Source: Phycisphaerae bacterium RAS2 (GTDB lineage Bacteria > Planctomycetota > Phycisphaerae > UBA1845 > UTPLA1). From it: 64,000 bases of DNA. Under the pieces are notes generated by a model. The model saw only the letters and a list, made by a program, of their open reading frames with translations, did not search any database and had not been told where the DNA came from. Where the stretch lies: contig CP036352.1 in NCBI GenBank assembly GCA_007753915.1, forward strand, positions 1,178,001-1,242,000, given 5' to 3'. A program made the position numbers and the translations under genes. Shown here one piece after another: positions 1 through 64,000 of this stretch; position 1 is the first letter of the stretch; each line of letters begins with the position of its first letter.

Positions 1-2
1 TC

Positions 3-425
3 CTCGCGACAAAGGGGCAGCACGAGTTCTTTGAGCGCGAGCGGGCATCGTTCCGCGACGTTCGCCGCGTGCCGATCAAGTTCGCCGGCTACAGCATCGC
101 CTGTAAGAAGGGACGCGATGGACGATGGCACGCATCGGTCAGAATCTCCCGTGAACATCATGCTGGCCTGAAAGCGTTGCTCGTGGAGATCGGGCTACGC
201 CGTGGAACGAAAGCTGTCGCTCACGAGTTCGCGAGGCTTCAGTACCAACCTTATGCGCCCGTCAGACGGCAGATGCTTGGAACACTTCGCGCCGTGAATC
301 GGGCGAGGCGGACGGCAGGGATGGGAATGGTGGGAGCTGATTGCCTGCCTCTGAGACGGCGGATTGAGAACCCGTTTGGTGAAGCGGTGGCTGACGCCTC
401 TTCTGTAGAGTTTGGCAATCTTTGA
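3..425 (+). CDS. C-terminal part of an unrecognised protein, cut by the window edge
   Basis: The reading frame is open from base 3, so the true start lies left of the window; an internal ATG-like start at base 69 is probably not the real one. The visible 140 residues are basic and well mixed (GYSIACKKGRDGRW near the start, YAPVRRQMLGTLRAVNRARR further on, LRRRIENPFG near the end), which looks like genuine coding sequence. I do not recognise the family. The next gene follows after 43 bases on the same strand. Because the neighbouring DNA is decayed, this gene may also be a remnant. Confidence 0.5.
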   Translation, partial: LATKGQHEFFERERASFRDVRRVPIKFAGYSIACKKGRDGRWHASVRISREHHAGLKALLVEIGLRRGTKAVAHEFARLQYQPYAPVRRQMLGTLRAVNRARRTAGMGMVGADCLPLRRRIENPFGEAVADASSVEFGNL

Positions 426-468
426 CAGACCTGTGCCCTGACAATAACCTTTTGCTGGTCTAATTGAT

Positions 469-1476
469 GTGGAGCGTTTTGACGTGCCCAAGGCCAGCCC
501 GAAACCAGTTCGACTCAACGATTTCTTGACCGTCAGCCTAGCGGCGGAGTTTCTTGGCGTCTCTCCATCGACTCTCCGAAACTGGGACCGGGGCGGCAAG
601 CTGCGGGCGATTCGTCATCCGGTGATCGCCGCAGCGGACGAGTTTCAGGATCTAAACGCCATCGGTAGCAATGCGGCTGTCGATTGGCTTCGATCCGTTG
701 TTGCGCCAACATCGCTGAACCAGAATCACCGAACAACTTGCGCTGACTTACTGGCAAGTGCCGCTGACCTGCGGGAAGGACGACCGCTTCCGAGTCGAGA
801 CCGTTGCAAGATTCTGTCAGCGGCAAACCCGAATGCGGCTGCTGGGATAATTGCCTGCAATCTGGTGTGGTTCGGGATTGCGGGTACCGTGGTGTTAACA
901 CCGACCGGGCCAGACAGCTCCGCCTTCGTCAAAAAAGTAATCGCGAGACAACAGGCGAAGTCGATCAAGTCGACCGCGCTCAAAGGGGCAGAAGTCGGTC
1001 CCTTTCGTATCGACTGGGAGTCCCATGCGTCGCTCGACGCCTCTCGGCTTGTGGAGTGTCTCAACCTTCAGGCTGGTGCTACTGACGTAGACACCCGCAC
1101 TCTGTGCGTTCCCCAGTCTGTTCGTGGCGGCCGCTCACTCCAAGAGTGGGTTGATCGCCAAAGACGAGTCCTTGGGCGCGATCGCATTCCGGTGCAGGTA
1201 CTCCAAGTGGAAGCGTCGAGGGTGTGCCAGCAGCTCCGTGCAATGCGACCGACGAGCGAAGATCGCCTTGTATCGATGACACTTCATCAAGCGAAAAACA
1301 GGGAGTTCGACCGGGTGATCGTATTGTGGCCGTACGAGATATCGGGAGCGCCGGAGAAGCTTCGTCGTCTGCTCTACAATGGAATTACACGTGCGCGCCA
1401 GCGGGCGATAATCGTCGTACAGAATCCACCCACAAGCAACCCGAGTCGCCTCACGGTTGCTCCGTTCGCGGTGTGA
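469..1476 (+). CDS. Chimeric ORF: MerR-type HTH joined to the C-terminal half of a UvrD-like helicase
   Basis: The 335-residue ORF starts at GTG. Residues 20-51 are a MerR/excisionase-type helix-turn-helix (SLAAEFLGVSPSTLRNW, then GKLRAIRHP). In MerR proteins this is normally followed by a wing with a 'GYRxY' segment. Here the sequence switches at residue 51-52 to a superfamily I helicase: motif II DEFQDLN (57-63), motif V TLHQAKNREFD (about 270-280) and motif VI YNGITRAR (about 303-310). The Walker A motif and the rest of the N-terminal ATPase lobe are missing, so ATP hydrolysis is not expected. The simplest reading is a deletion that fused two genes near base 622. A functional DNA-binding adaptor is possible but less likely. 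Confidence 0.7.
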   Translation: MERFDVPKASPKPVRLNDFLTVSLAAEFLGVSPSTLRNWDRGGKLRAIRHPVIAAADEFQDLNAIGSNAAVDWLRSVVAPTSLNQNHRTTCADLLASAADLREGRPLPSRDRCKILSAANPNAAAGIIACNLVWFGIAGTVVLTPTGPDSSAFVKKVIARQQAKSIKSTALKGAEVGPFRIDWESHASLDASRLVECLNLQAGATDVDTRTLCVPQSVRGGRSLQEWVDRQRRVLGRDRIPVQVLQVEASRVCQQLRAMRPTSEDRLVSMTLHQAKNREFDRVIVLWPYEISGAPEKLRRLLYNGITRARQRAIIVVQNPPTSNPSRLTVAPFAV

Positions 1477-1628
1477 CTTACTGACTTAAGAAGTGCTTCA
1501 GGCTACATTAATCGATGCGGAAACCGCACGAAAAGCGGCCGACAAGCTTGATCTCCTTCTTGCAGGTCAGGGCTGTAATGACGGGTTCGTACATGAATGA
1601 AAACTGAAACCGGCCGAAGGAGATTGGT

Positions 1629-1979
1629 CTATTCTGCCGTCCCCGGCACTGTCGCGACTTTGGCACGGAATAGTTGCACTGCCTCTCGGCGTTCCTAGTC
1701 CGTCAAGCCAGCAGCGTCAAGCAAACGGTTCCAGTTGTTTCGCATGTCGGTCAGGCTTTGCACCCCGTCGAAGCCGACGGCGCCTGCCTTGCGGATGTAC
1801 ACGAGGTCTTCGGTTTCGCTCACTTTGATCTCGGCGATTGGTGGATCAGTCCATGATTCCCCGAAAACGTAGGCGACGATCGCCGCCATAAACGGCGACA
1901 TCTCGGTGAATCTTTTGGGGTGCAACTTCTCAACGAGCGTCGGCATCGATTCCAGCCATTCGGTGAAACGGTCGCGTGA
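1629..1979 (-). pseudogene. Remnant of a conserved hypothetical gene with an in-frame amber codon
   Basis: On the minus strand the frame from 1979 reads as good protein (FTEWLESMPTLVEKLHP, ESWTDPPIAEIKV, NNWNRLLDAAGLTD). It then meets TAG at 1697-1695 and continues in the same frame as ERREAVQLFRAKVATVPGTAE to a second TAG at 1631-1629. The text across the amber codon is so protein-like that the TAG is most simply a mutated GAG. A TGA at 1982-1980 closes the frame upstream and no start codon precedes FTEWLES, so the 5' part is lost. An 83-residue internal ORF from the ATG at 1946 could still be translated. The function of the intact family is unknown to me. Confidence 0.55.
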
Positions 1980-2227
1980 TCAATGCTACGGTCGGGTTGA
2001 CCGTATCTCGCACACATTCTAACCGCGAGTCGAACCCTTGAAATCTTCACCCCACTCACATCGGAGCCGGGGCATCCAATCTCGCCTTACAGCACACACG
2101 GATGCGGTCGCAGCATAACAGGGTAGCCGGAAACACGAGGGTCGTGGTTCTCCGGTGTTCGGCACTGGGGCTTTTGTCAGTCGATGGCCAAAGCCCGAGT
2201 GCCCGGTGGTGTTTTTCAGGTTCAACA

Positions 2228-2257
2228 CGGTCCTTCGGGACCGAGAGGAGGTTTTTC
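2228..2257 (+). promoter_or_regulatory. UUCG hairpin followed by a strong ribosome binding site
   Basis: Bases 2228-2233 and 2238-2243 form a perfect 6-bp stem closed by a TTCG tetraloop. AGAGGAGG follows at once (2244-2251), seven bases before the ATG at 2258. The hairpin could stabilise the mRNA or modulate access to the Shine-Dalgarno site. The site decides the start of the following gene. Confidence 0.55.
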
Positions 2258-3400
2258 ATGCAAAACTTGACGCTTGCGAGTGCGGAGCTTTTCCGGCGTG
2301 CGCCGGATGAGTGTTTCGCGACGTTTGACGAGTTGTGGCGGAATTGTCAGGAGGCAAAGGCCCGGTCCGTCGAGCGGTGGCATCCGCCGGACGAGATTCA
2401 ACTCGACGTGGGAGCTGGCGGACTCGGGCTATCGCTTGGCGAGGTCGGTACGTTTGGTCTGAACGACTGGAGCTTTTCGCAGCTCTGCTCGTTGGCCGGA
2501 GTCAGCAAGGACACGGTGAACAAGCTGTCGTCGTCCACGGCGAGCGAGGTCTTCAAGGAGACCCTGCCCGGCGGCACCAAGCCGCTTCAGGTGATGACGA
2601 CGGAGAGCAATTCGGACCCGCTTGTTCGCTCGATTCACGGCGTCAGCTACACGCGGTTGTTCGACGCGGATCTGCTCTCGATGGTGCGGGAGTTCGCTAC
2701 GGACTTCCAGCCGCCGCAAGAGGCGAGATTCGCACCCGGCGTACAGCCGACGGGTGACGGAACGCCGACAACGGACAGGACGGAACGCACCGATGACTCG
2801 CCGCCCTGGGAAGGGTCTGAGCAACCGCGAACACGCGGCGGCACGGGCCTGTACCGGGGGGAGCAGGACATGTTTGTGTTCCTAATCGATCCACTCGGCT
2901 GGACGGAGATCGGCGGGGAAGCCTTCGCTCCGGGATTCTTTCTGTGGAACTCGGAAGTGGGCAAGCGGTCGATCGGCGTGCAGACGTTCTGGTTTCAGGC
3001 GGTGTGTCAGAATCACATTGTTTGGGACGCCGTCGAGGTCGTGGAGTTCAGCCGCAAGCATACGGCGAACGTCCATGAGTCATTCAGCGAGATTCGTCGA
3101 ATCATCGAGCGTCTGGTTGCAAGGCGCGACGAACGCCGCGATGGGTTCTCCCGCGTGATCGGCAAGGCGATGGCGACAACGCTCGGCGAAAGCAGCGATC
3201 AGGTGCTGAAACTGCTATCCGGTCGGGGCATCACCCGTTCGGTGGCAAAAGAAGCGCTCAAGATCGCCCAAGAAAGAGGTCGGTTCACGGTGTTCTCGGT
3301 TGTCGATGCGCTCACGCGGCTCAACGGCCGGATGAAGCACGTCGGCGAACGCACGGATGCGGATGTGAAGGCGGCCTCGCTGCTCGCGATGGCTGTCTAG
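2258..3400 (+). CDS. DUF932 (phage/plasmid-like) protein
   Basis: This 380-residue protein resembles the DUF932 family found on plasmids, phages and integrative elements, whose biochemical role is not established. Supporting segments are an N-terminal SFSQLCSLAGVSKDTVNKL helical part, SIHGVSYTRLFDADLLSMV, a variable Thr/Asp-rich loop (about residues 160-200), then DMFVFLIDPLGWTEIGG, LWNSEVGKRSIGVQTFWFQ and CQNHIVWDAVEV, which is the typical DUF932 core. The frame is open further upstream, but the AGAGGAGG site fixes the start at 2258. The large methyltransferase-helicase gene follows 168 bases downstream on the same strand, a pairing common on mobile elements, so a joint role in establishment or anti-restriction is inferred. 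Confidence 0.8.
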   Translation: MQNLTLASAELFRRAPDECFATFDELWRNCQEAKARSVERWHPPDEIQLDVGAGGLGLSLGEVGTFGLNDWSFSQLCSLAGVSKDTVNKLSSSTASEVFKETLPGGTKPLQVMTTESNSDPLVRSIHGVSYTRLFDADLLSMVREFATDFQPPQEARFAPGVQPTGDGTPTTDRTERTDDSPPWEGSEQPRTRGGTGLYRGEQDMFVFLIDPLGWTEIGGEAFAPGFFLWNSEVGKRSIGVQTFWFQAVCQNHIVWDAVEVVEFSRKHTANVHESFSEIRRIIERLVARRDERRDGFSRVIGKAMATTLGESSDQVLKLLSGRGITRSVAKEALKIAQERGRFTVFSVVDALTRLNGRMKHVGERTDADVKAASLLAMAV

Positions 3401-3407
3401 GTTTCAA

Positions 3408-3480
3408 TCGGTGACGTTCACCGATGAACGGTTTGAGGCTCAAACACCACCGGGCCTCACCTTTCCTGGGGAAGCCCGGT
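3408..3480 (+). other. Three successive hairpins in the DUF932 to helicase gap
   Basis: Three inverted repeats follow the DUF932 stop: 3408-3414 with 3418-3424 (7 bp, 3-base loop), 3431-3437 with 3439-3445 (7 bp, tight) and 3449-3455 with 3474-3480 (7 bp, 18-base loop). None has a T-run, so they are not clear terminators. They may be processing or attenuation structures. Confidence 0.4.
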
Positions 3481-3568
3481 ATCGCGGTCGGCTCGATCTG
3501 ATGGCACAGATTCTCTCAAGCTCGCCATAACGCGTGTAAAGCCTAGAGGTGTCATTTTTTGAGGACAT

Positions 3569-6500
3569 TTGGACAAATACATTCAGCAGCAATTCGACTG
3601 GTCCATTACAGCTGAACACGCCCGGCCGATCGAACCGTTTGAACAGGCTTCAATCCGCGCGGACGTGTTGGTCCCTCGTCGACCGGAGCCTGACGGGTCG
3701 GGGCGACCCGTGTCGGCGTCGGACTTCGCCTTGTGCTTCGCAGCGGTGTTGCAGGTTCAGCCAGAGACCCGGTTTGACAATCACTCCGTGGCAGAATTCG
3801 CCCGTGAGATGTTTGGACATGCAGCCGGACACGCCCGCGACGCGTACGACGCTGCGGAAACCGGCATGAATATCTACCTTCGCCGCATCGGCCCTGACCT
3901 CACCGATTTTGCAGCGGCCACAAGGACGCTGCTTGCGTTGCAGGAGCGTATGCCTCGTCAGACACGACGCGACGAAAAACAAATCGAATTGCAGCAATTC
4001 AGCACCCCGCCGGCCGAAGCCCTGCTAGTTGTGAAAACTGCGGGGTTGCGCGATGGGATGCTAGTTCTGGAGCCCAGCGCGGGGACCGGCAACATCGCGG
4101 TCCTGGCCCGTCTGACCGGCGCCGACGTGGACACCAACGAGATCGACACGCGTCGTCGCACTCTCCTCGAACTTCAAGAGTTCGCAGCAACGGCGTTCGA
4201 TGCCGAGCGACTCGACAACCTCTTGCCCGACGGCCGGCTCTATGACGCAATCGTGATGAATCCTCCGTTTTCGGCAACTGGGGGTCGCGTACGCGGGCAC
4301 AGCACCGATTTCGGCGCTCGGCACATCGAACAGGCACTGCTCCGGCTCAAGCCTGGCGGACGACTGGTCGGCATCGTTGGACGGGGCATGGCCCTCGACC
4401 GTCCGAAATTTCGTGCGTGGTGGGCGGATATCGAGGGACGATTCCGTGTACGCGCGAACGTCGGACTCGACGGAAATGTGTACGCCAGATTCGGCACGAC
4501 GTTCGACCATCAAATCATCGTAATTGACCATGACGGGGCGACAACAGACGAATCAGACATCATCAGGGGAACAAAGCTTTCGTTGGAGGAGGCGTATGAA
4601 CAACTCAAAGATCTATCTCAGGAGGACATCCGTGGGCGAATTCGCGAACGCAATCAGACAACAGGCCCGGAGCGTGCTGCGGAACACATTTCAGCGCGAG
4701 ACGGAGAAAGAGACGGACCCGGTGATCGAACTGATTGCGTGCCTTCTGGAGGACGGGGCGGGCGGGATTGCGTTACCGACCGAGACGCCGGTGACAACGG
4801 AGCAGTGGTTTGCCTGGAATCGAATGGTGACGACAGGACCGAAGGCGTTGACGCGGATAATCATGCGGGAACTGGAGCGGGAGCGACCTCAACTTCCAGT
4901 CAAGCCAGAAGCGATGCGAGCGTGGGCAGCCCTGTTGTTGCGGAGCACGCTCGACCGGCTGGGGATGCTATAGGCCAACTGGACTCCGGTGTCACATCGC
5001 AGGCGTTGAGAATCGAAGAGGGGACGGTCTTTGCTGAGTATCGCGTGCAGCGAGCGATAGTTCGGGGGACACAGCCGCATCCGGCAAACGTGGTCGAGTC
5101 GACTGCGATGGCATCCGTCGAGCCGCCGGATGTGACCTACAAGCATCACGTGCCGGCCGAAATCATCGTTGAGGGCCGCATCTCTGACATTCAGCTTGAA
5201 GATGTCATCTACGCGGGACAGGCTGTCGAGTTCCTGCTTCCCAACGGATCACGGAAAGGACAATGGAATGGTGACGGTACAGGCATTGGGAAAGGCCGAG
5301 AGATTTACGCGTTCATCTACGACCAGTTCAAACAGGGGCGATGCAAGCACGTTCACATCTCGGCGTCGCACCAATTGTGCGCAGACGCTGAACGCGATCG
5401 CGACGCGGTCGGTGTGCCGTTGCGAATTGTCCATCAAGCCCTGTTCAAGCCGATCACCCCAATTCTGACGGAGACGGGCATCCTATTCACCACTTACACC
5501 ATGCTGAGCACGGATTTCGATGGCGAACGACAGCGGTTCAAGCAACTCACCGAATGGCTCGGGGAGGACTTCGAGGGCGTCATCGCCTTCGACGAAGCAC
5601 ACCTGATGAAGAACGCCGCGGCCACGCCGCATGGCGGCAAGGCGACCGTGGACGAAGGGACGCTTCGCGGGAACATGGGTATCGCGCTCCAGCGGATGTT
5701 CCCGCAGGCTCGCGTTCGCTACTTCAGTGCGACCGGAGCAACGGAAGCCCGGCACATGGCGCCCTATGAGCGGCTGGGCCTCTGGGGAGACGGAGCGCCC
5801 TTCGCCGATTTCTCGGCTTTCCTGGTAGCGATGGAGCGGGGCGGCGTCGCGGCTATGGAAATGCTCTGCCGCGACCTCAAGTCGGTCGGCACCTACCTGT
5901 CGCGCACGATCAGCTACGGACCGACCCGCCTGCCAGACGGAAGCATCGTGCCAGAAAGCGCTGTCGAATACGAACCGCTGCTTCACCGAATCACAGACGC
6001 AGAGCAGCAGCAATACGACGAAATCGCCGACCTGTGGTCAGAGCTGCTGGTGGCGTTCGAGACGGCGGAGAGCAACGCTTGCCAGAAACGAAACGGCGGC
6101 CGCTACGCTCAGTTCTATTCGGCGCAGCAACGGTTCTTCCTGCAACTGATGATGGCGTACTCACTTCCCGACGTGATACCCGCGATAGCCGCCGACCTTG
6201 CTCAGGGCAGGTCCGTCGTAGTGAGTCTGTTCAATACCGGCGAGGCTCAAGCCGACCGAAAGGTGCGAGATGCGCGAGCGCAGGGCGTCGAGCTGAGCGA
6301 ATTGGACGCGACGCCCCGCGAGATGATCGTGCAGCTCATCGAGAAGCAGTTTCCCATCTACCAGTACCGAGAGGAGACCGACCCGGTGACCGGCAACGTC
6401 ATCTCCGTCCGCGTACTCGATGCCGCGGGCAATCCCGAAATCAACCGCGAGAACCAACGACGCCAGCAAGCACTACTGGACAAGGTCGCGGATATCGACT

Positions 6501-8170
6501 TCCCGCAAAATCCGTTGGATGCCCTGGTGTCGCGGTTCGGCATCGGCAACGTGGCTGAGATCAGCGGCCGGACGCACCGCTGGGAGAATGGGAAGTACGT
6601 GCGGCGAAAGATCCGGGGCGTGAGCCGCCGACAGTTGAACGAGTACGAAACGCGGCTGTTCCAGAGCGGCTCCAAGCGTCTCGCGGTCCTGTCCGGCGCC
6701 GGGTCCACGGGTATCAGTGTCCACGCCGACACGATGGCACGGAATCAACAGCGGCGAGTCTTCTACGCCTTTCAGCTTTCATGGTCGGCAGACCAGCAGA
6801 TGCAGGCGTTCGGCCGTGTGCATCGTTCAAATCAGACCTCGGCGCCCGTCATCCGACTGTCGCTCCTCGATCTGGCCGGACAGAAACGTCTGGTCAATGC
6901 GGTGTCGAAGCGGTTGGCGGCGCTGGGTGCGCTCACCAAGGGCGAACGGCACTCGCTCTCGGGTGAATTGTTCAGACCGGAGGATGTCACAGATTCCTAC
7001 GGCAAAGCTGCACTCGCCCGGCTCTATCGCGGTGTGCAGTTGAACGAGCACGTGGGTGTCGGGTTGGGCCTCCGCGATTTGGAGCGGATGGGTGTACTGA
7101 ACAAGGAAAAGACGGCCGTCCGCGACAGCTTCATGAGCAACGTCGAGCAATTTCTGAATCGCATCATGGTGCTGCACGTGAAGAAGCAGAACCGAATCTT
7201 CGAGCTGTTCTATGAACGCTACGTAGAGGCGGTCGAATTCGCCAAGCGGACCGGGGCCTTCGATTTCGGGGTCGAGGAGATTCGCGCTCGCAATCTGCAA
7301 AGCATCGCCGAGCCGCAGACGCTTTTCATCGACACCGCCTCCGGCGCCCGGACCATGCTGCATGAATTGGAGGGGGAAATTGACGTCGACCGGCAAACCT
7401 TTGCCGACGCAGGATGGGGCTACGCGAAGGAGGGCTTCTATCGGAACAACCGCAGCGGCCGAATCTACGGAGTATCGCCACACATGGACACGCATCCCAA
7501 CGAAGTGCTCCTGACGGCGGTGAAGGGGCCTCGTCACGGTGTGGAGCGTTACGAACTCGCTGAAAAATACGAACTCGTTGACCGGGAAGCGGCTCGCGCG
7601 TGGTGGGACGCCGAGTATGCGAAAACGCCGGCGACGGAGCCGAAACGGTTTCACATCTTGAGCGGCGCCATCTTTCCGATCTACGACAAGATCATGGGTT
7701 CCTCGGGTATCCAGAGCGTGAAGATTGCCCGGGCGATTCTGGCGGATGGCCGCGCATTGGTGGGCCTGAACCTCAGCCCGTCCGATGTGCCGAGCGTCAA
7801 GCAACGGCTCGGAATTGGGACGCCGCTCGCGGAGGCCTCCCCCGCCGAAATCCTCGATCTGCTGGTTGGCGGCGCTGTTATCGAGCTGGACAACGGATGG
7901 CGGCTCACCATGGCGCGGATCAGCGGGGACAAAGTGGTTGAATTAGTGCTCGACGGTGTGCCAGCCAACCGCGAGGAACTCCGGCGCTACGGCCTTGCCG
8001 AAGAGATCATCCATCACAAGCGACGGTGGTTTGTTGTGTTGGATGACGCTGCAGAGTTACTGCCGGGGCTCCTTGGGCGTCGCAGACCGGTCCGCGATTT
8101 GACAGCAACGGACGCGACCGATGGTGGTGAGACCGGCTCGAAAGGCCCCTCTCAAACAGAGTTTGATTAG
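3569..8170 (+). CDS. DarB-like fusion of N6-adenine methyltransferase and Strawberry-notch helicase
   Basis: The protein has 1533 residues from a TTG start preceded by GAGGAC. An N6-adenine methyltransferase-like domain comes first, with the AdoMet motif LEPSAGTGN (about 166-174) and catalytic NPPF (about 230-233). A long Gly/Asp/Arg-rich linker follows (about 343-475). The Strawberry-notch type helicase then has Walker A GDGTGIGKGR (568-577), DEAH (675-678), motif V SGAGSTGISVHAD (about 1043) and motif VI QAFGRVHRSNQT (about 1080). Phage P1 DarB, which is packaged with DNA and protects it from type I restriction, has this methyltransferase-plus-helicase layout. An anti-restriction role during transfer is therefore inferred. 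The linker coincides with a nested ORF in another frame at 4596-4973. Confidence 0.85.
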   Translation: MDKYIQQQFDWSITAEHARPIEPFEQASIRADVLVPRRPEPDGSGRPVSASDFALCFAAVLQVQPETRFDNHSVAEFAREMFGHAAGHARDAYDAAETGMNIYLRRIGPDLTDFAAATRTLLALQERMPRQTRRDEKQIELQQFSTPPAEALLVVKTAGLRDGMLVLEPSAGTGNIAVLARLTGADVDTNEIDTRRRTLLELQEFAATAFDAERLDNLLPDGRLYDAIVMNPPFSATGGRVRGHSTDFGARHIEQALLRLKPGGRLVGIVGRGMALDRPKFRAWWADIEGRFRVRANVGLDGNVYARFGTTFDHQIIVIDHDGATTDESDIIRGTKLSLEEAYEQLKDLSQEDIRGRIRERNQTTGPERAAEHISARDGERDGPGDRTDCVPSGGRGGRDCVTDRDAGDNGAVVCLESNGDDRTEGVDADNHAGTGAGATSTSSQARSDASVGSPVVAEHARPAGDAIGQLDSGVTSQALRIEEGTVFAEYRVQRAIVRGTQPHPANVVESTAMASVEPPDVTYKHHVPAEIIVEGRISDIQLEDVIYAGQAVEFLLPNGSRKGQWNGDGTGIGKGREIYAFIYDQFKQGRCKHVHISASHQLCADAERDRDAVGVPLRIVHQALFKPITPILTETGILFTTYTMLSTDFDGERQRFKQLTEWLGEDFEGVIAFDEAHLMKNAAATPHGGKATVDEGTLRGNMGIALQRMFPQARVRYFSATGATEARHMAPYERLGLWGDGAPFADFSAFLVAMERGGVAAMEMLCRDLKSVGTYLSRTISYGPTRLPDGSIVPESAVEYEPLLHRITDAEQQQYDEIADLWSELLVAFETAESNACQKRNGGRYAQFYSAQQRFFLQLMMAYSLPDVIPAIAADLAQGRSVVVSLFNTGEAQADRKVRDARAQGVELSELDATPREMIVQLIEKQFPIYQYREETDPVTGNVISVRVLDAAGNPEINRENQRRQQALLDKVADIDFPQNPLDALVSRFGIGNVAEISGRTHRWENGKYVRRKIRGVSRRQLNEYETRLFQSGSKRLAVLSGAGSTGISVHADTMARNQQRRVFYAFQLSWSADQQMQAFGRVHRSNQTSAPVIRLSLLDLAGQKRLVNAVSKRLAALGALTKGERHSLSGELFRPEDVTDSYGKAALARLYRGVQLNEHVGVGLGLRDLERMGVLNKEKTAVRDSFMSNVEQFLNRIMVLHVKKQNRIFELFYERYVEAVEFAKRTGAFDFGVEEIRARNLQSIAEPQTLFIDTASGARTMLHELEGEIDVDRQTFADAGWGYAKEGFYRNNRSGRIYGVSPHMDTHPNEVLLTAVKGPRHGVERYELAEKYELVDREAARAWWDAEYAKTPATEPKRFHILSGAIFPIYDKIMGSSGIQSVKIARAILADGRALVGLNLSPSDVPSVKQRLGIGTPLAEASPAEILDLLVGGAVIELDNGWRLTMARISGDKVVELVLDGVPANREELRRYGLAEEIIHHKRRWFVVLDDAAELLPGLLGRRRPVRDLTATDATDGGETGSKGPSQTEFD
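4596..4973 (+). CDS. Small ORF nested out of frame inside the methyltransferase-helicase linker
   Basis: This 125-residue ORF lies wholly inside the 3569-8170 gene, in the frame one base downstream. Its ATG is preceded by GGAGGAGG at 4-5 bases, a better ribosome site than that of the host gene. Its translation looks like a folded protein (VGEFANAIRQQARSVL, TDPVIELIACLLEDGAGG, ALTRIIMRELERERPQLPV, AWAALLLRSTLDRLGML). Over the same stretch the host frame gives a low-complexity Gly/Asp/Arg/Thr run between its two enzymatic domains. This pattern suggests a real overprinted gene, with the host linker merely tolerating it. I do not recognise the family. Confidence 0.6.
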   Translation: MNNSKIYLRRTSVGEFANAIRQQARSVLRNTFQRETEKETDPVIELIACLLEDGAGGIALPTETPVTTEQWFAWNRMVTTGPKALTRIIMRELERERPQLPVKPEAMRAWAALLLRSTLDRLGML

Positions 8171-8230
8171 CAAGCGCGAGTTGTGATAGGGTCGGCACAT
8201 GCCGAAATCACGTTCCCCTCCATAGACAAC

Positions 8231-8375
8231 CCCCAAACGGCGTCGTTTCGACGCCGCTTGCGGGCAAATAGCTTTGGCGGTCGGCCCAGCCGGTCCTGAA
8301 CGCGCATTTCCTCAACCTATGATGTCGGAAGCGGCGTTGACCAAACGGCAGGCGCAGAGCTATTTGTCCGCGAGC
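8231..8375. repeat. Symmetrical inverted and direct repeats beside the second recombinase
   Basis: The 230-base gap before the recombinase gene contains a tight hairpin (8238-8245 with 8249-8256, 8 bp, TTT loop). It also has a 14-base inverted pair (8260-8273 and 8358-8371, one mismatch) and a 9-base direct repeat CCAAACGGC at 8233 and 8341. No gene is evident here. The location just past the recombinase stop makes an attachment or crossover region plausible, but that is inference. Confidence 0.45.
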
Positions 8376-8401
8376 GTTTCGTTCGCTACGAGCCTCCAAA
8401 T

Positions 8402-9430
8402 TCAAATCGCAATCCGTTCCACGTCGTCGAGTGTGATTTCGTCCTGGCGGCGGTCGTATAACGAAGTCGTGCGTGAGGACTCATGCCCCGCCATGTACTG
8501 GGCCTTCTCCAACGTACCGCCATTTTTCAGGTAGGTCGTGATGCCCGTCGCCCGGAACGTGTGACAGCAAATCTCCGGCGGCATACTGACCGATCGCGCC
8601 CGACGCTTTACGACAGACCAAACTAGCTGCCGCGGCATTGCCGCAGCCGTGAGTTCAGCATGCCGGCGTTTCGCGACGCGCCGAAAGAGCGGACCCTTAC
8701 GATCTTCTCGAATCCCGGCGGTGTCGATATACGCGTCGAGATACGCCTCCAAGTTGTGATGGACGCGCATCTCGATGAGCTTGCCGTTTTTCTCGTGCAG
8801 CCGGACGGTCCAACGCTTGCCCTGCTGGAAGTAGTCCTCCACCTTCATGCTCGCGACGGCACCGACGCGGGCGAACGTGTACACCATCATTGCAATGAGC
8901 GCTCGGTCACGCAGTCCCACGATCGTCACTGTATTGATCGAATCGAGCAGTTGTCGGGCCTGTTCCGCGTCCAGGACAGGCGTCTTGCCGCGCCGAAGCG
9001 AATAGCGTGGACCGCGAACCGATGACGCTGGATTGAACAAAATTACGTGGCCGGTGACGAACCAGTCGAACAACATTCGGATGGCGGCTAGTGCCTGCTT
9101 GACGGTCGGTTCCGGACGATGCTGCTGAAGATGCTCGATGTACGCGGCAACGAGCACAGGATTGAGATCAACCAATTGCACCTGTCGATCCTCGCACCAA
9201 TCGGCGAATTGTCGAACGGCCCGGTAGTACGCGGCGCGCGTGTTCGGGTTGCGAATCTGCGCCGCAAAGAACCCGATGAACCGATAGCAGGCACGTGGGC
9301 CGGCCGAGTCGATGAGTTTCGGCACCTCCCACATGCCGCCGAAGTCGCAAACCACGTTAGATTCCAGTTGCGGGACCGTTATCAATAGGAGTTCGATTTC
9401 TGGGGGAGCGGTGTCGGCATCGTCAGACAT
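8402..9430 (-). CDS. Tyrosine recombinase (phage-type integrase)
   Basis: This 342-residue site-specific recombinase has an N-terminal SAM-like core-binding domain (about 40-130, with NPNTRAAYYRAVRQFADWCE) and a C-terminal catalytic domain. The catalytic set is visible: R188 (TFARVGAV), H290 and R293 (CHTFRATGIT), H316 (MAGHESS) and nucleophile Y325 (TSLYDRR). The start at ATG 9430 has AAGGAC upstream. It is a different type from the recombinase at 36248-37489, so the element either carries two recombination modules or is a composite of two elements. The repeat cluster at 8231-8375 lies just past its stop codon. Confidence 0.92.
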   Translation of the reverse strand: MSDDADTAPPEIELLLITVPQLESNVVCDFGGMWEVPKLIDSAGPRACYRFIGFFAAQIRNPNTRAAYYRAVRQFADWCEDRQVQLVDLNPVLVAAYIEHLQQHRPEPTVKQALAAIRMLFDWFVTGHVILFNPASSVRGPRYSLRRGKTPVLDAEQARQLLDSINTVTIVGLRDRALIAMMVYTFARVGAVASMKVEDYFQQGKRWTVRLHEKNGKLIEMRVHHNLEAYLDAYIDTAGIREDRKGPLFRRVAKRRHAELTAAAMPRQLVWSVVKRRARSVSMPPEICCHTFRATGITTYLKNGGTLEKAQYMAGHESSRTTSLYDRRQDEITLDDVERIAI

Positions 9431-9526
9431 AACGTCCTTTATGTCTTACGACGAATCGCGACGATCATGCAAGAGGGGATTCAGGAATCGAACTCTGTTC
9501 TACGCGTTGCGGCACGAATGCGTGAT

Positions 9527-10597
9527 TCAAGAAGTCGAGTCCGTGTCGCCGAGGCTATCCGAGACAAATGAATCCCGAGGCGGATCTGAAATAGACGTAG
9601 GGGTGCGGTCCTTGTGTGATGAAAGAAGCGAAGATTCAGCACCGACTCCTAATCGCTGCTCCAGCCATGCCACACGACCCAGTCCGTAGCGAATGTGGTT
9701 GTATTTGAGAGCCAGCGCAGTCGCTCGGGCCATCTCATCGTTGGTATGGGCGATCTCGCGGTCGTAGCTGCTCAGGGCATCCGCGCCGCGCTTAACGATT
9801 TCCTGATACCGCTGCTTGTCCTGCAGGACGCGTTGCCGTTCTTGAATCAACAACTCACTAAGTCGTGCAGAACGCTTTGCGGGGTTTTTCGGCACTTCGC
9901 GTTCAATGAACCGGCCGACCTCAATATCGCCCTCGATTGCTTCGACCGGGATGGGCGGTGCGTGATCGCCTTCATGGTAGTAGTGCCACGGATGGCCCGG
10001 GTCGTACCAACTCTGGCCGACTACAGCGTCGGCAACTGCCTTGCGCACCCAAAGATCCAACGTCTGCGTAGCCTCGTCTCCGAATCCCTGGGCATAAGCT
10101 GCCAGAGCGATTGAGTATTGGTTCTTCAATCGCTTTTCTTCGCGCACAAGGAATTCTGCGAGCCTCGTGCGTGATTCCTCCGTCGTGGGAAACTTTCCAG
10201 TCCTAGGGTCTGCTCCAGTTCTCAACGCATCTTCGACGGCCTGGGCATCCGCGAGTGTCGCCATCATTTCTCGCGCATGTTCCTGTGTGAGGGCGCGCAC
10301 ATCCTCCTCGTCTGGGTCGATCGAGCCTACCTCCGTGACGCCGAATGTTCCGTGCGCGACAGACTCCGCAAGGGGCTCCGGCACTGGAAGATCAACAAAT
10401 GGGTTGGGTTCCGTATCGAGAGTCACCGGAGGTTCGCTCGGTGTCTCTACATCTGGAAACCTGGCCGAGTCGAGACTGGCGTTCTCGATTGTCGGTTTGC
10501 TCGGCCCTTCACGTTCCGCCGCGGAGTCTGAAGAAGACGGTTGTGGCTCAGAGGTCGCTGGCTCAATCCAAGGGAAATGAAACTGCTCGTGATTCAC
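9527..10597 (-). CDS. Hypothetical cytoplasmic protein with an acidic Pro/Ser-rich N-terminus
   Basis: The 356-residue product has no signal peptide or membrane segment. Residues 1-75 are rich in Pro, Ser, Glu and Asp and are probably disordered. Residues 95-345 are charged and helical, with EHAREMMATLADAQAVEDAL, a loop WYDPGHPWHYYHEGDHAPP around 215-233, and a coiled-coil-like stretch RLSELLIQERQRVLQDKQRY. I do not recognise a family. It lies on the minus strand between the recombinase gene and a terminator, so it probably has its own promoter in the 10600-10760 gap or is read through from upstream. Confidence 0.7.
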   Translation of the reverse strand: MNHEQFHFPWIEPATSEPQPSSSDSAAEREGPSKPTIENASLDSARFPDVETPSEPPVTLDTEPNPFVDLPVPEPLAESVAHGTFGVTEVGSIDPDEEDVRALTQEHAREMMATLADAQAVEDALRTGADPRTGKFPTTEESRTRLAEFLVREEKRLKNQYSIALAAYAQGFGDEATQTLDLWVRKAVADAVVGQSWYDPGHPWHYYHEGDHAPPIPVEAIEGDIEVGRFIEREVPKNPAKRSARLSELLIQERQRVLQDKQRYQEIVKRGADALSSYDREIAHTNDEMARATALALKYNHIRYGLGRVAWLEQRLGVGAESSLLSSHKDRTPTSISDPPRDSFVSDSLGDTDSTS

Positions 10598-10609
10598 CTT
10601 TTGTCCATG

Positions 10610-10646
10610 AAAAAGCCCCCGCGACGGCGTACCGGGACGGGGGCTT
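10610..10646 (-). terminator. Rho-independent terminator after the membrane-protein gene
   Basis: Bases 10613-10621 and 10638-10646 pair as a 9-bp GC-rich stem (AAGCCCCCG with CGGGGGCTT). On the minus strand the stem is followed by a short T-run (the A-run at 10611-10614). It ends transcription from the gene whose stop is at 10761. Confidence 0.75.
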
Positions 10647-10760
10647 GCTCCTATAGACGTTATGGCAATTCGCGAACACGATGTGCGGTTAGAACAAGGA
10701 GTCGCAAACCGGAACTATCGCGATGCTTGCTGTTTAGTGGCCAGCGGGTCCTTGGCCTGG

Positions 10761-11420
10761 TTAGTCACCCGAGTCGTCGTCTTCTCCAGCGGCCGATTCG
10801 GTTCCTTTGGACCGGTCGTCATCGCCGGCTTTTCGTTCGCTGGAACTGCAATCACGTGTGAATGTCCGTTCGCCATCTCGCACCATCCTTTCCGATGTGC
10901 CAAGAAGAAATGCGGCCCGCGTGTAATAGTTCCGCAACGTATCCCGCGAGGTCGCCCAATACACAAGACAAATCAAGGTCATCGCGCTGTTGAAGCGATC
11001 CCATGCGATCTGGCATCCACTCGCGATAGAGGACCGCGCGATGATCAGAAGCACCATCGCCACGAGCATGTTGGCGTAGAACTGATAATGCCTGTAGTGG
11101 TTGTCCACCAAGGCCTCGAAACCCGACAGCTTGTCGTGAAGCCGCGAGTCGTCCCAAGCTGGTCGGCGCAACCCCGTCCAAGAATGAACGCGATCGACAA
11201 TCGCCCAGCGAATCGCGCTCGTGGTCATTCCAGCTGCGATGGACGCAAGCAGGACGGCGATCAAGCTGCTGATGCCGCCGCCTTCCGTTCCAGCGGATAA
11301 GCAGGCGATCAGCCAAGTCTGCACAGAAGGCATGACTTCGCCCACGGCCCAAAGAGTGAGAAGGCCGGGAAGAACGTAGGCGATTAAGAGCCCGAAGTTT
11401 TGCGACGTTACATCCCGCAC
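10761..11420 (-). CDS. Hypothetical four-helix membrane protein
   Basis: This 219-residue protein has about four predicted membrane helices: residues 10-28 (LLIAYVLPGLLTLWAVGEV), 50-70 ([16 protein letters not shown]), 113-130 (YANMLVAMVLLIIA) and 142-156. The loop between helices 2 and 3 carries HSWTGLRRPAWDD and DKLSGFEALVDNHYRHYQFY. A highly charged Asp/Glu/Ser/Lys tail follows (190-219). I do not recognise the family. A similar layout is seen in small inner-membrane proteins of defence or exclusion systems, but nothing here proves such a role. A good terminator lies downstream. Confidence 0.7.
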   Translation of the reverse strand: MRDVTSQNFGLLIAYVLPGLLTLWAVGEVMPSVQTWLIACLSAGTEGGGISSLIAVLLASIAAGMTTSAIRWAIVDRVHSWTGLRRPAWDDSRLHDKLSGFEALVDNHYRHYQFYANMLVAMVLLIIARSSIASGCQIAWDRFNSAMTLICLVYWATSRDTLRNYYTRAAFLLGTSERMVRDGERTFTRDCSSSERKAGDDDRSKGTESAAGEDDDSGD

Positions 11421-11568
11421 GGCGCATCGCCCCCCACCGAAACGCTCGACATGACGACAGGAAAGGCAGGGCCATCAATTTGCTCCGGGCGCCGCTTCGG
11501 GCGGTCGCTCCAATGGTATGATCTTATGTAGATTATGTAAGACATCAAGTCCAAAACAAAAACGCCGG

Positions 11569-11832
11569 TCATTTTTTTCGCCGCTGCCCTGGTGGCGGGC
11601 CGGGCAGAATCCAGACGGGTCCCTTTGAGCCGCCGGCGGCTTCTTCATAGTACAGGTCGACACCCTTGTCGCGGGCCTTGAGCAGGTCGCAGTAGACCAT
11701 TGCCGCGTCCCGGATGACCTCGGCCAGGGACTCCTTGCCCATGTCGCGCTGGATACGCGTCAGGTCTTCGATCATCTGGTCTGGCAGCCAAAGGCTGAAC
11801 TTGCTTTTCTTCGGACCGCTGCGGCGAGGCAT
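11569..11832 (-). CDS. Ribbon-helix-helix (CopG/Arc-like) DNA-binding protein
   Basis: This 87-residue protein has a short basic N-terminus and then FSLWLPDQMIEDLTRIQRDM followed by LAEVIRDAAMVYCDLLKAR. That is the strand-helix-helix pattern of ribbon-helix-helix repressors, which bind operators as dimers. The tail (GGSKGPVWILPGPPPGQRRKK) is Pro- and Lys-rich. No toxin partner is adjacent, so it may autoregulate or control the neighbouring membrane-protein gene. Start ATG 11832 follows GGAGC. The ORF at 11645-12328 on the same strand is an out-of-frame shadow. Confidence 0.75.
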   Translation of the reverse strand: MPRRSGPKKSKFSLWLPDQMIEDLTRIQRDMGKESLAEVIRDAAMVYCDLLKARDKGVDLYYEEAAGGSKGPVWILPGPPPGQRRKK

Positions 11833-12349
11833 GGGTTGCTCCTGGTGTATTACGTGCCCCCGAGGGTAGCTGCCGCTCCAGCGACCAGCAACCTATCCGC
11901 CGGTACGGAAGGCCCGAACGATGTCCCCGGCTTGGAGCCTGGACGCGCGCTCGGACGCGAACTATGTGCCTTTCAGCGGATTCCCAGCCAACTCCGCCCC
12001 GGTACCGTTGGCGATGGGCTTGGGGACAGTTGCGCCGACAGGTTCCCCTTGCCTTGGGGCTTGGAGGAGGCGTGCCGCCAAACGCTGTTATACGGTTGGC
12101 AATACGCGAGTTACGACGCAATCGGCACGATGCTTCATTCACGGACCGAGGGGAGGCGCGCCGAGGGCGTGCGGAGGCGCCACGGTGGCTGACAACCGCC
12201 AAGCAGAATCCATTATCAATGATTCGACGAAGGCATTTGAGGCGTATGCGGTCGGCTGGTTTCTGGGGTAAAGCCCCGACCGTGATGCGGGGCCGGCCAC
12301 AAATGTGTATGAGTCGGTAGATCGCCAACGAGGTCGCGGGTTACCCCTC
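11833..12349. other. Intergenic stretch with no convincing gene
   Basis: No frame on either strand reads as protein over this 517-base gap. One exception is a 28-codon GTG ORF at 12185-12271 (+), ending in AFEAYAVGWFLG, which could be the tail of a lost gene. A GCCCC/GGGGC stem lies shortly after that ORF. The gap separates the RHH gene from the ardA operon and probably holds the RHH promoter at its left end. Confidence 0.4.
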
Positions 12350-12373
12350 AAAAAAGCCAACGCGCGAATTGGC
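12350..12373 (-). terminator. Terminator of the ardA operon
   Basis: On the minus strand, GCCAA (12373-12369) pairs with TTGGC (12360-12356) around an 8-base loop and is followed by six T residues (A-run 12350-12355). The site lies 15 bases past the stop of the last gene of the operon. A longer pairing with ATCGCCAA at 12321-12328 is also possible. Confidence 0.6.
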
Positions 12374-12387
12374 GATATGTGTTAACT

Positions 12388-12657
12388 TCAATAATCTTCC
12401 GGCAGCAGGACGGTTGTCGCCGAGCGGTCAGCCTCGGTGATAATCCAGAATCGGCGCTCGTTTCGGTCGCGGAAGACGGACATCAACCGCAAACACTTGT
12501 CGAGGGAGAATTCGTTCTCCGCCCGGTCCTCATGCCCGACATCACCCCAATCCCCCGCCGCATGACGCTTCAACGAGGCGTCCACGTCCTCGGGATGAAG
12601 GACGTTCATCGCGGTTGCCGTGATGCGGGTTTTTTCCAGTTCGAATTTATCAATCAT
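12388..12657 (-). CDS. Small hypothetical protein, last gene of the ardA operon
   Basis: This 89-residue protein is charged and probably cytoplasmic. It runs from MIDKFELEKTRITATAMNVL through HPEDVDASLKRHAAGDWGDV to a sheet-like end, RFWIITEADRSATTVLLPEDY. That style resembles small plasmid proteins found next to anti-restriction genes. I do not know a specific function. It starts 27 bases after the ardA stop, on the same strand, and is followed by a terminator, so it is the operon's last gene. Confidence 0.7.
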   Translation of the reverse strand: MIDKFELEKTRITATAMNVLHPEDVDASLKRHAAGDWGDVGHEDRAENEFSLDKCLRLMSVFRDRNERRFWIITEADRSATTVLLPEDY

Positions 12658-12684
12658 GGTGTTTATCTCAGTGTAGTTAGACGT

Positions 12685-13254
12685 TCAAATCTGGGAGTCA
12701 AAAACGTGGACCTTGCCCCCGTGCTCGACGGTGAAAACATCGCCGCCCAGCTCCATGTCCCTCCCGATTCCGTCGTAATCGATGTGATAGCGCATGAAGT
12801 CGGGCAGACCTTTGAGCACGTCGCAGTAGCAATCATCGATCAGGTCGGACGCGTAATCAGCCAAGCTGTCGAAGGCTCCGCGGTATGCCTCATCCATGTA
12901 GCGGCGGGCCTCGTCAACGTTGGATGCATCGCCAAGGTGGTTCACCAAATCGGCAAACAGCGGGCCATGCTCGGCCATGAGTCGGGCGACCTCGGCAACA
13001 TGTTCCAGATTCTCGAATTCGGAAAGGCGAAGTGTGCCGAAGTTATCGTAATCGTGGATGGCCCATTCCTCGGCGATGGGTTGACGCGATTTGGCAAGCA
13101 TCTGGGCGACTTGTTTGCGGATGTCCTCAACCGGTTGGTTAGCGTCAATCCAACAACCGTGCAGGTAGCCGGCGGTGTAGTCAGCTAGCGAGGCTACGTA
13201 GATACGCGGCGTTACATCGGTTCCGGTTGTGCGAGTCGCGTCATGTTGTTCCAT
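12685..13254 (-). CDS. ardA: ArdA-type anti-restriction protein
   Basis: ArdA proteins are elongated acidic dimers that mimic bent B-form DNA and block type I restriction-modification enzymes when an element enters a new host. This 189-residue product matches the family along its length: PRIYVASLADYTAGYLHGCW near the start, WIDANQPVEDIRKQVAQML, EEWAIHDYDNFG, EVARLMAEHGPLFADLV, YRGAFDSLADYASDLIDD, and YHIDYDGIGRDMELGGDVFTV near the end. It is strongly acidic. The ATG at 13254 has GGAGG three bases upstream; the longer frame to 13299 has no better site. It is the third gene of a four-gene minus-strand operon. Confidence 0.93.
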   Translation of the reverse strand: MEQHDATRTTGTDVTPRIYVASLADYTAGYLHGCWIDANQPVEDIRKQVAQMLAKSRQPIAEEWAIHDYDNFGTLRLSEFENLEHVAEVARLMAEHGPLFADLVNHLGDASNVDEARRYMDEAYRGAFDSLADYASDLIDDCYCDVLKGLPDFMRYHIDYDGIGRDMELGGDVFTVEHGGKVHVFDSQI

Positions 13255-13277
13255 AATCCTCCGTTCAAATGATGTGT

Positions 13278-13613
13278 TTATAAAACTGTTAATCCCCAAA
13301 CGAGGTCGGCCAGCCCTTCGGCAAGAAGGGCGACAATCCGCGCGGCCAGGTCGGTCCGTGGCGCAACATCCAGGCCCCGGTCCCAGTTGTAAACCGTCAC
13401 GCCATCGTCAAGCCGTTGCACCCAGAGTTTTGAAATTCGACTTGTTGTGTTGACTTCCCACTGACGGTTGACAGCCGGTTGGGAAAAAACCAACGCGGAA
13501 AACCTGTGGCCGGCTATCGTCCCGCCGACCCATGCACCGCCGGCCGCGGTTCGGCTCCGCATCATCGTGACTTCGAGCGTTTCCATCACGTCATCGTGCG
13601 TCATCAGTTCCAT
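13278..13613 (-). CDS. Hypothetical protein co-transcribed with ardA
   Basis: This 111-residue protein has a strand-rich middle (AWVGGTIAGHRFSALVFSQ, RISKLWVQRLDDGVTVYNWD) and a C-terminal helix (LAARIVALLAEGLADLVWG). It resembles small plasmid proteins found beside ardA, but I cannot name a function. Its ATG lies inside the end of the upstream gene: the two overlap by ten bases (ATGGAACTGA), a sign of translational coupling. The ardA start follows 24 bases after its stop. A DNA-mimic accessory or ArdA partner is possible by context only. Confidence 0.7.
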   Translation of the reverse strand: MELMTHDDVMETLEVTMMRSRTAAGGAWVGGTIAGHRFSALVFSQPAVNRQWEVNTTSRISKLWVQRLDDGVTVYNWDRGLDVAPRTDLAARIVALLAEGLADLVWGLTVL

Positions 13614-13846
13614 AGTTCTTCCGAAATGAGACGATCGTGTCCCAACGGCCGCGTGTTTAACTCGTGGTCAGAAAGCGCGGGTACATCAAAACCCCGGAGA
13701 CGAGGCACTTCGAGAATGCTGCCTTCCCGATTCGTTAGACCATTCTTAGCAAGGAATCGATCGGGAGTTCCCTCGGAGTGCAATTTCACCGTAACATATA
13801 TTTGGCACATTATGCAACGGTTGATGTAACTTTTTTTGTCAGGCAT
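13604..13846 (-). CDS. Small hypothetical protein, first gene of the ardA operon
   Basis: The frame codes for 80 residues from ATG 13846; a shorter version starts at the ATG of MCQIYVTVKLHSEGTPD. The sequence is well mixed (DRFLAKNGLTNREGSILEV, ALSDHELNTRPLGHDRLISE) and ends overlapping the next gene by ten bases, which supports it as the operon's first gene. No good ribosome site is visible before either start. The family is unknown to me. Its 5' end faces the divergent IS630-like gene at 13856, so the two promoters must overlap. Confidence 0.55.
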   Translation of the reverse strand: MPDKKSYINRCIMCQIYVTVKLHSEGTPDRFLAKNGLTNREGSILEVPRLRGFDVPALSDHELNTRPLGHDRLISEELWN

Positions 13847-13855
13847 GATGAAAAG

Positions 13856-14272
13856 ATGCGGGCCGCAATCGTCATTTCATTGAGTAGAACGGAGCGTCAA
13901 ATCCTGCGACGTTGGGCCAGCGGGGTGAATAGCCGGCTCGCCCAGCGGGCGAGAATCGTTCTCCTCGCGGCCGATGGACTTCAAAACAAGCAGATTGCCG
14001 CCGAGCTTGGCACCGATGAGCAAACCGTCAGCCGTTGGCGGTCTCGCTTCTCTTCCAAGCGAAACGCAGGCATCGAGCACGAAGCCCATCGCTCTGGTCG
14101 CAAACGCCTCGCCCGCGAACGTCTGGCCGGCAAGATTTTGCGGATGGCCAAGCACCGCGAGAGCAGCCAGTATCCGTGGAGCGCCCGCACGCTGGCGAAG
14201 ACCCTCGGCGTAAACCACATGCTTGTCTATCGTGTATTGAAGGAGAACGGCCGGTTCAATGGACGGACGTGA
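13856..14272 (+). CDS. Orphan N-terminal HTH region of an IS630-type transposase
   Basis: The 138-residue product matches the DNA-binding N-terminal half of IS630-family transposases: SLSRTERQILRRWA, RLAQRARIVLLAADGLQNKQ, IAAELGTDEQTVSRWRSRF, and a second HTH, WSARTLAKTLGVNHMLVYRV. It stops right after the second HTH. The DDE catalytic domain is absent and no remnant of it is visible in the next 200 bases. It is either a truncated transposase or a domesticated DNA-binding protein. The frame extends upstream to 13778, but the ATG at 13856 is where homology begins. Confidence 0.75.
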   Translation: MRAAIVISLSRTERQILRRWASGVNSRLAQRARIVLLAADGLQNKQIAAELGTDEQTVSRWRSRFSSKRNAGIEHEAHRSGRKRLARERLAGKILRMAKHRESSQYPWSARTLAKTLGVNHMLVYRVLKENGRFNGRT

Positions 14273-14487
14273 TCCTCACGACTTCGAATTGGTCGCGGAC
14301 AGTCACGCCTCGCGATATCACTCGGTGAACCGTTCCTTTCGGGTTCTCTATCCACGACTAAAGGACGGCACAGGCCGGAAGGGCTACGTGGGGGTTATGA
14401 ACCGGGAGGCTGAAGGGTCAGGTGGAGCCTGGAGCCCTCTGAGTCAACCATTTTTCCTTTGAACCGTCCCGAACCGTTGCCGAATGC

Positions 14488-14724
14488 CTAAGCGGCCTTC
14501 TGGGCGTGAATCCACGTGTGGGCGTCATCGAGGGCCTTGGCGAGGACAAGAAGGTCGTCCCTGCCGAAGCCGCTCGACTCCTTCCACTCGTCACCCTCCT
14601 TGTAGATGCGCGCGACGGTGACGTTGTGCATGGAGCCGTTGGCGGTTTCGTTTTTCCAAATGACCGCCTTGATGCTGCCGTATCGGATCTCGTGAACCGG
14701 CTTGTTGGATGCTTGTTTGGACAT
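14488..14724 (-). CDS. IKAxIW family small protein, copy 1
   Basis: This 78-residue protein belongs to a family present three times in the window (also 25506-25766 and 26245-26487). Shared features are an IKAVIW strand, NVTVARIYKEGDEWKES, and a C-terminal helix DDLLVLAKALDDAHTWI. The strand-strand-strand-helix pattern recalls PC4/YdbC-like single-stranded nucleic-acid binders, but that is only a resemblance. AGGAGA precedes the ATG at 14724, so the longer frame to 14778 is not used. This is the copy closest to the consensus. Confidence 0.8.
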   Translation of the reverse strand: MSKQASNKPVHEIRYGSIKAVIWKNETANGSMHNVTVARIYKEGDEWKESSGFGRDDLLVLAKALDDAHTWIHAQKAA

Positions 14725-15239
14725 AAGCGTATCTCCTAACCTTGTCTGCGAGGGTCCGGGCAGCTCCACCTGATACAAACGTTATGGAGGGGTCGGCGCG
14801 AGACGTTGCACAAGGCAACGCAGCGCAGACCCTGGCTGCTGTCTTGATCTGCCGTATTCGGCCGTCGTCGTTGGGGCTCGCAGCAGGGGGTCCCCGACGA
14901 GGGCGGCCGATGAAGAGCAGGCCATCCCCCCCGAGACATTTCATCCACGCTGCCGGATCGGTTCGGAGTCGGAGGGCGCTCCAAGACCGTCTGCAAGTGC
15001 ATTCATCGCCGCGAGGCGGCGTGGGCAAGAATTCGATGAGCCTGCTGTGCCTTCTTTCAGCAAATCGCCGGCCAATTCCACGAATCGTCTCTTGAGTCAA
15101 CGACAAGGCCAATCCCAACGATTCGCTTCGCTGTCGAGCGTTTCCATACGGAGAGACGAGAGATTCTGAGCAGAACGGCATGAAGATCAGGCGTTGGGTT
15201 GGGGGTGAGCGTCAATTCTGGTAGCCTTATAATCGCATT
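14725..15239. other. Intergenic stretch, no convincing gene
   Basis: Several frames are open here on both strands, but none reads as protein: they are dominated by Arg, Pro, Ser and Cys in the way shadow frames are. A weak hairpin CGTTGC/GCAACG lies at about 14803-14819. Divergent promoters for the flanking genes are expected, and a TATAAT lies at 15228. Confidence 0.4.
15228..15233 (+). promoter_or_regulatory. Candidate -10 box (TATAAT) for the 534-residue protein gene
   Basis: A perfect TATAAT stands at 15228-15233. A transcript would begin near 15240, exactly where a TTG start opens the long frame, so a leaderless mRNA is possible. No good -35 box is seen at 16-18 bases. The match may be chance. 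Confidence 0.35.
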
Positions 15240-15284
15240 TTGGAAACGTCCCCTTCAAAGTCGGGGGCAACGGGAATTGCGCGC

Positions 15285-16889
15285 ATGGCAAGGCGACAAC
15301 GCGGAAAACCCACTTCTCCCAGCGCTGCTCAACCTCCCGAGGGCAAAGGAGTGGGCGCGACGAGAGCCGTTGCCCACGACGGATTTCCTCTCGATGAAAT
15401 CAGGCATACGTTCATCCTCTATGATCCTGAAAGCCGAACATTCGGCGTTCCGGCGCAGCCAGAGGGTTTCCAATTCTTTTTGCTTGACGCCTGCACTAGC
15501 TTCGCACGGTTAATCGACGAGGTTGCCGAACACATTCGAATTACTCGCGCCGAGATCGTCATGGACGAACCTGGCCGGGATCGCAGGGGACCCGGGTACG
15601 TCCTGGCGCCTCGTTTGGATCACGAGACCAGTGAGGCGGCTAATTTCTTACCTTCTCGACCCCGCGCTGAACCGGCCGTCGGAATAAGACTCATGGACCT
15701 CGCAGGCGCCATCGCACCTTACGGCCGTCCCTTTGTGCGGGTGGAGGCATATACGGAGTTAGGAGCCTCGGATTTAGCCGGTCTCTGCTGGGTCGGCTTG
15801 AACAAGCTCGCCAATGCCTGTGCTGACTTACGCTCGAATCCCATGGTCGTCGTTCGTGCCCCGAACAATGGCACCATCCGTTTCAACCTTGCCCGTCGTG
15901 TCGAAACGAAGCTGCATCCCATTAATCGCGAGCCCTCTCCCGCGATCGCTCCCGGTACGGGTGTCATATACCCGACTCCGAACAAACTCTCCGTCAAAGA
16001 GCACGAGCTGCTTGTTGTCGGTTTTAGTCCTTCCACTGGGCAAATCGTCGACCGGTCTGTCCTGCCGCCCGGTACCGGCAGAGAACTGGTGTTCGTGCAG
16101 AATGTCGCCGACGTGATGTCATCTGCATTGGATAAGCTTGATGCAAGCGATCGTAAGAAGCTCGCTGACGCGATGGTCCACTATCGAGCCCGCACCGTGG
16201 ATCTTGGATTGGATAGGAAAGCGATTCTCAGCATTCAGCCGTCGTCTGCCGGCGAGAAGCGTCTTGCCAAGGAACTGGCCTTGTTCTGCAAAATGCTTGA
16301 CCGACTCCCTCATGATCCGTTGCAGGAAACCGACACGCTCGGCGGCGGATACATGTCTTTTTCATTGCCCTTTGGGGCCGAATCGTGGGATGCTCGATTT
16401 GTGAAGGTGCGGCCGGATGACGAGAGAACACACGAAGCCTTTAGACAAGTTGATGACGCCTTGGCAAAAGTTCGCCTGCCAAGAGTAGCCGAACTTGATC
16501 CTGTCGATGCACTCGCGGTGCTGCAAGAATTTCGCGAGGTCCTGAATGACGGCTTCAATAGGAAGTGGGCAACAGACTATCTTGAGGATGTGCTGAGCCG
16601 CTTGCCCAGCCACCGCTTCGATACCCTCGGCAAGAAAGCCCGTCTCGTCAGCGCACTCGGTAAAGAGCTGACACGACTCGGTCTCGCGGTTGAATGCCCG
16701 ACATGTGGAAAACCATCGGCTCTAGTTTGCACTCGTTCGCAAGCCGATGGTGCATTTCAGTTCAACCACCTTGATAAGGGAGGCAGGCACAGCAAAGACG
16801 CGGCGAACCCGGACCGGCCCAATCACGTCGTGCCCCGTCTGAAACTTGTTCTCCGCCCTGCCGGGCATCGATCTAAACAACGTAAATAA
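15285..16889 (+). CDS. Large hypothetical protein with a C-terminal CxxC element
   Basis: The product is 534 residues from ATG 15285, or 549 from TTG 15240; neither has a good ribosome site. The first 30 residues are basic and Pro/Ser-rich. The body is mixed alpha/beta without membrane segments (FILYDPESRTFGVPAQPEGF, RLIDEVAEHIRITRAEIVMD, FVRVEAYTELGASDLAGLCW). The C-terminus has CPTCGKPSALVC followed by FQFNHLDKGGRH, which could form a small zinc site. I do not recognise the family. It stands just before the Hsp70 cluster on the same strand but is separated from it by a perfect palindrome. Confidence 0.7.
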   Translation: MARRQRGKPTSPSAAQPPEGKGVGATRAVAHDGFPLDEIRHTFILYDPESRTFGVPAQPEGFQFFLLDACTSFARLIDEVAEHIRITRAEIVMDEPGRDRRGPGYVLAPRLDHETSEAANFLPSRPRAEPAVGIRLMDLAGAIAPYGRPFVRVEAYTELGASDLAGLCWVGLNKLANACADLRSNPMVVVRAPNNGTIRFNLARRVETKLHPINREPSPAIAPGTGVIYPTPNKLSVKEHELLVVGFSPSTGQIVDRSVLPPGTGRELVFVQNVADVMSSALDKLDASDRKKLADAMVHYRARTVDLGLDRKAILSIQPSSAGEKRLAKELALFCKMLDRLPHDPLQETDTLGGGYMSFSLPFGAESWDARFVKVRPDDERTHEAFRQVDDALAKVRLPRVAELDPVDALAVLQEFREVLNDGFNRKWATDYLEDVLSRLPSHRFDTLGKKARLVSALGKELTRLGLAVECPTCGKPSALVCTRSQADGAFQFNHLDKGGRHSKDAANPDRPNHVVPRLKLVLRPAGHRSKQRK

Positions 16890-16934
16890 CAGCAGTTACG
16901 ACGAGTCATAAAGAAGGGCGCTATTTGGCTTGAT

Positions 16935-16956
16935 GTCTAGCCCCTGGGGGCTAGAC
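16935..16956. promoter_or_regulatory. Perfect 22-base palindrome upstream of the Hsp70 cluster
   Basis: GTCTAGCCCC (16935-16944) is repeated as its exact reverse complement at 16947-16956 with only TG between. There is no T-run. It may be the operator of the downstream operon, or a terminator-like hairpin ending the preceding gene. Position and symmetry favour a dimeric regulator's site. Confidence 0.45.
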
Positions 16957-17060
16957 TATATGCAACACCAATGGAATTCCCGGCGCCCTGGTCGATGCGG
17001 CGGTCGTCAGCCGTGGACGAGAGCGTGGGAGTGGGTCCGATCAGGAAGGAGAAAACGTAA

Positions 17061-17480
17061 GTGGCAACGAAAAAGCGAAAAAAGAAAGCGAAATCGTCGA
17101 GTGCGGTCGGGCTCATCAGGGAGATTGCCTCCGGCCGTCTCAACGTCGTTCACCTGGAAGCGCAAGGTCCAGTGCTGGCGTTGGTGCTTTCGTCGGACCA
17201 ATCGTGCAAGACAGACGATTTACAGACGCACTATCTGCGGCTGATTGCCCGGGGCGAGTCGCTGCTGTTCAAGGCGCTTTCGCCAGAAGAGGTCGAATTC
17301 AATCGGGAACTCTCACGGCTTGTCAGTAGCAGCGTGAGTTGGGTGGGCGGAAGGAAGTTGATCAATCTGACGATGTCCAGTCGACACGCGGCGCTCGATT
17401 TCGACGACGACGCACCCCTTGTCGATCGCATTGAATCATCCACCACGACGCCGGACCGCAACGACGTCAGTTCCATCTGA
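17061..17480 (+). CDS. Small basic hypothetical protein, first gene of the Hsp70 cluster
   Basis: The product has 139 residues from GTG 17061, with AAGGAG nine bases upstream. It begins with a Lys-rich tail (ATKKRKKKAKSSSA). A compact domain follows (GLIREIASGRLNVVHLEAQG, VLALVLSSDQSCKTDDL, YLRLIARGESLLFKALSPEE), then an acidic C-terminus. No membrane segment is seen. I do not recognise the family. Only 19 bases separate it from the GrpE-like gene, so it is probably part of the same transcript. Confidence 0.7.
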   Translation: MATKKRKKKAKSSSAVGLIREIASGRLNVVHLEAQGPVLALVLSSDQSCKTDDLQTHYLRLIARGESLLFKALSPEEVEFNRELSRLVSSSVSWVGGRKLINLTMSSRHAALDFDDDAPLVDRIESSTTTPDRNDVSSI

Positions 17481-17499
17481 ACGAAAGGGGCGTGACAAC

Positions 17500-18282
17500 A
17501 TGACAGCTTTCGCCGACGGGCCATCGGGGGCCGGTCCGGAATCGGAGCATGGGCATGATCGTTACGGAGCGTCATACTTCGCGCGCCAATGTAACAGCGC
17601 CGACCGGCGACGCGATCAGGGAGACGGTCCGGTCAAGAGGGATGTCGACAAAACGGCGCAGGTGTCTGACGTCGCAAGCCGGCTCACCAAGCTGGAAGCC
17701 CATATCGCACAAGCTGAAGTGACGATGCAGCGAGTGCTGGAAATTGCCGGCGACGTATGCCGGAAGATCGACGCTGTGATGGCGGTACTCGATGTGGTAG
17801 CCGGCGCGGTCAAGAAGCGATCTGTGGTTGACGACAAGGTACGCGAGCACGAGGAGAAGCACTTCCGGGACGAAATCCTGGGACCATTGCTGCTGCAGCA
17901 CATTCGGATTCTCGATCGCTTGGACGAAGACCGCGATTACCTACAGAGCCAGGCGAATCAAACGAGTCCCAGTCGGATTCCAACGTCCCAACAAATGATC
18001 GAGCGGACAATCAATGTCCGCGAGGCCGACCGCATCGATGTCTATCAGATTCTCCAGCAGTTTGAAGTGACGCGGTTTCGACCGCGCGTCGGTGACGCCT
18101 TCGATCCTGCGACACAAAAAGTGAAGGAGCAACGGCCCGCCAGCAAAACTGAGCCGGGCGGTTCCATCGCCGCCTGCCTTCGGCCCGGGTATCACCGACG
18201 GCGAGATCATTGGCTGGTGCGCCCTGCGTTGGTGGCGGTGTACCGCAATGAAGTTACGAAGCGAAAGGATGCGAAATCATGA
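17500..18282 (+). CDS. GrpE-like nucleotide exchange factor fused to a coiled-coil region
   Basis: GrpE speeds ADP release from Hsp70. In this 260-residue protein the C-terminal part matches the GrpE beta domain: VGDAFDPATQKV (197-208), then the Gly-Ser-Ile strand, CLRPGYHRRRDHWLVRPALVAVY (227-249) and a final Asn-Glu. The middle is helical and partly coiled coil (60-150, with KLEAHIAQAEVTMQRVLEIA), as in the GrpE dimer stalk. The first 50 residues are polar and probably disordered. Identification is strengthened by the next gene, an Hsp70 whose ATG overlaps this stop codon (ATGA). The start at 17500 is favoured over the longer frame by AAAGGGG upstream. Confidence 0.8.
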   Translation: MTAFADGPSGAGPESEHGHDRYGASYFARQCNSADRRRDQGDGPVKRDVDKTAQVSDVASRLTKLEAHIAQAEVTMQRVLEIAGDVCRKIDAVMAVLDVVAGAVKKRSVVDDKVREHEEKHFRDEILGPLLLQHIRILDRLDEDRDYLQSQANQTSPSRIPTSQQMIERTINVREADRIDVYQILQQFEVTRFRPRVGDAFDPATQKVKEQRPASKTEPGGSIAACLRPGYHRRRDHWLVRPALVAVYRNEVTKRKDAKS

Positions 18283-19763
18283 TCATCAGCATCGACTTTG
18301 GGAATTCCAAAGTGAAGTGCGCCTACCCCGACCGCACCGGCCAGACTGTCGCCGTGAAGAACGGTCATGGCGGGAACGGACTGAGGGCCTGCGTCTACAT
18401 CGATGGATCAGGTCAATGTCTTGTTGGCGACGATGCCCACGAGCAGGGGTTCGTCGATCCGCAGAATGTGGTCCGCCACTTCAAACTCAGTCTCGGAAGC
18501 GATCAAAAACTGCTCGGGGGCAAGAATGCCGCAGAGTTGGCAGAGATCCTTATCTTAGCCGCAAAGCAGTTTGCCGAGAAGCAGGCCGGCGAATCGGTTG
18601 ATGCGGCCGTGATCTCGGTACCGGCGAACTTCACGGACAAACAGAAGAAGGCCCTACAGCAGGCATGTGAGTCCGCGGGCATCAAGGTCTTGAGGGTGAT
18701 CAGCGAACCGGCGGCAGCGGCCTTCGCTTACGCCGAGCAGAATTCGAGCAACAAACGCGGCAGCAAGATCGCTGTGTATGACCTGGGCAGCAGCACGTTT
18801 GATTGCGCGATCTGCGAGTCGAACGGTGATGAAATTCTGGTACTGGCGACAGAGGGCGTCCAGAAACTGGGCGGTGATGACCTCGATGAGGTCCTGAAGC
18901 AGGTCATCCTGGACAAGCTGGAGAAAAAGACGGGAAAGGACTGTCGCGTGGCGTTGAGCGATCCCTTCTTCGCACTGGATTTGGACACGCGCGCGGCCGG
19001 AGCCAAGATCAGCCTCGGCAAACGGGACAAAGTGCAAATCCCGATGAGCTTGAAAGGGCAGCATTATGTCATCTCGGTCACAAAGGCCGAGTTTGAGAAG
19101 GCGATCAAGGCGTTGATCGAAAGAACTCTCGACTGCCTCGACAAGTTGTTTGCAACCGCGGGGATCACCGTCCGCGACCTCACGAGCCTGTACCTGGTCG
19201 GGGGTCCCAGTCGGATGCCGTTCATTCAGGACATGGTCGCCAACCGGACGGGCATGGTGCCGCGGATGGAGATCGACCCTGAAATGGCGGTGGCGCATGG
19301 CGCTGCGCTGGTGGCTGTCTCGGAAATGGCGAAGCAGGGGACGCCGGCGCGGATCGGCGGCGACACGATTCCGCAGCCGGACGCGTTTTTGAAGGAAGCC
19401 ACGCACCACGACATTGGCATCGCCGTGGAAGATCGGAGCGGCGGGGGCAAACGCATCGTGAATGCCGTTGTCGTCGCCAAAAACACGCCGGTACCGTGCA
19501 AGGTGCCGCCCCAATACTTCCGGCTCGAATCGCCAGATCAACGGGATGTGCTGATCGAAATCTTACAAGGCCCCGACCGCGCCGACATCAAGGACTGCCT
19601 CATCATCGGCCGGTTGGAGTTGAACGACCTGCCCGTTGAAGCCGCTAGGTCGCCCCGGATCGAAATCAAGTGCGAGTTCGATCAGAACACGTTCGTCACG
19701 GTGACGGCCCGCGACACGATTTCTGGCAAGGAAGTCTCGGTGAGGGTGGAAGTTCTCAAATAG
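18279..19763 (+). CDS. Short Hsp70 (DnaK-like) without the alpha-helical lid
   Basis: The protein has 494 residues. The nucleotide-binding domain spans about 1-355, with phosphate-1 DFGNSKVKCAY (6-16), SEPAAAAFAY (142-151), phosphate-2 DLGSSTFDCAI (168-178) and adenosine motif VGGPSRMPFIQ (307-317). The substrate-binding beta domain follows at 375-494 (VVVAKNTPVP, FVTVTARDTISGKEVSV). It ends there: the helical lid and EEVD-like tail of DnaK, about 130 residues, are missing. Phosphate motifs deviate from the DnaK forms (DLGTTNS, DLGGGTFD), so this is a divergent branch. The ATG overlaps the GrpE-like stop. It probably works with that partner and the vWA protein rather than in general protein folding. 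Confidence 0.9.
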   Translation: MIISIDFGNSKVKCAYPDRTGQTVAVKNGHGGNGLRACVYIDGSGQCLVGDDAHEQGFVDPQNVVRHFKLSLGSDQKLLGGKNAAELAEILILAAKQFAEKQAGESVDAAVISVPANFTDKQKKALQQACESAGIKVLRVISEPAAAAFAYAEQNSSNKRGSKIAVYDLGSSTFDCAICESNGDEILVLATEGVQKLGGDDLDEVLKQVILDKLEKKTGKDCRVALSDPFFALDLDTRAAGAKISLGKRDKVQIPMSLKGQHYVISVTKAEFEKAIKALIERTLDCLDKLFATAGITVRDLTSLYLVGGPSRMPFIQDMVANRTGMVPRMEIDPEMAVAHGAALVAVSEMAKQGTPARIGGDTIPQPDAFLKEATHHDIGIAVEDRSGGGKRIVNAVVVAKNTPVPCKVPPQYFRLESPDQRDVLIEILQGPDRADIKDCLIIGRLELNDLPVEAARSPRIEIKCEFDQNTFVTVTARDTISGKEVSVRVEVLK

Positions 19764-19792
19764 TCAGTGAACAGATACTGAGAGTCAGTAAC

Positions 19793-20551
19793 ATGAAACC
19801 TTCTTCGTCGAAACGACCACCGGCAGACACTACTTCCCCGGATGCATCAGTTGTGCTTCGTCGACCAACTCCCGCGCATCGATTGGTGGCGGACAACTCG
19901 ACAGGCAGTGCGGCCCCTTCGGCGAATCCGTTGCACATGCCGACCGCGACTGCTGATTCGCTCCCGATGCGCACCCGTCGGACTGTGATAGTCGTGGACG
20001 CGTCGGGAAGCATGATGGAACGAGATTGGCCTCCGAATCGCCTCTGGGGTGCGACGAATGCCGCGCAAGACTATGCAGATGCATCAGCACAATGTGGTGC
20101 ACGCAACGAGGTCGCAGTAGTCGCCTACGGGGAGTGCGCGCGGATCATGTGTTGCTTCATTAGCTGTGGCGCACGAAAGGAACTTCAGGTCGCACTTGGT
20201 GCAATCGGAATGTATGGAGCGACAAATATCGCGGCCGGCTTGGAGGCTGCGGAACATCTGTTCATTCCGTTCACGCATTCAGGTGCTGGAGACGAACTGG
20301 TCGTTCTGCTCCTGACAGACGGCAAGCATAACTGTCGCAGCAATCCGGTGGAGTGGGCGGACCGATTAAAGAGCCTTGGAGTCGTCATTGACGCCGTGGG
20401 AATCGGTGGTGATCACGCTCAGGTAGACGAGGCGCTTCTCAGGAGGTTGGCATCGGAAGACGGTGACGGACGAATACGGTATCGGTTCATCGGAGACCCG
20501 GAACGCCTGGCGGCGCATTATCGGCAAATGGCCGGGCGTCTCACGCGATAG
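19793..20551 (+). CDS. von Willebrand factor A domain protein with intact MIDAS
   Basis: The product has 252 residues. The first 60 are Pro/Ser/Thr-rich and probably disordered. The vWA domain (63-245) has a complete metal-binding MIDAS: DASGSM (69-74), the Thr of MYGATN (T144) and TDGKH (175-179). Such domains bind protein partners through Mg2+. No signal peptide is present, so it acts in the cytoplasm. It starts 29 bases after the Hsp70 stop and ends seven bases before the coupling-protein gene. This places a metal-dependent adaptor between a chaperone and a membrane ATPase. Confidence 0.85.
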   Translation: MKPSSSKRPPADTTSPDASVVLRRPTPAHRLVADNSTGSAAPSANPLHMPTATADSLPMRTRRTVIVVDASGSMMERDWPPNRLWGATNAAQDYADASAQCGARNEVAVVAYGECARIMCCFISCGARKELQVALGAIGMYGATNIAAGLEAAEHLFIPFTHSGAGDELVVLLLTDGKHNCRSNPVEWADRLKSLGVVIDAVGIGGDHAQVDEALLRRLASEDGDGRIRYRFIGDPERLAAHYRQMAGRLTR

Positions 20552-20558
20552 GTACAGC

Positions 20559-22955
20559 ATGCGGACTGACATCGACAGGTTGTTCACTTGCGAAATGCTA
20601 CCGGGCACTGCGCGATCAGCGTTGGTACGCGCCGGTATCACTGCTCAGGTGAAGGCAGCAGGCTGCATATTGCTCCTTGCGCTTCTCTTGGTTTGGAGTC
20701 GATTCGCGGGCTTGGCGGCTGTATGGTGTTTTGTGTGGCTCGTGCAGCGGAAGATGCACTCGAATGCCCCGCTGACGTTTTACCGCGAATTCCATCTTCG
20801 GCAGGGACACGTTGCGCCAACCGAATCGGTGAAAGCGCCGCGACCGGAGTGGTTGCCGTATGCAATTAGCGCCGTACTGATCCTGATTCCTTGGGTCCCT
20901 CTTGCGACGCTAACCGCTGCCTCGATCGTACTGGTAGCAATCGATTCCCACCGTCGTCGGATTCCTCGCCGACTGGAAGGCGCGATCCGCCTGCACGCCG
21001 ATGCCTACCTTGTATACGCGGCGTACCCGGACGATCGGTATGGCCGGCCCGGTGGCCTCTGGATCCCGCGGGAATCCATGAAGGCTCGGCAGCGCGACGT
21101 ATCGCGATCACTCTTTCCGACTTGCGCTGCATTGGCCGTTGCCGCCCTGTACGCATTCGCAGGGACCGGGTTTTCACCCGGCTCAGGCTTATCTGTCTCA
21201 CTCAGCGTACTCGATGTGATTTCGTTGCTTGCCTTGCTGCCACTTCCCAGCCTGGTCTTGTTCTGCATGCAAATGGTGCCCTTCGCAGGATTCATCGCAA
21301 AACTGGTCCCGGTTGCGCGCAGCATGACTGAATGGGAAGATGCTGTTGACCTGGTTTCCAATTCCAAGGTGTTCCACGGAGACCTCCACCTTTCGGACCA
21401 TCTGTTCTTGGGGTTCTACCCACCTACTTACGAAGCGGCCGAACATCCTTTCAAGTTCGTGGGGCCGTTTGATCTTCCGTGCCGTTCGCCGGTCCTGCTT
21501 CATCGTTCGATTCTAGAGGGAAACGTCCATGTGCTAGGGTCCGCGCAAAGTGGAAAGACGAGCCTTGGAATAATCGGATTGCTCATCCAGCTCATCCGTG
21601 GACACGGTGTTCTCCAGCGCAATCGAGCTGGCCGACCCGTTGTCAACGGCCATGGCGAGCACGTGTGGAACTGGTCTGAACGTGTGCCGACTCTCATCAT
21701 CGACATGAAGGGCGATCTTGCCCTGTTTAATACCGTTCGGATCGAATGCGAGAAGCGCGGTCAGGCCTGTCATTATTTCTCGTTGTCAAAAGGGCTGGCG
21801 ACATCGTACTTCAATCCGATCACAAATCTGAATGTCCAGGATCGCCCTGTCGTCGAGTTCTGCGAACTCGTACTGAACGCACTTAGCCTCTTTCACGGAT
21901 TGAGCTATGGCCGATCGTACTATTCCAAACAGTCCCGCGATCTTTTGATAGCCACGCTTAAGAGTTTAACACGGAAGCCGCAGTCCTGGGAGGAGTTGTA
22001 CCAGACGCTCCTGACGGAGATAAATCCCAAAAAGCACAAGGACGTGTTCGAACTGGTATCGAGCATTTTTGTACTCGCGCAATTCCCGGTTCTCGGGCCG
22101 GCTCCGGACGGCGTCGACGTGATTCACATGCCATCCGTGATTGAGAACTGCGAGGTATGCTTCTTCTCTTTGCCAGCGCGTCTCAGCGCCATCAGCGCGC
22201 GCGATGTCGCGAAGCTCGCGCTCTTCTGCTTCGTTACGGCGGCTGGCGATTGGAATGATCGACATCCTGAACGTCGCAGCTTCATTTTCCTGGACGAAGC
22301 TCAAATCATCTGCTCGTCAAACATGGGGACGCTGTTTCAACAGTGCTCGGGCGCCAAGACCGCGATGATTCTCAGCAATCAGGCAAGATCGGATCTGAAC
22401 GTCCCGGACGCACCGATGCTCAGCGAAACAGTCCGTGTCAACACACGAATGAAACAAATGTTCACGGTAGCCGATCCACGTGATGCGCTGGACCTGATGG
22501 GAATGTCCGGTGAGCGCCTCGGCATTCTGCGTTCGTACTCGTCCGGCATGAGCGGCGGCAATGCGACTTCGAGCGTGAGCGAACAGGAAGTATTGCATTC
22601 GGTCTTGACTCAGAACGCAATCAACGTCGTAAACAATGATCGCACGGGCTCGCTGCTTCACATTATGACCGGCGCTGGCTACACGCAGCCTCTTGGAATA
22701 CCAATGCACATTCGCACACCGTATCCAATGACCCACAAGGAATACAAGCTGCGCATGTACACGCCCTGGCCGAGCGTCCCCGAGACGATTCGGCGAGGCG
22801 CTCACCCAGTGCGAACGGTGATGAACAAGCACGAGCCAGAAGAAGTTCAGGATCTGGCGGAGCAGCAAAGTGCCCGGCTGATGGAGTTTTTCCAACAGAC
22901 TGCCCGGCGCGCTGGCCGCCACCGAATGCGCGATTGGCAGGAAGAGGGCGATTGA
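20559..22955 (+). CDS. TraD/TraG-like type IV coupling ATPase
   Basis: This 798-residue membrane ATPase has a hydrophobic N-terminal region with about four to six segments (AGCILLLALLLVWSRFAGL, YAISAVLILIPWVPLATL, LFPTCAALAVAALYAFAG, LLALLPLPSLVLFCMQM). The cytosolic RecA-like domain has Walker A GSAQSGKTS (about 327-335), TLIIDMKGDLALFN, Walker B FIFLDEAQ (about 575-582) and MILSNQARSDLNVP, as in VirD4/TraG proteins that deliver DNA-protein complexes to a type IV secretion channel. The start at 20559 lies just after the vWA stop; the longer frame overlaps that gene. No relaxase or VirB4 gene is near, so the substrate is unknown. Confidence 0.85.
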   Translation: MRTDIDRLFTCEMLPGTARSALVRAGITAQVKAAGCILLLALLLVWSRFAGLAAVWCFVWLVQRKMHSNAPLTFYREFHLRQGHVAPTESVKAPRPEWLPYAISAVLILIPWVPLATLTAASIVLVAIDSHRRRIPRRLEGAIRLHADAYLVYAAYPDDRYGRPGGLWIPRESMKARQRDVSRSLFPTCAALAVAALYAFAGTGFSPGSGLSVSLSVLDVISLLALLPLPSLVLFCMQMVPFAGFIAKLVPVARSMTEWEDAVDLVSNSKVFHGDLHLSDHLFLGFYPPTYEAAEHPFKFVGPFDLPCRSPVLLHRSILEGNVHVLGSAQSGKTSLGIIGLLIQLIRGHGVLQRNRAGRPVVNGHGEHVWNWSERVPTLIIDMKGDLALFNTVRIECEKRGQACHYFSLSKGLATSYFNPITNLNVQDRPVVEFCELVLNALSLFHGLSYGRSYYSKQSRDLLIATLKSLTRKPQSWEELYQTLLTEINPKKHKDVFELVSSIFVLAQFPVLGPAPDGVDVIHMPSVIENCEVCFFSLPARLSAISARDVAKLALFCFVTAAGDWNDRHPERRSFIFLDEAQIICSSNMGTLFQQCSGAKTAMILSNQARSDLNVPDAPMLSETVRVNTRMKQMFTVADPRDALDLMGMSGERLGILRSYSSGMSGGNATSSVSEQEVLHSVLTQNAINVVNNDRTGSLLHIMTGAGYTQPLGIPMHIRTPYPMTHKEYKLRMYTPWPSVPETIRRGAHPVRTVMNKHEPEEVQDLAEQQSARLMEFFQQTARRAGRHRMRDWQEEGD

Positions 22956-23140
22956 TGGTTTTTTCATACTGTCCACAGCGGTTGTGCTTCTGTGGCCTCG
23001 AAGCCGTTTTGGAGGTGAAACAGACGGCAGGTTGAAACGTTGTCGTGAGTTTCGTGTGGCCTGTCAGAAATGTCTGCACCGACTGACTGACTCAATCGAG
23101 GCAGTGAGCAGGATGTAGATAAAAACTAACAGGAGAATAT

Positions 23141-23293
23141 ATGCAAATTGAAGAAAAACACACGAAGACTCATCACGTTCACGTTGAATTCCCGTTCGAT
23201 GTGCGTGCAACCGGGCGGGCAATTCGGTGGCTGATTCTGGGCTTCTGCCTAGGCGTAGCCGTCCACAACCTCGTCGGTGTGATGCATTGCTAG
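23141..23293 (+). CDS. 50-residue single-span membrane protein
   Basis: This small ORF has AGGAG six bases before its ATG. Its product starts MQIEEKHTKTHHVHVEFPFD, a His- and charge-rich head, and ends with a hydrophobic span WLILGFCLGVAVHNLVGVM followed by His-Cys. It is probably a one-helix membrane protein with the head in the cytoplasm. The stop is followed after 13 bases by a hairpin shared with the convergent small gene. Nothing is known about its family. Its position after the coupling-ATPase gene suggests a link to conjugation or entry exclusion. Confidence 0.6.
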   Translation: MQIEEKHTKTHHVHVEFPFDVRATGRAIRWLILGFCLGVAVHNLVGVMHC

Positions 23294-23306
23294 CACCAAA
23301 GCACGT

Positions 23307-23332
23307 CGGGACTGAGCTCACGCTCAGTCCCG
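23307..23332. terminator. Bidirectional hairpin between two convergent small genes
   Basis: CGGGACTGAG (23307-23316) pairs perfectly with CTCAGTCCCG (23323-23332) around a 6-base loop. It lies between the stops of the + gene (23293) and the - gene (23336). On the minus strand TTTTAAGTT precedes it, and neither side has a strong T-run, so it is only a moderate terminator. Confidence 0.55.
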
Positions 23333-23335
23333 AAC

Positions 23336-23464
23336 TTAAAAGGTCCCCGGCGTCGTGACAATCCATCCCACGATAAAGCCGGTCATAACGAGTAGTGCCC
23401 TAAGGAACGGTGAGAGACCGTCAGAGTCGTGGGCAGCTTTGATTTTCTGTAGTAGCTGTTTCAT
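23336..23464 (-). CDS. 42-residue single-span membrane protein
   Basis: On the minus strand a 42-codon ORF encodes MKQLLQKIKAAHDSDGLSPF, an amphipathic basic head, followed by a hydrophobic span LRALLVMTGFIVGWIVTTPG. It is convergent with the 50-residue protein gene and shares the terminator hairpin. The ribosome site is weak (GGTTGG). The sequence character, rather than the start signals, argues that it is real. Two tiny membrane proteins tail to tail could form an exclusion or toxin-like pair, but that is speculation. Confidence 0.5.
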   Translation of the reverse strand: MKQLLQKIKAAHDSDGLSPFLRALLVMTGFIVGWIVTTPGTF

Positions 23465-23586
23465 GAACCAACCATAGCACAGGAGCTAGGTAGAACAATA
23501 GTTTTTTTAGTCGAGGCCGCAACGACGCGAAAGAACAGCGGCATTGGACGATCCATGACGAGATGTCTCCAAATGGTTGAGAGTCT

Positions 23587-23610
23587 CTGAGGTCCCTTCG
23601 GGGTCCTGAG
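23587..23610 (+). promoter_or_regulatory. Second UUCG hairpin in a leader region
   Basis: Bases 23590-23596 and 23601-23607 pair around TTCG with one mismatch (CCC/GGG next to the loop). It lies about 150 bases before the winged-helix gene. The same type of hairpin precedes the DUF932 gene at 2228. The remaining 23465-23762 gap shows no convincing gene, though a short Met-rich frame (MEASMQTNESVLLIMV) starts at 23653. Confidence 0.35.
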
Positions 23611-23762
23611 CGATTGTTTAACCAGTCTTCGCGACGTCGCGGAGGCATATCAATGGAGGCGTCTATGCAAACGAATGAAAGCGTTTTGCTGATCATGGTT
23701 CGGGGCAAAGGGCCTCCTCTCTGGCGAGGGGGGGCTCATGCCTTGTTTCGAGTGGGGTACCG

Positions 23763-24473
23763 ATGGCAGAGCACGCGACAACAAAAATGTGGACCAAACC
23801 CGATCAGCTCACGGCGATCGACCGGCAGGGCAGCGCGTTGCGCATTCAGCTAACTGCCCGAGATGTGATTATTCTGGATGCAATCACGCATCGGGTGAAG
23901 CTGCTTAGCCTGCCTCAGATCGCACGCACTTGGTGGAAAGGGTCGCGGGCCATCATGCAGGCCCGCAAGAGAATAAGACAATTGGCATTGGCCGGCTATC
24001 TGGAACGACTTCAGCTCTTCACCAACCAAGAAGTGATGCTCCTGGCACCGTTGGCAACCTGGCATTCGGGCATGGCGGTTCCCGACTTTTCCACCATTGT
24101 GCGACTAACCCGGACGCGCTGGGAGCTGCCTATCCGCTCAACTGCGTGCGTTGTTGCCACTTCAGTATCCGCAGTGCGCACTGGCGGCAGCTATCGCATC
24201 CCACGAAACAGCGAGGCGACACACGATCTCCACGTCGCTCAAGTTTATTTACACAAGTTGCGGCAGGCGCCGCGGTATGCCGAGAAGTGGAGCGGTGAAA
24301 TGGAGCTCCTGACTCGCGACATCGCGCCGTGCGACAAGGTGCCCGACGCGCTGATTCGTCAAGCTGGTCGCTGCACAGCCGTAGAAGTTGTCGGTGAATC
24401 ATACAGCGTGACCAAACTCATGGCGTTTCACGAGTTTTGCTCCCGAAGGTCCTTTACATACGAATTGTGGTAG
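23763..24473 (+). CDS. Winged-helix protein with a PD-ExV C-terminus (replication-relaxation-like)
   Basis: This 236-residue protein has an N-terminal winged helix (QLTARDVIILDAITHRVKLL, then RKRIRQLALAGYLERLQLF) as in the replication-relaxation family of mobile elements. Its C-terminal half has THDLHVAQVYLHKLRQA, WSGEMELLTRD, CDKVPDALIRQAGRC, AVEVVGESYSVTKLMAFHEF and a final YELW. The PD then E-x-V spacing recalls PD-(D/E)xK nucleases, but the catalytic Lys is replaced. A role in initiating replication or transfer is inferred. The next gene has a similar N-terminal domain and starts four bases after this stop. Confidence 0.65.
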   Translation: MAEHATTKMWTKPDQLTAIDRQGSALRIQLTARDVIILDAITHRVKLLSLPQIARTWWKGSRAIMQARKRIRQLALAGYLERLQLFTNQEVMLLAPLATWHSGMAVPDFSTIVRLTRTRWELPIRSTACVVATSVSAVRTGGSYRIPRNSEATHDLHVAQVYLHKLRQAPRYAEKWSGEMELLTRDIAPCDKVPDALIRQAGRCTAVEVVGESYSVTKLMAFHEFCSRRSFTYELW

Positions 24474-24477
24474 CAGT

Positions 24478-25335
24478 ATGGAACCTGACGATCGGCACAT
24501 CATGGAACACCTTGGACGGTATCGCGTGAGTATCCGTCAGATTCTCGCGATGTTAAAGGCCGGGGCGCATCTGTCGGACGCATCCGTTTCCCGACTTCAC
24601 CGCACTGGCCTGATTGCGATTAATCGGGGACTCCCTGGCAATCGAAGCATCTACCAGCTGACAAAAAGGGGAGCTGCATTGATTGGAGTGTCCGAGGCAC
24701 GGGCACGTCCCTTTCGATCTCAGGCCCTCTTGAAGCATTTGGGCATTCTGCTGTTCTGTCATGTCGAAGGAGCGCACCGATACCGACTCGAAGATGACGA
24801 ACTACGAATGATCGTTGGCGAGCCCCTTCCAGAAGGGGCTCACTGCATGGCGATGTTTGATGGCCGCGTGCAGGTGCTCAACGTGTACGTACCTGGTCAG
24901 AGAACATCCATCCGGTCGGTGACGCGGCGCATTCGCGAACATTTGGATGAAGTGCGGCGCCTGCCAAAGGTTCGCGAACTGCTGGAAGCGGGTAACTATG
25001 GCTTCGCCATCGTGTCGCAGACGACGGAGCGCAGATCGGCAATCCTCCGGGCGCTGAGAATTCCTGAGCGGGATGGCGGAGGGCCGCTTGCCAAGCAGGT
25101 CAGCACACGGGTCGAGGCGCTGCCGACGTTTGATCTCGTCCTCAATGGCAAGTCGCCAAGCCAGAAGCCAAAACAGCCACGACACAATGAATCGGCGTTG
25201 ATGTTTGAACCAGCGGATTCCATGGAAAGGATGGTAACGAGACGCTCGCCGCTCTTGAAGAAGAAGGATGAGGCATCTCCGATGTTGCCCGATCCCTTGG
25301 ATGAGATTGATTTGGAATCGGAGAGCATTGAATAA
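24478..25335 (+). CDS. Second winged-helix protein paired with the previous gene
   Basis: The product has 285 residues. The N-terminal 75 form a winged helix (EPDDRHIMEHLGRYRVSIRQ, ASVSRLHRTGLIAINRG, SIYQLTKRGAALIGVSE). The middle has GILLFCHVEGAHRYRLEDDE and GRVQVLNVYVPGQRTSIRSV, then RIREHLDEVRRLPKVRELLE and GNYGFAIVSQTTERRSAIL. The last 70 residues are polar and probably disordered. I recognise the fold type but not a specific family. The close spacing to the 23763 gene suggests the two proteins act as a pair, possibly a heterodimer at an origin. Confidence 0.65.
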   Translation: MEPDDRHIMEHLGRYRVSIRQILAMLKAGAHLSDASVSRLHRTGLIAINRGLPGNRSIYQLTKRGAALIGVSEARARPFRSQALLKHLGILLFCHVEGAHRYRLEDDELRMIVGEPLPEGAHCMAMFDGRVQVLNVYVPGQRTSIRSVTRRIREHLDEVRRLPKVRELLEAGNYGFAIVSQTTERRSAILRALRIPERDGGGPLAKQVSTRVEALPTFDLVLNGKSPSQKPKQPRHNESALMFEPADSMERMVTRRSPLLKKKDEASPMLPDPLDEIDLESESIE

Positions 25336-25505
25336 GAAACGCTTTGATGAGCAATCGCCGCTATCAAAATGCAATCGTGAGAACTCGGCTGGATGCGGAT
25401 ATTAACAGCTTTGCCTCCGACAACTGAGGCGTCGTGAAAAGACATGAGCACAAACTGTAAATCGGATTGTGAACCCACTTTCAAAGTTCAGAAAGGAGCT
25501 ATGAC

Positions 25506-25766
25506 ATGGCTGATGTAAAGACGAGAGGCACGAAGAACCTGCCGGCGCACGAGATGCGGATCGGCGCAATCAAGGCGACCGTTTGGAGCAACGCAGTGCC
25601 CAGTGGGGCGGTGATGTTCAACACGGTCCTCGTGAGGCTGTACCGCGACGACCAGGGCTCATGGTGCGAGACCCATTCCTTGGGCCGTGATGATCTACTC
25701 ACAGCCGCCAAGGTTCTGGATTTGGTCCATACCTGGGTTTCGCAGGCGGAACGTAAGCAGGCGTGA
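25506..25766 (+). CDS. IKAxIW family small protein, copy 2
   Basis: This 86-residue paralogue of 14488-14724 shares AIKATVWSNAVPSG, FNTVLVRLYRDDQGSWCE, GRDDLLTAAKVLDLVHTWV and a Lys/Arg-rich end. AAAGGAG precedes the ATG by about six bases. It stands alone on the plus strand, 170 bases after the winged-helix pair and 125 before the DUF1580 gene. Three divergent copies in one element suggest different partners or expression times, not simple duplication. The proposed nucleic-acid-binding role is inference from the strand-helix pattern. Confidence 0.8.
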   Translation: MADVKTRGTKNLPAHEMRIGAIKATVWSNAVPSGAVMFNTVLVRLYRDDQGSWCETHSLGRDDLLTAAKVLDLVHTWVSQAERKQA

Positions 25767-25890
25767 ATCAGGGCGCCCGCTCTGGTCCGCTTTGCTTGTG
25801 CATGGTGACGGTGCGATGCACCGCGCACGCGAAGGCTCTATCGCTAGAATCAGCGGCCATTCATCAGGGTGAGTTACTGAAAGACGGTCC

Positions 25891-26220
25891 ATGGTTGACA
25901 TCAGTTGCGAAACCCTGATCCCGCTGCGTGACGCCCCGAGGCACCTGCCGAACAGACCGAACGGCAAGCGGCTGCATGTGAGCGCTTGCTATCGCTGGGT
26001 CACGCGCGGAGTACGCGGCGTTGTGTTGGAATCAATCCGCCTAGGCGGCACGACCTACACCAGCCTCGAAGCGCTCCAGCGATTCGGCGAGCGGCTGAGC
26101 TTACGGTCCGTCGATCCTCAATCCGATCCGCCGCAGCCCGCTAGTTGCGTAAGGCGAATTGAGCAGGCCGCCCGGCGGGTTGCGCATAAGCTTGGATTGC
26201 CCGATGCCGACGCACAATGA
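25891..26220 (+). CDS. DUF1580 protein
   Basis: This 109-residue protein matches DUF1580, a small family almost confined to Planctomycetota and of unknown function: ETLIPLRDAPRHLPNRPNGK, LHVSACYRWVTRGVRGVVLE, IRLGGTTYTSLEALQRFGER. The CYRWVTRGVRG part resembles the helix-turn-helix of excisionase-like proteins, so DNA binding is likely. The start ATG at 25891 has only a weak upstream site. The tail (ARRVAHKLGLPDADAQ) is short and charged. An excisionase or regulatory role would fit a gene in an integrated element but is not shown. Confidence 0.85.
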   Translation: MVDISCETLIPLRDAPRHLPNRPNGKRLHVSACYRWVTRGVRGVVLESIRLGGTTYTSLEALQRFGERLSLRSVDPQSDPPQPASCVRRIEQAARRVAHKLGLPDADAQ

Positions 26221-26244
26221 GCGATTGCCGACCACCGGCCAGAA

Positions 26245-26487
26245 TCAGTCGTTTGTAGGCGTTGGTACTTTTCGCAATTGGATGCGCGAATGAGCATCAA
26301 GGGCGGCCTTGGCAAGCATCGGTAAGTCGCTTTCGTTGAAAGACGCAGAGTCCTTCCACGCATCGCCCTCGCGGTATCGACGCGTGAAGGTGACCGTAAA
26401 GAAACGGCCGGTGTTCGTGTCATTCTGCCAAATTGCGGCCCGAATCGGGCTGTAGAACAAGGTATCAACGGGCGGGTTTGTTTCCAT
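26245..26487 (-). CDS. IKAxIW family small protein, copy 3
   Basis: This third paralogue (80 residues) is on the minus strand, convergent with DUF1580. It has SPIRAAIWQNDTNTGRFFTV, FTRRYREGDAWKDSASF and ESDLPMLAKAALDAHSRIQL. A perfect AGGAGG lies five bases before the ATG at 26487, so the longer frame to 26511 is rejected. This copy is the most diverged at its C-terminus. It is separated from the partition genes by 30 bases on the same strand and may share their transcript. Confidence 0.8.
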   Translation of the reverse strand: METNPPVDTLFYSPIRAAIWQNDTNTGRFFTVTFTRRYREGDAWKDSASFNESDLPMLAKAALDAHSRIQLRKVPTPTND

Positions 26488-26517
26488 TTCATCCTCCTGA
26501 TAGTCGCTCAAAATCCG

Positions 26518-26997
26518 TTATGGTCTCGTTGCAGATGCGTGTACGCCTCCCTGAGCCACGGCCTGCTCCATGCCGGCAGCAAAGGCCCTTGCAATGCGAT
26601 TCTCAAATGCGCAGCGCTGGCGGTCGTATTCTCGCCCGTTCGCAGGCAGGCTCAACGTTTCAAGCCGCCTCGCCTCGCGTTCCAAATCATCGAACCGCTT
26701 GTCGGCAGCAATCAGTACGGCTCGCAGAAGATGGCTTGCCGTAAGGCGGGCACCGGTTGATTGGCGATACATGGCCACAAGTCTCACGATGGTGGCCTCG
26801 GACTCGGGCGTAAGCACAAACTCGCGTTTGATGACTGGAATCCTTCGTTTTGAATTTGCGCGAATGGACGCCTGAACCGAGCGAGTCGTAGGCTCCACGG
26901 GCAACTCTTTCGGGCGAAGCGCCCTTTCTGCGACTTCCGGATCGAGGAGTCGGGCGACGGCGCTAGTTGGGACAGAAGTCTTGAGAGCTTGGGCCAC
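26518..26997 (-). CDS. Partition partner protein downstream of ParA
   Basis: The product has 159 residues from GTG 26997, with AAGGAG upstream; a TTG at 27012 overlapping the parA stop is the alternative. The N-terminal 50 residues are basic and Pro-rich. A core (IKREFVLTPESEATIVRLVA, ARLTASHLLRAVLIAADKRF) resembles a ribbon-helix-helix or helical centromere-binding domain. The rest is a charged helix (DLEREARRLETLSLP) with a final Ala-rich segment. Position right after parA is the main evidence that it is the ParB-type adaptor. It lacks the classical ParB nuclease-like domain. Confidence 0.7.
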   Translation of the reverse strand: MAQALKTSVPTSAVARLLDPEVAERALRPKELPVEPTTRSVQASIRANSKRRIPVIKREFVLTPESEATIVRLVAMYRQSTGARLTASHLLRAVLIAADKRFDDLEREARRLETLSLPANGREYDRQRCAFENRIARAFAAGMEQAVAQGGVHASATRP

Positions 26998-27008
26998 GCC
27001 TCTCCTTC

Positions 27009-27932
27009 TCAAATAACAAGTGGTTCGGTTGATAGATCGGCCAAGTCTGGGGGTTGCGCTGGATGTGGCGTTCGGCAGGGTTCGGAACCGACTGGCCCGA
27101 GTTTGCCGTCAAGAAAGGATTGTCGATTCAGCAGGCGGTGTTCGATTTCAGCCGCCAACCGAAGATATTGGTGGGCGATGGGCATCTTGGTATAGCCCGG
27201 AAGTTGAAACAATGTCATTCCGCGTCCGGACAATTCCGCCAAGAGCACAGCCTGAGAAATAAATGATTCGAAACATCGTCCGGGTAGGGATTGAGCGACG
27301 ATGGTTTCGAGCTGCGATCGTAACCTGGTAACGCGACCATCCACGTTGCTGAAGATGACGCCAAGGATTTCGAGGTGGGGGTTTCGATGTCGCCGAACGT
27401 CGGCGATGTCCCGCAGGGCCTCATTCAAGCCCGCGAGGGAGAGTGGATGAGGAAATGCCGAAAGCAATATCCACTCGGCGGTTGAATACGCGGCAACTGT
27501 GGTGATGTCTGCTGCGGATGGACCGGTGTCCAAAAACACCAGATCATAAATCTGGCGAGCCTGCTCGATCGGCCGATCAAGAATCTGAGTGCGGTCTTTA
27601 TACTTTGAAAGGCGGATGTCAAGTTCGGAGAGTTGAGGACGCGATGGCACAAGGTGAACATTCTTCGGCATGCCTTCACGAACGACAAGCTGTTCGAGGG
27701 CGTCTTTACCGGCTAGCAGCTCAAGGGATCCCGCGTATTTGTCCGTCGCGACACCGAGATGCTTGGTCGCTCCGGCTGCCGGGTCCAAATCGATGACCAG
27801 GCATCTGTATCCTCCCAAACCCAATGCCGCCGAAAGATTCACGGTCACTGTGGTCTTTCCGACACCGCCCTTCTGATTTGCGACAGTGATAACGAATCCA
27901 TTGCCTTTCGTCGTGCGTCTTAGACCTTGCAT
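27009..27932 (-). CDS. parA: ParA partition ATPase
   Basis: ParA ATPases move plasmid or element copies by ATP-dependent binding to the nucleoid. This 307-residue protein has the deviant Walker A VANQKGGVGKTT close to its N-terminus, CLVIDLDPAAGATKHLG, and Walker B LVFLDTGPSA. The body is typical for the family (ILLSAFPHPLSLAGLNEALR, ILGVIFSNVDGRVTRLRSQL). The start at ATG 27932 has GGAG upstream; longer frames to 27959 or 28007 add basic residues with no better site. It lacks an N-terminal HTH, so it is of the short type. Presence of ParA in an integrated element suggests an excised, replicating stage. Confidence 0.9.
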   Translation of the reverse strand: MQGLRRTTKGNGFVITVANQKGGVGKTTVTVNLSAALGLGGYRCLVIDLDPAAGATKHLGVATDKYAGSLELLAGKDALEQLVVREGMPKNVHLVPSRPQLSELDIRLSKYKDRTQILDRPIEQARQIYDLVFLDTGPSAADITTVAAYSTAEWILLSAFPHPLSLAGLNEALRDIADVRRHRNPHLEILGVIFSNVDGRVTRLRSQLETIVAQSLPGRCFESFISQAVLLAELSGRGMTLFQLPGYTKMPIAHQYLRLAAEIEHRLLNRQSFLDGKLGPVGSEPCRTPHPAQPPDLADLSTEPLVI

Positions 27933-28205
27933 ATTCCGGCTCCAGTTGTTTGTTTTCATTGACGTCCGACAGCCCGCCGACGAGTTGACGGGACGGCGGG
28001 AACTCATGTCGCAACTTATGAGTGCGTATCACGAACACCGGCGTGAGCGCAAGGGGGGGTTCAAGGATGTTCACATTCGGTTGCACCCGTGGCATGCAAA
28101 ATCAAGCAACCGGCAACCGAGGGCAGCAACAGCCCCTGGAGGGCGGGACTTCCCGCTGACGGGCTCGCGGAGAATCCGGCTTGCGCACTGACAACAAGGC
28201 GCGCT

Positions 28206-28390
28206 AGCCTGAGAGGCGGTGTACGGCCACTTTCGGAATTGATTGGTGGCCGAACGAGAAAAACTGTTTATGAGGCACGAAACGATGGAACTCTAAAGGG
28301 CCGACTCATCGCACAAATTCAGCCCTTTGGTGGCTGCCGGCCCGCGATGGAACACGGCAGCGCTGGGTGGATGTGACAATCCCAACCTAG
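28206..28390 (+). pseudogene. Small HTH-like ORF, apparently frameshifted
   Basis: One frame gives LSELIGGRTRKTVYEARNDG, which looks like an excisionase-type helix-turn-helix, and ends at TGA 28374. The next frame carries LWWLPARDGTRQRWVDVTIP and ends at TAG 28388. That is a more natural continuation for such a protein. A single-base change near 28310 would join them. No good start codon is visible upstream. The rest of the 28008-28510 gap shows no gene; it would be the place to look for an origin, but no iterons are seen. Confidence 0.35.
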
Positions 28391-28518
28391 CGCAGTGTCC
28401 CGCGCGTGTCAATCCCTGTTGCAGCCAATCAATCCACGTGTAGCTACCGGTCTCTTTTGACCGCGGCCTCCGGGTATCACGGACGCCCGCCGAGTGTCCG
28501 TTCAAACTGTGTTTGACA

Positions 28519-29856
28519 ATGGCGTGGAACAATTCGTGGAACATTCGTGAAAACCAACAGGATGCAGCCGGTGGTCGGCGAAAGCCAGATGGGGGATTCT
28601 GCCTTGTTACGGGTATGGCTTTTATAGCGGCGTGGCGGGCCTACAAGGCGGGGATCATTCGGTGGTTCGACTTCCGGGTATGGCTGGCATGTTTCGAAGT
28701 CGTGGCGAGGCGCTGCGGCAATCGGCGTAGTCGTTGTCCACGGTATCAGTTTTCCGAGCTGAATTCTCTCGTCGGACCCTCCTCGGGGGGACGAGTGTCT
28801 GGGGCAGTCCGGCGACTCCAAAAAGCGGGGCTCATTCGCTGGTCTGAAACAGCGGTTGAACTGACAGTGCCCATGACCCTCGATATCTCGAATGAATTGG
28901 GCCTCAGTCCAGCCCAGCTCGAACACCGAATCCCATTTCCACGGCGAATGATCCGCTGGCTAGCCAGAGCCGGCCGTCCAGTTTTGGTCGCGACAGTCTT
29001 GGGACTGGCAATGCGCTGCCTTTGGTATAGCCGCGGTCTCTGCTACGGGGAGGGGTCCTGCAAGGCGTCGTGGATCGCCGATCTGTTCAGTGTCGATTTA
29101 CGGAACGTCAAGGCAGCCCGAAAGGAGCTGATGGCCCTTGGCTGGGTGAAGACCTGTTCGGTGCCGCAGCAGCGCCTGAATCGTTGCGGCGCGAAGGTTG
29201 ACATCAATCTGGAATGGGCCGAGCCCCGGCCTATGGCGACGCCGCAGAATTCACCACCCCCTCCAGCCGCATTTCGGCATGAATCACCACCCCTAATAAA
29301 GAATCTAGAACTCTCTTCGAGAGTTGGAAACCAGAAACCCGCCTCCGGCAGACCGGCTGGTGTTCTCACCAAAGCGCGGGATTGCACGGTGCCTCGCATC
29401 GAACGCGTGACGGTAGATGATTTGAAGGACCGGCGACGCCTCGGTGTGCTATTTGAGCAGGCTAGGAAGCGCGGATGGGTAACATCGAGTGAAAACGACA
29501 GACTTCGGTTCGTCGCGGCGGCCTTTCGGGCGAGGCGTGTGGGTACAGTCAATCCTCCAGGATTGTTCGTCACGCTTGTGCGCCTCCGTTCTTGGCATTA
29601 CGCGAGCCTAGTCGACGAAGACGCGGCGCGGCGGATGCTTGCTGAGGATCCCTCAGGCAATGGGCACGTGCCAAATCAAGTCCATCAAATCACCAACGTT
29701 CAGAACACTTGCCCCGAATTGGTGAGCAACATTCTGACACGTTTGTTCGACAAGTCGGCAGTTTTCACAAGCAGTCGTAATGACCCATCGAAAACAGAAC
29801 TCGCCGCATTTTCGAGCCCCATCCAACTCACTCCATGGGCCCCGCTAAGAAAATGA
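28519..29856 (+). CDS. Probable replication protein with winged-helix regions
   Basis: The product has about 445 residues from ATG 28519; a TTG lies six bases earlier and an internal ATG (MAFIAAWRAYKAGIIRWFDF) is possible. The N-terminal part has WLACFEVVARRCGNRRSRCP, YQFSELNSLVGPSSGGRVSG and AVRRLQKAGLIRWSETAVEL, a winged helix. A second one follows (ASWIADLFSVDLRNVKAARK, ELMALGWVKTCSVPQQRLNR). The C-terminal part is charged (RRLGVLFEQARKRGWVTSSE). This double winged-helix layout and the parA neighbourhood suggest a plasmid-type initiator. No specific family is recognised. Confidence 0.55.
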   Translation: MAWNNSWNIRENQQDAAGGRRKPDGGFCLVTGMAFIAAWRAYKAGIIRWFDFRVWLACFEVVARRCGNRRSRCPRYQFSELNSLVGPSSGGRVSGAVRRLQKAGLIRWSETAVELTVPMTLDISNELGLSPAQLEHRIPFPRRMIRWLARAGRPVLVATVLGLAMRCLWYSRGLCYGEGSCKASWIADLFSVDLRNVKAARKELMALGWVKTCSVPQQRLNRCGAKVDINLEWAEPRPMATPQNSPPPPAAFRHESPPLIKNLELSSRVGNQKPASGRPAGVLTKARDCTVPRIERVTVDDLKDRRRLGVLFEQARKRGWVTSSENDRLRFVAAAFRARRVGTVNPPGLFVTLVRLRSWHYASLVDEDAARRMLAEDPSGNGHVPNQVHQITNVQNTCPELVSNILTRLFDKSAVFTSSRNDPSKTELAAFSSPIQLTPWAPLRK

Positions 29857-30197
29857 GCATTCTAGATCCGGCGATTCTACCCAAGCTGGCAACCCGATTC
29901 AGACGCTCGTCCATCGATTGGATGTTGCGGGATTAGGAAGTCGAATCGCTTCGTCGGTTCAACAGTTCGACGAGAGACCCTCGTTCTCCTGCGCGCTCGG
30001 GCTGCCTGGAGATTGACCGTTTCTTACAATTGCAAGTCCAGCTAACAATAGTAGTTAAGAGATGACGGAAAGGAATCGCTTCCGGCGCGCTCTAAGGGGC
30101 CAGAGAGCGGGTGCGCGACCTCTTGACTCGGCGATGTCGCCGGGGCGGTGGACGGGTTTTGCCAATCCTTCCGTAAAACGCGCGTGCCTCATCACGA
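29857..30197. other. Intergenic stretch, nothing recognised
   Basis: This 340-base gap between the replication-like gene and the LuxR-type HTH gene shows no convincing ORF, hairpin with a T-run or repeat. It may hold the promoter for the HTH gene. It could also mark a join between the replication module and the cargo region. Confidence 0.4.
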
Positions 30198-30551
30198 ATG
30201 CCGCCGAAACGCGAATCAGACGATGGCGAAATGTTGCCCGACCTGTTCGGCGAGGCGCGCTGGAGACTCCTTGTCGTACAAACCGGCCTCACTCGAAGGC
30301 AGGCCCAAGTCGCGCGGCTGATCTGTCATGGATGCGCGGACAAGCAGATTGCCCTGCGACTTGGCATCGTGCTCGACAGCGTTCGACTGCACGTGAAAAA
30401 GCTTTTTGCGCGTTTTGACGTTCGAAGCCGGATGGGACTGCTCGTACACTTGGTGTTGATTGACAAGACTCGCACGAAGGCGTCCAAACGGGGGAGAGCA
30501 CGAGGGACGCCCCGACGCAAGCGAGGAGGACCTACCAGTTCTGGTAGCTAG
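30198..30551 (+). CDS. LuxR-type helix-turn-helix protein without a receiver domain
   Basis: This 117-residue protein has a GerE/LuxR DNA-binding domain: GLTRRQAQVARLICHGCADK, QIALRLGIVLDSVRLHVKKL, FARFDVRSRMGLLVHLVLID. These match the three core helices with the usual Thr-x-x-Gln/Glu start. The first 25 residues are polar. The tail is strongly basic (KASKRGRARGTPRRKRGG). There is no receiver or sensor domain, so it would act as a constitutive or concentration-dependent regulator. Its 3' end lies 117 bases before the secreted Gly-rich protein gene. Confidence 0.8.
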   Translation: MPPKRESDDGEMLPDLFGEARWRLLVVQTGLTRRQAQVARLICHGCADKQIALRLGIVLDSVRLHVKKLFARFDVRSRMGLLVHLVLIDKTRTKASKRGRARGTPRRKRGGPTSSGS

Positions 30552-30668
30552 AAGAGCAATGGGCGAAACAGGTACACTGATGGATTGGCGTGACGGCTCC
30601 CACTTCTCGGGTATATCGCCCGAGCGACTCTTGACCGTATGCGAAGTAAACATCCAAGGAGCATGAAT

Positions 30669-31892
30669 ATGCGTACACGATTGTTCGGCTTGGTGACGGT
30701 GCTTTTTCTTTCGAATCCGGTATCGGGCGACATCACAGTCCCCGGCGCAGACGGATCGGACGGGGCTTTCAATCCGGCCACGAACGTCACCATCAACTTG
30801 GCGCTGGCGCCGACGGGTACGTGGAATGGACCAAACAGCAGCCCCGGCAACGGTGTTTATGACCCCGACAAATGGGCAGTCGTATTTCGATACTCGTCCG
30901 TCAACATCGCAAGTGGAAGGACGGTCACATTCTCTAGCCATCCGTCCGGTGCTCCTGTCATCTGGTTGCTAAACGGACCAGTTACTATCGCCGGAACACT
31001 CGACGTGTCTTCCCGAAAAATTGCGGGTATAGGGAATAACACTTTCCTGGGATTTGAGTTACCAGGTCCGGGCGGTTTTCGAGGTGCGGGATCAAACACT
31101 ACGGGAGGGCTCGGGCCTGGTGGTACCGATAGTGGTAGTCACGCAAGCTATGGAACTGGCACCCGTGCATATGGCAACAGCCGCGTGGTTCCACTGATAG
31201 GCGGGTCAGGTGCCGGATCATCTGGAAACTACGGCGAAGCTGGGGGTGGAGCCATCCTAATTGCCGCTACTAGTCTTGTGACGCTCAATGGCGCAGTTCG
31301 CGCAAACGCAAGCGTCGACAGTTTTGGCCCTCCATTGAATCCCGGCGGCTCGGGAGGGGCCATCCGAATGATATGCGATTCGCTAAGCGGTACAGGGCAA
31401 TTGCGCGCGACACCAACAGGAAGCGCTACGGGCGGCAGCAACAAGGGACGCATTCGCATCGAGATTAATCAAGTAGGCATCGCCTCCAGTGATCCGGCGT
31501 ATTCGCAAGGCGTGGTTGGAAGTATAGCCCAACTCTGGCCCGAAGATGTCGTCGCCGATTCGCCAAGCACGCGCGTCGTGTCGCTCGGGTCGAACAATGT
31601 GCCCACCGACCCGCAAGCGTCCTTTGAGTTTCCGTACGCCGACGTGAACACAGCGACGAGCGGCGCACAGACGCTCGTCATCGAATGCAAGAACATCCCG
31701 ACCGGCCTCGACCCTATCGGCGTGCAGGCATGGAACGTGAAGGCGAGGATTGTGCCACGTTCAGGGACGGTTCAAAACATCACGGCTTCTTACGTCAGCG
31801 GCGACTACAGCCTTTCCACTTGGGAGGCGCAGGTGACGTTGCCGACGGGCTTTTCCGCCATCCAGGTCCGCGCCTCGATGCCGCCGCAATAG
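30669..31892 (+). CDS. Secreted Gly-rich protein with a putative beta-helix
   Basis: This 407-residue protein has a signal peptide (MRTRLFGLVTVLFLSNPVSG). A long Gly/Ser/Thr-rich body follows, with repeated strand-turn segments (VTIAGTLDVSSRKIAGIGNN, PGPGGFRGAGSNTTGGLGPG, GGSGAGSSGNYGEAGGGAIL), which suggests a right-handed beta-helix or adhesin-like fold. The last 130 residues form a separate domain (VIECKNIPTGLDPIGVQAWN, PTGFSAIQVRASMPPQ). The ATG at 30669 follows AAGGAG by seven bases. It probably acts outside the cell or at its surface. The gene is followed by the REFT-repeat gene on the same strand. Confidence 0.75.
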   Translation: MRTRLFGLVTVLFLSNPVSGDITVPGADGSDGAFNPATNVTINLALAPTGTWNGPNSSPGNGVYDPDKWAVVFRYSSVNIASGRTVTFSSHPSGAPVIWLLNGPVTIAGTLDVSSRKIAGIGNNTFLGFELPGPGGFRGAGSNTTGGLGPGGTDSGSHASYGTGTRAYGNSRVVPLIGGSGAGSSGNYGEAGGGAILIAATSLVTLNGAVRANASVDSFGPPLNPGGSGGAIRMICDSLSGTGQLRATPTGSATGGSNKGRIRIEINQVGIASSDPAYSQGVVGSIAQLWPEDVVADSPSTRVVSLGSNNVPTDPQASFEFPYADVNTATSGAQTLVIECKNIPTGLDPIGVQAWNVKARIVPRSGTVQNITASYVSGDYSLSTWEAQVTLPTGFSAIQVRASMPPQ

Positions 31893-31956
31893 AGATCAAC
31901 TTCCCCAATCGGACGTGGCTTTCCTGATGTCTTCTTGAAAAACGTTGAGAGTCCAT

Positions 31957-32634
31957 ATGGAACGTGTACTCCATCATCGGCTCCTCTTGGTCCTGGCAGC
32001 AGGCATGACCTGTGTACCCGCTCTCGCCCAGACGCAGACCGACGCGATCTCCCGGGAGTTCACCCTCTTTAACGACACCGAGCCGCCGCCGGAATTCAGC
32101 GATGCCATGAGCCGCGAGTTCACCGTGTACGTAGGCAACCAGCCGCTGCGCGAGCAGACGGACGCCGTTACGCGGGAGTTCACTGTGTTCAGTGATCCAA
32201 TCGCGGGCCTGCCGCCCAACGACGCCATCTCGCGTGAGTTCACTGTGTATGTCGGCAATCAGCCCTTGCGCCCCCAAACGGACTGCATGACGCGGGAGTT
32301 CACAGTCTTTCTCGAAGCGCCCATGCCCGTTCCGACGGACGCGATCAGCCGCGAGTTCACGGTCTATTCCGGCAACCAGCCGTTTCGCGTGCAAATCGAC
32401 TGCGTCTCCCGTGAATTCACGGCGACATCGCTTGTGATCAACCTGGGCGACATGAACTGCGACGGCGTAAACAACATAGCCGACATTGGCCCATTCGTCA
32501 TCGCCCTGATCGACCCGTCAGGCTATTACCTCGGCTACCCCAGTTGCAACTTCTATTTCGGCGACATGAACGCGGATGAGTTTGTCAACGGTGAGGACAT
32601 TCAGTTGTTTGTGGTGCGGCTCTTGACGCCGTGA
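31957..32634 (+). CDS. Secreted REFT-repeat protein with a dockerin-like tail
   Basis: The product has 225 residues. After a signal peptide (LLLVLAAGMTCVPALAQ) come seven units, each starting with Ser/Thr-Arg-Glu-Phe-Thr and about 19-21 residues long. Units of the form REFTVYVGNQPLRxQTDA alternate with REFTVFxDP-type units. The C-terminus has two calcium-loop-like segments, GDMNCDGVNNIADIGPF and GDMNADEFVNGEDIQLF, as in dockerin type I or planctomycete EF-hand tails. The repeat may form a beta solenoid or a surface-binding array. The ATG at 31957 is preferred to the TTG at 31945. Function unknown. Confidence 0.75.
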   Translation: MERVLHHRLLLVLAAGMTCVPALAQTQTDAISREFTLFNDTEPPPEFSDAMSREFTVYVGNQPLREQTDAVTREFTVFSDPIAGLPPNDAISREFTVYVGNQPLRPQTDCMTREFTVFLEAPMPVPTDAISREFTVYSGNQPFRVQIDCVSREFTATSLVINLGDMNCDGVNNIADIGPFVIALIDPSGYYLGYPSCNFYFGDMNADEFVNGEDIQLFVVRLLTP

Positions 32635-32668
32635 GACCTAAAGCGGCACGACTCAACGCTCCAATTGG

Positions 32669-32674
32669 TATAAT
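32669..32674 (+). promoter_or_regulatory. Candidate -10 box (TATAAT) for a leaderless kinase mRNA
   Basis: A perfect TATAAT stands ten bases before the kinase ATG at 32684. Transcription would start at about 32681, two or three bases before the ATG, and there is no Shine-Dalgarno site, so the mRNA may be leaderless. The -35 region is poor. Confidence 0.55.
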
Positions 32675-32683
32675 GCCGGGATC

Positions 32684-35167
32684 ATGGACCTCGCCGAAAT
32701 CGCTGCCGGGCCGGCAAACGCCTCCGCTGAAGGCGGGCCAAACCTTCCGGGCTATCGCTTGATCGAGCCGCTTTCAACAAGCGGGCAGGGGCGGGTGTTT
32801 CGGGCGATTCGACTTTCCGACGCTCGCAAGGTGGCCGTCAAGCTCATCCGATCCGACCGGCTCGCCGATTCTCAGGCGAGGGCGAGGTTTCAGCAGGAAG
32901 CCCGAACGCTAGCGATGCTGGAACATCCCAGCATCGTGCAGGTCATTGAGCAAGGCGAAATCGACGATGGACAACCTTGGTTTGCAACCGAATACATCTC
33001 GGGGCTGCCGCTCAATGAATACGTCAACAAACTCGATGGGCGGGCAATCGACGCCAACGGCAGCCGTTCTCCTGGGCCGTTCCCTCTTCACGAGGTACTC
33101 GCACTCTTCGTGCAAGTCTGCGACGCGGTTCAGGCGGCGCACAACGTCGGCGTGCTCCACCGTGATCTCAAGCCCTCGAACATTCTGGTGGACGACGAGG
33201 GACAGCCGCATGTGCTGGACTTCGGACTCGCCAAATCACCGGACGTGACAGACCCGGCGCTCGTGACACTCACGGGCCAGTTCCTCGGCTCGCCCGCCTG
33301 GTGTTCGCCGGAGCAGATCGAGGCCCGGCCGTCGGCCATCGACGTACGAAGCGACGTGTATTCGCTGGGCGTCATCCTCTACAACCTGCTGACCGGCGAG
33401 TTCCCCTACCCTGTCGATCGGCCCCTGGCCGAACTCTTCGACGCCATCCGCCACGCCGAGCCGACGCGACCGTCGGCCCACACGGCGTTCATCGACGACG
33501 ACCTGGATACGATCCTCCTCAAGGCCATCGCAAAGGAGAAGGAGCGGCGTTACCAATCCGCCGGTGATCTCCGCGACGAGGCGCAACACTACCTTCGCGG
33601 CGAGCCGATCCGAGCCAAGGGCGACGGCTGGGCATACGTCACGACGAAGCTCCTGCGTCGGCACCCGGTGCTGACGGGCATCTCCGCAGCCGTTTTCATC
33701 CTGAGCCTTGCCTACTGCACTGCGATGACGGTTCTATGCCGCCGGGCGGTCTCGGCCGAGACGCAGGCAAAGGCGAGCGCGGCTGACGCGAGACAAAAGT
33801 TTCGCATGGCCCAACAGACTGCCGAGGCCATGCTCTCGCAAGTCGATGAAGTGCTGAAAAAGACGGCCGGTATGGGCCAAGTTCGGCAAAGACTCCTAGC
33901 GCAGCTTTCGAGCCAGTTTGAAGTCCTGACTCAGGAACAAAGCGACGACCCGGTCTTGCAAAGCGATCTTGCGATGGCTCACACAAAGCTCGCAGACGTT
34001 TATCAGAGCATTGACGAAATCCAACGTGCGGCCGTGCATGCGGAAGCGGCGCTGACCATCCGGCAGCGGCTTGTGGCTGCTTTTCCGGATGACAACGATG
34101 CCCATGCCGCGCACTCGATCGCAATAGTGCGAGTCGGCGACATCGTCCGAGAGAACGGAGAGGCGAAGCGCGGCCGGAAGCTTTACGAGCACGCCCTACG
34201 GATCGACGAGGCACTCGTCGCCAAGCGCCCCGAGAATCTCAACTTCCTAGACAACCTATCGTGGAGCTATGCCCGGCTGGCGCATCTTGCCGTGAATCGA
34301 GGGGATGATGCGGAAGCGGCGCGATTGTTCAAAGAGCGGTCGCTCATTGCCGACCGACTTGTTGTAGCGGAGCCGAACAGCCCTGCGCGCCTCATGACTC
34401 TCCTTGACAGCTACGTACAGACCTCGGCCTTGGAGCCAAGCGGCGATACTCTGGGCGGTCCGTTCGGCCTAGAACGGGCGCGACGTGCGGCCGAACTAGC
34501 CGATCGGCTCATGGCGATTGATCCGGAGAATTTGGAATACATCCGGCACTACATTACTAGTCGGACGTACCTCTCGACCGCCTTAACCTTGAAGCATCAG
34601 GATGATGAAGCCGATGCGAATGCGATAGAAGCGCTCGATGCTGCGCGACGAATGGTGCGGAAGGAACCCAATGCGGTGATGCCCCGCGTACTGCTTTCCA
34701 ACTGCCTCAGTCCGCACTGCGATCGGGCCAGGCGTCGCCGTAATTGGTCCTTGGTTTCGGAGATCGGTCGAGAAATCCTCGAATCAAACCAGAAGTTGGT
34801 CGAAATCAAGCACGGCGCCGTCGAAAACCGGCACCATCTTTTTTCGACGCACCACCGCCTGGCTACGACCGCATGGATGTGCGGCCAGTCTGACGAGGCA
34901 ATTGGTCACATGACAGAGGCCCTTGCAATCGTAAAGGTGCTCGCGATCGAAGAGGCGGTTATGGCGGACCGGCTTTGGGAGTATGCACGCGGAGTCTTGG
35001 ATGCAAAGCCGCCGGAGTTTGCCGACCCTATGCTCGCCCTGCAATACGCCGAGCGGGCCGCCGCCCTGTCTGAGCGACCGGGGCCTGAGAAGCTTGAGCT
35101 TCTCGCTCGGGTACGAGAGACCGTTTTGGAACAGACAGCGCAAGGGGCAGTCGAGTCGCGGGAGTGA
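32684..35167 (+). CDS. Membrane Ser/Thr protein kinase with a TPR-like extracytoplasmic part
   Basis: The product has 827 residues. The kinase domain (23-305) has the Gly loop STSGQGRVFRA, K53 (VAVKL), E72, catalytic HRDLKPSN (159-166, D161), DFG (179-181) and SPEQ of the activation segment. One membrane helix follows (328-351). The C-terminal 470 residues are helical repeats of TPR type (AMAHTKLADVYQSIDEIQRA, EAALTIRQRLVAAFPDDNDA, YARLAHLAVNRGDDAEAARL). Such PknB-like kinases with TPR tails are typical of planctomycetes. The ECF sigma factor gene follows 73 bases later, which suggests that phosphorylation or sensing controls that sigma factor. Confidence 0.92.
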   Translation: MDLAEIAAGPANASAEGGPNLPGYRLIEPLSTSGQGRVFRAIRLSDARKVAVKLIRSDRLADSQARARFQQEARTLAMLEHPSIVQVIEQGEIDDGQPWFATEYISGLPLNEYVNKLDGRAIDANGSRSPGPFPLHEVLALFVQVCDAVQAAHNVGVLHRDLKPSNILVDDEGQPHVLDFGLAKSPDVTDPALVTLTGQFLGSPAWCSPEQIEARPSAIDVRSDVYSLGVILYNLLTGEFPYPVDRPLAELFDAIRHAEPTRPSAHTAFIDDDLDTILLKAIAKEKERRYQSAGDLRDEAQHYLRGEPIRAKGDGWAYVTTKLLRRHPVLTGISAAVFILSLAYCTAMTVLCRRAVSAETQAKASAADARQKFRMAQQTAEAMLSQVDEVLKKTAGMGQVRQRLLAQLSSQFEVLTQEQSDDPVLQSDLAMAHTKLADVYQSIDEIQRAAVHAEAALTIRQRLVAAFPDDNDAHAAHSIAIVRVGDIVRENGEAKRGRKLYEHALRIDEALVAKRPENLNFLDNLSWSYARLAHLAVNRGDDAEAARLFKERSLIADRLVVAEPNSPARLMTLLDSYVQTSALEPSGDTLGGPFGLERARRAAELADRLMAIDPENLEYIRHYITSRTYLSTALTLKHQDDEADANAIEALDAARRMVRKEPNAVMPRVLLSNCLSPHCDRARRRRNWSLVSEIGREILESNQKLVEIKHGAVENRHHLFSTHHRLATTAWMCGQSDEAIGHMTEALAIVKVLAIEEAVMADRLWEYARGVLDAKPPEFADPMLALQYAERAAALSERPGPEKLELLARVRETVLEQTAQGAVESRE

Positions 35168-35240
35168 CGCCTAGCGTTGGGTTTTGCGAGAAAGATTTGT
35201 TTCGCTGAGCGCTCTTTGGATATTGGAGACCGTTACCGAA

Positions 35241-35867
35241 ATGCGTCTGACGACTTCAGACAGCTCAATCTTCCCGATCACGCGGACGAGTCTCATCGTT
35301 CGGCTTGGTTCCGTTACGAGGAAGGCCCGCGAGCAGGCGTGGGGGGAGTTTTTCGGCATTTACTCGCCCATCATTTACCGCATGGCGAAGCATTCGGGGC
35401 TGAGTGAACCAGACGCCGAAGAGGTCGTGGCCACGATCATGCGTAACTTCGCAAGCTCCGTTCGGGGCGGTTTCACGCCGGAGACTCGATTTCGCCATTA
35501 TCTGCGAAGCATCACCAATCGGCAGATTCGCCGAGAGAAACAGCGCTGCCGCCGTGAACTGGCGCTCGGCGATTTGTCGATATCACCCGCCGCGACCGAC
35601 GAGTCCGCGGGACCGGATCGCCAATGGGAGCGGCTGGAGCAAGAAGAGCGATGGCGCGCCTGTCTTGAGCGGGTCAAGACATCGCCTGCCATCCGCCCGC
35701 GCGATTGGTCTGCGTTCGAAGCGTGGGTGATTTTCGGTGAGCCAGCGAAGGCCGTCGCCAAGAGATACGGCGTCACGCCGAACCGGCTTCACGGGATCAA
35801 GCACAAAATCATTAATGAGCTTCGGCGTCTAAAACTGAAGCTCGACGTTGAACTGGGGGAGGTGTAG
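35241..35867 (+). CDS. ECF-type RNA polymerase sigma factor
   Basis: This 208-residue protein has region 2 (EQAWGEFFGIYSPIIYRMAK, SEPDAEEVVATIMRNFASSV, FRHYLRSITNRQIRREKQRC) and region 4 (WVIFGEPAKAVAKRYGVTPN, RLHGIKHKIINELRRL). The layout is that of the planctomycete ECF groups found beside Ser/Thr kinases. The start at ATG 35241 is where homology begins. The zinc-finger protein gene follows two bases after its stop, so the two are co-translated. Its target promoters are unknown; the secreted-protein genes upstream are candidates. Confidence 0.88.
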   Translation: MRLTTSDSSIFPITRTSLIVRLGSVTRKAREQAWGEFFGIYSPIIYRMAKHSGLSEPDAEEVVATIMRNFASSVRGGFTPETRFRHYLRSITNRQIRREKQRCRRELALGDLSISPAATDESAGPDRQWERLEQEERWRACLERVKTSPAIRPRDWSAFEAWVIFGEPAKAVAKRYGVTPNRLHGIKHKIINELRRLKLKLDVELGEV

Positions 35868-35869
35868 CC

Positions 35870-36163
35870 ATGTTCCGCTCTGGTTGTCCGACGGCGGACA
35901 AGCTTGAAGTGTTCGCGAAGCGGCCGGAAAATGGACGCATGGAAGAACACGTACAAAGCTGCCCGATTTGTCACAAAATCATAGAGGACTTACGTGAGGA
36001 GGCGGCGCTCGTAGATGAATTGCAACGAGCAATCTGCGACGAGTTGGCGCCGAACATCCGTCGCCGTCTCAGTGACCTATCCCGTGAAGCCGTATTCAAT
36101 TGGGACCAGGATGGTGAGTGTCGGGCGTACCCAGCCGAAGATGGCGAACCACGAAAGGACTAA
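35870..36163 (+). CDS. Zinc-finger (ZAS-type) anti-sigma-like protein
   Basis: This 97-residue protein has an HxxxCxxC motif (HVQSCPICHKII, about residues 27-38), the signature of zinc-binding anti-sigma domains, preceded by KLEVFAKRPENGRMEE. A helical region follows (DLREEAALVDELQRAICDEL). No membrane helix is seen, so it would be a soluble anti-sigma factor. The gene follows the ECF gene by two bases, the usual arrangement of a sigma/anti-sigma pair. A long hairpin lies after the stop. Confidence 0.8.
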   Translation: MFRSGCPTADKLEVFAKRPENGRMEEHVQSCPICHKIIEDLREEAALVDELQRAICDELAPNIRRRLSDLSREAVFNWDQDGECRAYPAEDGEPRKD

Positions 36164-36177
36164 GAGCCAAATGGTTC

Positions 36178-36213
36178 GGCCTCCAACATCCTTTTAAGGG
36201 GACGCTGGAGGCC
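36178..36213. terminator. Hairpin between the convergent zinc-finger and integrase genes
   Basis: GGCCTCCA (36178-36185) pairs perfectly with TGGAGGCC (36206-36213), and the 20-base interior can pair partly (TCC with GGA). It lies between the stops of the two convergent genes. There is no T-run, so it is at best a weak bidirectional terminator. Confidence 0.45.
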
Positions 36214-36247
36214 GCTCGGCAACTCGTTGCCGGTACCGCCAGAGAGC

Positions 36248-37489
36248 TTACCCGACGCGTGCCATGATGTCAGCGGCCTTGGAGAGGTCCAATTCGGCGT
36301 AGATCTCGGTCACATCCGCCGAGCTATGCCCAAGGACGACTCGCGCGGCCTCCAGTCCGAATTGCTTTCGCAGATGCGTTGCGGCGTTGTGTCGTAGCTG
36401 ATTCGGCGACCAGCGATGCTCACGGCGCCATTGGCGTTGTTGCTTTTCGTTGAGATGATCCGGCGGAGGAAAGGCCTCATCGCAGGCTCGACGAATTGCC
36501 CATGCATAGCCTCGGCGGTCATAGCGATCACCTGGCGCGCGACGAGGATATCTCTTGCGCCTTCTCGCTCGCTGACTCGGCGACAATGGAGTCTTGCGGT
36601 CTGCTCGGCGTTGACGGTGAATGAGAACCATCGCTTCATGGGGGCTAAAGAGCCATGCTGAGCCATCTGGTTTCAGGAATGGTCGGATAACGCTCTGTGC
36701 CTTAGGCCCTAGATAAATGACTCGTTGCCGACCGTGGTGCTGGGTCTTATGCGTCGCCGGCCAGTAAGTCCATGTCTGCCCCGACATGTCCAGATCCTCT
36801 GCCCTCATCTGCATGACCTCGCCTGGGCGCATCCCGGTGAGCAACTGTAATTGGATCATCGCCGCGACTTGAGGGGAAACGTGTTCAAGCACCGGCTGAA
36901 TCATGTGATCTGGCACGGGTTTGACGGGAATGGCTTCGCGGACGTTGCATCGACCGAGCTTGAGCGGGGCAACGGCTTGGAGGCCGTGCAAGATGTGGGG
37001 TGGAACAAGTTCATTCTCGACTCCCCACTTGAATACGCGACGAATGCGATTGATTCGCGAGTTAATCGTGCCGCGACAGAGATTGGCGTCGATCATCGCT
37101 TGTCGCACGGCTTTCAGTGCGGATGGGCCAAAGTCCTCAACGCGGACCTTTCCGTAGAGCTGCGTGAGCGGCCGGAGCGATTCGCAAACGTTCTTGTATT
37201 CACCGGTCGGCTCGCAGTTTTTGACGTAATAGGTTTTTGCAAAATCGAGGTACCGGAGTATAAGCTCATCCACGCTACGGCCATGCAGATTGGCCGCTGT
37301 CGCGGGTGACGGGGAGACGACCTTGTTGTTGGAAAGCCATTCCGCGATGACGCGTTTGTAGCTTTCAAGGCTCTCGGGGGTTCCATGCTTGCCGAGATAA
37401 ATGTCGCGGCCGTCAACGCGAACGGAGGCGAGTCCTGACGGTTTGTGGTGACGATACTTCGGAACGCGTGGTGAGGAACGAACAGACAT
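36248..37489 (-). CDS. Tyrosine recombinase adjacent to tRNA-Gly, likely the element's integrase
   Basis: The product has 413 residues from ATG 37489, preceded by AGGAG. The N-terminal part has YRHHKPSGLASVRVDGRDIY and a SAM-like core-binding domain (about 60-160). The catalytic domain has GMRPGEVMQMRAEDLD with the first Arg, HKTQHHGRQRVI, PNQLRHNAATHLRK (Arg of HxxR, with Asn for His), LGHSS and Y of EIYAELD. The gene lies 114 bases from the tRNA-Gly 3' end and is transcribed away from it, the standard arrangement of a tRNA-targeting integrase. Integrases of this type are common in planctomycete genomes. The element therefore lies to the left of the tRNA. Confidence 0.92.
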   Translation of the reverse strand: MSVRSSPRVPKYRHHKPSGLASVRVDGRDIYLGKHGTPESLESYKRVIAEWLSNNKVVSPSPATAANLHGRSVDELILRYLDFAKTYYVKNCEPTGEYKNVCESLRPLTQLYGKVRVEDFGPSALKAVRQAMIDANLCRGTINSRINRIRRVFKWGVENELVPPHILHGLQAVAPLKLGRCNVREAIPVKPVPDHMIQPVLEHVSPQVAAMIQLQLLTGMRPGEVMQMRAEDLDMSGQTWTYWPATHKTQHHGRQRVIYLGPKAQSVIRPFLKPDGSAWLFSPHEAMVLIHRQRRADRKTPLSPSQRARRRKRYPRRAPGDRYDRRGYAWAIRRACDEAFPPPDHLNEKQQRQWRREHRWSPNQLRHNAATHLRKQFGLEAARVVLGHSSADVTEIYAELDLSKAADIMARVG

Positions 37490-37510
37490 GGCAGGCTCCT
37501 GAAGCACGCA

Positions 37511-37531
37511 GGGGGTAATTACCCCCTTTTT
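37511..37531. terminator. Perfect palindrome GGGGGTAATTACCCCC with T-run upstream of the integrase
   Basis: Five G's (37511-37515) pair with five C's (37522-37526) around TAATTA and are followed by five T's on the plus strand. It is a terminator for plus-strand transcription approaching the tRNA, or an operator in the integrase leader. It lies 22 bases upstream of the integrase ATG. Confidence 0.5.
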
Positions 37532-37592
37532 GGGCTTCCTGAGCCGCACTGCTCGACGCGAGCAGGTTCGCTAATGATCGATCGGCCAATGG

Positions 37593-37598
37593 ATTATA
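37593..37598 (-). promoter_or_regulatory. TATAAT box just outside the tRNA 3' end, reading into the integrase
   Basis: On the minus strand a perfect TATAAT (37598-37593) follows the tRNA 3' end by five bases and points toward the integrase. TTCGAA of the T-loop lies 18 bases upstream in the -35 position. The integrase promoter may thus be completed by the tRNA end after integration. Confidence 0.4.
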
Positions 37599-37602
37599 TC
37601 AC

Positions 37603-37674
<72 letters not shown>

Positions 37675-37854
37675 GAAGGCTGTTTCAATCACGCCTGGCG
37701 ACATTCGCTCGCGATGCCGTTCTTCGGAGCGACTCGTAACGAATCGGCCAAGCATCTCCGAACTGCCAAGTTGACGTGGATTCTATCCATAGGACCGCGC
37801 GAGTCCAAGTGCACGAATCAGGCCGCGCCAAACTTTTCGTCCGGCGCTCTAACC

Positions 37855-37970
37855 GACCCCATCGCGCCAAGCCACTCAAAAATCGCGCTCATTGACCTCA
37901 CCGTGCCGAGCCGCTCACAAGTCGCGCCCATTGACCCCATCATGCGGAGCTGCACGCCAATCATGCAATG
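37855..37970. repeat. Three imperfect 39-base tandem repeats
   Basis: Units at 37855-37893, 37894-37932 and 37933-37970 each begin with GACC(C/T)CA and contain GCC(A/G)AGCC-like cores. Units 1 and 2 differ at few positions and unit 3 is more diverged. They lie in the 328-base gap between the tRNA gene and the AlkD-like gene, where no convincing ORF is seen. Their role is unknown. Confidence 0.6.
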
Positions 37971-38002
37971 CGCGCGAATCGGTCAAGGCCGGGACTCGCG
38001 TT

Positions 38003-38671
38003 TCATTTCTTGTTCCGTTTCACCATTGCGTCGATCCAGATCGGCACATAAGGGGGCGTGCAGCCCTTTGAGACGGGCCAATCGCTGTACAGGCCGACCT
38101 TCTCGCCGATGGCCATGGCGCGCTTGCGGAGCTTGGGATGGTGAATGCCGATCTCCGCCAGCGTCGTGTTCATCGTCCATTGCACAAGGGGATCGGCCTT
38201 TGCCAATTCCAACTCAATCCGATCCAGCAATGCGTCAAGGTCCAGACCCTTGGGGTCCTTCACGACGCGGCCGGCAGTAAGGCCCCAGCCGAATCGCGCC
38301 GCCATGGGGTGATCGGTCGCCATCCACTTCTGGCGCAGCGTCTCTTTGTCGGGGTGCCCCTTCACGATGTACGAATGAAGCCAGTCTGCCACGTGCGAAA
38401 ATGCCGCGGACTTCACCAGTTTCTCCAGGTCCCGCGCCGAAACGAACTTGGGCTGAAGAATCAGGACTGCGAGAAGCTGGGCGTCAACGTTGCCGGTCTT
38501 CCAAAGCGCCAGGCCCAGCTCGTGGTCGATCTTGATCTTCTTGGCGAGTTTGCGAATGTCGCCGTGCAGCACGCCAAACTGATTCTTGCCGGCCCCATAC
38601 TTGGTGTTGTGGGTGCGAACCTTTTCGTTGCCGAGTGCCTTGAGTTGTTTGAGGATGTCTTGAGCGGTCAT
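38003..38671 (-). CDS. AlkD-like DNA alkylation repair protein (HEAT-repeat)
   Basis: AlkD glycosylases remove alkylated bases with a HEAT-like helical fold. This 222-residue protein has the family's features: DILKQLKALGNEKVRTHNTK, GVLHGDIRKLAKKIKIDHEL, LALWKTGNVDAQLLAVLILQ, AAFSHVADWLHSYIVKGHPD and KWMATDHPMAARFGWGLTAG. A final basic stretch (WIDAMVKRNKK) follows. It may be a DNA repair enzyme or one of the catalytically inactive AlkD-like proteins found in many bacteria. The gene appears to stand alone on the minus strand, transcribed toward the tRNA gene. Confidence 0.8.
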   Translation of the reverse strand: MTAQDILKQLKALGNEKVRTHNTKYGAGKNQFGVLHGDIRKLAKKIKIDHELGLALWKTGNVDAQLLAVLILQPKFVSARDLEKLVKSAAFSHVADWLHSYIVKGHPDKETLRQKWMATDHPMAARFGWGLTAGRVVKDPKGLDLDALLDRIELELAKADPLVQWTMNTTLAEIGIHHPKLRKRAMAIGEKVGLYSDWPVSKGCTPPYVPIWIDAMVKRNKK

Positions 38672-38851
38672 GACGAGAATCGTAGCACGAGACCGATCGT
38701 TCCAGAAGCGATCCTGCTTTGTTGAAATCGACGTGGCTTGGCCGCTACACGTGTCCCGTTGGGCACGAACACGGTGCCCACTCGCTCGCGCTCGGGGCTA
38801 TGTTTGACCTTGCCAATCCGGGTGTCATCAGCGCAAAGCGATCCCAGTACC

Positions 38852-38922
38852 GTCACTCCTGCGAGAACGGCGGTGTGGAATGAACCAGAGCTTCATTGGA
38901 TTCCCGCTTTCGCGAGTATGAC
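38852..38922. repeat. MITE/REP-like imperfect inverted repeat
   Basis: Left arm 38852-38884 and right arm 38892-38922 are imperfect reverse complements of about 31 bases (ends GTCA and TGAC). The right arm contains ATTGGATTCCCGCTTTCGCG, which resembles dispersed repeats seen in many bacteria. No gene is recognised in the rest of the 38672-39046 gap. Confidence 0.5.
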
Positions 38923-39046
38923 AAGATTGTGTGACATGAGGATAGCGTTGCCCCATGGCAGCCCGGCCGGTCAAGGTGATGTTGACTGTGAATGCTCTGG
39001 ATCCGAGCCGCGCGGTGTGGCGCGAGCCGGAGGATTGAACGCGCGA

Positions 39047-39985
39047 TCACATGTCGGGCGGACCGGCGAAATTGGGCTGCCAGACCGTGCCGTCCATGCC
39101 GTAAATGATGCGTGTGTCGAAATATCCGTGCTGGGCGTGACCGTCCGCGAAGCCGGCGCTCCAGGTCGAGAATTTCCTGTGCCAGCCGAATCGGGGGACA
39201 CCGGCCTGGCTCTGTGCATAAGTGGGGGCCGCGGAGTGCAACGACGCATACATGCCTTGTTCCAGCCAGAAGGCAAATCGGGAAGCGCCTCCGCCGACCA
39301 TGTGCTTGGCGATTCGGGAATTGGCGGCGTCGCGCCGATCCGGGTTGTTCAGGGGCCCGTTGAAATTGTTGCCGAAATAGCCCTGGTAGAAGCGAGAATT
39401 GAGGGTGAAGCTGCTTCCGTTGGTCTGCCACGAACTGATCGCCTGTTCCGGGTCGAGGTCGACCGGGTCGCCGGCGATAGAGACGGTTGTCGCGGATCGG
39501 TCGCCGGGGCAGATGAAGGTCTTGATGATGTCCCGCCCGCGCACCGAGAAGTTCAACAGGTCGGCGTTCGCCGTGCGGTCGATGAACTTGTTCAGCGGAC
39601 GAATCTGGGCGGGGTAAACGTTGCAGTCGCTGTTCTGCCAGGTGCTGCTGGACGTATCGGGCGCGGGCGAGCGAAACCCGCCAAAGACCCAGGGCGTCAC
39701 GAAGTTGACCGTCGTGAACTGCTCATGCACCGGCATCTGGTACCACGGGACAAGTCCCTGGGCGCCGCTGTCGTCGAAATACATCTGACTTCCGCGCAGA
39801 ATCTCGCGCAGGTTGTTGATGCATGACGCCTTGGTGCCTTCATTCTTGGCCTTGTTCAGCGCGGGAATCAGGATGGAAATCAAGAGGGCGATGATGGCAA
39901 TCACCACCAGCAGCTCGATCAGCGTGAACGCAGGCCGGGCGCGAGAATCCGACGCGCAGCGGTCGGGGCGTCTTCGTTTGTCCAT
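39047..39985 (-). CDS. Type II secretion-type pseudopilin, copy 1
   Basis: The product has 312 residues. A basic leader ends in a prepilin cleavage and methylation site, [20 protein letters not shown] (about 17-36), processed before Phe with the conserved Glu5. The mature protein has the planctomycete pseudopilin layout, with CICPGDRS-like and SAGFADGHAQHGYFDTR segments near the C-terminus. GGAGG precedes the ATG at 39985 and a TATACT lies further upstream. It is a paralogue of 40664-41569. Such proteins are numerous in planctomycetes and are thought to build short surface pili or act in secretion. Confidence 0.9.
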   Translation of the reverse strand: MDKRRRPDRCASDSRARPAFTLIELLVVIAIIALLISILIPALNKAKNEGTKASCINNLREILRGSQMYFDDSGAQGLVPWYQMPVHEQFTTVNFVTPWVFGGFRSPAPDTSSSTWQNSDCNVYPAQIRPLNKFIDRTANADLLNFSVRGRDIIKTFICPGDRSATTVSIAGDPVDLDPEQAISSWQTNGSSFTLNSRFYQGYFGNNFNGPLNNPDRRDAANSRIAKHMVGGGASRFAFWLEQGMYASLHSAAPTYAQSQAGVPRFGWHRKFSTWSAGFADGHAQHGYFDTRIIYGMDGTVWQPNFAGPPDM

Positions 39986-40113
39986 CGCGGCATCCTCCCT
40001 CGCAGCGCCATGAGTATAACACAGCGCAGGGCCGAATCGGTCTGATTCGGGCTGCCCAAGGATGATGGGCGGAACCCATTGGACGCGGACGCCGCCGGAC
40101 CGGAATCGGTCAA

Positions 40114-40548
40114 TCAGATCGCGCGGCGGGCGCGCTGCTTTCCGGGCTCGCTGACGGCCTCTTCACCCACCGGCTCTTCTTCCTCGATTTCTTCGGGGGG
40201 TTTCGGCTTGGCATCCGGATTGCACTTGGGGCACACGCCGCTCGAATTGGGAACTTCTGCGCCGAAATACCACGTGCTGCACTCGCCGCAAACGTTCGCA
40301 CGATAGGCCTCGCGAGCCTTGCACTGCGGGCAGTTCAAAGGCGGCATCTGATTGGAAACGCCTTGAGAGGCCTGGTATTCTTCCTTGCTGTTCATCTCGA
40401 ACTGGTGATTGCATGCGGCGCAAAGCCAGGGCGACTTCGGATCGTCCGGAGCCACCTCGATCGGCTCTTCGTCCTTGTTGCACATGAACGTAATCGCGCC
40501 CGCCAGGACCAGCGCCCCGACGATGATTCCAATCTTGACCTTCTGCAT
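40114..40548 (-). CDS. Membrane-anchored zinc-ribbon protein
   Basis: This 144-residue protein begins with a hydrophobic anchor (IGIIVGALVLAGAITFMC). Three CxxC pairs follow: CAAC, CPQC and CGEC, plus a final CPKC, which suggest one or two zinc ribbons. The C-terminus is Glu/Pro-rich (PKPPEEIEEEEPVGEEA) and acidic. GGGAG precedes the ATG. It lies between the two pseudopilin genes on the same strand, so it may belong to their assembly or surface layer. The family is unknown to me. Confidence 0.75.
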   Translation of the reverse strand: MQKVKIGIIVGALVLAGAITFMCNKDEEPIEVAPDDPKSPWLCAACNHQFEMNSKEEYQASQGVSNQMPPLNCPQCKAREAYRANVCGECSTWYFGAEVPNSSGVCPKCNPDAKPKPPEEIEEEEPVGEEAVSEPGKQRARRAI

Positions 40549-40663
40549 TGCGATTCACTCCCTGCAAGTTTCACAAACCGTTGCCACAAAGAGTATAAGG
40601 GCCGAACAAAATCCCTGTCCACCTTTCGTGATGTTCTGTTGAAACACCGCGGCTGGCGGCCGG

Positions 40664-41569
40664 TTAAGGCTGCCAAATCGTCCCGCCCAGCCCAAAAACC
40701 AGCCGCGTATCGAAATACCCGTATTCCGCGCGACCATCGGCAAACCCAGCGGACCACGCCGAGAATCGACGGTGCCAGCCCTCGCGCTGGGGAGCAGCTC
40801 CATTGGGCAGGGTCGGCTCGGCGCGATAGGCGGCGCTGTAGAATCCCTGCTCCATCCACAGAATGAACCGCGACGCCTTGCCTCCAACGAACGCGCCCGA
40901 CTCGGCCAGTCGAAGCGAATACTCGGGGGAATCTTCGATCAGGAACGTCCCGTTCCCGCCCGCGTACCCCTGCATGAATCGCGAATTGAGACAGTAACTG
41001 CTCCCATTGGCCTCGTGCGAGGCAAGCGGCTCATCGAGCACATCCACCGGATCGGCCCCGATGACAGAGGTCGAATACGTGCGATCGCCGGGGCATTGGT
41101 AGAGCTTGATCACGTCGCGGCCGCGATCGGTCGGCGCGAGCGACGCGGAGGCCGTTGAATCGACGTAGGCGTTGAGCGGTCGCAGCTGCGCCGGATAAAG
41201 ACTCGCGTCGAGAACAGGATCGCCCGGCGTGACTCGCGTGGAGCGATAGCCTCCGAAAACGAGCGGCGTATAAAGTTCGACCTGCCCTGCGTACACGGCG
41301 TGCGGCGGGATCTGGTAGAACGGCAGCACGGCACGCTTTTCGCTTTCGATGTACATCAGCGTGGCCTGTGCGATGCCGCGCAGATTGGCCAGGCAGCGCA
41401 CGACCTTGCCCTGCTCCCGCGCGCCGCGCAGCGCCGGCAGCAGGATCGCCAGCAGCACGGCGATGAGCGAAATCACCACCAGCAGCTCGATCAATGTAAA
41501 TGCCCCGTGACTCCGCCGGGCCGGATTCAGTGGAACGCTCCGAACACAATGAAAGGTTGCGGCTTGCAT
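40664..41569 (-). CDS. Type II secretion-type pseudopilin, copy 2
   Basis: The product has 301 residues. The leader ends in [19 protein letters not shown], a prepilin cleavage site before Phe with Glu5. The mature part has [56 protein letters not shown] and near the C-terminus [17 protein letters not shown]. It resembles copy 1 along its length. The start is the ATG at 41569, where homology begins; the longer frame to 41959 overlaps the divergent amidohydrolase gene. A TATAAT at 41611-41606 lies about 35 bases upstream. Confidence 0.9.
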
Positions 41570-41605
41570 GATGGTCCGCGACCCGCGTTGCGGGCTTGCC
41601 GGATG

Positions 41606-41634
41606 ATTATAAGCAGCCCGGCTTGTGCTATGAT
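41606..41634. promoter_or_regulatory. Divergent promoter pair for pseudopilin and amidohydrolase genes
   Basis: A minus-strand TATAAT (41611-41606) serves the pseudopilin gene and a plus-strand TATGAT (41629-41634) serves the amidohydrolase gene. Only 17 bases separate the two -10 boxes, so the polymerases must compete. The -35 boxes are not clear. Confidence 0.4.
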
Positions 41635-41681
41635 TCGCCGCATGCATCGGCCGACGAACAATTCGGCCGGGAGGTGATTGA

Positions 41682-43007
41682 ATGAGATTTGCGTTTGCGG
41701 GGGTGTGGTGCGTGGTGGGATGGTGCTCGTTGGGGTGGTGCGCGGCGGCGGGCGCGCAGGAGAAGCCGCTGGCCATCACCGGGGCGCGGATCATCCCAAT
41801 TGATGGAGCCGCCATACTGTCCGGCACGATGGTCGTGCAAGGGGGGAAGATCACAGCGGTCGGTCCGGCCGATTCGATCGCGATTCCGCCGGATGCCCTA
41901 CGGATGGATGCCTCGGGAAAATTCATCATGCCGGGGCTGGTTGACACGCACAGCCACATCGGCGGTGGATGGGGCGGCGACGGCAGCGCACCGATTCAAC
42001 CGAGCGTGCGCGTGCTGGATTCAGTCAATGTGCGCGACCCCGGTTTCATTCGCGCCCGCGCCGGCGGCATCACCACCATGAACGTCATGCCGGGTTCGGG
42101 GCACCTGTTAAGCGGCCAGACGATCTACCTCAAAACGCGCAAGTCCGGCACGATCGAGGAAATGTCCATTCACGACGAGTCGGGCGCGATTCTCGGCGGA
42201 ATGAAGATGGCCAACGGGACCAATTCGCAGCGCGAAGCGCCTTTCCCCGGCACGCGCTCGAAGTCAGCCGCGCTGGTGCGCGAGAAATTCCTGAAAGCAC
42301 AGGACTATCGCCGCAAGCTTCAGCAGGGCAAGGACGACCCCGAGAAACTCCCGGACCGCGACCTGGAGATGGAAGGGCTGATGGAGGTGCTTGAGGGAAA
42401 GCGTATCGTTCATCACCACACGCACCGCGCCGACGACATCCTGACGGTGCTTCGTCTGGCGGACGAGTTCAAGTTTCGTGTCGTGCTGCACCATGTCAGC
42501 GAGGCGTGGAAAGTGCCGAACGAAATCGCGCGAGCCAATGCGCCCTGCTCGATCATCCTGGTCGACAGCCCCGGCGGGAAAATCGAGGCGATGGACATGC
42601 GCATGGAGACCGGGGCTGTGTTGGAGCGGGCCGGTGTGCTCACAGCCTTTCACACCGACGACTGGATCAACGATTCCCGCCATTTTTTCCGCTCGGCGGC
42701 CCTGGGAGTGCGTGCGGGCATGTCGCGCGAAAAGGCCCTGTACGCCCTGACGATGGCCGGCGCGAAGATGCTCGACCTCGGGCATCGCGTCGGTTCGCTC
42801 TCGGTCGGCAAGGACGCGGATTTCATCGTGTTGTCGGGTGATCCCTTCAGTGTTTATACGAAAGTCCTGGAAACGTACGTCGAGGGTGTCAAGGTTTTTG
42901 ATCGAAATGATCCGAAGGATCTGCTTTATGCCGTAGGCGGCTACGGCGCCGGCAAAGAGCAGGAAATGCACCTGTGCTGTTTTGAAGGCCGAGAGGACCA
43001 CCGCTGA
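41682..43007 (+). CDS. Secreted amidohydrolase (imidazolonepropionase-like)
   Basis: The product has 441 residues. A signal peptide (about 1-25, ending AAAGAQ) is followed by the amidohydrolase N-terminal beta sandwich ([20 protein letters not shown]). Metal ligands are DTHSHIGG (the HxH motif, about 90), HHHTHRADD (about 245), HHVSE (about 270) and the catalytic Asp of FHTDDW (about 325). The C-terminal sheet is [20 protein letters not shown]. It probably acts on a cyclic amide or peptide-like substrate in the periplasm. Its stop overlaps the next start by one base (TGATG), so the two proteins are made together. Confidence 0.88.
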
Positions 43008-44263
43008 TGACGCTTCGAATTCTCAATCGCAATGGGTTGTTGGCTTTCCTGGCAATCTCAAGCGTGCTGCGCGGAAGCGAGCGTCCGGTCTCCGCGCAGC
43101 TCGCCATTCGGGGCGAGACGGTGTACACGATGACCGGCCCGGCGATCAGGAACGGCGTGGTGCTGACCGAAGGAAATCGGATCACCCGCGTCGGTCCGGA
43201 GTCGGAAGTCAAAATCCCGATCGGGCTGCGAACTCTTTCCGCCAAGGTCGTGACACCCGGTCTGATCGACGCTCACAGTGTCGTCGGCCTGACCGGTTAC
43301 TTGAATCAGGATCAGGACCAGGACCAGTTCGACGCCAGCGAACCGATCCAGCCCGAGCTGCGTGCTCTGGATTCCTACAACCCGCGCGAGCGCCTGATTG
43401 AATGGGTCCGTGGTTTTGGAATCACAACGCTCCACACCGGTCACGCGCCCGGTGCGGTCATCTCCGGTCAGACGCTGATCGTCAAGACATCCGGCAACAC
43501 GGTGGAGGAAGCGCTTGTTCGGCCGACCGCGATGCTGGCCTGCACGCTGGGAGACGACGCTCGAGCGAAAGGCCGCGACGCGGAGAAAAAAACGCCCGGC
43601 ACACGGTCAAAGGCCGTAGCGATTCTGCGTGAGCAACTTGTGAAAGCAAGTGAATATCGACGCAAGCTGAAATTGGATGACGAAAAGAAGCGGCCGGACC
43701 GCGACCTGCGCATGGAGTCGATGGTGCGCGTGCTCGATGGCGAGTGGCCGCTGCTGGTGACGGCCCACCGTGCGACGGACATGGTGTCGGCGCTGCGCGT
43801 GGCGGACGAGTTCAAAATCAAGATCGTTCTCGATGGAGCCGCAGAGTCGTATTTGATCATGGACGAGATTAAGAAGGCCGGTGTGCCGGTGATATTGCAT
43901 CCGACCATGACGCGCAGCGGGCCGGGCGAGACGGAGAACTTGAGCATGGAAACCGCCGCGAAGTTGATCAAGGCCGGCATCCCCGTCGCGCTGCAAAGCG
44001 GCTTTGAGAGCTATGTTCCCAAGACGCGCGTCGCGTTGTTTGAGGCCGCTATCGCGGCGGCGAACGGTCTGACCTTTGAACAGGCCCTTGGCACAATCAC
44101 GATCGAGGCGGCGAAGATCCTGGGGATTGCCGATCGAGTCGGCTCGTTGGAGTCGGGCAAGGAAGCCGACATCGCGCTGTATGACGGAGACCCGTTTGAA
44201 TACACGACCCATTGCACCGATGTCATTGTGAATGGGATAGAAGTGGGGATGGAGCCGCAGTAG
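43007..44263 (+). CDS. Degenerate amidohydrolase partner of the preceding gene
   Basis: This 418-residue protein has the same fold and architecture as its neighbour: a signal peptide (about 1-28, AQLA), VTPGLIDAHSVVGLTGYL, VTAHRATDMVSALRVADEFK and GIADRVGSLESGKEADIALY. The HxH metal motif is reduced to DAHSVV. The aspartate that should close the site (FHTDDW in the partner) is replaced by LQSGFESY. It therefore probably does not hydrolyse the same substrate by the same mechanism. A pseudoenzyme subunit for a heterodimer is the likely role, given translational overlap with an intact paralogue. Confidence 0.82.
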   Translation: MTLRILNRNGLLAFLAISSVLRGSERPVSAQLAIRGETVYTMTGPAIRNGVVLTEGNRITRVGPESEVKIPIGLRTLSAKVVTPGLIDAHSVVGLTGYLNQDQDQDQFDASEPIQPELRALDSYNPRERLIEWVRGFGITTLHTGHAPGAVISGQTLIVKTSGNTVEEALVRPTAMLACTLGDDARAKGRDAEKKTPGTRSKAVAILREQLVKASEYRRKLKLDDEKKRPDRDLRMESMVRVLDGEWPLLVTAHRATDMVSALRVADEFKIKIVLDGAAESYLIMDEIKKAGVPVILHPTMTRSGPGETENLSMETAAKLIKAGIPVALQSGFESYVPKTRVALFEAAIAAANGLTFEQALGTITIEAAKILGIADRVGSLESGKEADIALYDGDPFEYTTHCTDVIVNGIEVGMEPQ

Positions 44264-44638
44264 CGGCAGGGGAGCTTCTGTGTACCATCTCGCCGTGATA
44301 ATCTGTAACTCCATGCCGCGGCATGTTTTATGGGCAACCCGGCTAGGGGCTCGCGCGGGGCGATCGGTGCGGGAATTTTCACAACTCTATGATAAACATT
44401 GAGTTATGGGTGGAAGTATCTCGCGAATTCCGCTGTTTCTGCTCCTCCAAACCTTGAATTGTGTGCTCCGTTCTGATACCGTGTGTAATGGTACAGAGGC
44501 TCGGCGATTGGCCGCTTGGCCAAAGGTCAAGCCAATTTTGCTGTTGTCGATTTTTTGGCGAATTGTCGCAGCTTTCCACGGTAGGGTGGGGGCGGCGGAG
44601 GATTTGGAAAGTAGTCTTTCTTTAGAAGGAGGAGAACT
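44264..44638. other. Leader region of the PEP-CTERM gene
   Basis: This 375-base gap holds the promoter region of the PEP-CTERM gene and the last bases before its ribosome site AGAAGGAGGAGA (44625-44636). No gene is convincing. A TATGAT lies near 44388. The A/T-rich patch around 44380-44400 stands out from the GC-rich flanks. Confidence 0.4.
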
Positions 44639-45313
44639 GTGAAACGAGTGCTAGTTGCTGCTATGGCCGTCATGGCCACGGCCAGCGTGGCGTCAGCGCA
44701 GCTGCTGACGCAGGCATCGAGCCCTTATCTCAATAAGGGTGACATTCCTGCTGGCCAGTCGTACGACGTCGATGGGGCGGAAGCCGGTTTGCAATGCGTC
44801 TACAACTTTGACGCGAATGGGACGCCCTTCAGCGATCCGATCATTCAGCCGACGGATCCGGACAACCTCGTCGTCAACCTGGACCTTGCGGCGTGCCTCG
44901 GGCTCGCTTCGGGTACCCCGCTTGTCATGAACGGCATCGGCTGGAACGTCCAGATCTCAACGATCGGCGGGAGCTGGGTCAGCGAAGCTCAGATTTACTT
45001 CGATGACAACGTCGCTCCGGACCTGTCGGGTTTGTTCCTGCGCCCTGGCGCCGGCACGGACGTCCCGGGTCAGAACGTGCCGTTCGCCAGCCCGGTTCTG
45101 AAGTTCGGTCCCGGCACGCCGATTCCCGGCATCCCGACGATCTCGCTTCCGAACGGCATGCTGCGCATGGAGTTCGGCGACACGTTTGATGACAACGTCA
45201 ACGCGGTCGATGATCTCATGTTCGGCACGCTGACGATCCAGGCGACGCCGGAACCCACGACGCTCGCTCTGCTCGGTCTGGGCGCCATCGGCCTCATTCG
45301 CCGCCGCCGCTAA
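44639..45313 (+). CDS. PEP-CTERM sorting-signal protein
   Basis: The product has 224 residues from GTG 44639 with GGAGGAG upstream. A signal peptide (VAAMAVMATASVASAQ) is followed by a beta-rich exported domain (GIGWNVQISTIGGSWVSEAQ, ASPVLKFGPGTPIPGIP). The C-terminus is a PEP-CTERM signal: PEP, then the hydrophobic span TTLALLGLGAIGLI, then RRRR. Such proteins are processed by an exosortase and attached to the cell surface or extracellular matrix. The exosortase is not in the window. A strong terminator follows. Confidence 0.9.
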   Translation: MKRVLVAAMAVMATASVASAQLLTQASSPYLNKGDIPAGQSYDVDGAEAGLQCVYNFDANGTPFSDPIIQPTDPDNLVVNLDLAACLGLASGTPLVMNGIGWNVQISTIGGSWVSEAQIYFDDNVAPDLSGLFLRPGAGTDVPGQNVPFASPVLKFGPGTPIPGIPTISLPNGMLRMEFGDTFDDNVNAVDDLMFGTLTIQATPEPTTLALLGLGAIGLIRRRR

Positions 45314-45376
45314 GACCTCTACCCGTCATCGGCCGATCGTCGGCTGATGACTTCAAAGTGTTAACTAGGACCTCCA

Positions 45377-45415
45377 ACAACCGCCGGTCGCCCTTCGACC
45401 GGCGGTTGTCTTTTT
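45377..45415 (+). terminator. Strong rho-independent terminator of the PEP-CTERM gene
   Basis: ACAACCGCCGGTCG (45377-45390) pairs perfectly with CGACCGGCGGTTGT (45396-45409) around a 5-base loop and is followed by five T's (45411-45415). Fourteen base pairs and a T-run make this the clearest terminator in the window. Confidence 0.95.
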
Positions 45416-45589
45416 ATCATCTCGATTGTGCCCACATGCATTATGGAGAAGCGGCCGGCATCTTCGCCGGCCGAGCGGTGAACGCGAAATACATCGACCT
45501 GCAGGGACGCAGGCTGATACCGCAATACGCAACCTGCAGTACCATACGTTGATGACTTCGCCGAGCGTCGAAATCCCGACTACACGAAT

Positions 45590-46360
45590 TCACCAAAATC
45601 GCCAGTCGCCCGACTGCACCACATAGATATACAACACGAGATTCGTAATCGCGTGCGTCAGAATCAGGCACATCAGGCTTCGCCGCCAGATGAACACGGC
45701 GTTGAAGAGCATCCAGCATGCCACGCTTACGCCCCAGTTGTTCGGATGTTGCAGGATCGACAGCACCGAGCTGCCGAGGAACGAGAACATGGTGAACGTC
45801 CCCAGCGGCACCTCGTCAAACCGTTCCCATTTCACGAATGCCCGCAGGATGAACCCGCGCCAGAATAGCTCCTCGACGATCGGCACCGCCGTGCAGGCTC
45901 GCGTGATCTTCAACACGACGTGCGTCCAGAACGCCGCCCCGTCGCCGTAATCGGCGTGCGGGTTGGCTGGCTCGCCGCCCGAGGGAAACAGAAACGTCAT
46001 CTTGTTGAAAAGCGGGAACTGCCCGCCGAGATTCATTCCCCCGACGGTGACGCCGTCGAGCCAATGCTGCCCCGCCACCCACAGCCATGCAGCACCGATG
46101 CCCACAACGAGCGACGTCAGCACGTGCGGTCGACCAAGCGAAGGCAGGTGCCGGCGGAACAACCACGCGACGTAAAGCGCTGCGAGCGTATGCAGGATGA
46201 TGGCGACATGCGCGAGCTGCTTTGGAAACAGGTCAGTGAGCATGAAGAAGAACAGGTAGGCGAGGTACGGCACCATCCACGGGGCGCGCGGCTCGGCCCG
46301 CACCAGGCGGTCGACCCAGTGGGCGTTGCTCGCGCCGGCATCATTTGATTCATGCTTCAT
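45590..46360 (-). CDS. CPBP (CAAX-type) intramembrane protease
   Basis: This 256-residue protein has about seven membrane helices. The ABI/CPBP motifs are present: EE at 163-164 with R168 (VPIVEELFWRGFIL), H205 (SILQHPNNW) and H236 with N240 (LILTHAITNLVL). Members cleave membrane peptides through Glu/His-activated water. A subgroup called CAAX prenyl protease-related protein accompanies exosortase/PEP-CTERM systems. The adjacent PEP-CTERM gene and the overall length fit this subgroup, but the assignment is inferred. The gene is minus strand, convergent with the PEP-CTERM gene. Confidence 0.88.
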   Translation of the reverse strand: MKHESNDAGASNAHWVDRLVRAEPRAPWMVPYLAYLFFFMLTDLFPKQLAHVAIILHTLAALYVAWLFRRHLPSLGRPHVLTSLVVGIGAAWLWVAGQHWLDGVTVGGMNLGGQFPLFNKMTFLFPSGGEPANPHADYGDGAAFWTHVVLKITRACTAVPIVEELFWRGFILRAFVKWERFDEVPLGTFTMFSFLGSSVLSILQHPNNWGVSVACWMLFNAVFIWRRSLMCLILTHAITNLVLYIYVVQSGDWRFW

Positions 46361-46522
46361 GCGGCGGAGAAGTATCTACGGGATTGGTTGAGCGGGCAAA
46401 TTGGATCGATTCAGCGGATCGGTTGACCATGATCGTTTGATTGGTGTGGTCTCGTACGGGACTTTTCAGATAGGGCGTCTGAAAAAACGGCCACATAAAA
46501 AAGAGTTGAGAGACGCATTCAC

Positions 46523-46555
46523 AAAAAAAAGCCCCAGGCATAATTGCCTGGGGCT
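46523..46555 (-). terminator. Terminator of the sigma factor gene
   Basis: On the minus strand AGCCCCAGGCA (46555-46545) pairs with TGCCTGGGGCT (46540-46530) around a 4-base loop and runs into eight T's (A-run 46523-46530). It lies about 50 bases past the stop of the sigma factor gene. Confidence 0.93.
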
Positions 46556-46601
46556 AGTTACATCAATCGGGCCACGGCGGTGGATACACCGAACTCCGCG
46601 G

Positions 46602-47441
46602 CTACTGCAGGACCATGTCCTCGGCGATGGCCTTGCGCAGCTTGGCGATGGCGCCGAGCTGGATCTGGCGAACGCGCTCCTTGCTGACGCGCATCTGCCG
46701 GCCGATGTCTTCGAGCGTCTGGCGCTGCCGGCCCTGCTCCATCGGAAAGCGCCGTGCAAGCACGGTCTTTTCGATGTCGGTCAGTTCGGCGTTGTCCAGT
46801 CGCAGGATGCGCTGGAGCCGCTCGCTGAAGAGCGCCCGCTGGTCGGCCTTGCGGGCTTCGGGCATGTCGCTCTCTTCAAAGTCGGGGTCCCAGGGACCGG
46901 CGACTTTGCTGCGACGCTTGGTGTCCTGCAGCGCGGCCCGCGAGAAAGCTCGCAGAATCGCGTTGCAGGCGTAAGTGCTGAACCGGAACCCTCTCCAAGG
47001 GTCAAACGTGTCGACCGCACGGAGTAAGGCCATCATGCCTTCGCTGGTCAGTTCTTCGCGATCGAGATTTTCAAACCGCGTGCGGCCGATCAGATCGTAC
47101 ACGAGACCGAGGTTGCCCTCGGTCAGGCGCGATCGAATCTGATGGTAGCGATGAAGCCACAGGGCGTAGCGCTTGCGAAGCGACGGCTTCGGATCGCGGT
47201 GAGCAGCACGGTAAATCTTGCTCAATGAGTAGCCGCTGTAGTGCAACTGCTTGAAGAGCAAGGTTTCCTCTTCGTGGGTGACGCGTCCGCTGCCCTCGGC
47301 CGGTCCGGGCCACTCCGCGAAGAGCCGCTGCTCGGTCAATCGGCCGCGAAGTTCCTCGTTCGCCACATAGGGCGGAGGAATCATCCAGCCCGCCAGTGCA
47401 CGGCGTTCTGAAGGCTTGGTTGTGACTCGCAGCATTGCCAT
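46602..47441 (-). CDS. RNA polymerase sigma-70 family factor
   Basis: The product has 279 residues from ATG 47441. Region 2 is clear (RLTEGNLGLVYDLIGRTRFE, LTSEGMMALLRAVDTFDPWR, FRFSTYACNAILRAFSRAA), with the polymerase-binding and -10 recognition helices. Region 3 is short. Region 4 has LTDIEKTVLARRFPM and the HTH TLEDIGRQMRVSKERVRQIQ, followed by AIAKLRKAI. No region 1.1 is present, so it is an alternative sigma factor rather than RpoD. Similar proteins are common in planctomycetes. The leader region upstream (47442-47733) is AT-rich and shows no other gene. Confidence 0.92.
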   Translation of the reverse strand: MAMLRVTTKPSERRALAGWMIPPPYVANEELRGRLTEQRLFAEWPGPAEGSGRVTHEEETLLFKQLHYSGYSLSKIYRAAHRDPKPSLRKRYALWLHRYHQIRSRLTEGNLGLVYDLIGRTRFENLDREELTSEGMMALLRAVDTFDPWRGFRFSTYACNAILRAFSRAALQDTKRRSKVAGPWDPDFEESDMPEARKADQRALFSERLQRILRLDNAELTDIEKTVLARRFPMEQGRQRQTLEDIGRQMRVSKERVRQIQLGAIAKLRKAIAEDMVLQ

Positions 47442-47733
47442 TTCGATACCCAACTTTCAGCCGGTTGGTTTGAACCGGGCCTGTCATCCTAGAAACGTAT
47501 ACCCGCGAGAACGGAAAAATGTTCTCGGCTGTTCGCAAATCTTATCCGGATTTTTCCCTATTGCATAGTGAAAAACGTGCATATCGTGCATTATCATCTG
47601 CCGAACTCGATCGACCTGGCAGTCGCCATCTGTAAGTACTTATGAATAAATCACTTCAAAACACGACGACTTCCACCATGAACCCGCTGTTACAAAATCG
47701 TTAAAATCAATCAGTTCCATCTAGGTACGATTT

Positions 47734-48009
47734 TCAGTTTCCTGACGATGCGGTCCGCGGCTGGACGATCCCGCCGATCCCCTCCCAGAACGCCGCCCAG
47801 GCGAGTCGGAGGCCTGCATCCGGGTCTTGTGGGTTGACCGCCGATTGCGTCGCGCCTTCGACGAAGCCCGGTCCAGCGCCTTCGCGAAATCGCTTGAACA
47901 GCTCGGAATCCCATTCACATCCACCAAGCATGGCAAGGCTCATGAGAAGCAACGCGGTGTAACTGGACTTGTTCCGCACTGTTCGGACGATACGAATCGC
48001 CTGGCTCAT
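47734..48009 (-). CDS. Small lipoprotein
   Basis: This 91-residue protein has a basic head (MSQAIRIVRTVRNKS), a hydrophobic segment and a lipobox LAMLGGC, with Cys31 as the lipidated residue. The mature part is small and acidic-aromatic (EWDSELFKRFREGAGPGFVE, LRLAWAAFWEGIGGIV). GGAG precedes the ATG at 48009. Longer upstream frames are Arg/Pro-rich shadow sequence. Function unknown. It is divergent from the large exported protein gene. Confidence 0.75.
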   Translation of the reverse strand: MSQAIRIVRTVRNKSSYTALLLMSLAMLGGCEWDSELFKRFREGAGPGFVEGATQSAVNPQDPDAGLRLAWAAFWEGIGGIVQPRTASSGN

Positions 48010-48227
48010 TTCAGAGGACTCCGTTGGGGATGTCAGGGTTGGCACCGAGTTGTTTATCGGTGATCCCTTCTTCGTGTCGCCACCCCGGCTCAATTCAGGT
48101 TCGATAACCGCGCACCAAGTGATGATCCGCCCTCCCGGTTCGAGTCTGAAGGCTCGCGCATTGCTCCCCGATATGAGATGCGGATCATCGGGCCGTCGCC
48201 GGATTGCACGGCCGCACGGGGGCGCAG

Positions 48228-51080
48228 GTGCGCAGAATTTGGATTCAACGGTTTGCGGGCATGATCGCGGCCTTTGTCGCGTTCGGACCTGCGCGCGCTT
48301 CGGACGCAAGCGGGCCTGAAGCACCCACCGCGGGCCTCGCCGCTCACCGCATTCTGAAGACGTTTGACTTCGACGAAGCAAGGCTCGGCAACTACGAAGC
48401 CATGCCCATCGGCTGGCGTCGCGTGGAAGGGCCGGGTTATCCCCGATTCGCGGACATGCAGATCGATCTGAACGCGGGGCCGACGGGGCCGGCGTTTCGC
48501 CTGAATCTGGCGGGCGGCGCTACCGCCGCGGAATACCTGACTCGTGCCATCGACGTGCATCCGAATTGTGACTACGAAATCAGTGCGTCGATTCGAGCTG
48601 ATTGCCTTCCGTTCGCCGGCGCCACGCTTGAGGCGTTCTACCTCAATCACGCCCTGCGCGAGATTCCCGGCAGCCGGCGATCCAGTCCGCCTGTCCGAGC
48701 TTCCGCCGGAACCGAAGCAGTGTGGTCTTCCGTAACGGTCCGGCTGCCCGGTGGGGTTGAAGGGGCGCGATGGATGGGGCTGGCGTGCGCCATTCGGCCT
48801 GATGCGGCGCCGACCGATTCGGACAAGCGGCTTTGGCCCGTGATTCGACAAGGCGTGCAGGGGGGCGCGTGGTTTGATGACATAAAAGTGGCACGCGTGC
48901 CCCGCATCACGCTCGAGCCGATCTCGCCGTCGAGCGTCTTCGTCGGGGGCTTGCCGCGTCTGCGCGTCGGCGTCGCCGAGATCGACGCGTCGGACCTCTC
49001 CGCCACCCTGACGATCATCAATGCCGCCGGGCGAGAGTCACTTGTGCGGCGGTTACAGATCGTGGCACCTTCCTTGCCCGTCGAGGAAATGGACCTGGCT
49101 GTGTCGGCCCCCGGGCGATACACCGCGCGCGTGGAGGTGACGGGCGAGGGGCGACTGCTGGCGTCGGAGTCGTTGCCGTTTGTATTTGTCACAAATGCGC
49201 CAATGCGTGCGGCCGAAGCGCGTGGGAGCACTTTGACCGGGAATACGAGCACCGCATCCGTGCGGGGAGATTCCGTGGAGGCCGCGCGGGGAATCGGCTT
49301 GATCTTGGAGCCCCCGTCGTCGGAGCGCCTGGCGGAAGTCCTGTCGCTCATGGACGTACTCAAGCCTGCCGCCGTGAAGCTGCCCCTGTGGCGAGCGGAC
49401 CTTTCGGATGAGGCCGTGGTCAAGGGCGATGCCGTGATTGCTGCACTCGTCGAGGGCTTGCACCGACGCGGCATTGTGGTGATCGGAGTTCTTCGAGAAG
49501 TCCCGTCGGGTCTGGTCGCGCAATACGACTCGCCGCGCGTCGGGTTGCTAGACGTCTTGCGCGGGCCGGCGGCGGTGTGGCGACCGTATCTCGCGCTGAC
49601 GGTAACGCGGTTCGGGTCGCACGTCGGGCTTTGGCAGATCGGCGGCGACGAGGATGCGGCGACGTTTGAACCGGCCGCATTGGAGTCGGCAGCGGAAGCC
49701 GTTCAGCGCGAGCTGGATTCACTGATCGGCGCGGGTCGACTGGTTGCGCCGCGAATGCTTGGCGACGCGCGGGCGATGGCCGAACCGAAGCACTTGCTCA
49801 ATAGCTATCAAGCCCGGCCGCAGGTGTCGGCTCGCAACCAGATGGCGTTGAATGCGTCCGCGGCAGAGTGGTTGACCGTCAGCTCCATGGAACGCATTCC
49901 CGGCGGCACCGAATCGGGCTTGGCGGAATTCGCACAGCGCGTGTTGCTGGGTCGATGCCAGGGCGCGCGGATCGTATTCGTGAAGCAGCCGTGGCATTCG
50001 TGTGACGCGGATGGCGGCGGCCGACTGGAACCGACGGAGGAGTTTCCCGTGCTGGCGGCGCTGGGCGGCGTGCTTCGCGGGAGCGAACCGGTTGAAACGC
50101 TCGCACCGGCGGAAGGTGTGCGAGGTTTTCTGTTGCGTGAAACCGCAGGCGCGTCGTGCAGTGCAGTGCTCTGGCGTGAGGGGGTGGGTGAACCGAGTTC
50201 CGACGCGGGGGCGCCGTTGACGTGGGACTTCGGTGACGATTGCAGGCACATGGATGCAACCGGTCGGCCGCTGCCGCAGGGGCGCGCTGCGGACGGTCGC
50301 ACGCTTGCAGTTGGAGCGCTTCCCAGTATTTTGACGGGCGTATCAGAGTCCCGCTTGCGGGCGCTGGCGCGCTTTTCAATGGAACCCGCGGCGGTCAGCA
50401 CTGGTCCGCGCCCTCAATCGGTGCGGTTGAAGTTCCATAATCCCCATGCGACGCCGATGCACGGGCTGATTCACCTGGCCGCTCCGGAGGGCTGGGAGGT
50501 CTCGCCGGCTGTTGTGCGTGTGAACCTCGGCGCCAAAGGGGAGCAGGCGACGCCTTTGCTGGTGCGCGTGCCGAGCAATCAGCCTTCGGGATCGGTGGAT
50601 CTGGTTGGCCGATTGGAGGCGGCGGGCGACGAACTGGATGGGTTGGTCTTACGCGCCACGGTGGAGGTGGGCAGCGCGGCGCTGGATGTCAATGTATTGA
50701 CACGCGCGGAGGGGTCGGCCCTGCGGGTGTATCACCGCGTGACGAATCGGTCCGAGTCGGTCCTGAATCTTCGCTGCGTGCTGATCGCGCCGGGATGCCG
50801 GGAGCAACAGCGACTGATTCGTGCGCTGGGGCCGGGGCAGTCGGCGGTGCGTGAGTTTGTGCTGGCTGATGGCGCGAGGGTGCGGGATCGCGCGGCGCGG
50901 GTGACGGTGGAGCAGCTCGATGGGCCGATTCGTGACAATCGTCTGATTATGGTGCAGCCGGCTGAATCGGATGCCGATGGCAGGCCGCCGGCACCCTTGC
51001 TCACGCGCCATCAACCGGAGCGGGCCGCCGAGCCGAGGGCGTCCGCCGTCGCGGACTCCATGGGCCGGCCGAGCCGATAG
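48228..51080 (+). CDS. Large exported multidomain protein
   Basis: The product has about 950 residues from GTG 48228, with a signal peptide (FAGMIAAFVAFGPARASDA). The N-terminal 200 residues look like a carbohydrate-binding jelly roll (HRILKTFDFDEARLGNYEAM, YLTRAIDVHPNCDYEISASI, GGAWFDDIKVARVP). A middle alpha/beta region (about 350-560, with SLMDVLKPAAVKLPLWRADL and VVIGVLREVPSGLVAQY) resembles a TIM-barrel glycosidase. Near 750 is a NEW3-like domain (HLAAPEGWEVSPAVVRVNLG). No clear catalytic pair was identified. The 3' end overlaps the convergent nitrilase gene by 70 bases. Confidence 0.75.
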   Translation: MRRIWIQRFAGMIAAFVAFGPARASDASGPEAPTAGLAAHRILKTFDFDEARLGNYEAMPIGWRRVEGPGYPRFADMQIDLNAGPTGPAFRLNLAGGATAAEYLTRAIDVHPNCDYEISASIRADCLPFAGATLEAFYLNHALREIPGSRRSSPPVRASAGTEAVWSSVTVRLPGGVEGARWMGLACAIRPDAAPTDSDKRLWPVIRQGVQGGAWFDDIKVARVPRITLEPISPSSVFVGGLPRLRVGVAEIDASDLSATLTIINAAGRESLVRRLQIVAPSLPVEEMDLAVSAPGRYTARVEVTGEGRLLASESLPFVFVTNAPMRAAEARGSTLTGNTSTASVRGDSVEAARGIGLILEPPSSERLAEVLSLMDVLKPAAVKLPLWRADLSDEAVVKGDAVIAALVEGLHRRGIVVIGVLREVPSGLVAQYDSPRVGLLDVLRGPAAVWRPYLALTVTRFGSHVGLWQIGGDEDAATFEPAALESAAEAVQRELDSLIGAGRLVAPRMLGDARAMAEPKHLLNSYQARPQVSARNQMALNASAAEWLTVSSMERIPGGTESGLAEFAQRVLLGRCQGARIVFVKQPWHSCDADGGGRLEPTEEFPVLAALGGVLRGSEPVETLAPAEGVRGFLLRETAGASCSAVLWREGVGEPSSDAGAPLTWDFGDDCRHMDATGRPLPQGRAADGRTLAVGALPSILTGVSESRLRALARFSMEPAAVSTGPRPQSVRLKFHNPHATPMHGLIHLAAPEGWEVSPAVVRVNLGAKGEQATPLLVRVPSNQPSGSVDLVGRLEAAGDELDGLVLRATVEVGSAALDVNVLTRAEGSALRVYHRVTNRSESVLNLRCVLIAPGCREQQRLIRALGPGQSAVREFVLADGARVRDRAARVTVEQLDGPIRDNRLIMVQPAESDADGRPPAPLLTRHQPERAAEPRASAVADSMGRPSR

Positions 51081-52300
51081 CACGCCACGCGGCGCTGAAC
51101 CCAGAGATTGGTCGATGGGGTGTAGAGTTTGACCTCGGCGTCGGCGAGATTGAGGGTCACGGTCGCGCCGGCGGCATGGGTGCCGCGTGCGTCTTCGCGC
51201 CAGGCGACGCCGCCGTCGGGCGACACGATCAGGCGCAGGCGATCCTCGGCAGCGACAACAAAGACGCGATTCTCCGCGGCCCGTGCGCGAAGCAGCGCCT
51301 CATCGACGGGCGGGCCGTCAAACCAAAGAATCGACGCACCCTGAAGCGCTTCGCATCGACCCCTCACAAACGAGGCGGCGTCGGCGCTGTCGAGGTTCGC
51401 AATGCGGCCGCCGGCGTTCATCAGTTCGGCAATCACCGCGTCCATCGGCCCGACGGGGTGAACGACGACCTGCGACCCCAGTTGATCGGGCGGGACCACC
51501 GTCGGCGGCGCAAACAATCTACGCATGTCGTGTTCCGACACGCGCGGCGGTCGCGGTCGGCCCGGTGACACCTCGGCGACGATGAGCGGGTCGCCCTCGG
51601 CCGGCGCGGCGGCGAGCGTCTTCCCGTTGGCATCCTCCACGCGGCTTTGGCCGACGTACTCCAGCTTGTCCGCCTCGGAGCCGCTCTTGCTGCAACAGAT
51701 GATCGGCACGCCGAACTCCATCGCGCGCGCGCGGACAAGAAATTCGGGATGGACGTTGCGATGGACTCCGCGTGGACCCGCGTTGACCCAGGCCGTCGGA
51801 AGCAGCAGGATGCGCGCGCCGTCGGAAACGAGCGTGGCCGCCACTTCCGGCGCGCGGCAGTCGGCGCAGATGAGCACGCCCATGCGGCCGAACTCGGAGT
51901 CGAACGCCGCGATTTGCCAGCCCGGCTCGAACCAGCGGTTGTCACAATCCCAGAGAAAACTCTTGCGGGCGATGTGGACCAGTTCCCCTCGGCGATCGAA
52001 CACGGCGGCGCTGTTGTGCAGTTTGCCCTCGCGCTCCTCGACGAAACCCGTGACGAGCCACATTTCGTGGCGTCGAGCGAGTTGTCCGAAGCGCGTCAGC
52101 ACCACGGCCGATCGTTCGATGTCATCGCGCAGGTAACGCTCGACCGATTCGAGCCAGTAGGCGGGGTACGTTGTCTCGGGCAGCACGAGCAAGTCCGCGC
52201 CGGCCTGGCGGGCCTGCTCGGCATGGCGCTCGACGATCGGCCAGACGGTCGCCGCATCGTTCATCGTGACGGCGCGCATCTGGCCGCATGCGACTTTCAT
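51011..52300 (-). CDS. Nitrilase-family carbon-nitrogen hydrolase
   Basis: The product has 429 residues from ATG 52300. The nitrilase catalytic triad is visible: E42 (LPETTYP), K113 (ARKSFLWD) and C145 (LICADCRAPE). The core (1-290) is a standard nitrilase domain. Residues 300-429 form a second, shorter nitrilase-like part (SQVVVHPVGPMDAVIAELMN, FVVAAEDRLRLIVSPDGGVA) without a catalytic triad. It probably hydrolyses an amide or nitrile in the cytoplasm. The longer frame to 52444 has an Arg-rich leader without homology. The stop overlaps the exported-protein gene. Confidence 0.88.
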   Translation of the reverse strand: MKVACGQMRAVTMNDAATVWPIVERHAEQARQAGADLLVLPETTYPAYWLESVERYLRDDIERSAVVLTRFGQLARRHEMWLVTGFVEEREGKLHNSAAVFDRRGELVHIARKSFLWDCDNRWFEPGWQIAAFDSEFGRMGVLICADCRAPEVAATLVSDGARILLLPTAWVNAGPRGVHRNVHPEFLVRARAMEFGVPIICCSKSGSEADKLEYVGQSRVEDANGKTLAAAPAEGDPLIVAEVSPGRPRPPRVSEHDMRRLFAPPTVVPPDQLGSQVVVHPVGPMDAVIAELMNAGGRIANLDSADAASFVRGRCEALQGASILWFDGPPVDEALLRARAAENRVFVVAAEDRLRLIVSPDGGVAWREDARGTHAAGATVTLNLADAEVKLYTPSTNLWVQRRVACYRLGRPMESATADALGSAARSG

Positions 52301-52507
52301 GACGTGATCCTTCACGCGGGTCGGGGCGATTCGGCAACCGCGCCGTGTCCCCGCCGGGAAGAAATGGTAGTCGCGGCGGGAGATGGATGCACGCACGCGC
52401 GACGCGGTGCGTAGGCGCCGTTTGCGAGGCCGGTCGTCCGGCATCTATAATTACAGCGACGTCGGATGGTCGAGCGCCAGTCCGGCTTTTCGAGCCTGCA
52501 TCCACTC

Positions 52508-53476
52508 ATGTCCAAGCGAGATTTCTACGAAGTCCTGGGCCTTTCGCGCGGGGCGAACGAGGCCGAGATCAAGAAAGCCTACCGCCGACTCGCGAAGCAG
52601 TATCACCCCGATCAGAACAAGCAATCCAAAGAAGCGGAGGCCCGTTTCAAGGAAGTTCAGGAAGCCTACGCCGTGTTGTCGGACTCGACTAAGCGAGCGC
52701 GGTACGACCAGTTCGGCCATGCGGGGATCGACCCGCGCGCGGGAGGCGGCGGAACATGGAGCACGACGGATGGCGTGCCGGTTGATCTGACCGACTTCGC
52801 GGACATTTTCAACTTCGCCGGTCGGTCGAGCGGGGCGCGGGGAAGCGGGGTGGGGTCCATCTTCGAGCAGATGTTTGCCGGGCGCGGCGGCGGCTCGCCG
52901 TTCGAGGAGGCGGCGTCTTCGGGTGGGCGCGACATCGAGCACACGGTCACGTTGAGTTTCGATCAGGCACTACGCGGGACGACGCTGCAGCTGGAGTTAA
53001 GCGGCGGTCGCCGGAGCGAAACGATAGAAGTGCGCATCCCGGCAGGTGTTCGGCCGGGGCAGCGAATTCGGGTGCGCGGGAAGGGCCAGCCGGCCGCGGG
53101 TCGGCGCGAGGCGGGTGATTTGTTCGTGCGTTGCGAGGTGTCGCCGCATCCATACTTTCGCCGTGAAGCGGATGATCTCTACCTGGAAGTGCCGGTGTCG
53201 ATTGTTGAAGCGGCGCTGGGAGCGAAGGTGGACCTTCCGACGCCGGATGGTCCGCGGACGGTGACGATTCCACCTGGAACCGGCAGCGGAGCGAAACTGC
53301 GACTGTCGGGGCTGGGCATGCCGAACCCGAAGGGCGATGGTCGCGGAGATTTTTATGCAGTTGTCAAGATTGTGCCGCCCGCGTCGCTGACGCCGCTTCA
53401 GCGTGAATCACTGCAGGCGCTGGCGGAGAGCGGGTTGGGCAATCCGCGTTCGGGTCTGTGGGCGGGGATCGGCTGA
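52508..53476 (+). CDS. DnaJ-family co-chaperone (CbpA type)
   Basis: The product has 322 residues. The J domain (3-70) has HPD at 33-35, followed by a Gly/Phe-rich segment (about 75-140). The C-terminal substrate-binding domains follow ([40 protein letters not shown]). The Cys-rich zinc domain of DnaJ is absent, as in CbpA. It would stimulate an Hsp70; whether it serves the chromosomal DnaK or the element's Hsp70 is unknown. The next gene starts within its stop codon. Confidence 0.9.
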
Positions 53477-53931
53477 TGGATCGCGCCGGCGGCAATCGGT
53501 GCGCAGGAAGGGCGCGCGGCGTCTGCTGCGCGGCGGCGTGGGTCGTTTGGCTTGTCGCGGGGGCCGTCGCGATGGCGGGGCAGCCGAGTGCGGACGAATC
53601 GGAGCGATCACCGAATGGCGCAGGACCAGTCACGACCGCGGCAGCGCAGCAGAATGAGCCCGCCGCGACGACCCAGCCGGGAAGCGCCATGGAGCTACGA
53701 AACGATCCCCGTGTGCGTCGGTTGAATCAGGTCGTGCTATGGAGCGTCGTGCTGCTGCTTGTGTTTTGCGTGGGGGCGGCGGCCGTGGTGCATTTCTCGC
53801 GGCGGTATCGCGCGTACCTCCTCCGTGATCGATCAGAGCCGACGGACGACGGAGACGTGTGGGCGATGCATCAGCTTCCGCCGGAGCGGCCGAGCGAAGG
53901 CGGCGATGGGAGCGGCGGCGACGCGGATTGA
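53476..53931 (+). CDS. Small membrane protein co-translated with DnaJ
   Basis: The product has 151 residues. A first hydrophobic segment is AAAWVVWLVAGAVAMAG (about 20-36) and may be a signal or anchor. A polar Pro/Thr/Gln-rich linker follows, then a membrane helix VVLWSVVLLLVFCVGAAAVV (about 90-110). The C-terminal tail is acidic and Gly/Asp-rich. The ATG overlaps the DnaJ stop (TGATG). No family recognised; a membrane partner for the J protein is possible. Confidence 0.7.
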   Translation: MDRAGGNRCAGRARGVCCAAAWVVWLVAGAVAMAGQPSADESERSPNGAGPVTTAAAQQNEPAATTQPGSAMELRNDPRVRRLNQVVLWSVVLLLVFCVGAAAVVHFSRRYRAYLLRDRSEPTDDGDVWAMHQLPPERPSEGGDGSGGDAD

Positions 53932-54891
53932 TTACTGGCGCGGATGAAACTTCTGGTGGATGGACTTGAGCCGACCTTTATCGACGTGAGTATATATTTG
54001 AGTCGTCGCCACGTCGGCATGGCCCAGCAACTCCTGCACGACGCGCAGATCGGCGCCGCCCTCAAGCATGTGCGTGGCGAAACAGTGCCGCAGCGTGTGC
54101 GGGCCGACCGGCGCGGGGAGACCGGCCGCCAATGAGCATCGATTCACAAGCCGCCAGACGTTGGTTCGGTCCATCGGCTTTCCCGTGCGCGTGACGAACA
54201 GGGCGCCGTCGGCATCGGCGGACTCGGTCAGCACGCCGCGCAGGCCGCGAAGGTATTGCCGGACGGACTCGATGGCGTGCCCGCCAAGCGGCACGATGCG
54301 CTCGCGCCCGCCCTTGCCGAAGACGCGGACGTATCCGACGCTCAAGTTGAGATCGCGGATCTTCAGCCCGGCGAGCTCCGACACGCGCATGCCCGTCGCG
54401 TACAGCATCTCAAGGATCGCGCGATCGCGCGCGAAGAACGGCTCACCCGGCTGCGGTGCGGCCAGCAACGCTTCGACCTGCGAGCGGTGCAGCGTGTCGG
54501 GCAGGGTCTGCCACTTGCGCGGCGTCTCCAGCAGCGCGCTGATGTCTTCGCGCAGCGTGCCGGTCATGTGCAGGTAGCGCAGGAACATCTTCACGGAGAC
54601 GAGGTGCCGCGCGATGCTGGAGAGCGCGAGCTTTCGCTCGGCCAATCGAACGAGAAATCCGCGGACCGATTGCTGGCTTATTTCTTCCACGCGCGAGGCA
54701 CGCTGCGCGTCCAGCTCGGTGATGAACGAGCGGAGATCGCGCTGGTACGCTTCGATGGTGTTCGCGGCGAGGCCGCACTCGGTGATGAGATAATTGATGA
54801 AGCGGGTGAGGTGACCCGACCATGCGGACACGACGGGGGAGACAGCGGTCTTGGGAGCGACGGGATAACCGACAGCCAGGGCTTCGCTCAC
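53932..54891 (-). CDS. xerD: XerD-type site-specific recombinase
   Basis: The product has 319 residues from GTG 54891, with GAAGGAG five bases upstream. The core-binding domain (SGHLTRFINYLITECGLAAN, TIEAYQRDLRSFITELD) and the catalytic domain (ATGMRVSELAGLKIRDLN, HTLRHCFATHMLEGGADLR, LLGHADVATTQIYTHVD) carry the Arg, HxxR, His and Tyr set of XerC/D. Length and conserved context identify the housekeeping recombinase that resolves chromosome dimers. The longer frame to 55104 adds a Pro/Arg-rich leader without homology. Confidence 0.92.
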   Translation of the reverse strand: MSEALAVGYPVAPKTAVSPVVSAWSGHLTRFINYLITECGLAANTIEAYQRDLRSFITELDAQRASRVEEISQQSVRGFLVRLAERKLALSSIARHLVSVKMFLRYLHMTGTLREDISALLETPRKWQTLPDTLHRSQVEALLAAPQPGEPFFARDRAILEMLYATGMRVSELAGLKIRDLNLSVGYVRVFGKGGRERIVPLGGHAIESVRQYLRGLRGVLTESADADGALFVTRTGKPMDRTNVWRLVNRCSLAAGLPAPVGPHTLRHCFATHMLEGGADLRVVQELLGHADVATTQIYTHVDKGRLKSIHQKFHPRQ

Positions 54892-55070
54892 GGGCACTCC
54901 TTCGTGGATCGGCGCATCGTTCGGTGCAACAGTCGGTGCATTGTTTCTGGACCGAGTGTGTATCGGTCCGTGGGCGGGGCGCAGTTGAACGGGCGAGTTC
55001 TGCGCGGCGCGCGGCAAAATGAGCCGGTTGGTGGCGGGTGAAAACGCGGTTTGTGAATCAACTCGCCGCG

Positions 55071-56948
55071 TCAGGGATGGGTCGGAATTCGCAGCGCGAA
55101 ACACGACAGGGCGGCGCCGTTTCGGCTGCTGCGCTGGAGCGTCAGGCTGCCGCCGAGCGTCTGGGCCCAGTGACGCGAAAGAGCGAGGCCCAGGCCGATG
55201 CCGCCGGTCGTGTCGGCGGCCGCGTCGCTTCGGCGGAAGGGACGAAAGATGAGCTTCCGATCGCGAGGGCGCACGCCTTCTCCGGCGTCCTCGACTTCGA
55301 ATCGCACGTTCCGGTCGCCGTCCGCGGCGGCGGTGATCCAGACACGGCGGTCGCCGGCGCCGGCGCTGTATTTGCAGGCATTCTCAATGAGGTTGAGCAG
55401 GATTTGCAGGACAAATTCGCCGTCGGTGCGCAGCCGCAGGTCCGGCGGGCAGCGATTCTCCAGCACGAGCGACTTGTTGTGCTTGTCGGCGATCGGTTTG
55501 CCGCCCGCGACGGCCAATTCGAGGACCCGGGCCGGTGACAGATCGTTGACATTCAGGGCGGCCCGGCGATCCTGGACACGGGCATAGGCCAGCACGTTCT
55601 CCACCAGGCGCGCCAGCCGGCGGGATTCCTGCTGAAGCGCTTCGGCGTACTGACGGCGAAGCTCGGCGTTTTCATCGGGCATGTCACGCAGCAGATCGCT
55701 GTAGAGCTGGAACGACGTGAGCGGCGTGCGCAGCTCGTGCGTGACAGCAGCGACAAACTGCATGCGCCGCTCGGTGAGCGACACAAACTTGAGCGTGCCG
55801 TACGTGATGCCGAGCAGCGCGATGAGCGTCGCCAGCCACGCAATGACGAGTCCGTTGCGCAACCCGGTGGAGAGCGTGATCGCGGGCGCGGCATGTGGCG
55901 GAATCTCCAGCCACGCGGGGATGTTCTGCATCATCGTGCCGAGGACCGTCGGCGTCAGGGTGTTCCCCGGCCGCAGCGGGACGAGCCGTGCGCCGGGCAG
56001 GCGTCCGGCGATCATGTTCTCCAATTGGGTGTGCATGCGCTCCCAGTCGAGCAACACGCCCTGCAACGTGCAGAACTGGCTCGTCTGCACGCTCATCGAG
56101 CGCACCAGCGCGAGTTGCAGCCGCCCGTCGCGCGTGATGTCGAGCCAGACGGGAATCATCGGCGTGCGCAGCAGCGGGACGCAGTCGTCGGCGGGATCGA
56201 CGCCGCGCAGGCTTTCGCCGGCCTGGAGGTTGTCCAATGCGACGGTTTCGGGCTCGCAGGTTTCTCCCAGTTGCCGGGTCATTTCGAGGAGGCGCTCGCC
56301 GCGGCGGACAAATTGGTTTTTGTCGCGTTGCGGAGAGGCGTCGGATTCGGCGGGCGGGGCCTGCGCCAGGTCGCCGTAGCGGTTGATGGCGGCGTAGAAC
56401 GACAGCGATTCCTCCAGCAGGTGTTGCAGTGCGGAGGGAGAATAGTTCTCTTTCAGCGAGGCCAGCCAGTTCTCCGCGGTGGACATGCGCTCGCGGTCGG
56501 CGGCGGGAAAAACGCCGGCAGCCGGGGCGGCGGCGTCGCCGGCTTCGAGCTGGGGCGAGCTCCAGCCCTGCAACTCGGACGCCTGGAAATGCAGCAGCAG
56601 CCAGCTTGGCGTTTCGGGCAGGGTGCGAAGCGGCGAGGCGAGCTTGATCGGCTGACGCAGCTCGGTGAGATCCCCCGCGTGAAGTGGGTGTGCGAGGTTG
56701 TAATACGGCCGAAAATGTTCGTAGGGCCGGGAGTTCTCGCGCTCGAGCACGACGGCGACGCTGCGCTCGATGCGGGCCAGTGCCAGTTTGATGGCAGCCT
56801 CGTCCTCGCGGGCCTGTTCGGCGCGGGCCTCGAAGCGCTCCAGTTGAATCGCCGCGTCCGTCGCCCAGCCCAGCCCTCCGCAGACCAGCAGCCAGATCAC
56901 AGCGATGGCCGTCCAGGCCTTCTTGCCCGTTGCATGGGCCAGGCTCAC
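55071..56948 (-). CDS. Membrane sensor histidine kinase
   Basis: The product has 625 residues from GTG 56948. An N-terminal membrane helix (AWTAIAVIWLLVCGGLGW) and a second at about 370-395 frame a 330-residue sensor region of unknown ligand. The kinase core has the H-box VAAVTHELRTPLTSF (His about 404), N-box NLIENACKYS, EDAGEGV and GGIGLGLALS. It autophosphorylates and signals to the adjacent regulator gene. That gene's stop overlaps this start (GTGA), so the pair is co-translated. Confidence 0.9.
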   Translation of the reverse strand: MSLAHATGKKAWTAIAVIWLLVCGGLGWATDAAIQLERFEARAEQAREDEAAIKLALARIERSVAVVLERENSRPYEHFRPYYNLAHPLHAGDLTELRQPIKLASPLRTLPETPSWLLLHFQASELQGWSSPQLEAGDAAAPAAGVFPAADRERMSTAENWLASLKENYSPSALQHLLEESLSFYAAINRYGDLAQAPPAESDASPQRDKNQFVRRGERLLEMTRQLGETCEPETVALDNLQAGESLRGVDPADDCVPLLRTPMIPVWLDITRDGRLQLALVRSMSVQTSQFCTLQGVLLDWERMHTQLENMIAGRLPGARLVPLRPGNTLTPTVLGTMMQNIPAWLEIPPHAAPAITLSTGLRNGLVIAWLATLIALLGITYGTLKFVSLTERRMQFVAAVTHELRTPLTSFQLYSDLLRDMPDENAELRRQYAEALQQESRRLARLVENVLAYARVQDRRAALNVNDLSPARVLELAVAGGKPIADKHNKSLVLENRCPPDLRLRTDGEFVLQILLNLIENACKYSAGAGDRRVWITAAADGDRNVRFEVEDAGEGVRPRDRKLIFRPFRRSDAAADTTGGIGLGLALSRHWAQTLGGSLTLQRSSRNGAALSCFALRIPTHP

Positions 56949-57673
56949 GATCGACCCTCCGCCGCCGCCGCGCCCACGCCGTCGCCCAGCATGTAGCCCT
57001 TGCCGCGCACCGTGACGATGTACTCGCGGCCCTGCTCGCCGCTGATCTCATCGAGCTTGGCGCGCAGCCGGGCGATGTGCATGTCGATGGTGCGTGTCTC
57101 GACGCCGCCGCCGGGCAGCCCCCAGACGCGCGTGAGCAGTTCCTCGCGCGAGATCGCCCGGCCCGGATTCGCCGCGAGGTGCGAAAGAATTGCGTTCTCC
57201 ATCTCGGACAGCGACACGCGCGTCGCGCCGTGTTTCAACTCGCGCCGCTCCAGATCCGCCTCGCCCGCGCCGATTGCCAGCCGTGATACAAGTTGCGGCC
57301 GCTCCGGGCTGCGCCGAAGCACCGCTTCGACCCGCGCCACCAGCTCGCGCGCGGAGAAGGGTTTCACGACGTAATCGTCGGCGCCGAACTTCAGCCCGGC
57401 CACGCGGTCGTTCTCACCGCCTCGCGCCGTGAGGATAATCACCGGCAGCGTCGGATGCGTCTTGCGAATCTCCTTCAAGACGGCCATCCCGTCCATCTTG
57501 GGAAGCATCAGATCCAGCAGGATGAGATGGACGCCGTCGCGCCGAGCCTGCATCAGACCCGCTTCGCCGTCGGCGGCTTCGATGGGCTCGTACCCGCCGG
57601 CCCGCAGCGCCGCCACGACCCCCGCGCGGATGGCGGGCTCATCTTCCACGACCACAATCGTTGCAAGGCTCAT
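56945..57673 (-). CDS. OmpR/PhoB-type response regulator
   Basis: The product has 242 residues. The receiver domain (1-118) has the acidic pair EDEP, phosphoacceptor Asp in ILLDLMLPKMDG, TARGG and KPFSARELV. The C-terminal winged helix has ATRVSLSEMENAILSHLAAN, SREELLTRVWGLPGGGVETR, TIDMHIARLRAKLDEI and YIVTVRGKGYML. It is the partner of the histidine kinase whose start overlaps this stop. The target genes are unknown. Confidence 0.93.
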   Translation of the reverse strand: MSLATIVVVEDEPAIRAGVVAALRAGGYEPIEAADGEAGLMQARRDGVHLILLDLMLPKMDGMAVLKEIRKTHPTLPVIILTARGGENDRVAGLKFGADDYVVKPFSARELVARVEAVLRRSPERPQLVSRLAIGAGEADLERRELKHGATRVSLSEMENAILSHLAANPGRAISREELLTRVWGLPGGGVETRTIDMHIARLRAKLDEISGEQGREYIVTVRGKGYMLGDGVGAAAAEGRS

Positions 57674-57745
57674 GCGATGGGTTCCTTCCGGGACGATGCG
57701 CTCATTTTAACCGCTTCGCAGGCACCAGGCAGCGCTGCCGGCTTG

Positions 57746-58519
57746 CTAAACAAACCAGAAGGTCCGGGTTTTCCATTGAGCGTAGCGCTCGCCGAAATGC
57801 CGCTCCAGCACCGCGTCCTCGACGCGCGATCGCCAAAGCTGCATTACGATGAAGCACAAGAGAAACGCAGCCCAGACCCAGTGCCGTTGCGCGTAAAACA
57901 ACCACACGCCCGATTGCGCGAGCATCTGCCCGAGGTAGATCGGGTGCCGCACCAGATGATACGGACCTGTTACTTTCAATTCGCGCGCCTCGGCCACGAT
58001 GCTGCACGATCGCAGCAGCGTGCCGTAGCCCCAGACATCCAGTGCATTGCCCAGGACAATCAACCCCGAGCCGATCAGAAAGCGATTCGCTGTCCACGTC
58101 GCGGGGTCCATCATGAAATGCTTGTAGCCCGGCAGCCAGGCCGCGCCCGTCCATTTGCCGGCCGCCTCAATCAGGAAAGGCAGAAACGGCCAGAACGCGG
58201 CGGCGAATGGGAGGAGAATCTGAATCGGGCGATCCGCGCGCCGTCGCGGAGGCACGCGGATGCAAAACGCCAGCGCGATGAGCAGGTACGTGACGTCGAT
58301 GAGGATGCGGCCCCAGGGCAGGTGCAGGGATCGACCGCCTGCGAAATGGAAGTACACGCCGACTTTCCAGAAGTCGCTGAAGTAGTCGGGGATCTGCAGG
58401 GCGAGGTAGCCGAGAAAGGCCGTCGCGCCGATCGCACGAAAAAGCCAGTCGGGCGCTGCGAGCCACGCGCGCGTCAAGAGCGACGTGTGCGGCGCGTCGT
58501 TTTCCATGTCCGTCGTCAT
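57746..58519 (-). CDS. Isoprenylcysteine carboxyl methyltransferase-like membrane protein
   Basis: The product has 257 residues from ATG 58519. About five to six membrane helices are seen, with the C-terminal PEMT/ICMT signature VTGPYHLVRHPIYLGQ (about 180-195) and RVEDAVLERHFGERYAQWK near the end. Such enzymes methylate carboxyl groups of lipidated cysteines or other membrane substrates with AdoMet. The longer frame to 59053 is shadow sequence over the lpxD gene. In bacteria the substrate is usually unknown. It stands alone on the minus strand. Confidence 0.82.
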   Translation of the reverse strand: MTTDMENDAPHTSLLTRAWLAAPDWLFRAIGATAFLGYLALQIPDYFSDFWKVGVYFHFAGGRSLHLPWGRILIDVTYLLIALAFCIRVPPRRRADRPIQILLPFAAAFWPFLPFLIEAAGKWTGAAWLPGYKHFMMDPATWTANRFLIGSGLIVLGNALDVWGYGTLLRSCSIVAEARELKVTGPYHLVRHPIYLGQMLAQSGVWLFYAQRHWVWAAFLLCFIVMQLWRSRVEDAVLERHFGERYAQWKTRTFWFV

Positions 58520-58663
58520 CGCGAGGATTATACAAGTAGATGGACGGACGCGGCGGTCAGCCGCCTGCGCGGAATGCTGCGAGTTCGCCGCCGGGGTTTG
58601 ACATTTCTTGGGACGCGTCGTTAGCATTCGACCCGCCCGGATCACGGAGGGGACGACGCGCGC

Positions 58664-59731
58664 ATGGGACAGACACTCCAGGCACTGGCTGACGCACTCG
58701 CCAAGCTGAACATGCCGGCGACGGTGGAAGGCGACGCCGCGCGGACGGTGCGCGGGGTGGCCACGCTGGAGGAGGCCGGGCCGGACGAGATCAGCTTCCT
58801 TTCCAACGCGAAGTATGAAAAGATGCTCGGCACGACGAAGGCCGGGGCGGTCATCGTCGCGACCGATCAGGCTGCGCCGCCGGGGCCGGCGCTCCTGCGA
58901 ACGAAGGACCCGTACGCGGCGATGTGCGCGGTCGTCGTTCACCTGCACGGCTATCGGCGGCATCCCCAGGTCGGCGGCGAGAAGCGGGGGATCGACCCGC
59001 GAGCTGTCGTCCACGCGACTGCGAAGCTCGGCGAAAACGCCAACGTCTTCCACGGCGCGACCATCTGCGAAAACGTCACCATCGGCCGCAACGCGACGAT
59101 CTACCCCGGCTGCTTCATCGGGCCGGGCTGCCGGATCGGCGACGACTGCACATTGTATTCAAATGTCGTGATCTACGACGGCTGCATCCTCGGCCATCGT
59201 GTCGCGATTCACGCCAATTCGACGATCGGAGAGGACGGCCTCGGCTACGCGCCCTACGGCGGCAAGTGGATCAAGATTCCGCAGATCGGCGTCGTGGAGA
59301 TCGGCGACGACGTGGAAATCGGCGCGAACTGCTCCATCGACCGCGCGACGCTGGGCCGGACGTTCATCGGCGCCGGCACGAAGTTCAGCAATCAGATCGC
59401 CATCGGCCACGGCACCCGGATCGGTCAGCATTGCATGTTTGTCGCGCAGGTCGGTCTGGCCGGCAGCGTCATCGTGGGCAACAACGTGACGATGGCGGGC
59501 AAGGCGGGCGTGGCAGGGCACTTGAGCATCGGTGACAACGTGCAGGTCGCGGCGATGGCGGGCGTGATGAACGACGTGCCGAGCGACACGTCCGTGGCCG
59601 GCGCGCCGGCATTCAATCGCAAGGAAGTGCTCCGCTCGTGGGCCGTCTTCGGCAAGCTGCCGGACCTTGTGAAGCAAGTCAAAGAGCTGGAAGCGGAAGT
59701 CGAGCGGCTGCGCAAGCAGCTCCCAGGATAG
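58664..59731 (+). CDS. lpxD: LpxD, UDP-3-O-acylglucosamine N-acyltransferase
   Basis: LpxD adds the N-linked hydroxyacyl chain in lipid A synthesis. The 355-residue product has the N-terminal uridine-binding domain (RTVRGVATLEEAGPDEISFL) and a left-handed beta-helix of hexapeptide repeats from about 110 (HATAKLGENANVFHGATICE, FIGPGCRIGDDCTLYSNVVI). The catalytic His-containing segment is IAIGHGTRIGQHCMFVAQVG. A C-terminal helix (KQVKELEAEVERLRKQL) follows. Its presence shows that the organism makes lipid A. The ATG at 58664 fits the family. Confidence 0.95.
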   Translation: MGQTLQALADALAKLNMPATVEGDAARTVRGVATLEEAGPDEISFLSNAKYEKMLGTTKAGAVIVATDQAAPPGPALLRTKDPYAAMCAVVVHLHGYRRHPQVGGEKRGIDPRAVVHATAKLGENANVFHGATICENVTIGRNATIYPGCFIGPGCRIGDDCTLYSNVVIYDGCILGHRVAIHANSTIGEDGLGYAPYGGKWIKIPQIGVVEIGDDVEIGANCSIDRATLGRTFIGAGTKFSNQIAIGHGTRIGQHCMFVAQVGLAGSVIVGNNVTMAGKAGVAGHLSIGDNVQVAAMAGVMNDVPSDTSVAGAPAFNRKEVLRSWAVFGKLPDLVKQVKELEAEVERLRKQLPG

Positions 59732-59761
59732 TCGTTTGAATTCGTATGAGGAGGAAGGTCG

Positions 59762-62017
59762 ATGCGCGCGATCGCGTTGGTTGTCGTCATTTGTCTGATA
59801 ACTGCCCCGACGGTTCAAGGCGATGATCCGCGCCCGATTCGCATCGTCGAATCCCCTGGCGCCGGTTCGCGCACCGCGGCAACCAACGCCGACGGCAGCA
59901 TGACCTTCTGCAAGTATCCCGCCGGGCGGCCGGTCGCGCCCGATCCCGCGCCGCCGTTCGGGCCGCTGGCACTGATCACGTTTCCGGAAACCGAGCCAAA
60001 CGGATCGACGGTCACAGCCAACCCGCTGCCGCTGGGCACCGGCATGGGCGAGGACATTGATGTTGACGTGACGGGTGACATCAGCCCGGCCAACGAAACG
60101 GATGCGTTTCGTGTCACGCTGAAGAAGGGCGACATCATCGGCGCGGCGACGATTACCGCGGCCGGCGGTCCGGACACGGTGCTGGCGGTGTTCGACTCCA
60201 TGGGCAGTCAGATTTTCTCAAACAACAATCACGGCGGCTTGAACACAATCTACCCTCCCGGTTCGCCGTGGCCGAACGCGACGCGGTCGACGGATTCCGC
60301 GATGACCTTCATCGCCCCGGCCGACGATGACTTTTTCTTCGCGGTCGCGTCGTCCGGCGGCGCGACGTCGGGCAACTACACGCTGCGCATGCGTCTGCGC
60401 CGCGCGCAGATCGAGACAGTCTTTCCAACCCCCGTGCGGCAGATTCTGTTCATCGACTTCGACGGCGCGACCATCAACGCCAACGCGCTCTTCGGAGAGG
60501 GGCGCACGTCGGCGACCATGTCGCCGCTTTCGGATTTTCTCGCCGGATGGGGCCTGGGGCCTGCCGACGAAGATGCCGTCATCGATGCCATCCTCGACCG
60601 GCTCGATCACATCTTTGATGATCTGCGCGACGCAGCGTTGAACGGCGACTTCCCCGTTGACATGATGGTCGGCCACTACGACATCGAGATTCGCAACAGC
60701 CGCGACCATCCCGACCCGTTCGGTCAGGCAAACGTCTCGCGCGTGATCGTCGGCGGCACGATCTCCGAGACCGGCATCAGCACGATCGGCATCGCCGAGT
60801 TCATCGACCCCGGCAACGTCAGCACCGACGACACGGCGATCGTGCTGCTCGATTTGCTTAGCGCGGGAGCGGGGAACCCCAACTCCGTGTTGAGCTTGCA
60901 GCGTGATGCGAGCCTGTCGCTGATCGACGCGATCGGAAAGGTCGTGGGCAACGTGACGGCGCACGAGGCGGGGCATTTTCTGGGCTGCTGGCATACGCGC
61001 AACAGCAACGCGACGGCCTGCATCATGGACCAGGGCGGCGATCTGGAAAACCTCGCCGGCGTCGGCAACGACGGCATCCTCGGCACGATGGACGATCCGG
61101 ACAACGCATTCACGGTGGATGAATTTGAATCCACGGAAGGCGTTGGCTTTGGGAATGAATCGACAAATGTCGTCGTCGCGTTCGGACTGTCCACCGGCGG
61201 GCTGGCGGCCGACAACATGAAGCCGGGCATCGACAGCATCGACCCGGCGACCGGCGCGAACATCGGCGCGCTGGCCTCGGTGACCGTCACGTTCGATGAG
61301 GACGTCGCGGGCCTGCAGGCCGCGCGGCTCACGGTCAACGGCTCACCGGCGGTGAATCTCTCCGGCAGCGGGGCGGGGCCGTTCATCTTCAGCGGGTTCG
61401 CGCCGCCGGCCGACGGCACCGTGACCGTCGTGCTGAACGACATGGGCGTGACCGACTTGAGCGGCAACACGTTCATTACCGACATGTGGACGTACGCGAA
61501 GGCCGACTGCAACAACAACGGCGTGTTCGACGCGACCGATGTCAGCTCGAACACGTCGGAGGATTGCAACGGCAACAGCGTGCCCGATGAATGCGACGCC
61601 GATCCGGTGACGGCAGCCGCCGGCGCGGCGCAGACCATCAACGAGGGCGAGTCGGCGGTGCTGGGCGCGGATGAGCCGGCGAGCGGCGGCGTTCCGCCGT
61701 ACACGATTGCATGGACGCTGCTTGGTCCCGGGGTGAATGAGAACTTCACCGAGGAGAACCCGGCGTTTCAGTTTGATGCGCCCGGCGTGTTCAACGCGCA
61801 ATTGACCGTCACCGATTCGCTCGGCTGCCAGGCGACGGCCGTCGCGACAGTCACGGTGAATGCGCTGCCTGACGACAACGAAAATACCAACGAGAACGAC
61901 AACTCGAACATGAACGGCGGCAGCCCCCCGTGCGGTGTTTCGTGCGGACCGGGCATGGGGATGATGACGGCCGTGATCGGTGCGTGGATCGTCGTCGTGC
62001 GGCGGCGACGACGTTGA
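59762..62017 (+). CDS. Secreted metzincin-type protein with PPC domain and a CGPG/RRRRR C-terminal signal
   Basis: The product has 751 residues, with a signal peptide (IALVVVICLITAPTVQG). A bacterial pre-peptidase C-terminal (PPC) domain spans about 75-215. The zinc motif HEAGHFLGCWH (401-411) has the HExxHxxGxxH pattern of metzincins, with E402 as base. Ig/PKD-like domains follow (about 490-700), then an Asn/Glu-rich linker (DDNENTNENDNSNMNGG) and a tail CGVSCGPGMGMMTAVIGAWI ending in RRRRR. The tail looks like a cell-surface sorting signal (Cys/Gly motif, hydrophobic span, Arg cluster). It is probably an anchored or released protease. Confidence 0.82.
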   Translation: MRAIALVVVICLITAPTVQGDDPRPIRIVESPGAGSRTAATNADGSMTFCKYPAGRPVAPDPAPPFGPLALITFPETEPNGSTVTANPLPLGTGMGEDIDVDVTGDISPANETDAFRVTLKKGDIIGAATITAAGGPDTVLAVFDSMGSQIFSNNNHGGLNTIYPPGSPWPNATRSTDSAMTFIAPADDDFFFAVASSGGATSGNYTLRMRLRRAQIETVFPTPVRQILFIDFDGATINANALFGEGRTSATMSPLSDFLAGWGLGPADEDAVIDAILDRLDHIFDDLRDAALNGDFPVDMMVGHYDIEIRNSRDHPDPFGQANVSRVIVGGTISETGISTIGIAEFIDPGNVSTDDTAIVLLDLLSAGAGNPNSVLSLQRDASLSLIDAIGKVVGNVTAHEAGHFLGCWHTRNSNATACIMDQGGDLENLAGVGNDGILGTMDDPDNAFTVDEFESTEGVGFGNESTNVVVAFGLSTGGLAADNMKPGIDSIDPATGANIGALASVTVTFDEDVAGLQAARLTVNGSPAVNLSGSGAGPFIFSGFAPPADGTVTVVLNDMGVTDLSGNTFITDMWTYAKADCNNNGVFDATDVSSNTSEDCNGNSVPDECDADPVTAAAGAAQTINEGESAVLGADEPASGGVPPYTIAWTLLGPGVNENFTEENPAFQFDAPGVFNAQLTVTDSLGCQATAVATVTVNALPDDNENTNENDNSNMNGGSPPCGVSCGPGMGMMTAVIGAWIVVVRRRRR

Positions 62018-62090
62018 ACGCGTAGGGTGGACACGGCCCACGACGTACGTCGCGCAATTCAAGGTGGGCAATGCCCGCCCAACGATTGCT

Positions 62091-64000
62091 CTACTCGTCC
62101 TTCGGCAATTCGTAGTCGATCTTCATGTCCGGCGGCGCGCCGCCCGGGCCGGTCAGGTAATGCTCGAACCACTGCACCATGCGCAGGTTGTAATCGAGCC
62201 GGGCCGCGGCTTTGCGGTTGCCGTGCTGCTCGCCGGGGTAGAAGACGAGCCGGACCGGCGCCTGATTAAGTGTCTTCAAATGTCGATATAACTCCATCGA
62301 CTGGCTGGGATGCACGCGCGGGTCGTTCTTGCCTGCGAGGATCAGAATCGGCGTCCGCGCCTTCTTCACATGATACACCGGGCTGCGCTCGAGGAAGAAC
62401 TGCCACTTGCCCTCGTCCCACAGGTGTGAACGCGTGTGAACGAGGTAGTCCTCATTCGGAATATCCGTCGTGCCCTTTTTCGAGATCGTGTTGCTGATGC
62501 CGACGAACATGACGCTGGCGGCGAAGTGCTCGCTTTGGGCCGTCGCGCCCCAGGCCGACGCGTAACCGCCGTACGACCCGCCGGTGATGCCGACCTTCTT
62601 CTCATCGGCCAGGCCCGAGTCGACGAAATGCTTCACGGCATCGACCAGATCGTCGAATTCGCGGCCGGCCTCATCGCCCTGACCCATCTTGCTGAAGACG
62701 ACCCCGCGACCGGTGCTGCCGCGATAGTTGGGGTAGAAGACCGCGAACCCGCGCGCGGCCGCGACCTGCCCGGGGCGGGAGTAGTTGGTCATCCAGCCGT
62801 TTGCCTCGTGCGCTTCGGGGCCGCCGTGGACATAAAGGATCAACGGTTGTTTGCCGTTCGGCGCGGCCTCTAGCGGACGGACGAGAATGCCTTGAATCTC
62901 CAGGCCGTCGCGCGCCTTGTACGTGACCGCCTCCTGCGGGGCGAACTTCATGTCGGCGATCCACGGGTTGCTGTCGGTGAGGCGTTTCGGTGCGGCATCG
63001 CCGTGCTTCATCACGAAGACTTCGCCGGGGTGCGAGGCGTGATGGCCGATGAACGCGCCGATCCGGCCATCTTTGGATAGCGTGATGCTCGTCAGCACGG
63101 CCGACGCGCCGGGTGCGACAATCGTCTTCTGTTCGCTGCCGTCGGCCTTCACCTTGCCGAGCATGGCGTCGAGGCCGACATCGGCGACGTACATGACCGT
63201 GTCGGCATCCTGCCAGGCGATGCCGGAAACGTGTCCCTCAAAGTTCGGCAGGGCGTCCTTCAACTTTCCCGTTTCCAATTCGCCGACCAGCAGCCGCCCG
63301 GGCGATGGGTCATTCACGTCCTCGGCAGAGATCATCGCCAGCCGCCGGCCGTCCGGATTCCAGCGCACGTCGCCGAGCTTGCCGGGGTTTTCGAACTTCA
63401 CGACCACGTCGCCGCTCGATGCATCGAGCACGTGGACGCGGCGCTTCATGTATTCGTCGTCCACCAGCGGCGTCGGGGCCAACGCCACGGCCAGCCGGTC
63501 GCCGACCGGGCTCCACGATAGCTCGGAGGCCGAGCCGTCGATCTCAAACGATTTGGGCTTCGCCGCGCCCGGGCGCAGCTCCGCCGTCCAGACAAGCGTG
63601 GGGGTGAGGTCTTCCTCGACGACTTCGGCCTTGAAGCCTTTCTCCTCGAGGTCTTTCTTCTCCTTGGGCGCCTTGGGCTCGGCCAGAAACGCGACGCGTG
63701 TCTCATCCGGCGACAGGGCGTACGAGCCGATGGCGGTCTCGTGTTTCAACAGGCGCACGGCCTCGCCGCCGTCAATGGGAATGCGATAGAGCGATTTCTC
63801 CTTGTCCTTGTCGCGCTTGGCGAGGAAATAGAGCGACCGGCCGTTACGCGACCATTGCACGCTGTCAATATTGACCTCGCCGACGATGAAGGGACGCGGC
63901 GCGCTGTCGTCGATGCCGACGACGTGCAGCTCGGACCAGGCCCCGCCGTCGTCGAAATCCTTTTCATATGGATCGCGAGGCACCAGCAGGGTGTAGGCGA
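62091..64000 (-). CDS. S9 family prolyl oligopeptidase-like peptidase, N-terminus cut by the edge
   Basis: The frame is still open at base 64000 (AYTLLVPRDPYEKD reads in from the edge), so the start lies outside the window. The visible 636 residues contain a beta-propeller (SLYFLAKRDKDKEKSLYRIP, VRWNPDGRRLAMISAEDVND) and the C-terminal alpha/beta hydrolase. The catalytic Ser is in GGSYGGYASAW, the Asp in KNDPRVHPSQS and the His in GEQHGNRKAA. Such enzymes cleave short peptides, often periplasmic. It is convergent with the metzincin gene. Confidence 0.92.
   Translation of the reverse strand, partial: AYTLLVPRDPYEKDFDDGGAWSELHVVGIDDSAPRPFIVGEVNIDSVQWSRNGRSLYFLAKRDKDKEKSLYRIPIDGGEAVRLLKHETAIGSYALSPDETRVAFLAEPKAPKEKKDLEEKGFKAEVVEEDLTPTLVWTAELRPGAAKPKSFEIDGSASELSWSPVGDRLAVALAPTPLVDDEYMKRRVHVLDASSGDVVVKFENPGKLGDVRWNPDGRRLAMISAEDVNDPSPGRLLVGELETGKLKDALPNFEGHVSGIAWQDADTVMYVADVGLDAMLGKVKADGSEQKTIVAPGASAVLTSITLSKDGRIGAFIGHHASHPGEVFVMKHGDAAPKRLTDSNPWIADMKFAPQEAVTYKARDGLEIQGILVRPLEAAPNGKQPLILYVHGGPEAHEANGWMTNYSRPGQVAAARGFAVFYPNYRGSTGRGVVFSKMGQGDEAGREFDDLVDAVKHFVDSGLADEKKVGITGGSYGGYASAWGATAQSEHFAASVMFVGISNTISKKGTTDIPNEDYLVHTRSHLWDEGKWQFFLERSPVYHVKKARTPILILAGKNDPRVHPSQSMELYRHLKTLNQAPVRLVFYPGEQHGNRKAAARLDYNLRMVQWFEHYLTGPGGAPPDMKIDYELPKDE

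Follow-up and report, generated by a model that had tools for sequence, protein, structure and literature searches.

The window analysed here is a 64,000-nt stretch of the Phycisphaerae bacterium RAS2 genome (CP036352.1), and all coordinates are positions within it unless otherwise stated. From 17500 to 22955 it carries, head to tail, genes for a GrpE-like protein, an Hsp70 without its lid, a vWA protein with an intact MIDAS and a TraD/HerA-class ATPase, followed by two further conserved genes, RR1 and RR2:

17061..17480, + strand: "basic protein" open frame, without relatives in the loci compared and without a Pfam match above cut-off
17500..18282, + strand: GrpE-like nucleotide exchange factor (PF01025, 3.6e-9; relatives at the same position)
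18279..19763, + strand: Hsp70 without lid, ATPase residues kept (PF00012, 1.3e-72; alignment n=18; best PDB match DnaK, 5.6e-53)
19793..20551, + strand: vWA protein, intact MIDAS (PF00092, 1.1e-13; alignment n=15)
20559..22955, + strand: TraD/TraG/HerA-class ATPase (alignment; relatives match TraG-D_C/TrwB; hydrophobic segments; Walker A)
23763..24473, + strand: RR1, Replic_Relax-like (weak PF13814; conserved order)
24478..25335, + strand: RR2, second conserved partner adjoining RR1 (aligned in nine elements; order)

Probable starts lie at 17500 (GrpE), 18279 (Hsp70), 19793 (vWA) and 20559 (ATPase). The original prediction of five tightly packed genes is well supported by profiles and alignments for the last four, and its close junctions were found as described: the Hsp70 start overlaps the GrpE stop by 4 bases, and the ATPase start, in line with the starts of aligned relatives, falls 7 bases past the vWA stop. 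The fifth gene, encoding the "basic protein", is without relatives at the loci used for comparison and was therefore excluded from the conserved module. Conservation does not extend over the whole of a 549-aa gene upstream of the module (15240-16889): only its C-terminal part, up to ~97 residues, has matches, in 4 of 113 other genomes. No J-domain gene was recognised by eye within 17061-22955, in agreement with the predicted lack of a J protein in the operon; a DnaJ-like gene, also identified by eye, is located at 52466-53476, outside the element described below. Promoter and terminator scans of 14900-25600 gave no more candidates than shuffled sequence.

Normally, Hsp70 and its exchange factor work as a pair in housekeeping. 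The GrpE-like protein has a long N-terminal part and a C-terminal GrpE domain that scores 37 bits against PF01025 (cut-off 25.8), covering only model positions 100-163 of 165, and it has no meaningful PDB sequence match. The Hsp70 is unmistakable (PF00012, 245 bits; cut-off 20.6), with nucleotide-binding and beta substrate-binding domains present, and the predicted loss of the canonical C-terminal helical lid was confirmed, the match to the DnaK model stopping at 494 of 625, at the end of the protein. This loss is conserved, as 18 of 18 aligned module Hsp70s end shortly after the beta substrate-binding domain. Residues D6, K69, E143, D168 and T173, which we take to be the DnaK catalytic residues, are invariant in the same alignment. 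The altered phosphate loops that had been proposed are real in the window protein (DFGNS and DLGSST), but most of the 18 aligned sequences have GTT and GGG. The Hsp70s found with GrpE and vWA, in what is here called the triad, do not form a single group in a tree, one of them (L087) falling with DnaK on a long branch. In the vWA protein, which exceeds the PF00092 cut-off, the MIDAS residues D-S-S-T-D (DxSxS...T...D) are invariant in 15 of 15 aligned sequences.

The ATPase has N-terminal hydrophobic segments and the Walker A sequence GSAQSGKT, and relatives of it match TraG-D_C (6.2e-11) and TrwB_AAD_bind (1.7e-10), as for type IV coupling proteins (VirD4/TraD/TrwB). The window ATPase itself, however, lies under the family cut-offs, having no Pfam match at E<=1, and hence none to a TraG/VirD4 family, and reaching only 23 bits (2e-5) against NCBIfam SXT_TraD, far under the cut-off of 366. 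Searches of the window's genome at E<=0.01 returned no VirB4 (TIGR00929; 13 of 14 controls match, 1 above cut-off) and no PF03432 relaxase, the sole relaxase family covered (1 of 14 controls matches). The ATPase thus does not resemble a coupling protein working in ordinary conjugation in this genome; for the same reason it is the only candidate DNA mover found. Similarity to Mad8 of the MADS system was seen in PADLOC for an L082-type ATPase (6.7e-18), the L083 ATPase (2.4e-5) and the window ATPase (7e-4), and ATPases of the c44 and c4 types weakly match a terminase PHROG (2e-6 and 6.5e-4). No relative was found in IMG/VR with the window ATPase, or in a plasmid collection by tblastn with the window and c4 ATPases; the vWA protein had two weak matches in the plasmid collection. 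For the window module, neither PHROGs nor PADLOC yielded an informative family, and no module protein had a strong PADLOC match; the Hsp70 matched a PHROG without a name (6.6e-69), a partition PHROG (1e-6) and PADLOC PDC-M61B (7.6e-5), and the vWA protein another unnamed PHROG entry (8e-4).

Wherever the available sequence of a c5-type element is long enough, RR1 is found together with the ATPase. PF13814 (Replic_Relax) matches 5 of 9 RR1 members at E<=0.05, the best at 1.8e-4, and the window RR1 at 0.0093 (16.5 bits, under the cut-off of 25.3). In c4-type elements a small partner (c11/c40 type) is found, with D42 and E55 invariant and K69 nearly so (alignment n=15); its best three PDB profile matches are weak, to Cas4 (0.006), AF1548 (0.04) and a region of a reverse-transcriptase protein (0.32), all presumably PD-(D/E)xK-like nuclease folds. 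That this partner and RR1 are the same domain, an idea based on a D-x12-E spacing noticed by eye, is unproven, their profile comparison having fallen short of significance (probability 0.4, E 0.15). By eye, c44-type ATPases seemed to carry this domain C-terminally; the profile found none in c44 loci.

The module is part of an element of ~79-81 kb located in a tRNA-Gly gene, as its predicted placement on a mobile element would have it, and the following features belong to the element:

8402..9430, - strand: tyrosine recombinase, common to other ATPase-bearing elements (PF00589, 1.9e-16; homologues in L013, L021, L024, L078 and L086)
12685..13299, - strand: ArdA antirestriction protein (PF07275, 6.7e-39)
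27009..28007, - strand: ParA-type ATPase, element backbone (PF13614, 1.5e-35; common to related elements)
28513..29856, + strand: possible replication protein, probably backbone (homologues in related elements, several beside ParA)
36248..37549, - strand: tyrosine integrase, element end (PF00589, 5.1e-16; similar end with tRNA-Gly in G345 and G400)
37603..37674, - strand: tRNA-Gly, right-hand attachment site (ARAGORN; 3' end repeats)

The 3' end of the tRNA-Gly repeats at C1:1136587 (48 bases, 98%) and C1:1134990 (44 bases, 100%), and in another genome (G127) tRNA 3' end repeats lie 113 kb apart. Among tRNA-bearing stretches compared, no attachment repeats were found in 16 of 17, and the sole repeat (L077) does not span the module; the elements are taken as longer than the stretches. 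In two families whose dnaK genes are 79% identical (1,251 aligned bases), some 18 kb of element DNA show 90-93% identity, in keeping with a mobile element. Two RND-type efflux gene sets, named by eye from N-terminal sequence, are among the cargo. Actinomycete AICEs employ a single FtsK-like TraB pump, and the window element resembles them in its integrase, tRNA site, single DNA translocase and lack of any type IV secretion genes found; it differs in having another ATPase family, an added chaperone triad, and RR1 and RR2.

Relatives of the GrpE-like protein as query were found in 7 of 343 genomes, its own included. The full order GrpE-Hsp70-vWA-ATPase-RR1-RR2 occurs in four genomes, that is, in three besides the window's, so that the arrangement is not unique to this genome, and the same gene order extends across many genomes, several families and at least 3 phyla. 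Hsp70 and ATPase co-occur elsewhere as well, an ATPase of one of three types being present in 25 of 27 Hsp70-vWA loci having at least 4.5 kb upstream, and GrpE in 26 of 27 having at least 2.5 kb. Hsp70 is adjacent at 34 of 43 vWA-family loci, a figure that is partly circular because the vWA profile was seeded from Hsp70-linked loci; at more distant vWA loci Hsp70 was found in 0 of 26. (Loci with GrpE and no vWA match, L044, L045, L047 and L048, and one with GrpE and Hsp70 and no vWA, L046, were left out of the counts.) Among 27 loci having at least 3 kb downstream, 18 have an integrase no more than 6.5 kb away, and a tRNA gene is present in 16 of 35 distinct stretches. Pairwise distances correlate strongly within the triad (Hsp70-vWA, r 0.87, 435 pairs; Hsp70-GrpE, r 0.90, 351 pairs), with 0 of 2000 permutations reaching as high, and more weakly between ATPase and triad (r 0.49-0.63). 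The earlier interpretation of a module on a mobile element is upheld in part by these findings, which show the module to be conserved, though its gene set needs RR1 and RR2 (23763-25335) added and the "basic protein" removed.

ATPase, RR1 and RR2 occur without the triad in nine other elements, from which it follows that the triad is an add-on and that the ATPase can do its work, whatever that is, in its absence; the order there is RR1-RR2-ATPase, as against ATPase-RR1-RR2 with the triad (four ATPases), and in a tree of 11 ATPases the four triad-associated ones form one side of a branch (100/100). Conversely, one locus (L076) has triad and integrase with no ATPase found, and another, in a Pontiellaceae genome (L115), has two caspase-domain genes (5e-12 and 6.7e-10) before GrpE-Hsp70-vWA, at the place of the ATPase, with no ATPase found. 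The driver beside vWA is also replaceable, a PP2C-FHA-kinase set occupying the GrpE-Hsp70 slot at three loci (L178, L179 and L188). Of 12 pairs having both genes, 10 show higher conservation in Hsp70 than in the ATPase, the exceptions being L071-L073 and window-L071; in L071-L073, a single case of sharp triad divergence, identity is 36% for GrpE, 76% for vWA and 79% for Hsp70, against 95-99% for ATPase, RR1 and RR2.

A literature search found no description of this GrpE-Hsp70-vWA plus ATPase module, and three known systems are similar in part. The portions of PMC11090510 and PMC4978471 that concern TerY-P describe a triad of TerY-like vWA, PP2C and Ser/Thr kinase and, as in the window, an intact-MIDAS vWA gene beside NTP-using regulators and FtsK/HerA-class ATPases on islands; the window differs in having GrpE and a lidless Hsp70 instead of kinase and phosphatase, with no PP2C or Ser/Thr kinase Pfam match in the module. 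GAP1-N2 GTPase-centric conflict systems likewise have their own HSP70 and GrpE beside conflict-type genes, and Kaur et al. 2020 (PMC7159879) describe them chiefly from actinobacteria and firmicutes, where they come with GAP1-N2 GTPases and with DnaJ or TPR fusions, whereas the window genes that were scanned with Pfam matched no GTPase family. Type III-A CoCoNuT operons, in the section of PMC11090510 devoted to them, combine Hsp70-like domains, vWA genes and FtsK/HerA ATPases in a single operon; they also carry McrB-like GTPase and DUF2357/McrC, of which Pfam found none among the window genes scanned.

Together, these findings point to GrpE-Hsp70-vWA as a replaceable chaperone switch that would control a DNA translocase and its partners on tRNA-integrating elements, in the service of element movement, a reading to which we give a probability of roughly one half (about 0.48). 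The three triad proteins would form one working unit in which the vWA protein, as adaptor, chooses the target via its metal site, Hsp70 takes up and lets go of this target in the course of every ATP cycle, and GrpE resets Hsp70, with stimulation coming from a host J protein or from the vWA protein itself. The target would be the neighbouring DNA-processing machine, the TraD/HerA-class translocase with its Replic_Relax-like or nuclease-fold-like partners, and by assembling or dismantling it the switch could time the processing and movement of element DNA; in sister elements a kinase/phosphatase set would drive the same vWA slot. Gene identities, conserved order, co-occurrence, integration sites and the replaceable driver are observed, whereas physical contact, the direction of control, and movement rather than defence are what we infer here, and counted against the switch are the nine triad-less ATPase-RR elements, L115, L076 and the weaker ATPase-triad correlations.

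The strongest competitor, somewhat less probable, is a defence or element-against-element system on integrase islands, in which the HerA-class ATPase and nuclease-fold-like partner would attack incoming DNA and GrpE-Hsp70-vWA would be the sensor or a threshold switch, a role like that proposed for TerY-P and further vWA/NTPase conflict systems. The kinase set in the same slot recalls TerY-P-like modules, for which an antiphage role is reported in the pertinent text of PMC11090510, and this replacement and the Mad8 similarity of the ATPases would fit defence as well; the caspase-domain genes, the weak nuclease-fold matches of the small partner and the L071-L073 divergence against near-identical ATPase, RR1 and RR2 point the same way. 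Against it, the module is often beside integrase, excisionase-like HTH and tRNA genes, the ATPase-RR part belongs to a ParA-bearing backbone, and strong PADLOC matches are lacking for the window module proteins. Element movement is our tentative preference over defence as the role of the module.

It is improbable that Hsp70 and GrpE instead activate the element's replication or partition proteins, with the ATPase merely co-transcribed. DnaK-DnaJ-GrpE activation of P1 RepA is a parallel, and a Rep-like gene, ParA and the Replic_Relax-like RR1 are present on the window's element, but the constant neighbour is the ATPase rather than a Rep gene, and BLAST with the window ParA and Rep-like proteins found none in the stretches of c4-type loci, which cover those elements only in part. 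The other cargo, such as the efflux sets, might suggest that the module too is ordinary cargo, a chance grouping of stress genes that have nothing to do with one another; this is very improbable given the same order in many genomes of several families and at least three phyla and the co-varying distances.

A bolder reading, speculative and on balance unlikely, is a new class of mobile element whose DNA would be moved without known relaxase or type IV secretion, by a TraD/HerA-class pump with a nuclease-fold or winged-helix partner as nicking or loading factor, gated by an exchangeable cassette: either GrpE-lidless Hsp70-vWA, as a protein-remodelling switch with vWA acting as J protein, or PP2C-FHA-kinase-vWA, as a phosphorylation switch.

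In summary, many genomes link a small mobile-element Hsp70, lidless in all 18 aligned members, with a single adaptor and with DNA translocases. Should the proposed switch be correct, this would be a dedicated Hsp70 with a defined client and a J-protein-free or vWA-assisted cycle, the exchange of chaperone and kinase cassettes would show vWA regulatory triads to be built of interchangeable parts, and the module would provide a handle on gene movement in Planctomycetota.

The gene order originally proposed to form a module recurs elsewhere: GrpE-Hsp70-vWA-ATPase, followed by a Replic_Relax-like protein (RR1) and a second conserved partner (RR2), was found in three other genomes, one of the same family (L071) and two of the same order (L073 and L086). 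The features concerned, in window positions, are:

17061-17480, open frame, first read as a basic protein
from 17500, GrpE-like gene, Pfam match above cut-off
18279-19763, Hsp70 gene, Pfam match above cut-off
from 19793, vWA gene, Pfam match above cut-off
20559 to 22955, ATPase gene, no Pfam match for the window protein; relatives match TraG-D_C and TrwB_AAD_bind
37603-37674, tRNA-Gly gene, adjoined by an integrase gene

The first open frame, counted in the original prediction as a fifth gene, is excluded from the module because no relatives were found in the loci compared. Loss of the Hsp70 lid was borne out in all 18 aligned module Hsp70s; altered phosphate loops, also predicted, hold for the window protein, but its relatives are mostly canonical. 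ATP hydrolysis by these Hsp70s is likely intact, because D6, G8, K69, E143, D168, G170 and T173 are invariant in the alignment (n=18). The predicted intact MIDAS of the vWA protein is present in 15 of 15 aligned rows. The window ATPase has a Walker A motif, GSAQSGKT, and N-terminal hydrophobic segments (n=4), and the ATPase profile matched no PDB sequence at E<=0.1. Two closely similar ATPase genes (L071:8727-11123 and L073:8078-10474) encode GSTGSRKT at Walker A, with R replacing the last G before K. RR1 is Replic_Relax-like in five of nine members (E<=0.05), the window member falling below cut-off.

A vWA search of 200 relatives at 1e-6 gave 37 places in 30 genomes, the window's included, and seven vWA queries against the genome contigs brought up 44 loci; all neighbourhoods were inspected, mostly in draft-genome sequence, with loci sharing a contig counted once. 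A single vWA profile separates 43 loci above 100 bits (lowest 124) from 26 at 98 or below, a split that is partly circular because Hsp70-linked loci served as seeds for the profile; with that seeding, Hsp70 adjoins vWA in 34 of the upper group and in 0 of 26 in the lower. Of the other nine upper-group loci, L178, L179 and L188 have a kinase cassette, L084 and L117 are truncated by a contig edge, and L078, L089, L116 and L121 have no Hsp70. GrpE was detected in 30 of the 34 Hsp70-vWA loci (26/27 given at least 2.5 kb upstream) and an ATPase in 25 (25/27 given at least 4.5 kb upstream, the exceptions being L076 and L115). Of 27 such loci having at least 3 kb downstream, 18 have an integrase no more than 6.5 kb away; none lies in that range in the window, L043, L071, L073, L077, L087, L102, L109 and L115. 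In the window and in genomes G345 and G400 an element-end integrase is present at a greater distance. The module of L083, in a genome of the window's order, is letter-for-letter that of L104, a Phycisphaerae MAG, which points to a Phycisphaerae-like planctomycete as the probable host of the window. L094, titled Actinomycetes at NCBI, matches in content L079, whose genome is placed in the window's class; the title is probably wrong.

Three types of ATPase accompany the one triad of GrpE, Hsp70 and vWA. The window's type (c5) is TraD/TraG-like; c4 is HerA/FtsK-like, with strong hydrophobic segments missing in two of three checked; and c44 has a DUF87/HerA match (5.1e-8). In most c4 loci the ATPase is joined by a cysteine-rich protein (c6) and a small partner (c11/c40), in which D42 and E55 are invariant and K69 nearly so. 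The best three PDB matches of the small-partner profile are weak (0.006-0.32): Cas4, AF1548 and a reverse-transcriptase protein, the last an R2-type endonuclease region, and all three have restriction-endonuclease-like folds. Downstream of vWA, c4 and c44 elements often have an integrase and an excisionase-like gene of the HTH_17 family. A tRNA gene, the candidate insertion site, occurs in 17 of 38 stretches scanned (16/35 with contigs counted once). In G127, a single-contig genome, the 3' end of the integrase-adjoining tRNA-Asp gene is repeated 113 kb away, and the 60 kb of this element that were inspected held metabolic-type genes, judged by eye. At L077, an exact copy of 43 bases of a tRNA-Arg gene (11322-11397) lies at 12648, on the side opposite the module.

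The ATPase-RR1-RR2 set carries the triad as an add-on. Four triad-bearing c5-type elements have the order triad-ATPase-RR1-RR2 (a fifth locus, L176, is cut and shows ATPase-RR1-RR2), and nine others (L013, L016, L019, L021, L024, L172-L175) have RR1-RR2-ATPase with no triad within the examined stretch; in the ATPase tree (n=11) the four triad-associated ATPases are separated from the rest by a branch with 100/100 support. Distances, uncorrected for host relatedness, correlate strongly within the triad (Hsp70-vWA 0.87, Hsp70-GrpE 0.90, vWA-GrpE 0.76) and more weakly between triad and c4 ATPase (0.49-0.63). The G345 and G400 elements share about 18 kb at 90-93% nucleotide identity, above that of dnaK (79% over 1,251 aligned bases), and both terminate at tRNA-Gly with closely similar integrase DNA, hence a recent transfer between families. 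RR1, RR2 and ATPase proteins are 95-99% identical in this pair, Hsp70 79%, vWA 76% and GrpE 36%, and nucleotide identity falls to about 50% ahead of and within GrpE, which in this single case looks like cassette replacement. In 14 of 15 other pairs Hsp70 is conserved at least as well as the comparable GrpE and vWA; in the exception, L113-L111, vWA is more conserved than Hsp70.

The window's genome is a single contig of 4.32 Mb. The 3' end of the tRNA-Gly gene recurs at C1:1136587 (48 bases, 98%) and C1:1134990 (44 bases, 100%), and the element is therefore about 79-81 kb, its left end falling outside the window. Its genes include those for ParA, a Rep-like protein, ArdA, a strawberry-notch helicase and a second recombinase. 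Cargo left of the window (C1:1142000-1171000) resembles, by eye from N-terminal sequences, two RND-type metal-efflux gene sets, followed by a sigma-factor-like gene. Neither VirB4 (TIGR00929) nor a relaxase of PF03432, the sole relaxase family searched, was matched in the genome at E<=0.01. At around C1:2.14-2.19 Mb the genome holds a second related element; it encodes ParA, a Rep-like protein, RR1-RR2 and ATPase, with no triad genes across the 60 kb examined. Upstream of the module, a helix-turn-helix frame of IS630 type (13778-14272) resembles by eye the genes preceding GrpE in L071 and L073, and so may be a domesticated regulator. Three related proteins of about 90 residues (14488-14778, 25506-25766, 26245-26511) belong to a family repeated in many related elements; the one member scanned had no Pfam match.

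Other genes also occupy the place of the chaperones beside vWA. In L178 and L179, PP2C, a zinc-ribbon/FHA protein and a Ser/Thr kinase lie between a HerA-like ATPase and vWA:

L178:1127-7995, PP2C-FHA-kinase-vWA cassette with HerA-like ATPase
L179:1018-7719, the same; the ATPase match is broken across several reading frames
L188:4257-8472, the same cassette, ATPase cut off

L178 matches Pkinase (7.5e-42), PP2C (1.3e-18) and FHA (2e-8); its ATPase has no Pfam match and meets the c44 profile at only 40 bits. Among 114 genomes of the order, the kinase gave three strong matches (1e-70), the third being L188 in G455, where a small-partner profile match lies just upstream of PP2C, FHA, kinase and vWA, at the contig end. 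The three cassettes share the composition of the TerY-P triad (vWA, PP2C, Ser/Thr kinase) as set out in PMC11090510. In Pontiellaceae B12227 (L115:1485-9672) an ArdC-like gene and two genes for caspase-domain proteins, one of which also has TPR repeats, precede GrpE-Hsp70-vWA; a tRNA-Tyr is nearby and no ATPase was found at the locus. The vWA gene of Pontiella sulfatireligans (L116) closely resembles that of L115; it lies with a 239-aa gene beside tRNA-Lys, and no Hsp70 was found there.

In the mechanism proposed, the triad would form a remodelling switch that acts on the ATPase and its partners, with vWA as adaptor, Hsp70 as motor and GrpE as the resetting factor. That this switch serves movement of the element is given a probability of just under one half, because the module lies near an integrase and tRNA, the backbone bears ParA and ArdA, the ATPase is coupling-protein-like, and no other DNA mover was found. 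Service in defence is a possible but less probable role; in its favour are the TerY-P-type replacement in the vWA slot, caspase genes as neighbours, a partner resembling nucleases, a cassette that diverges where the elements are nearly identical, and the similarity of the ATPases to Mad8 of the MADS defence system. GrpE-Hsp70-vWA with a DNA translocase had no recognisable description among the matches listed in open full texts, an absence that is not proof, subscription papers being mostly uncovered. The set is best regarded as a variant of vWA-regulated NTPase modules.
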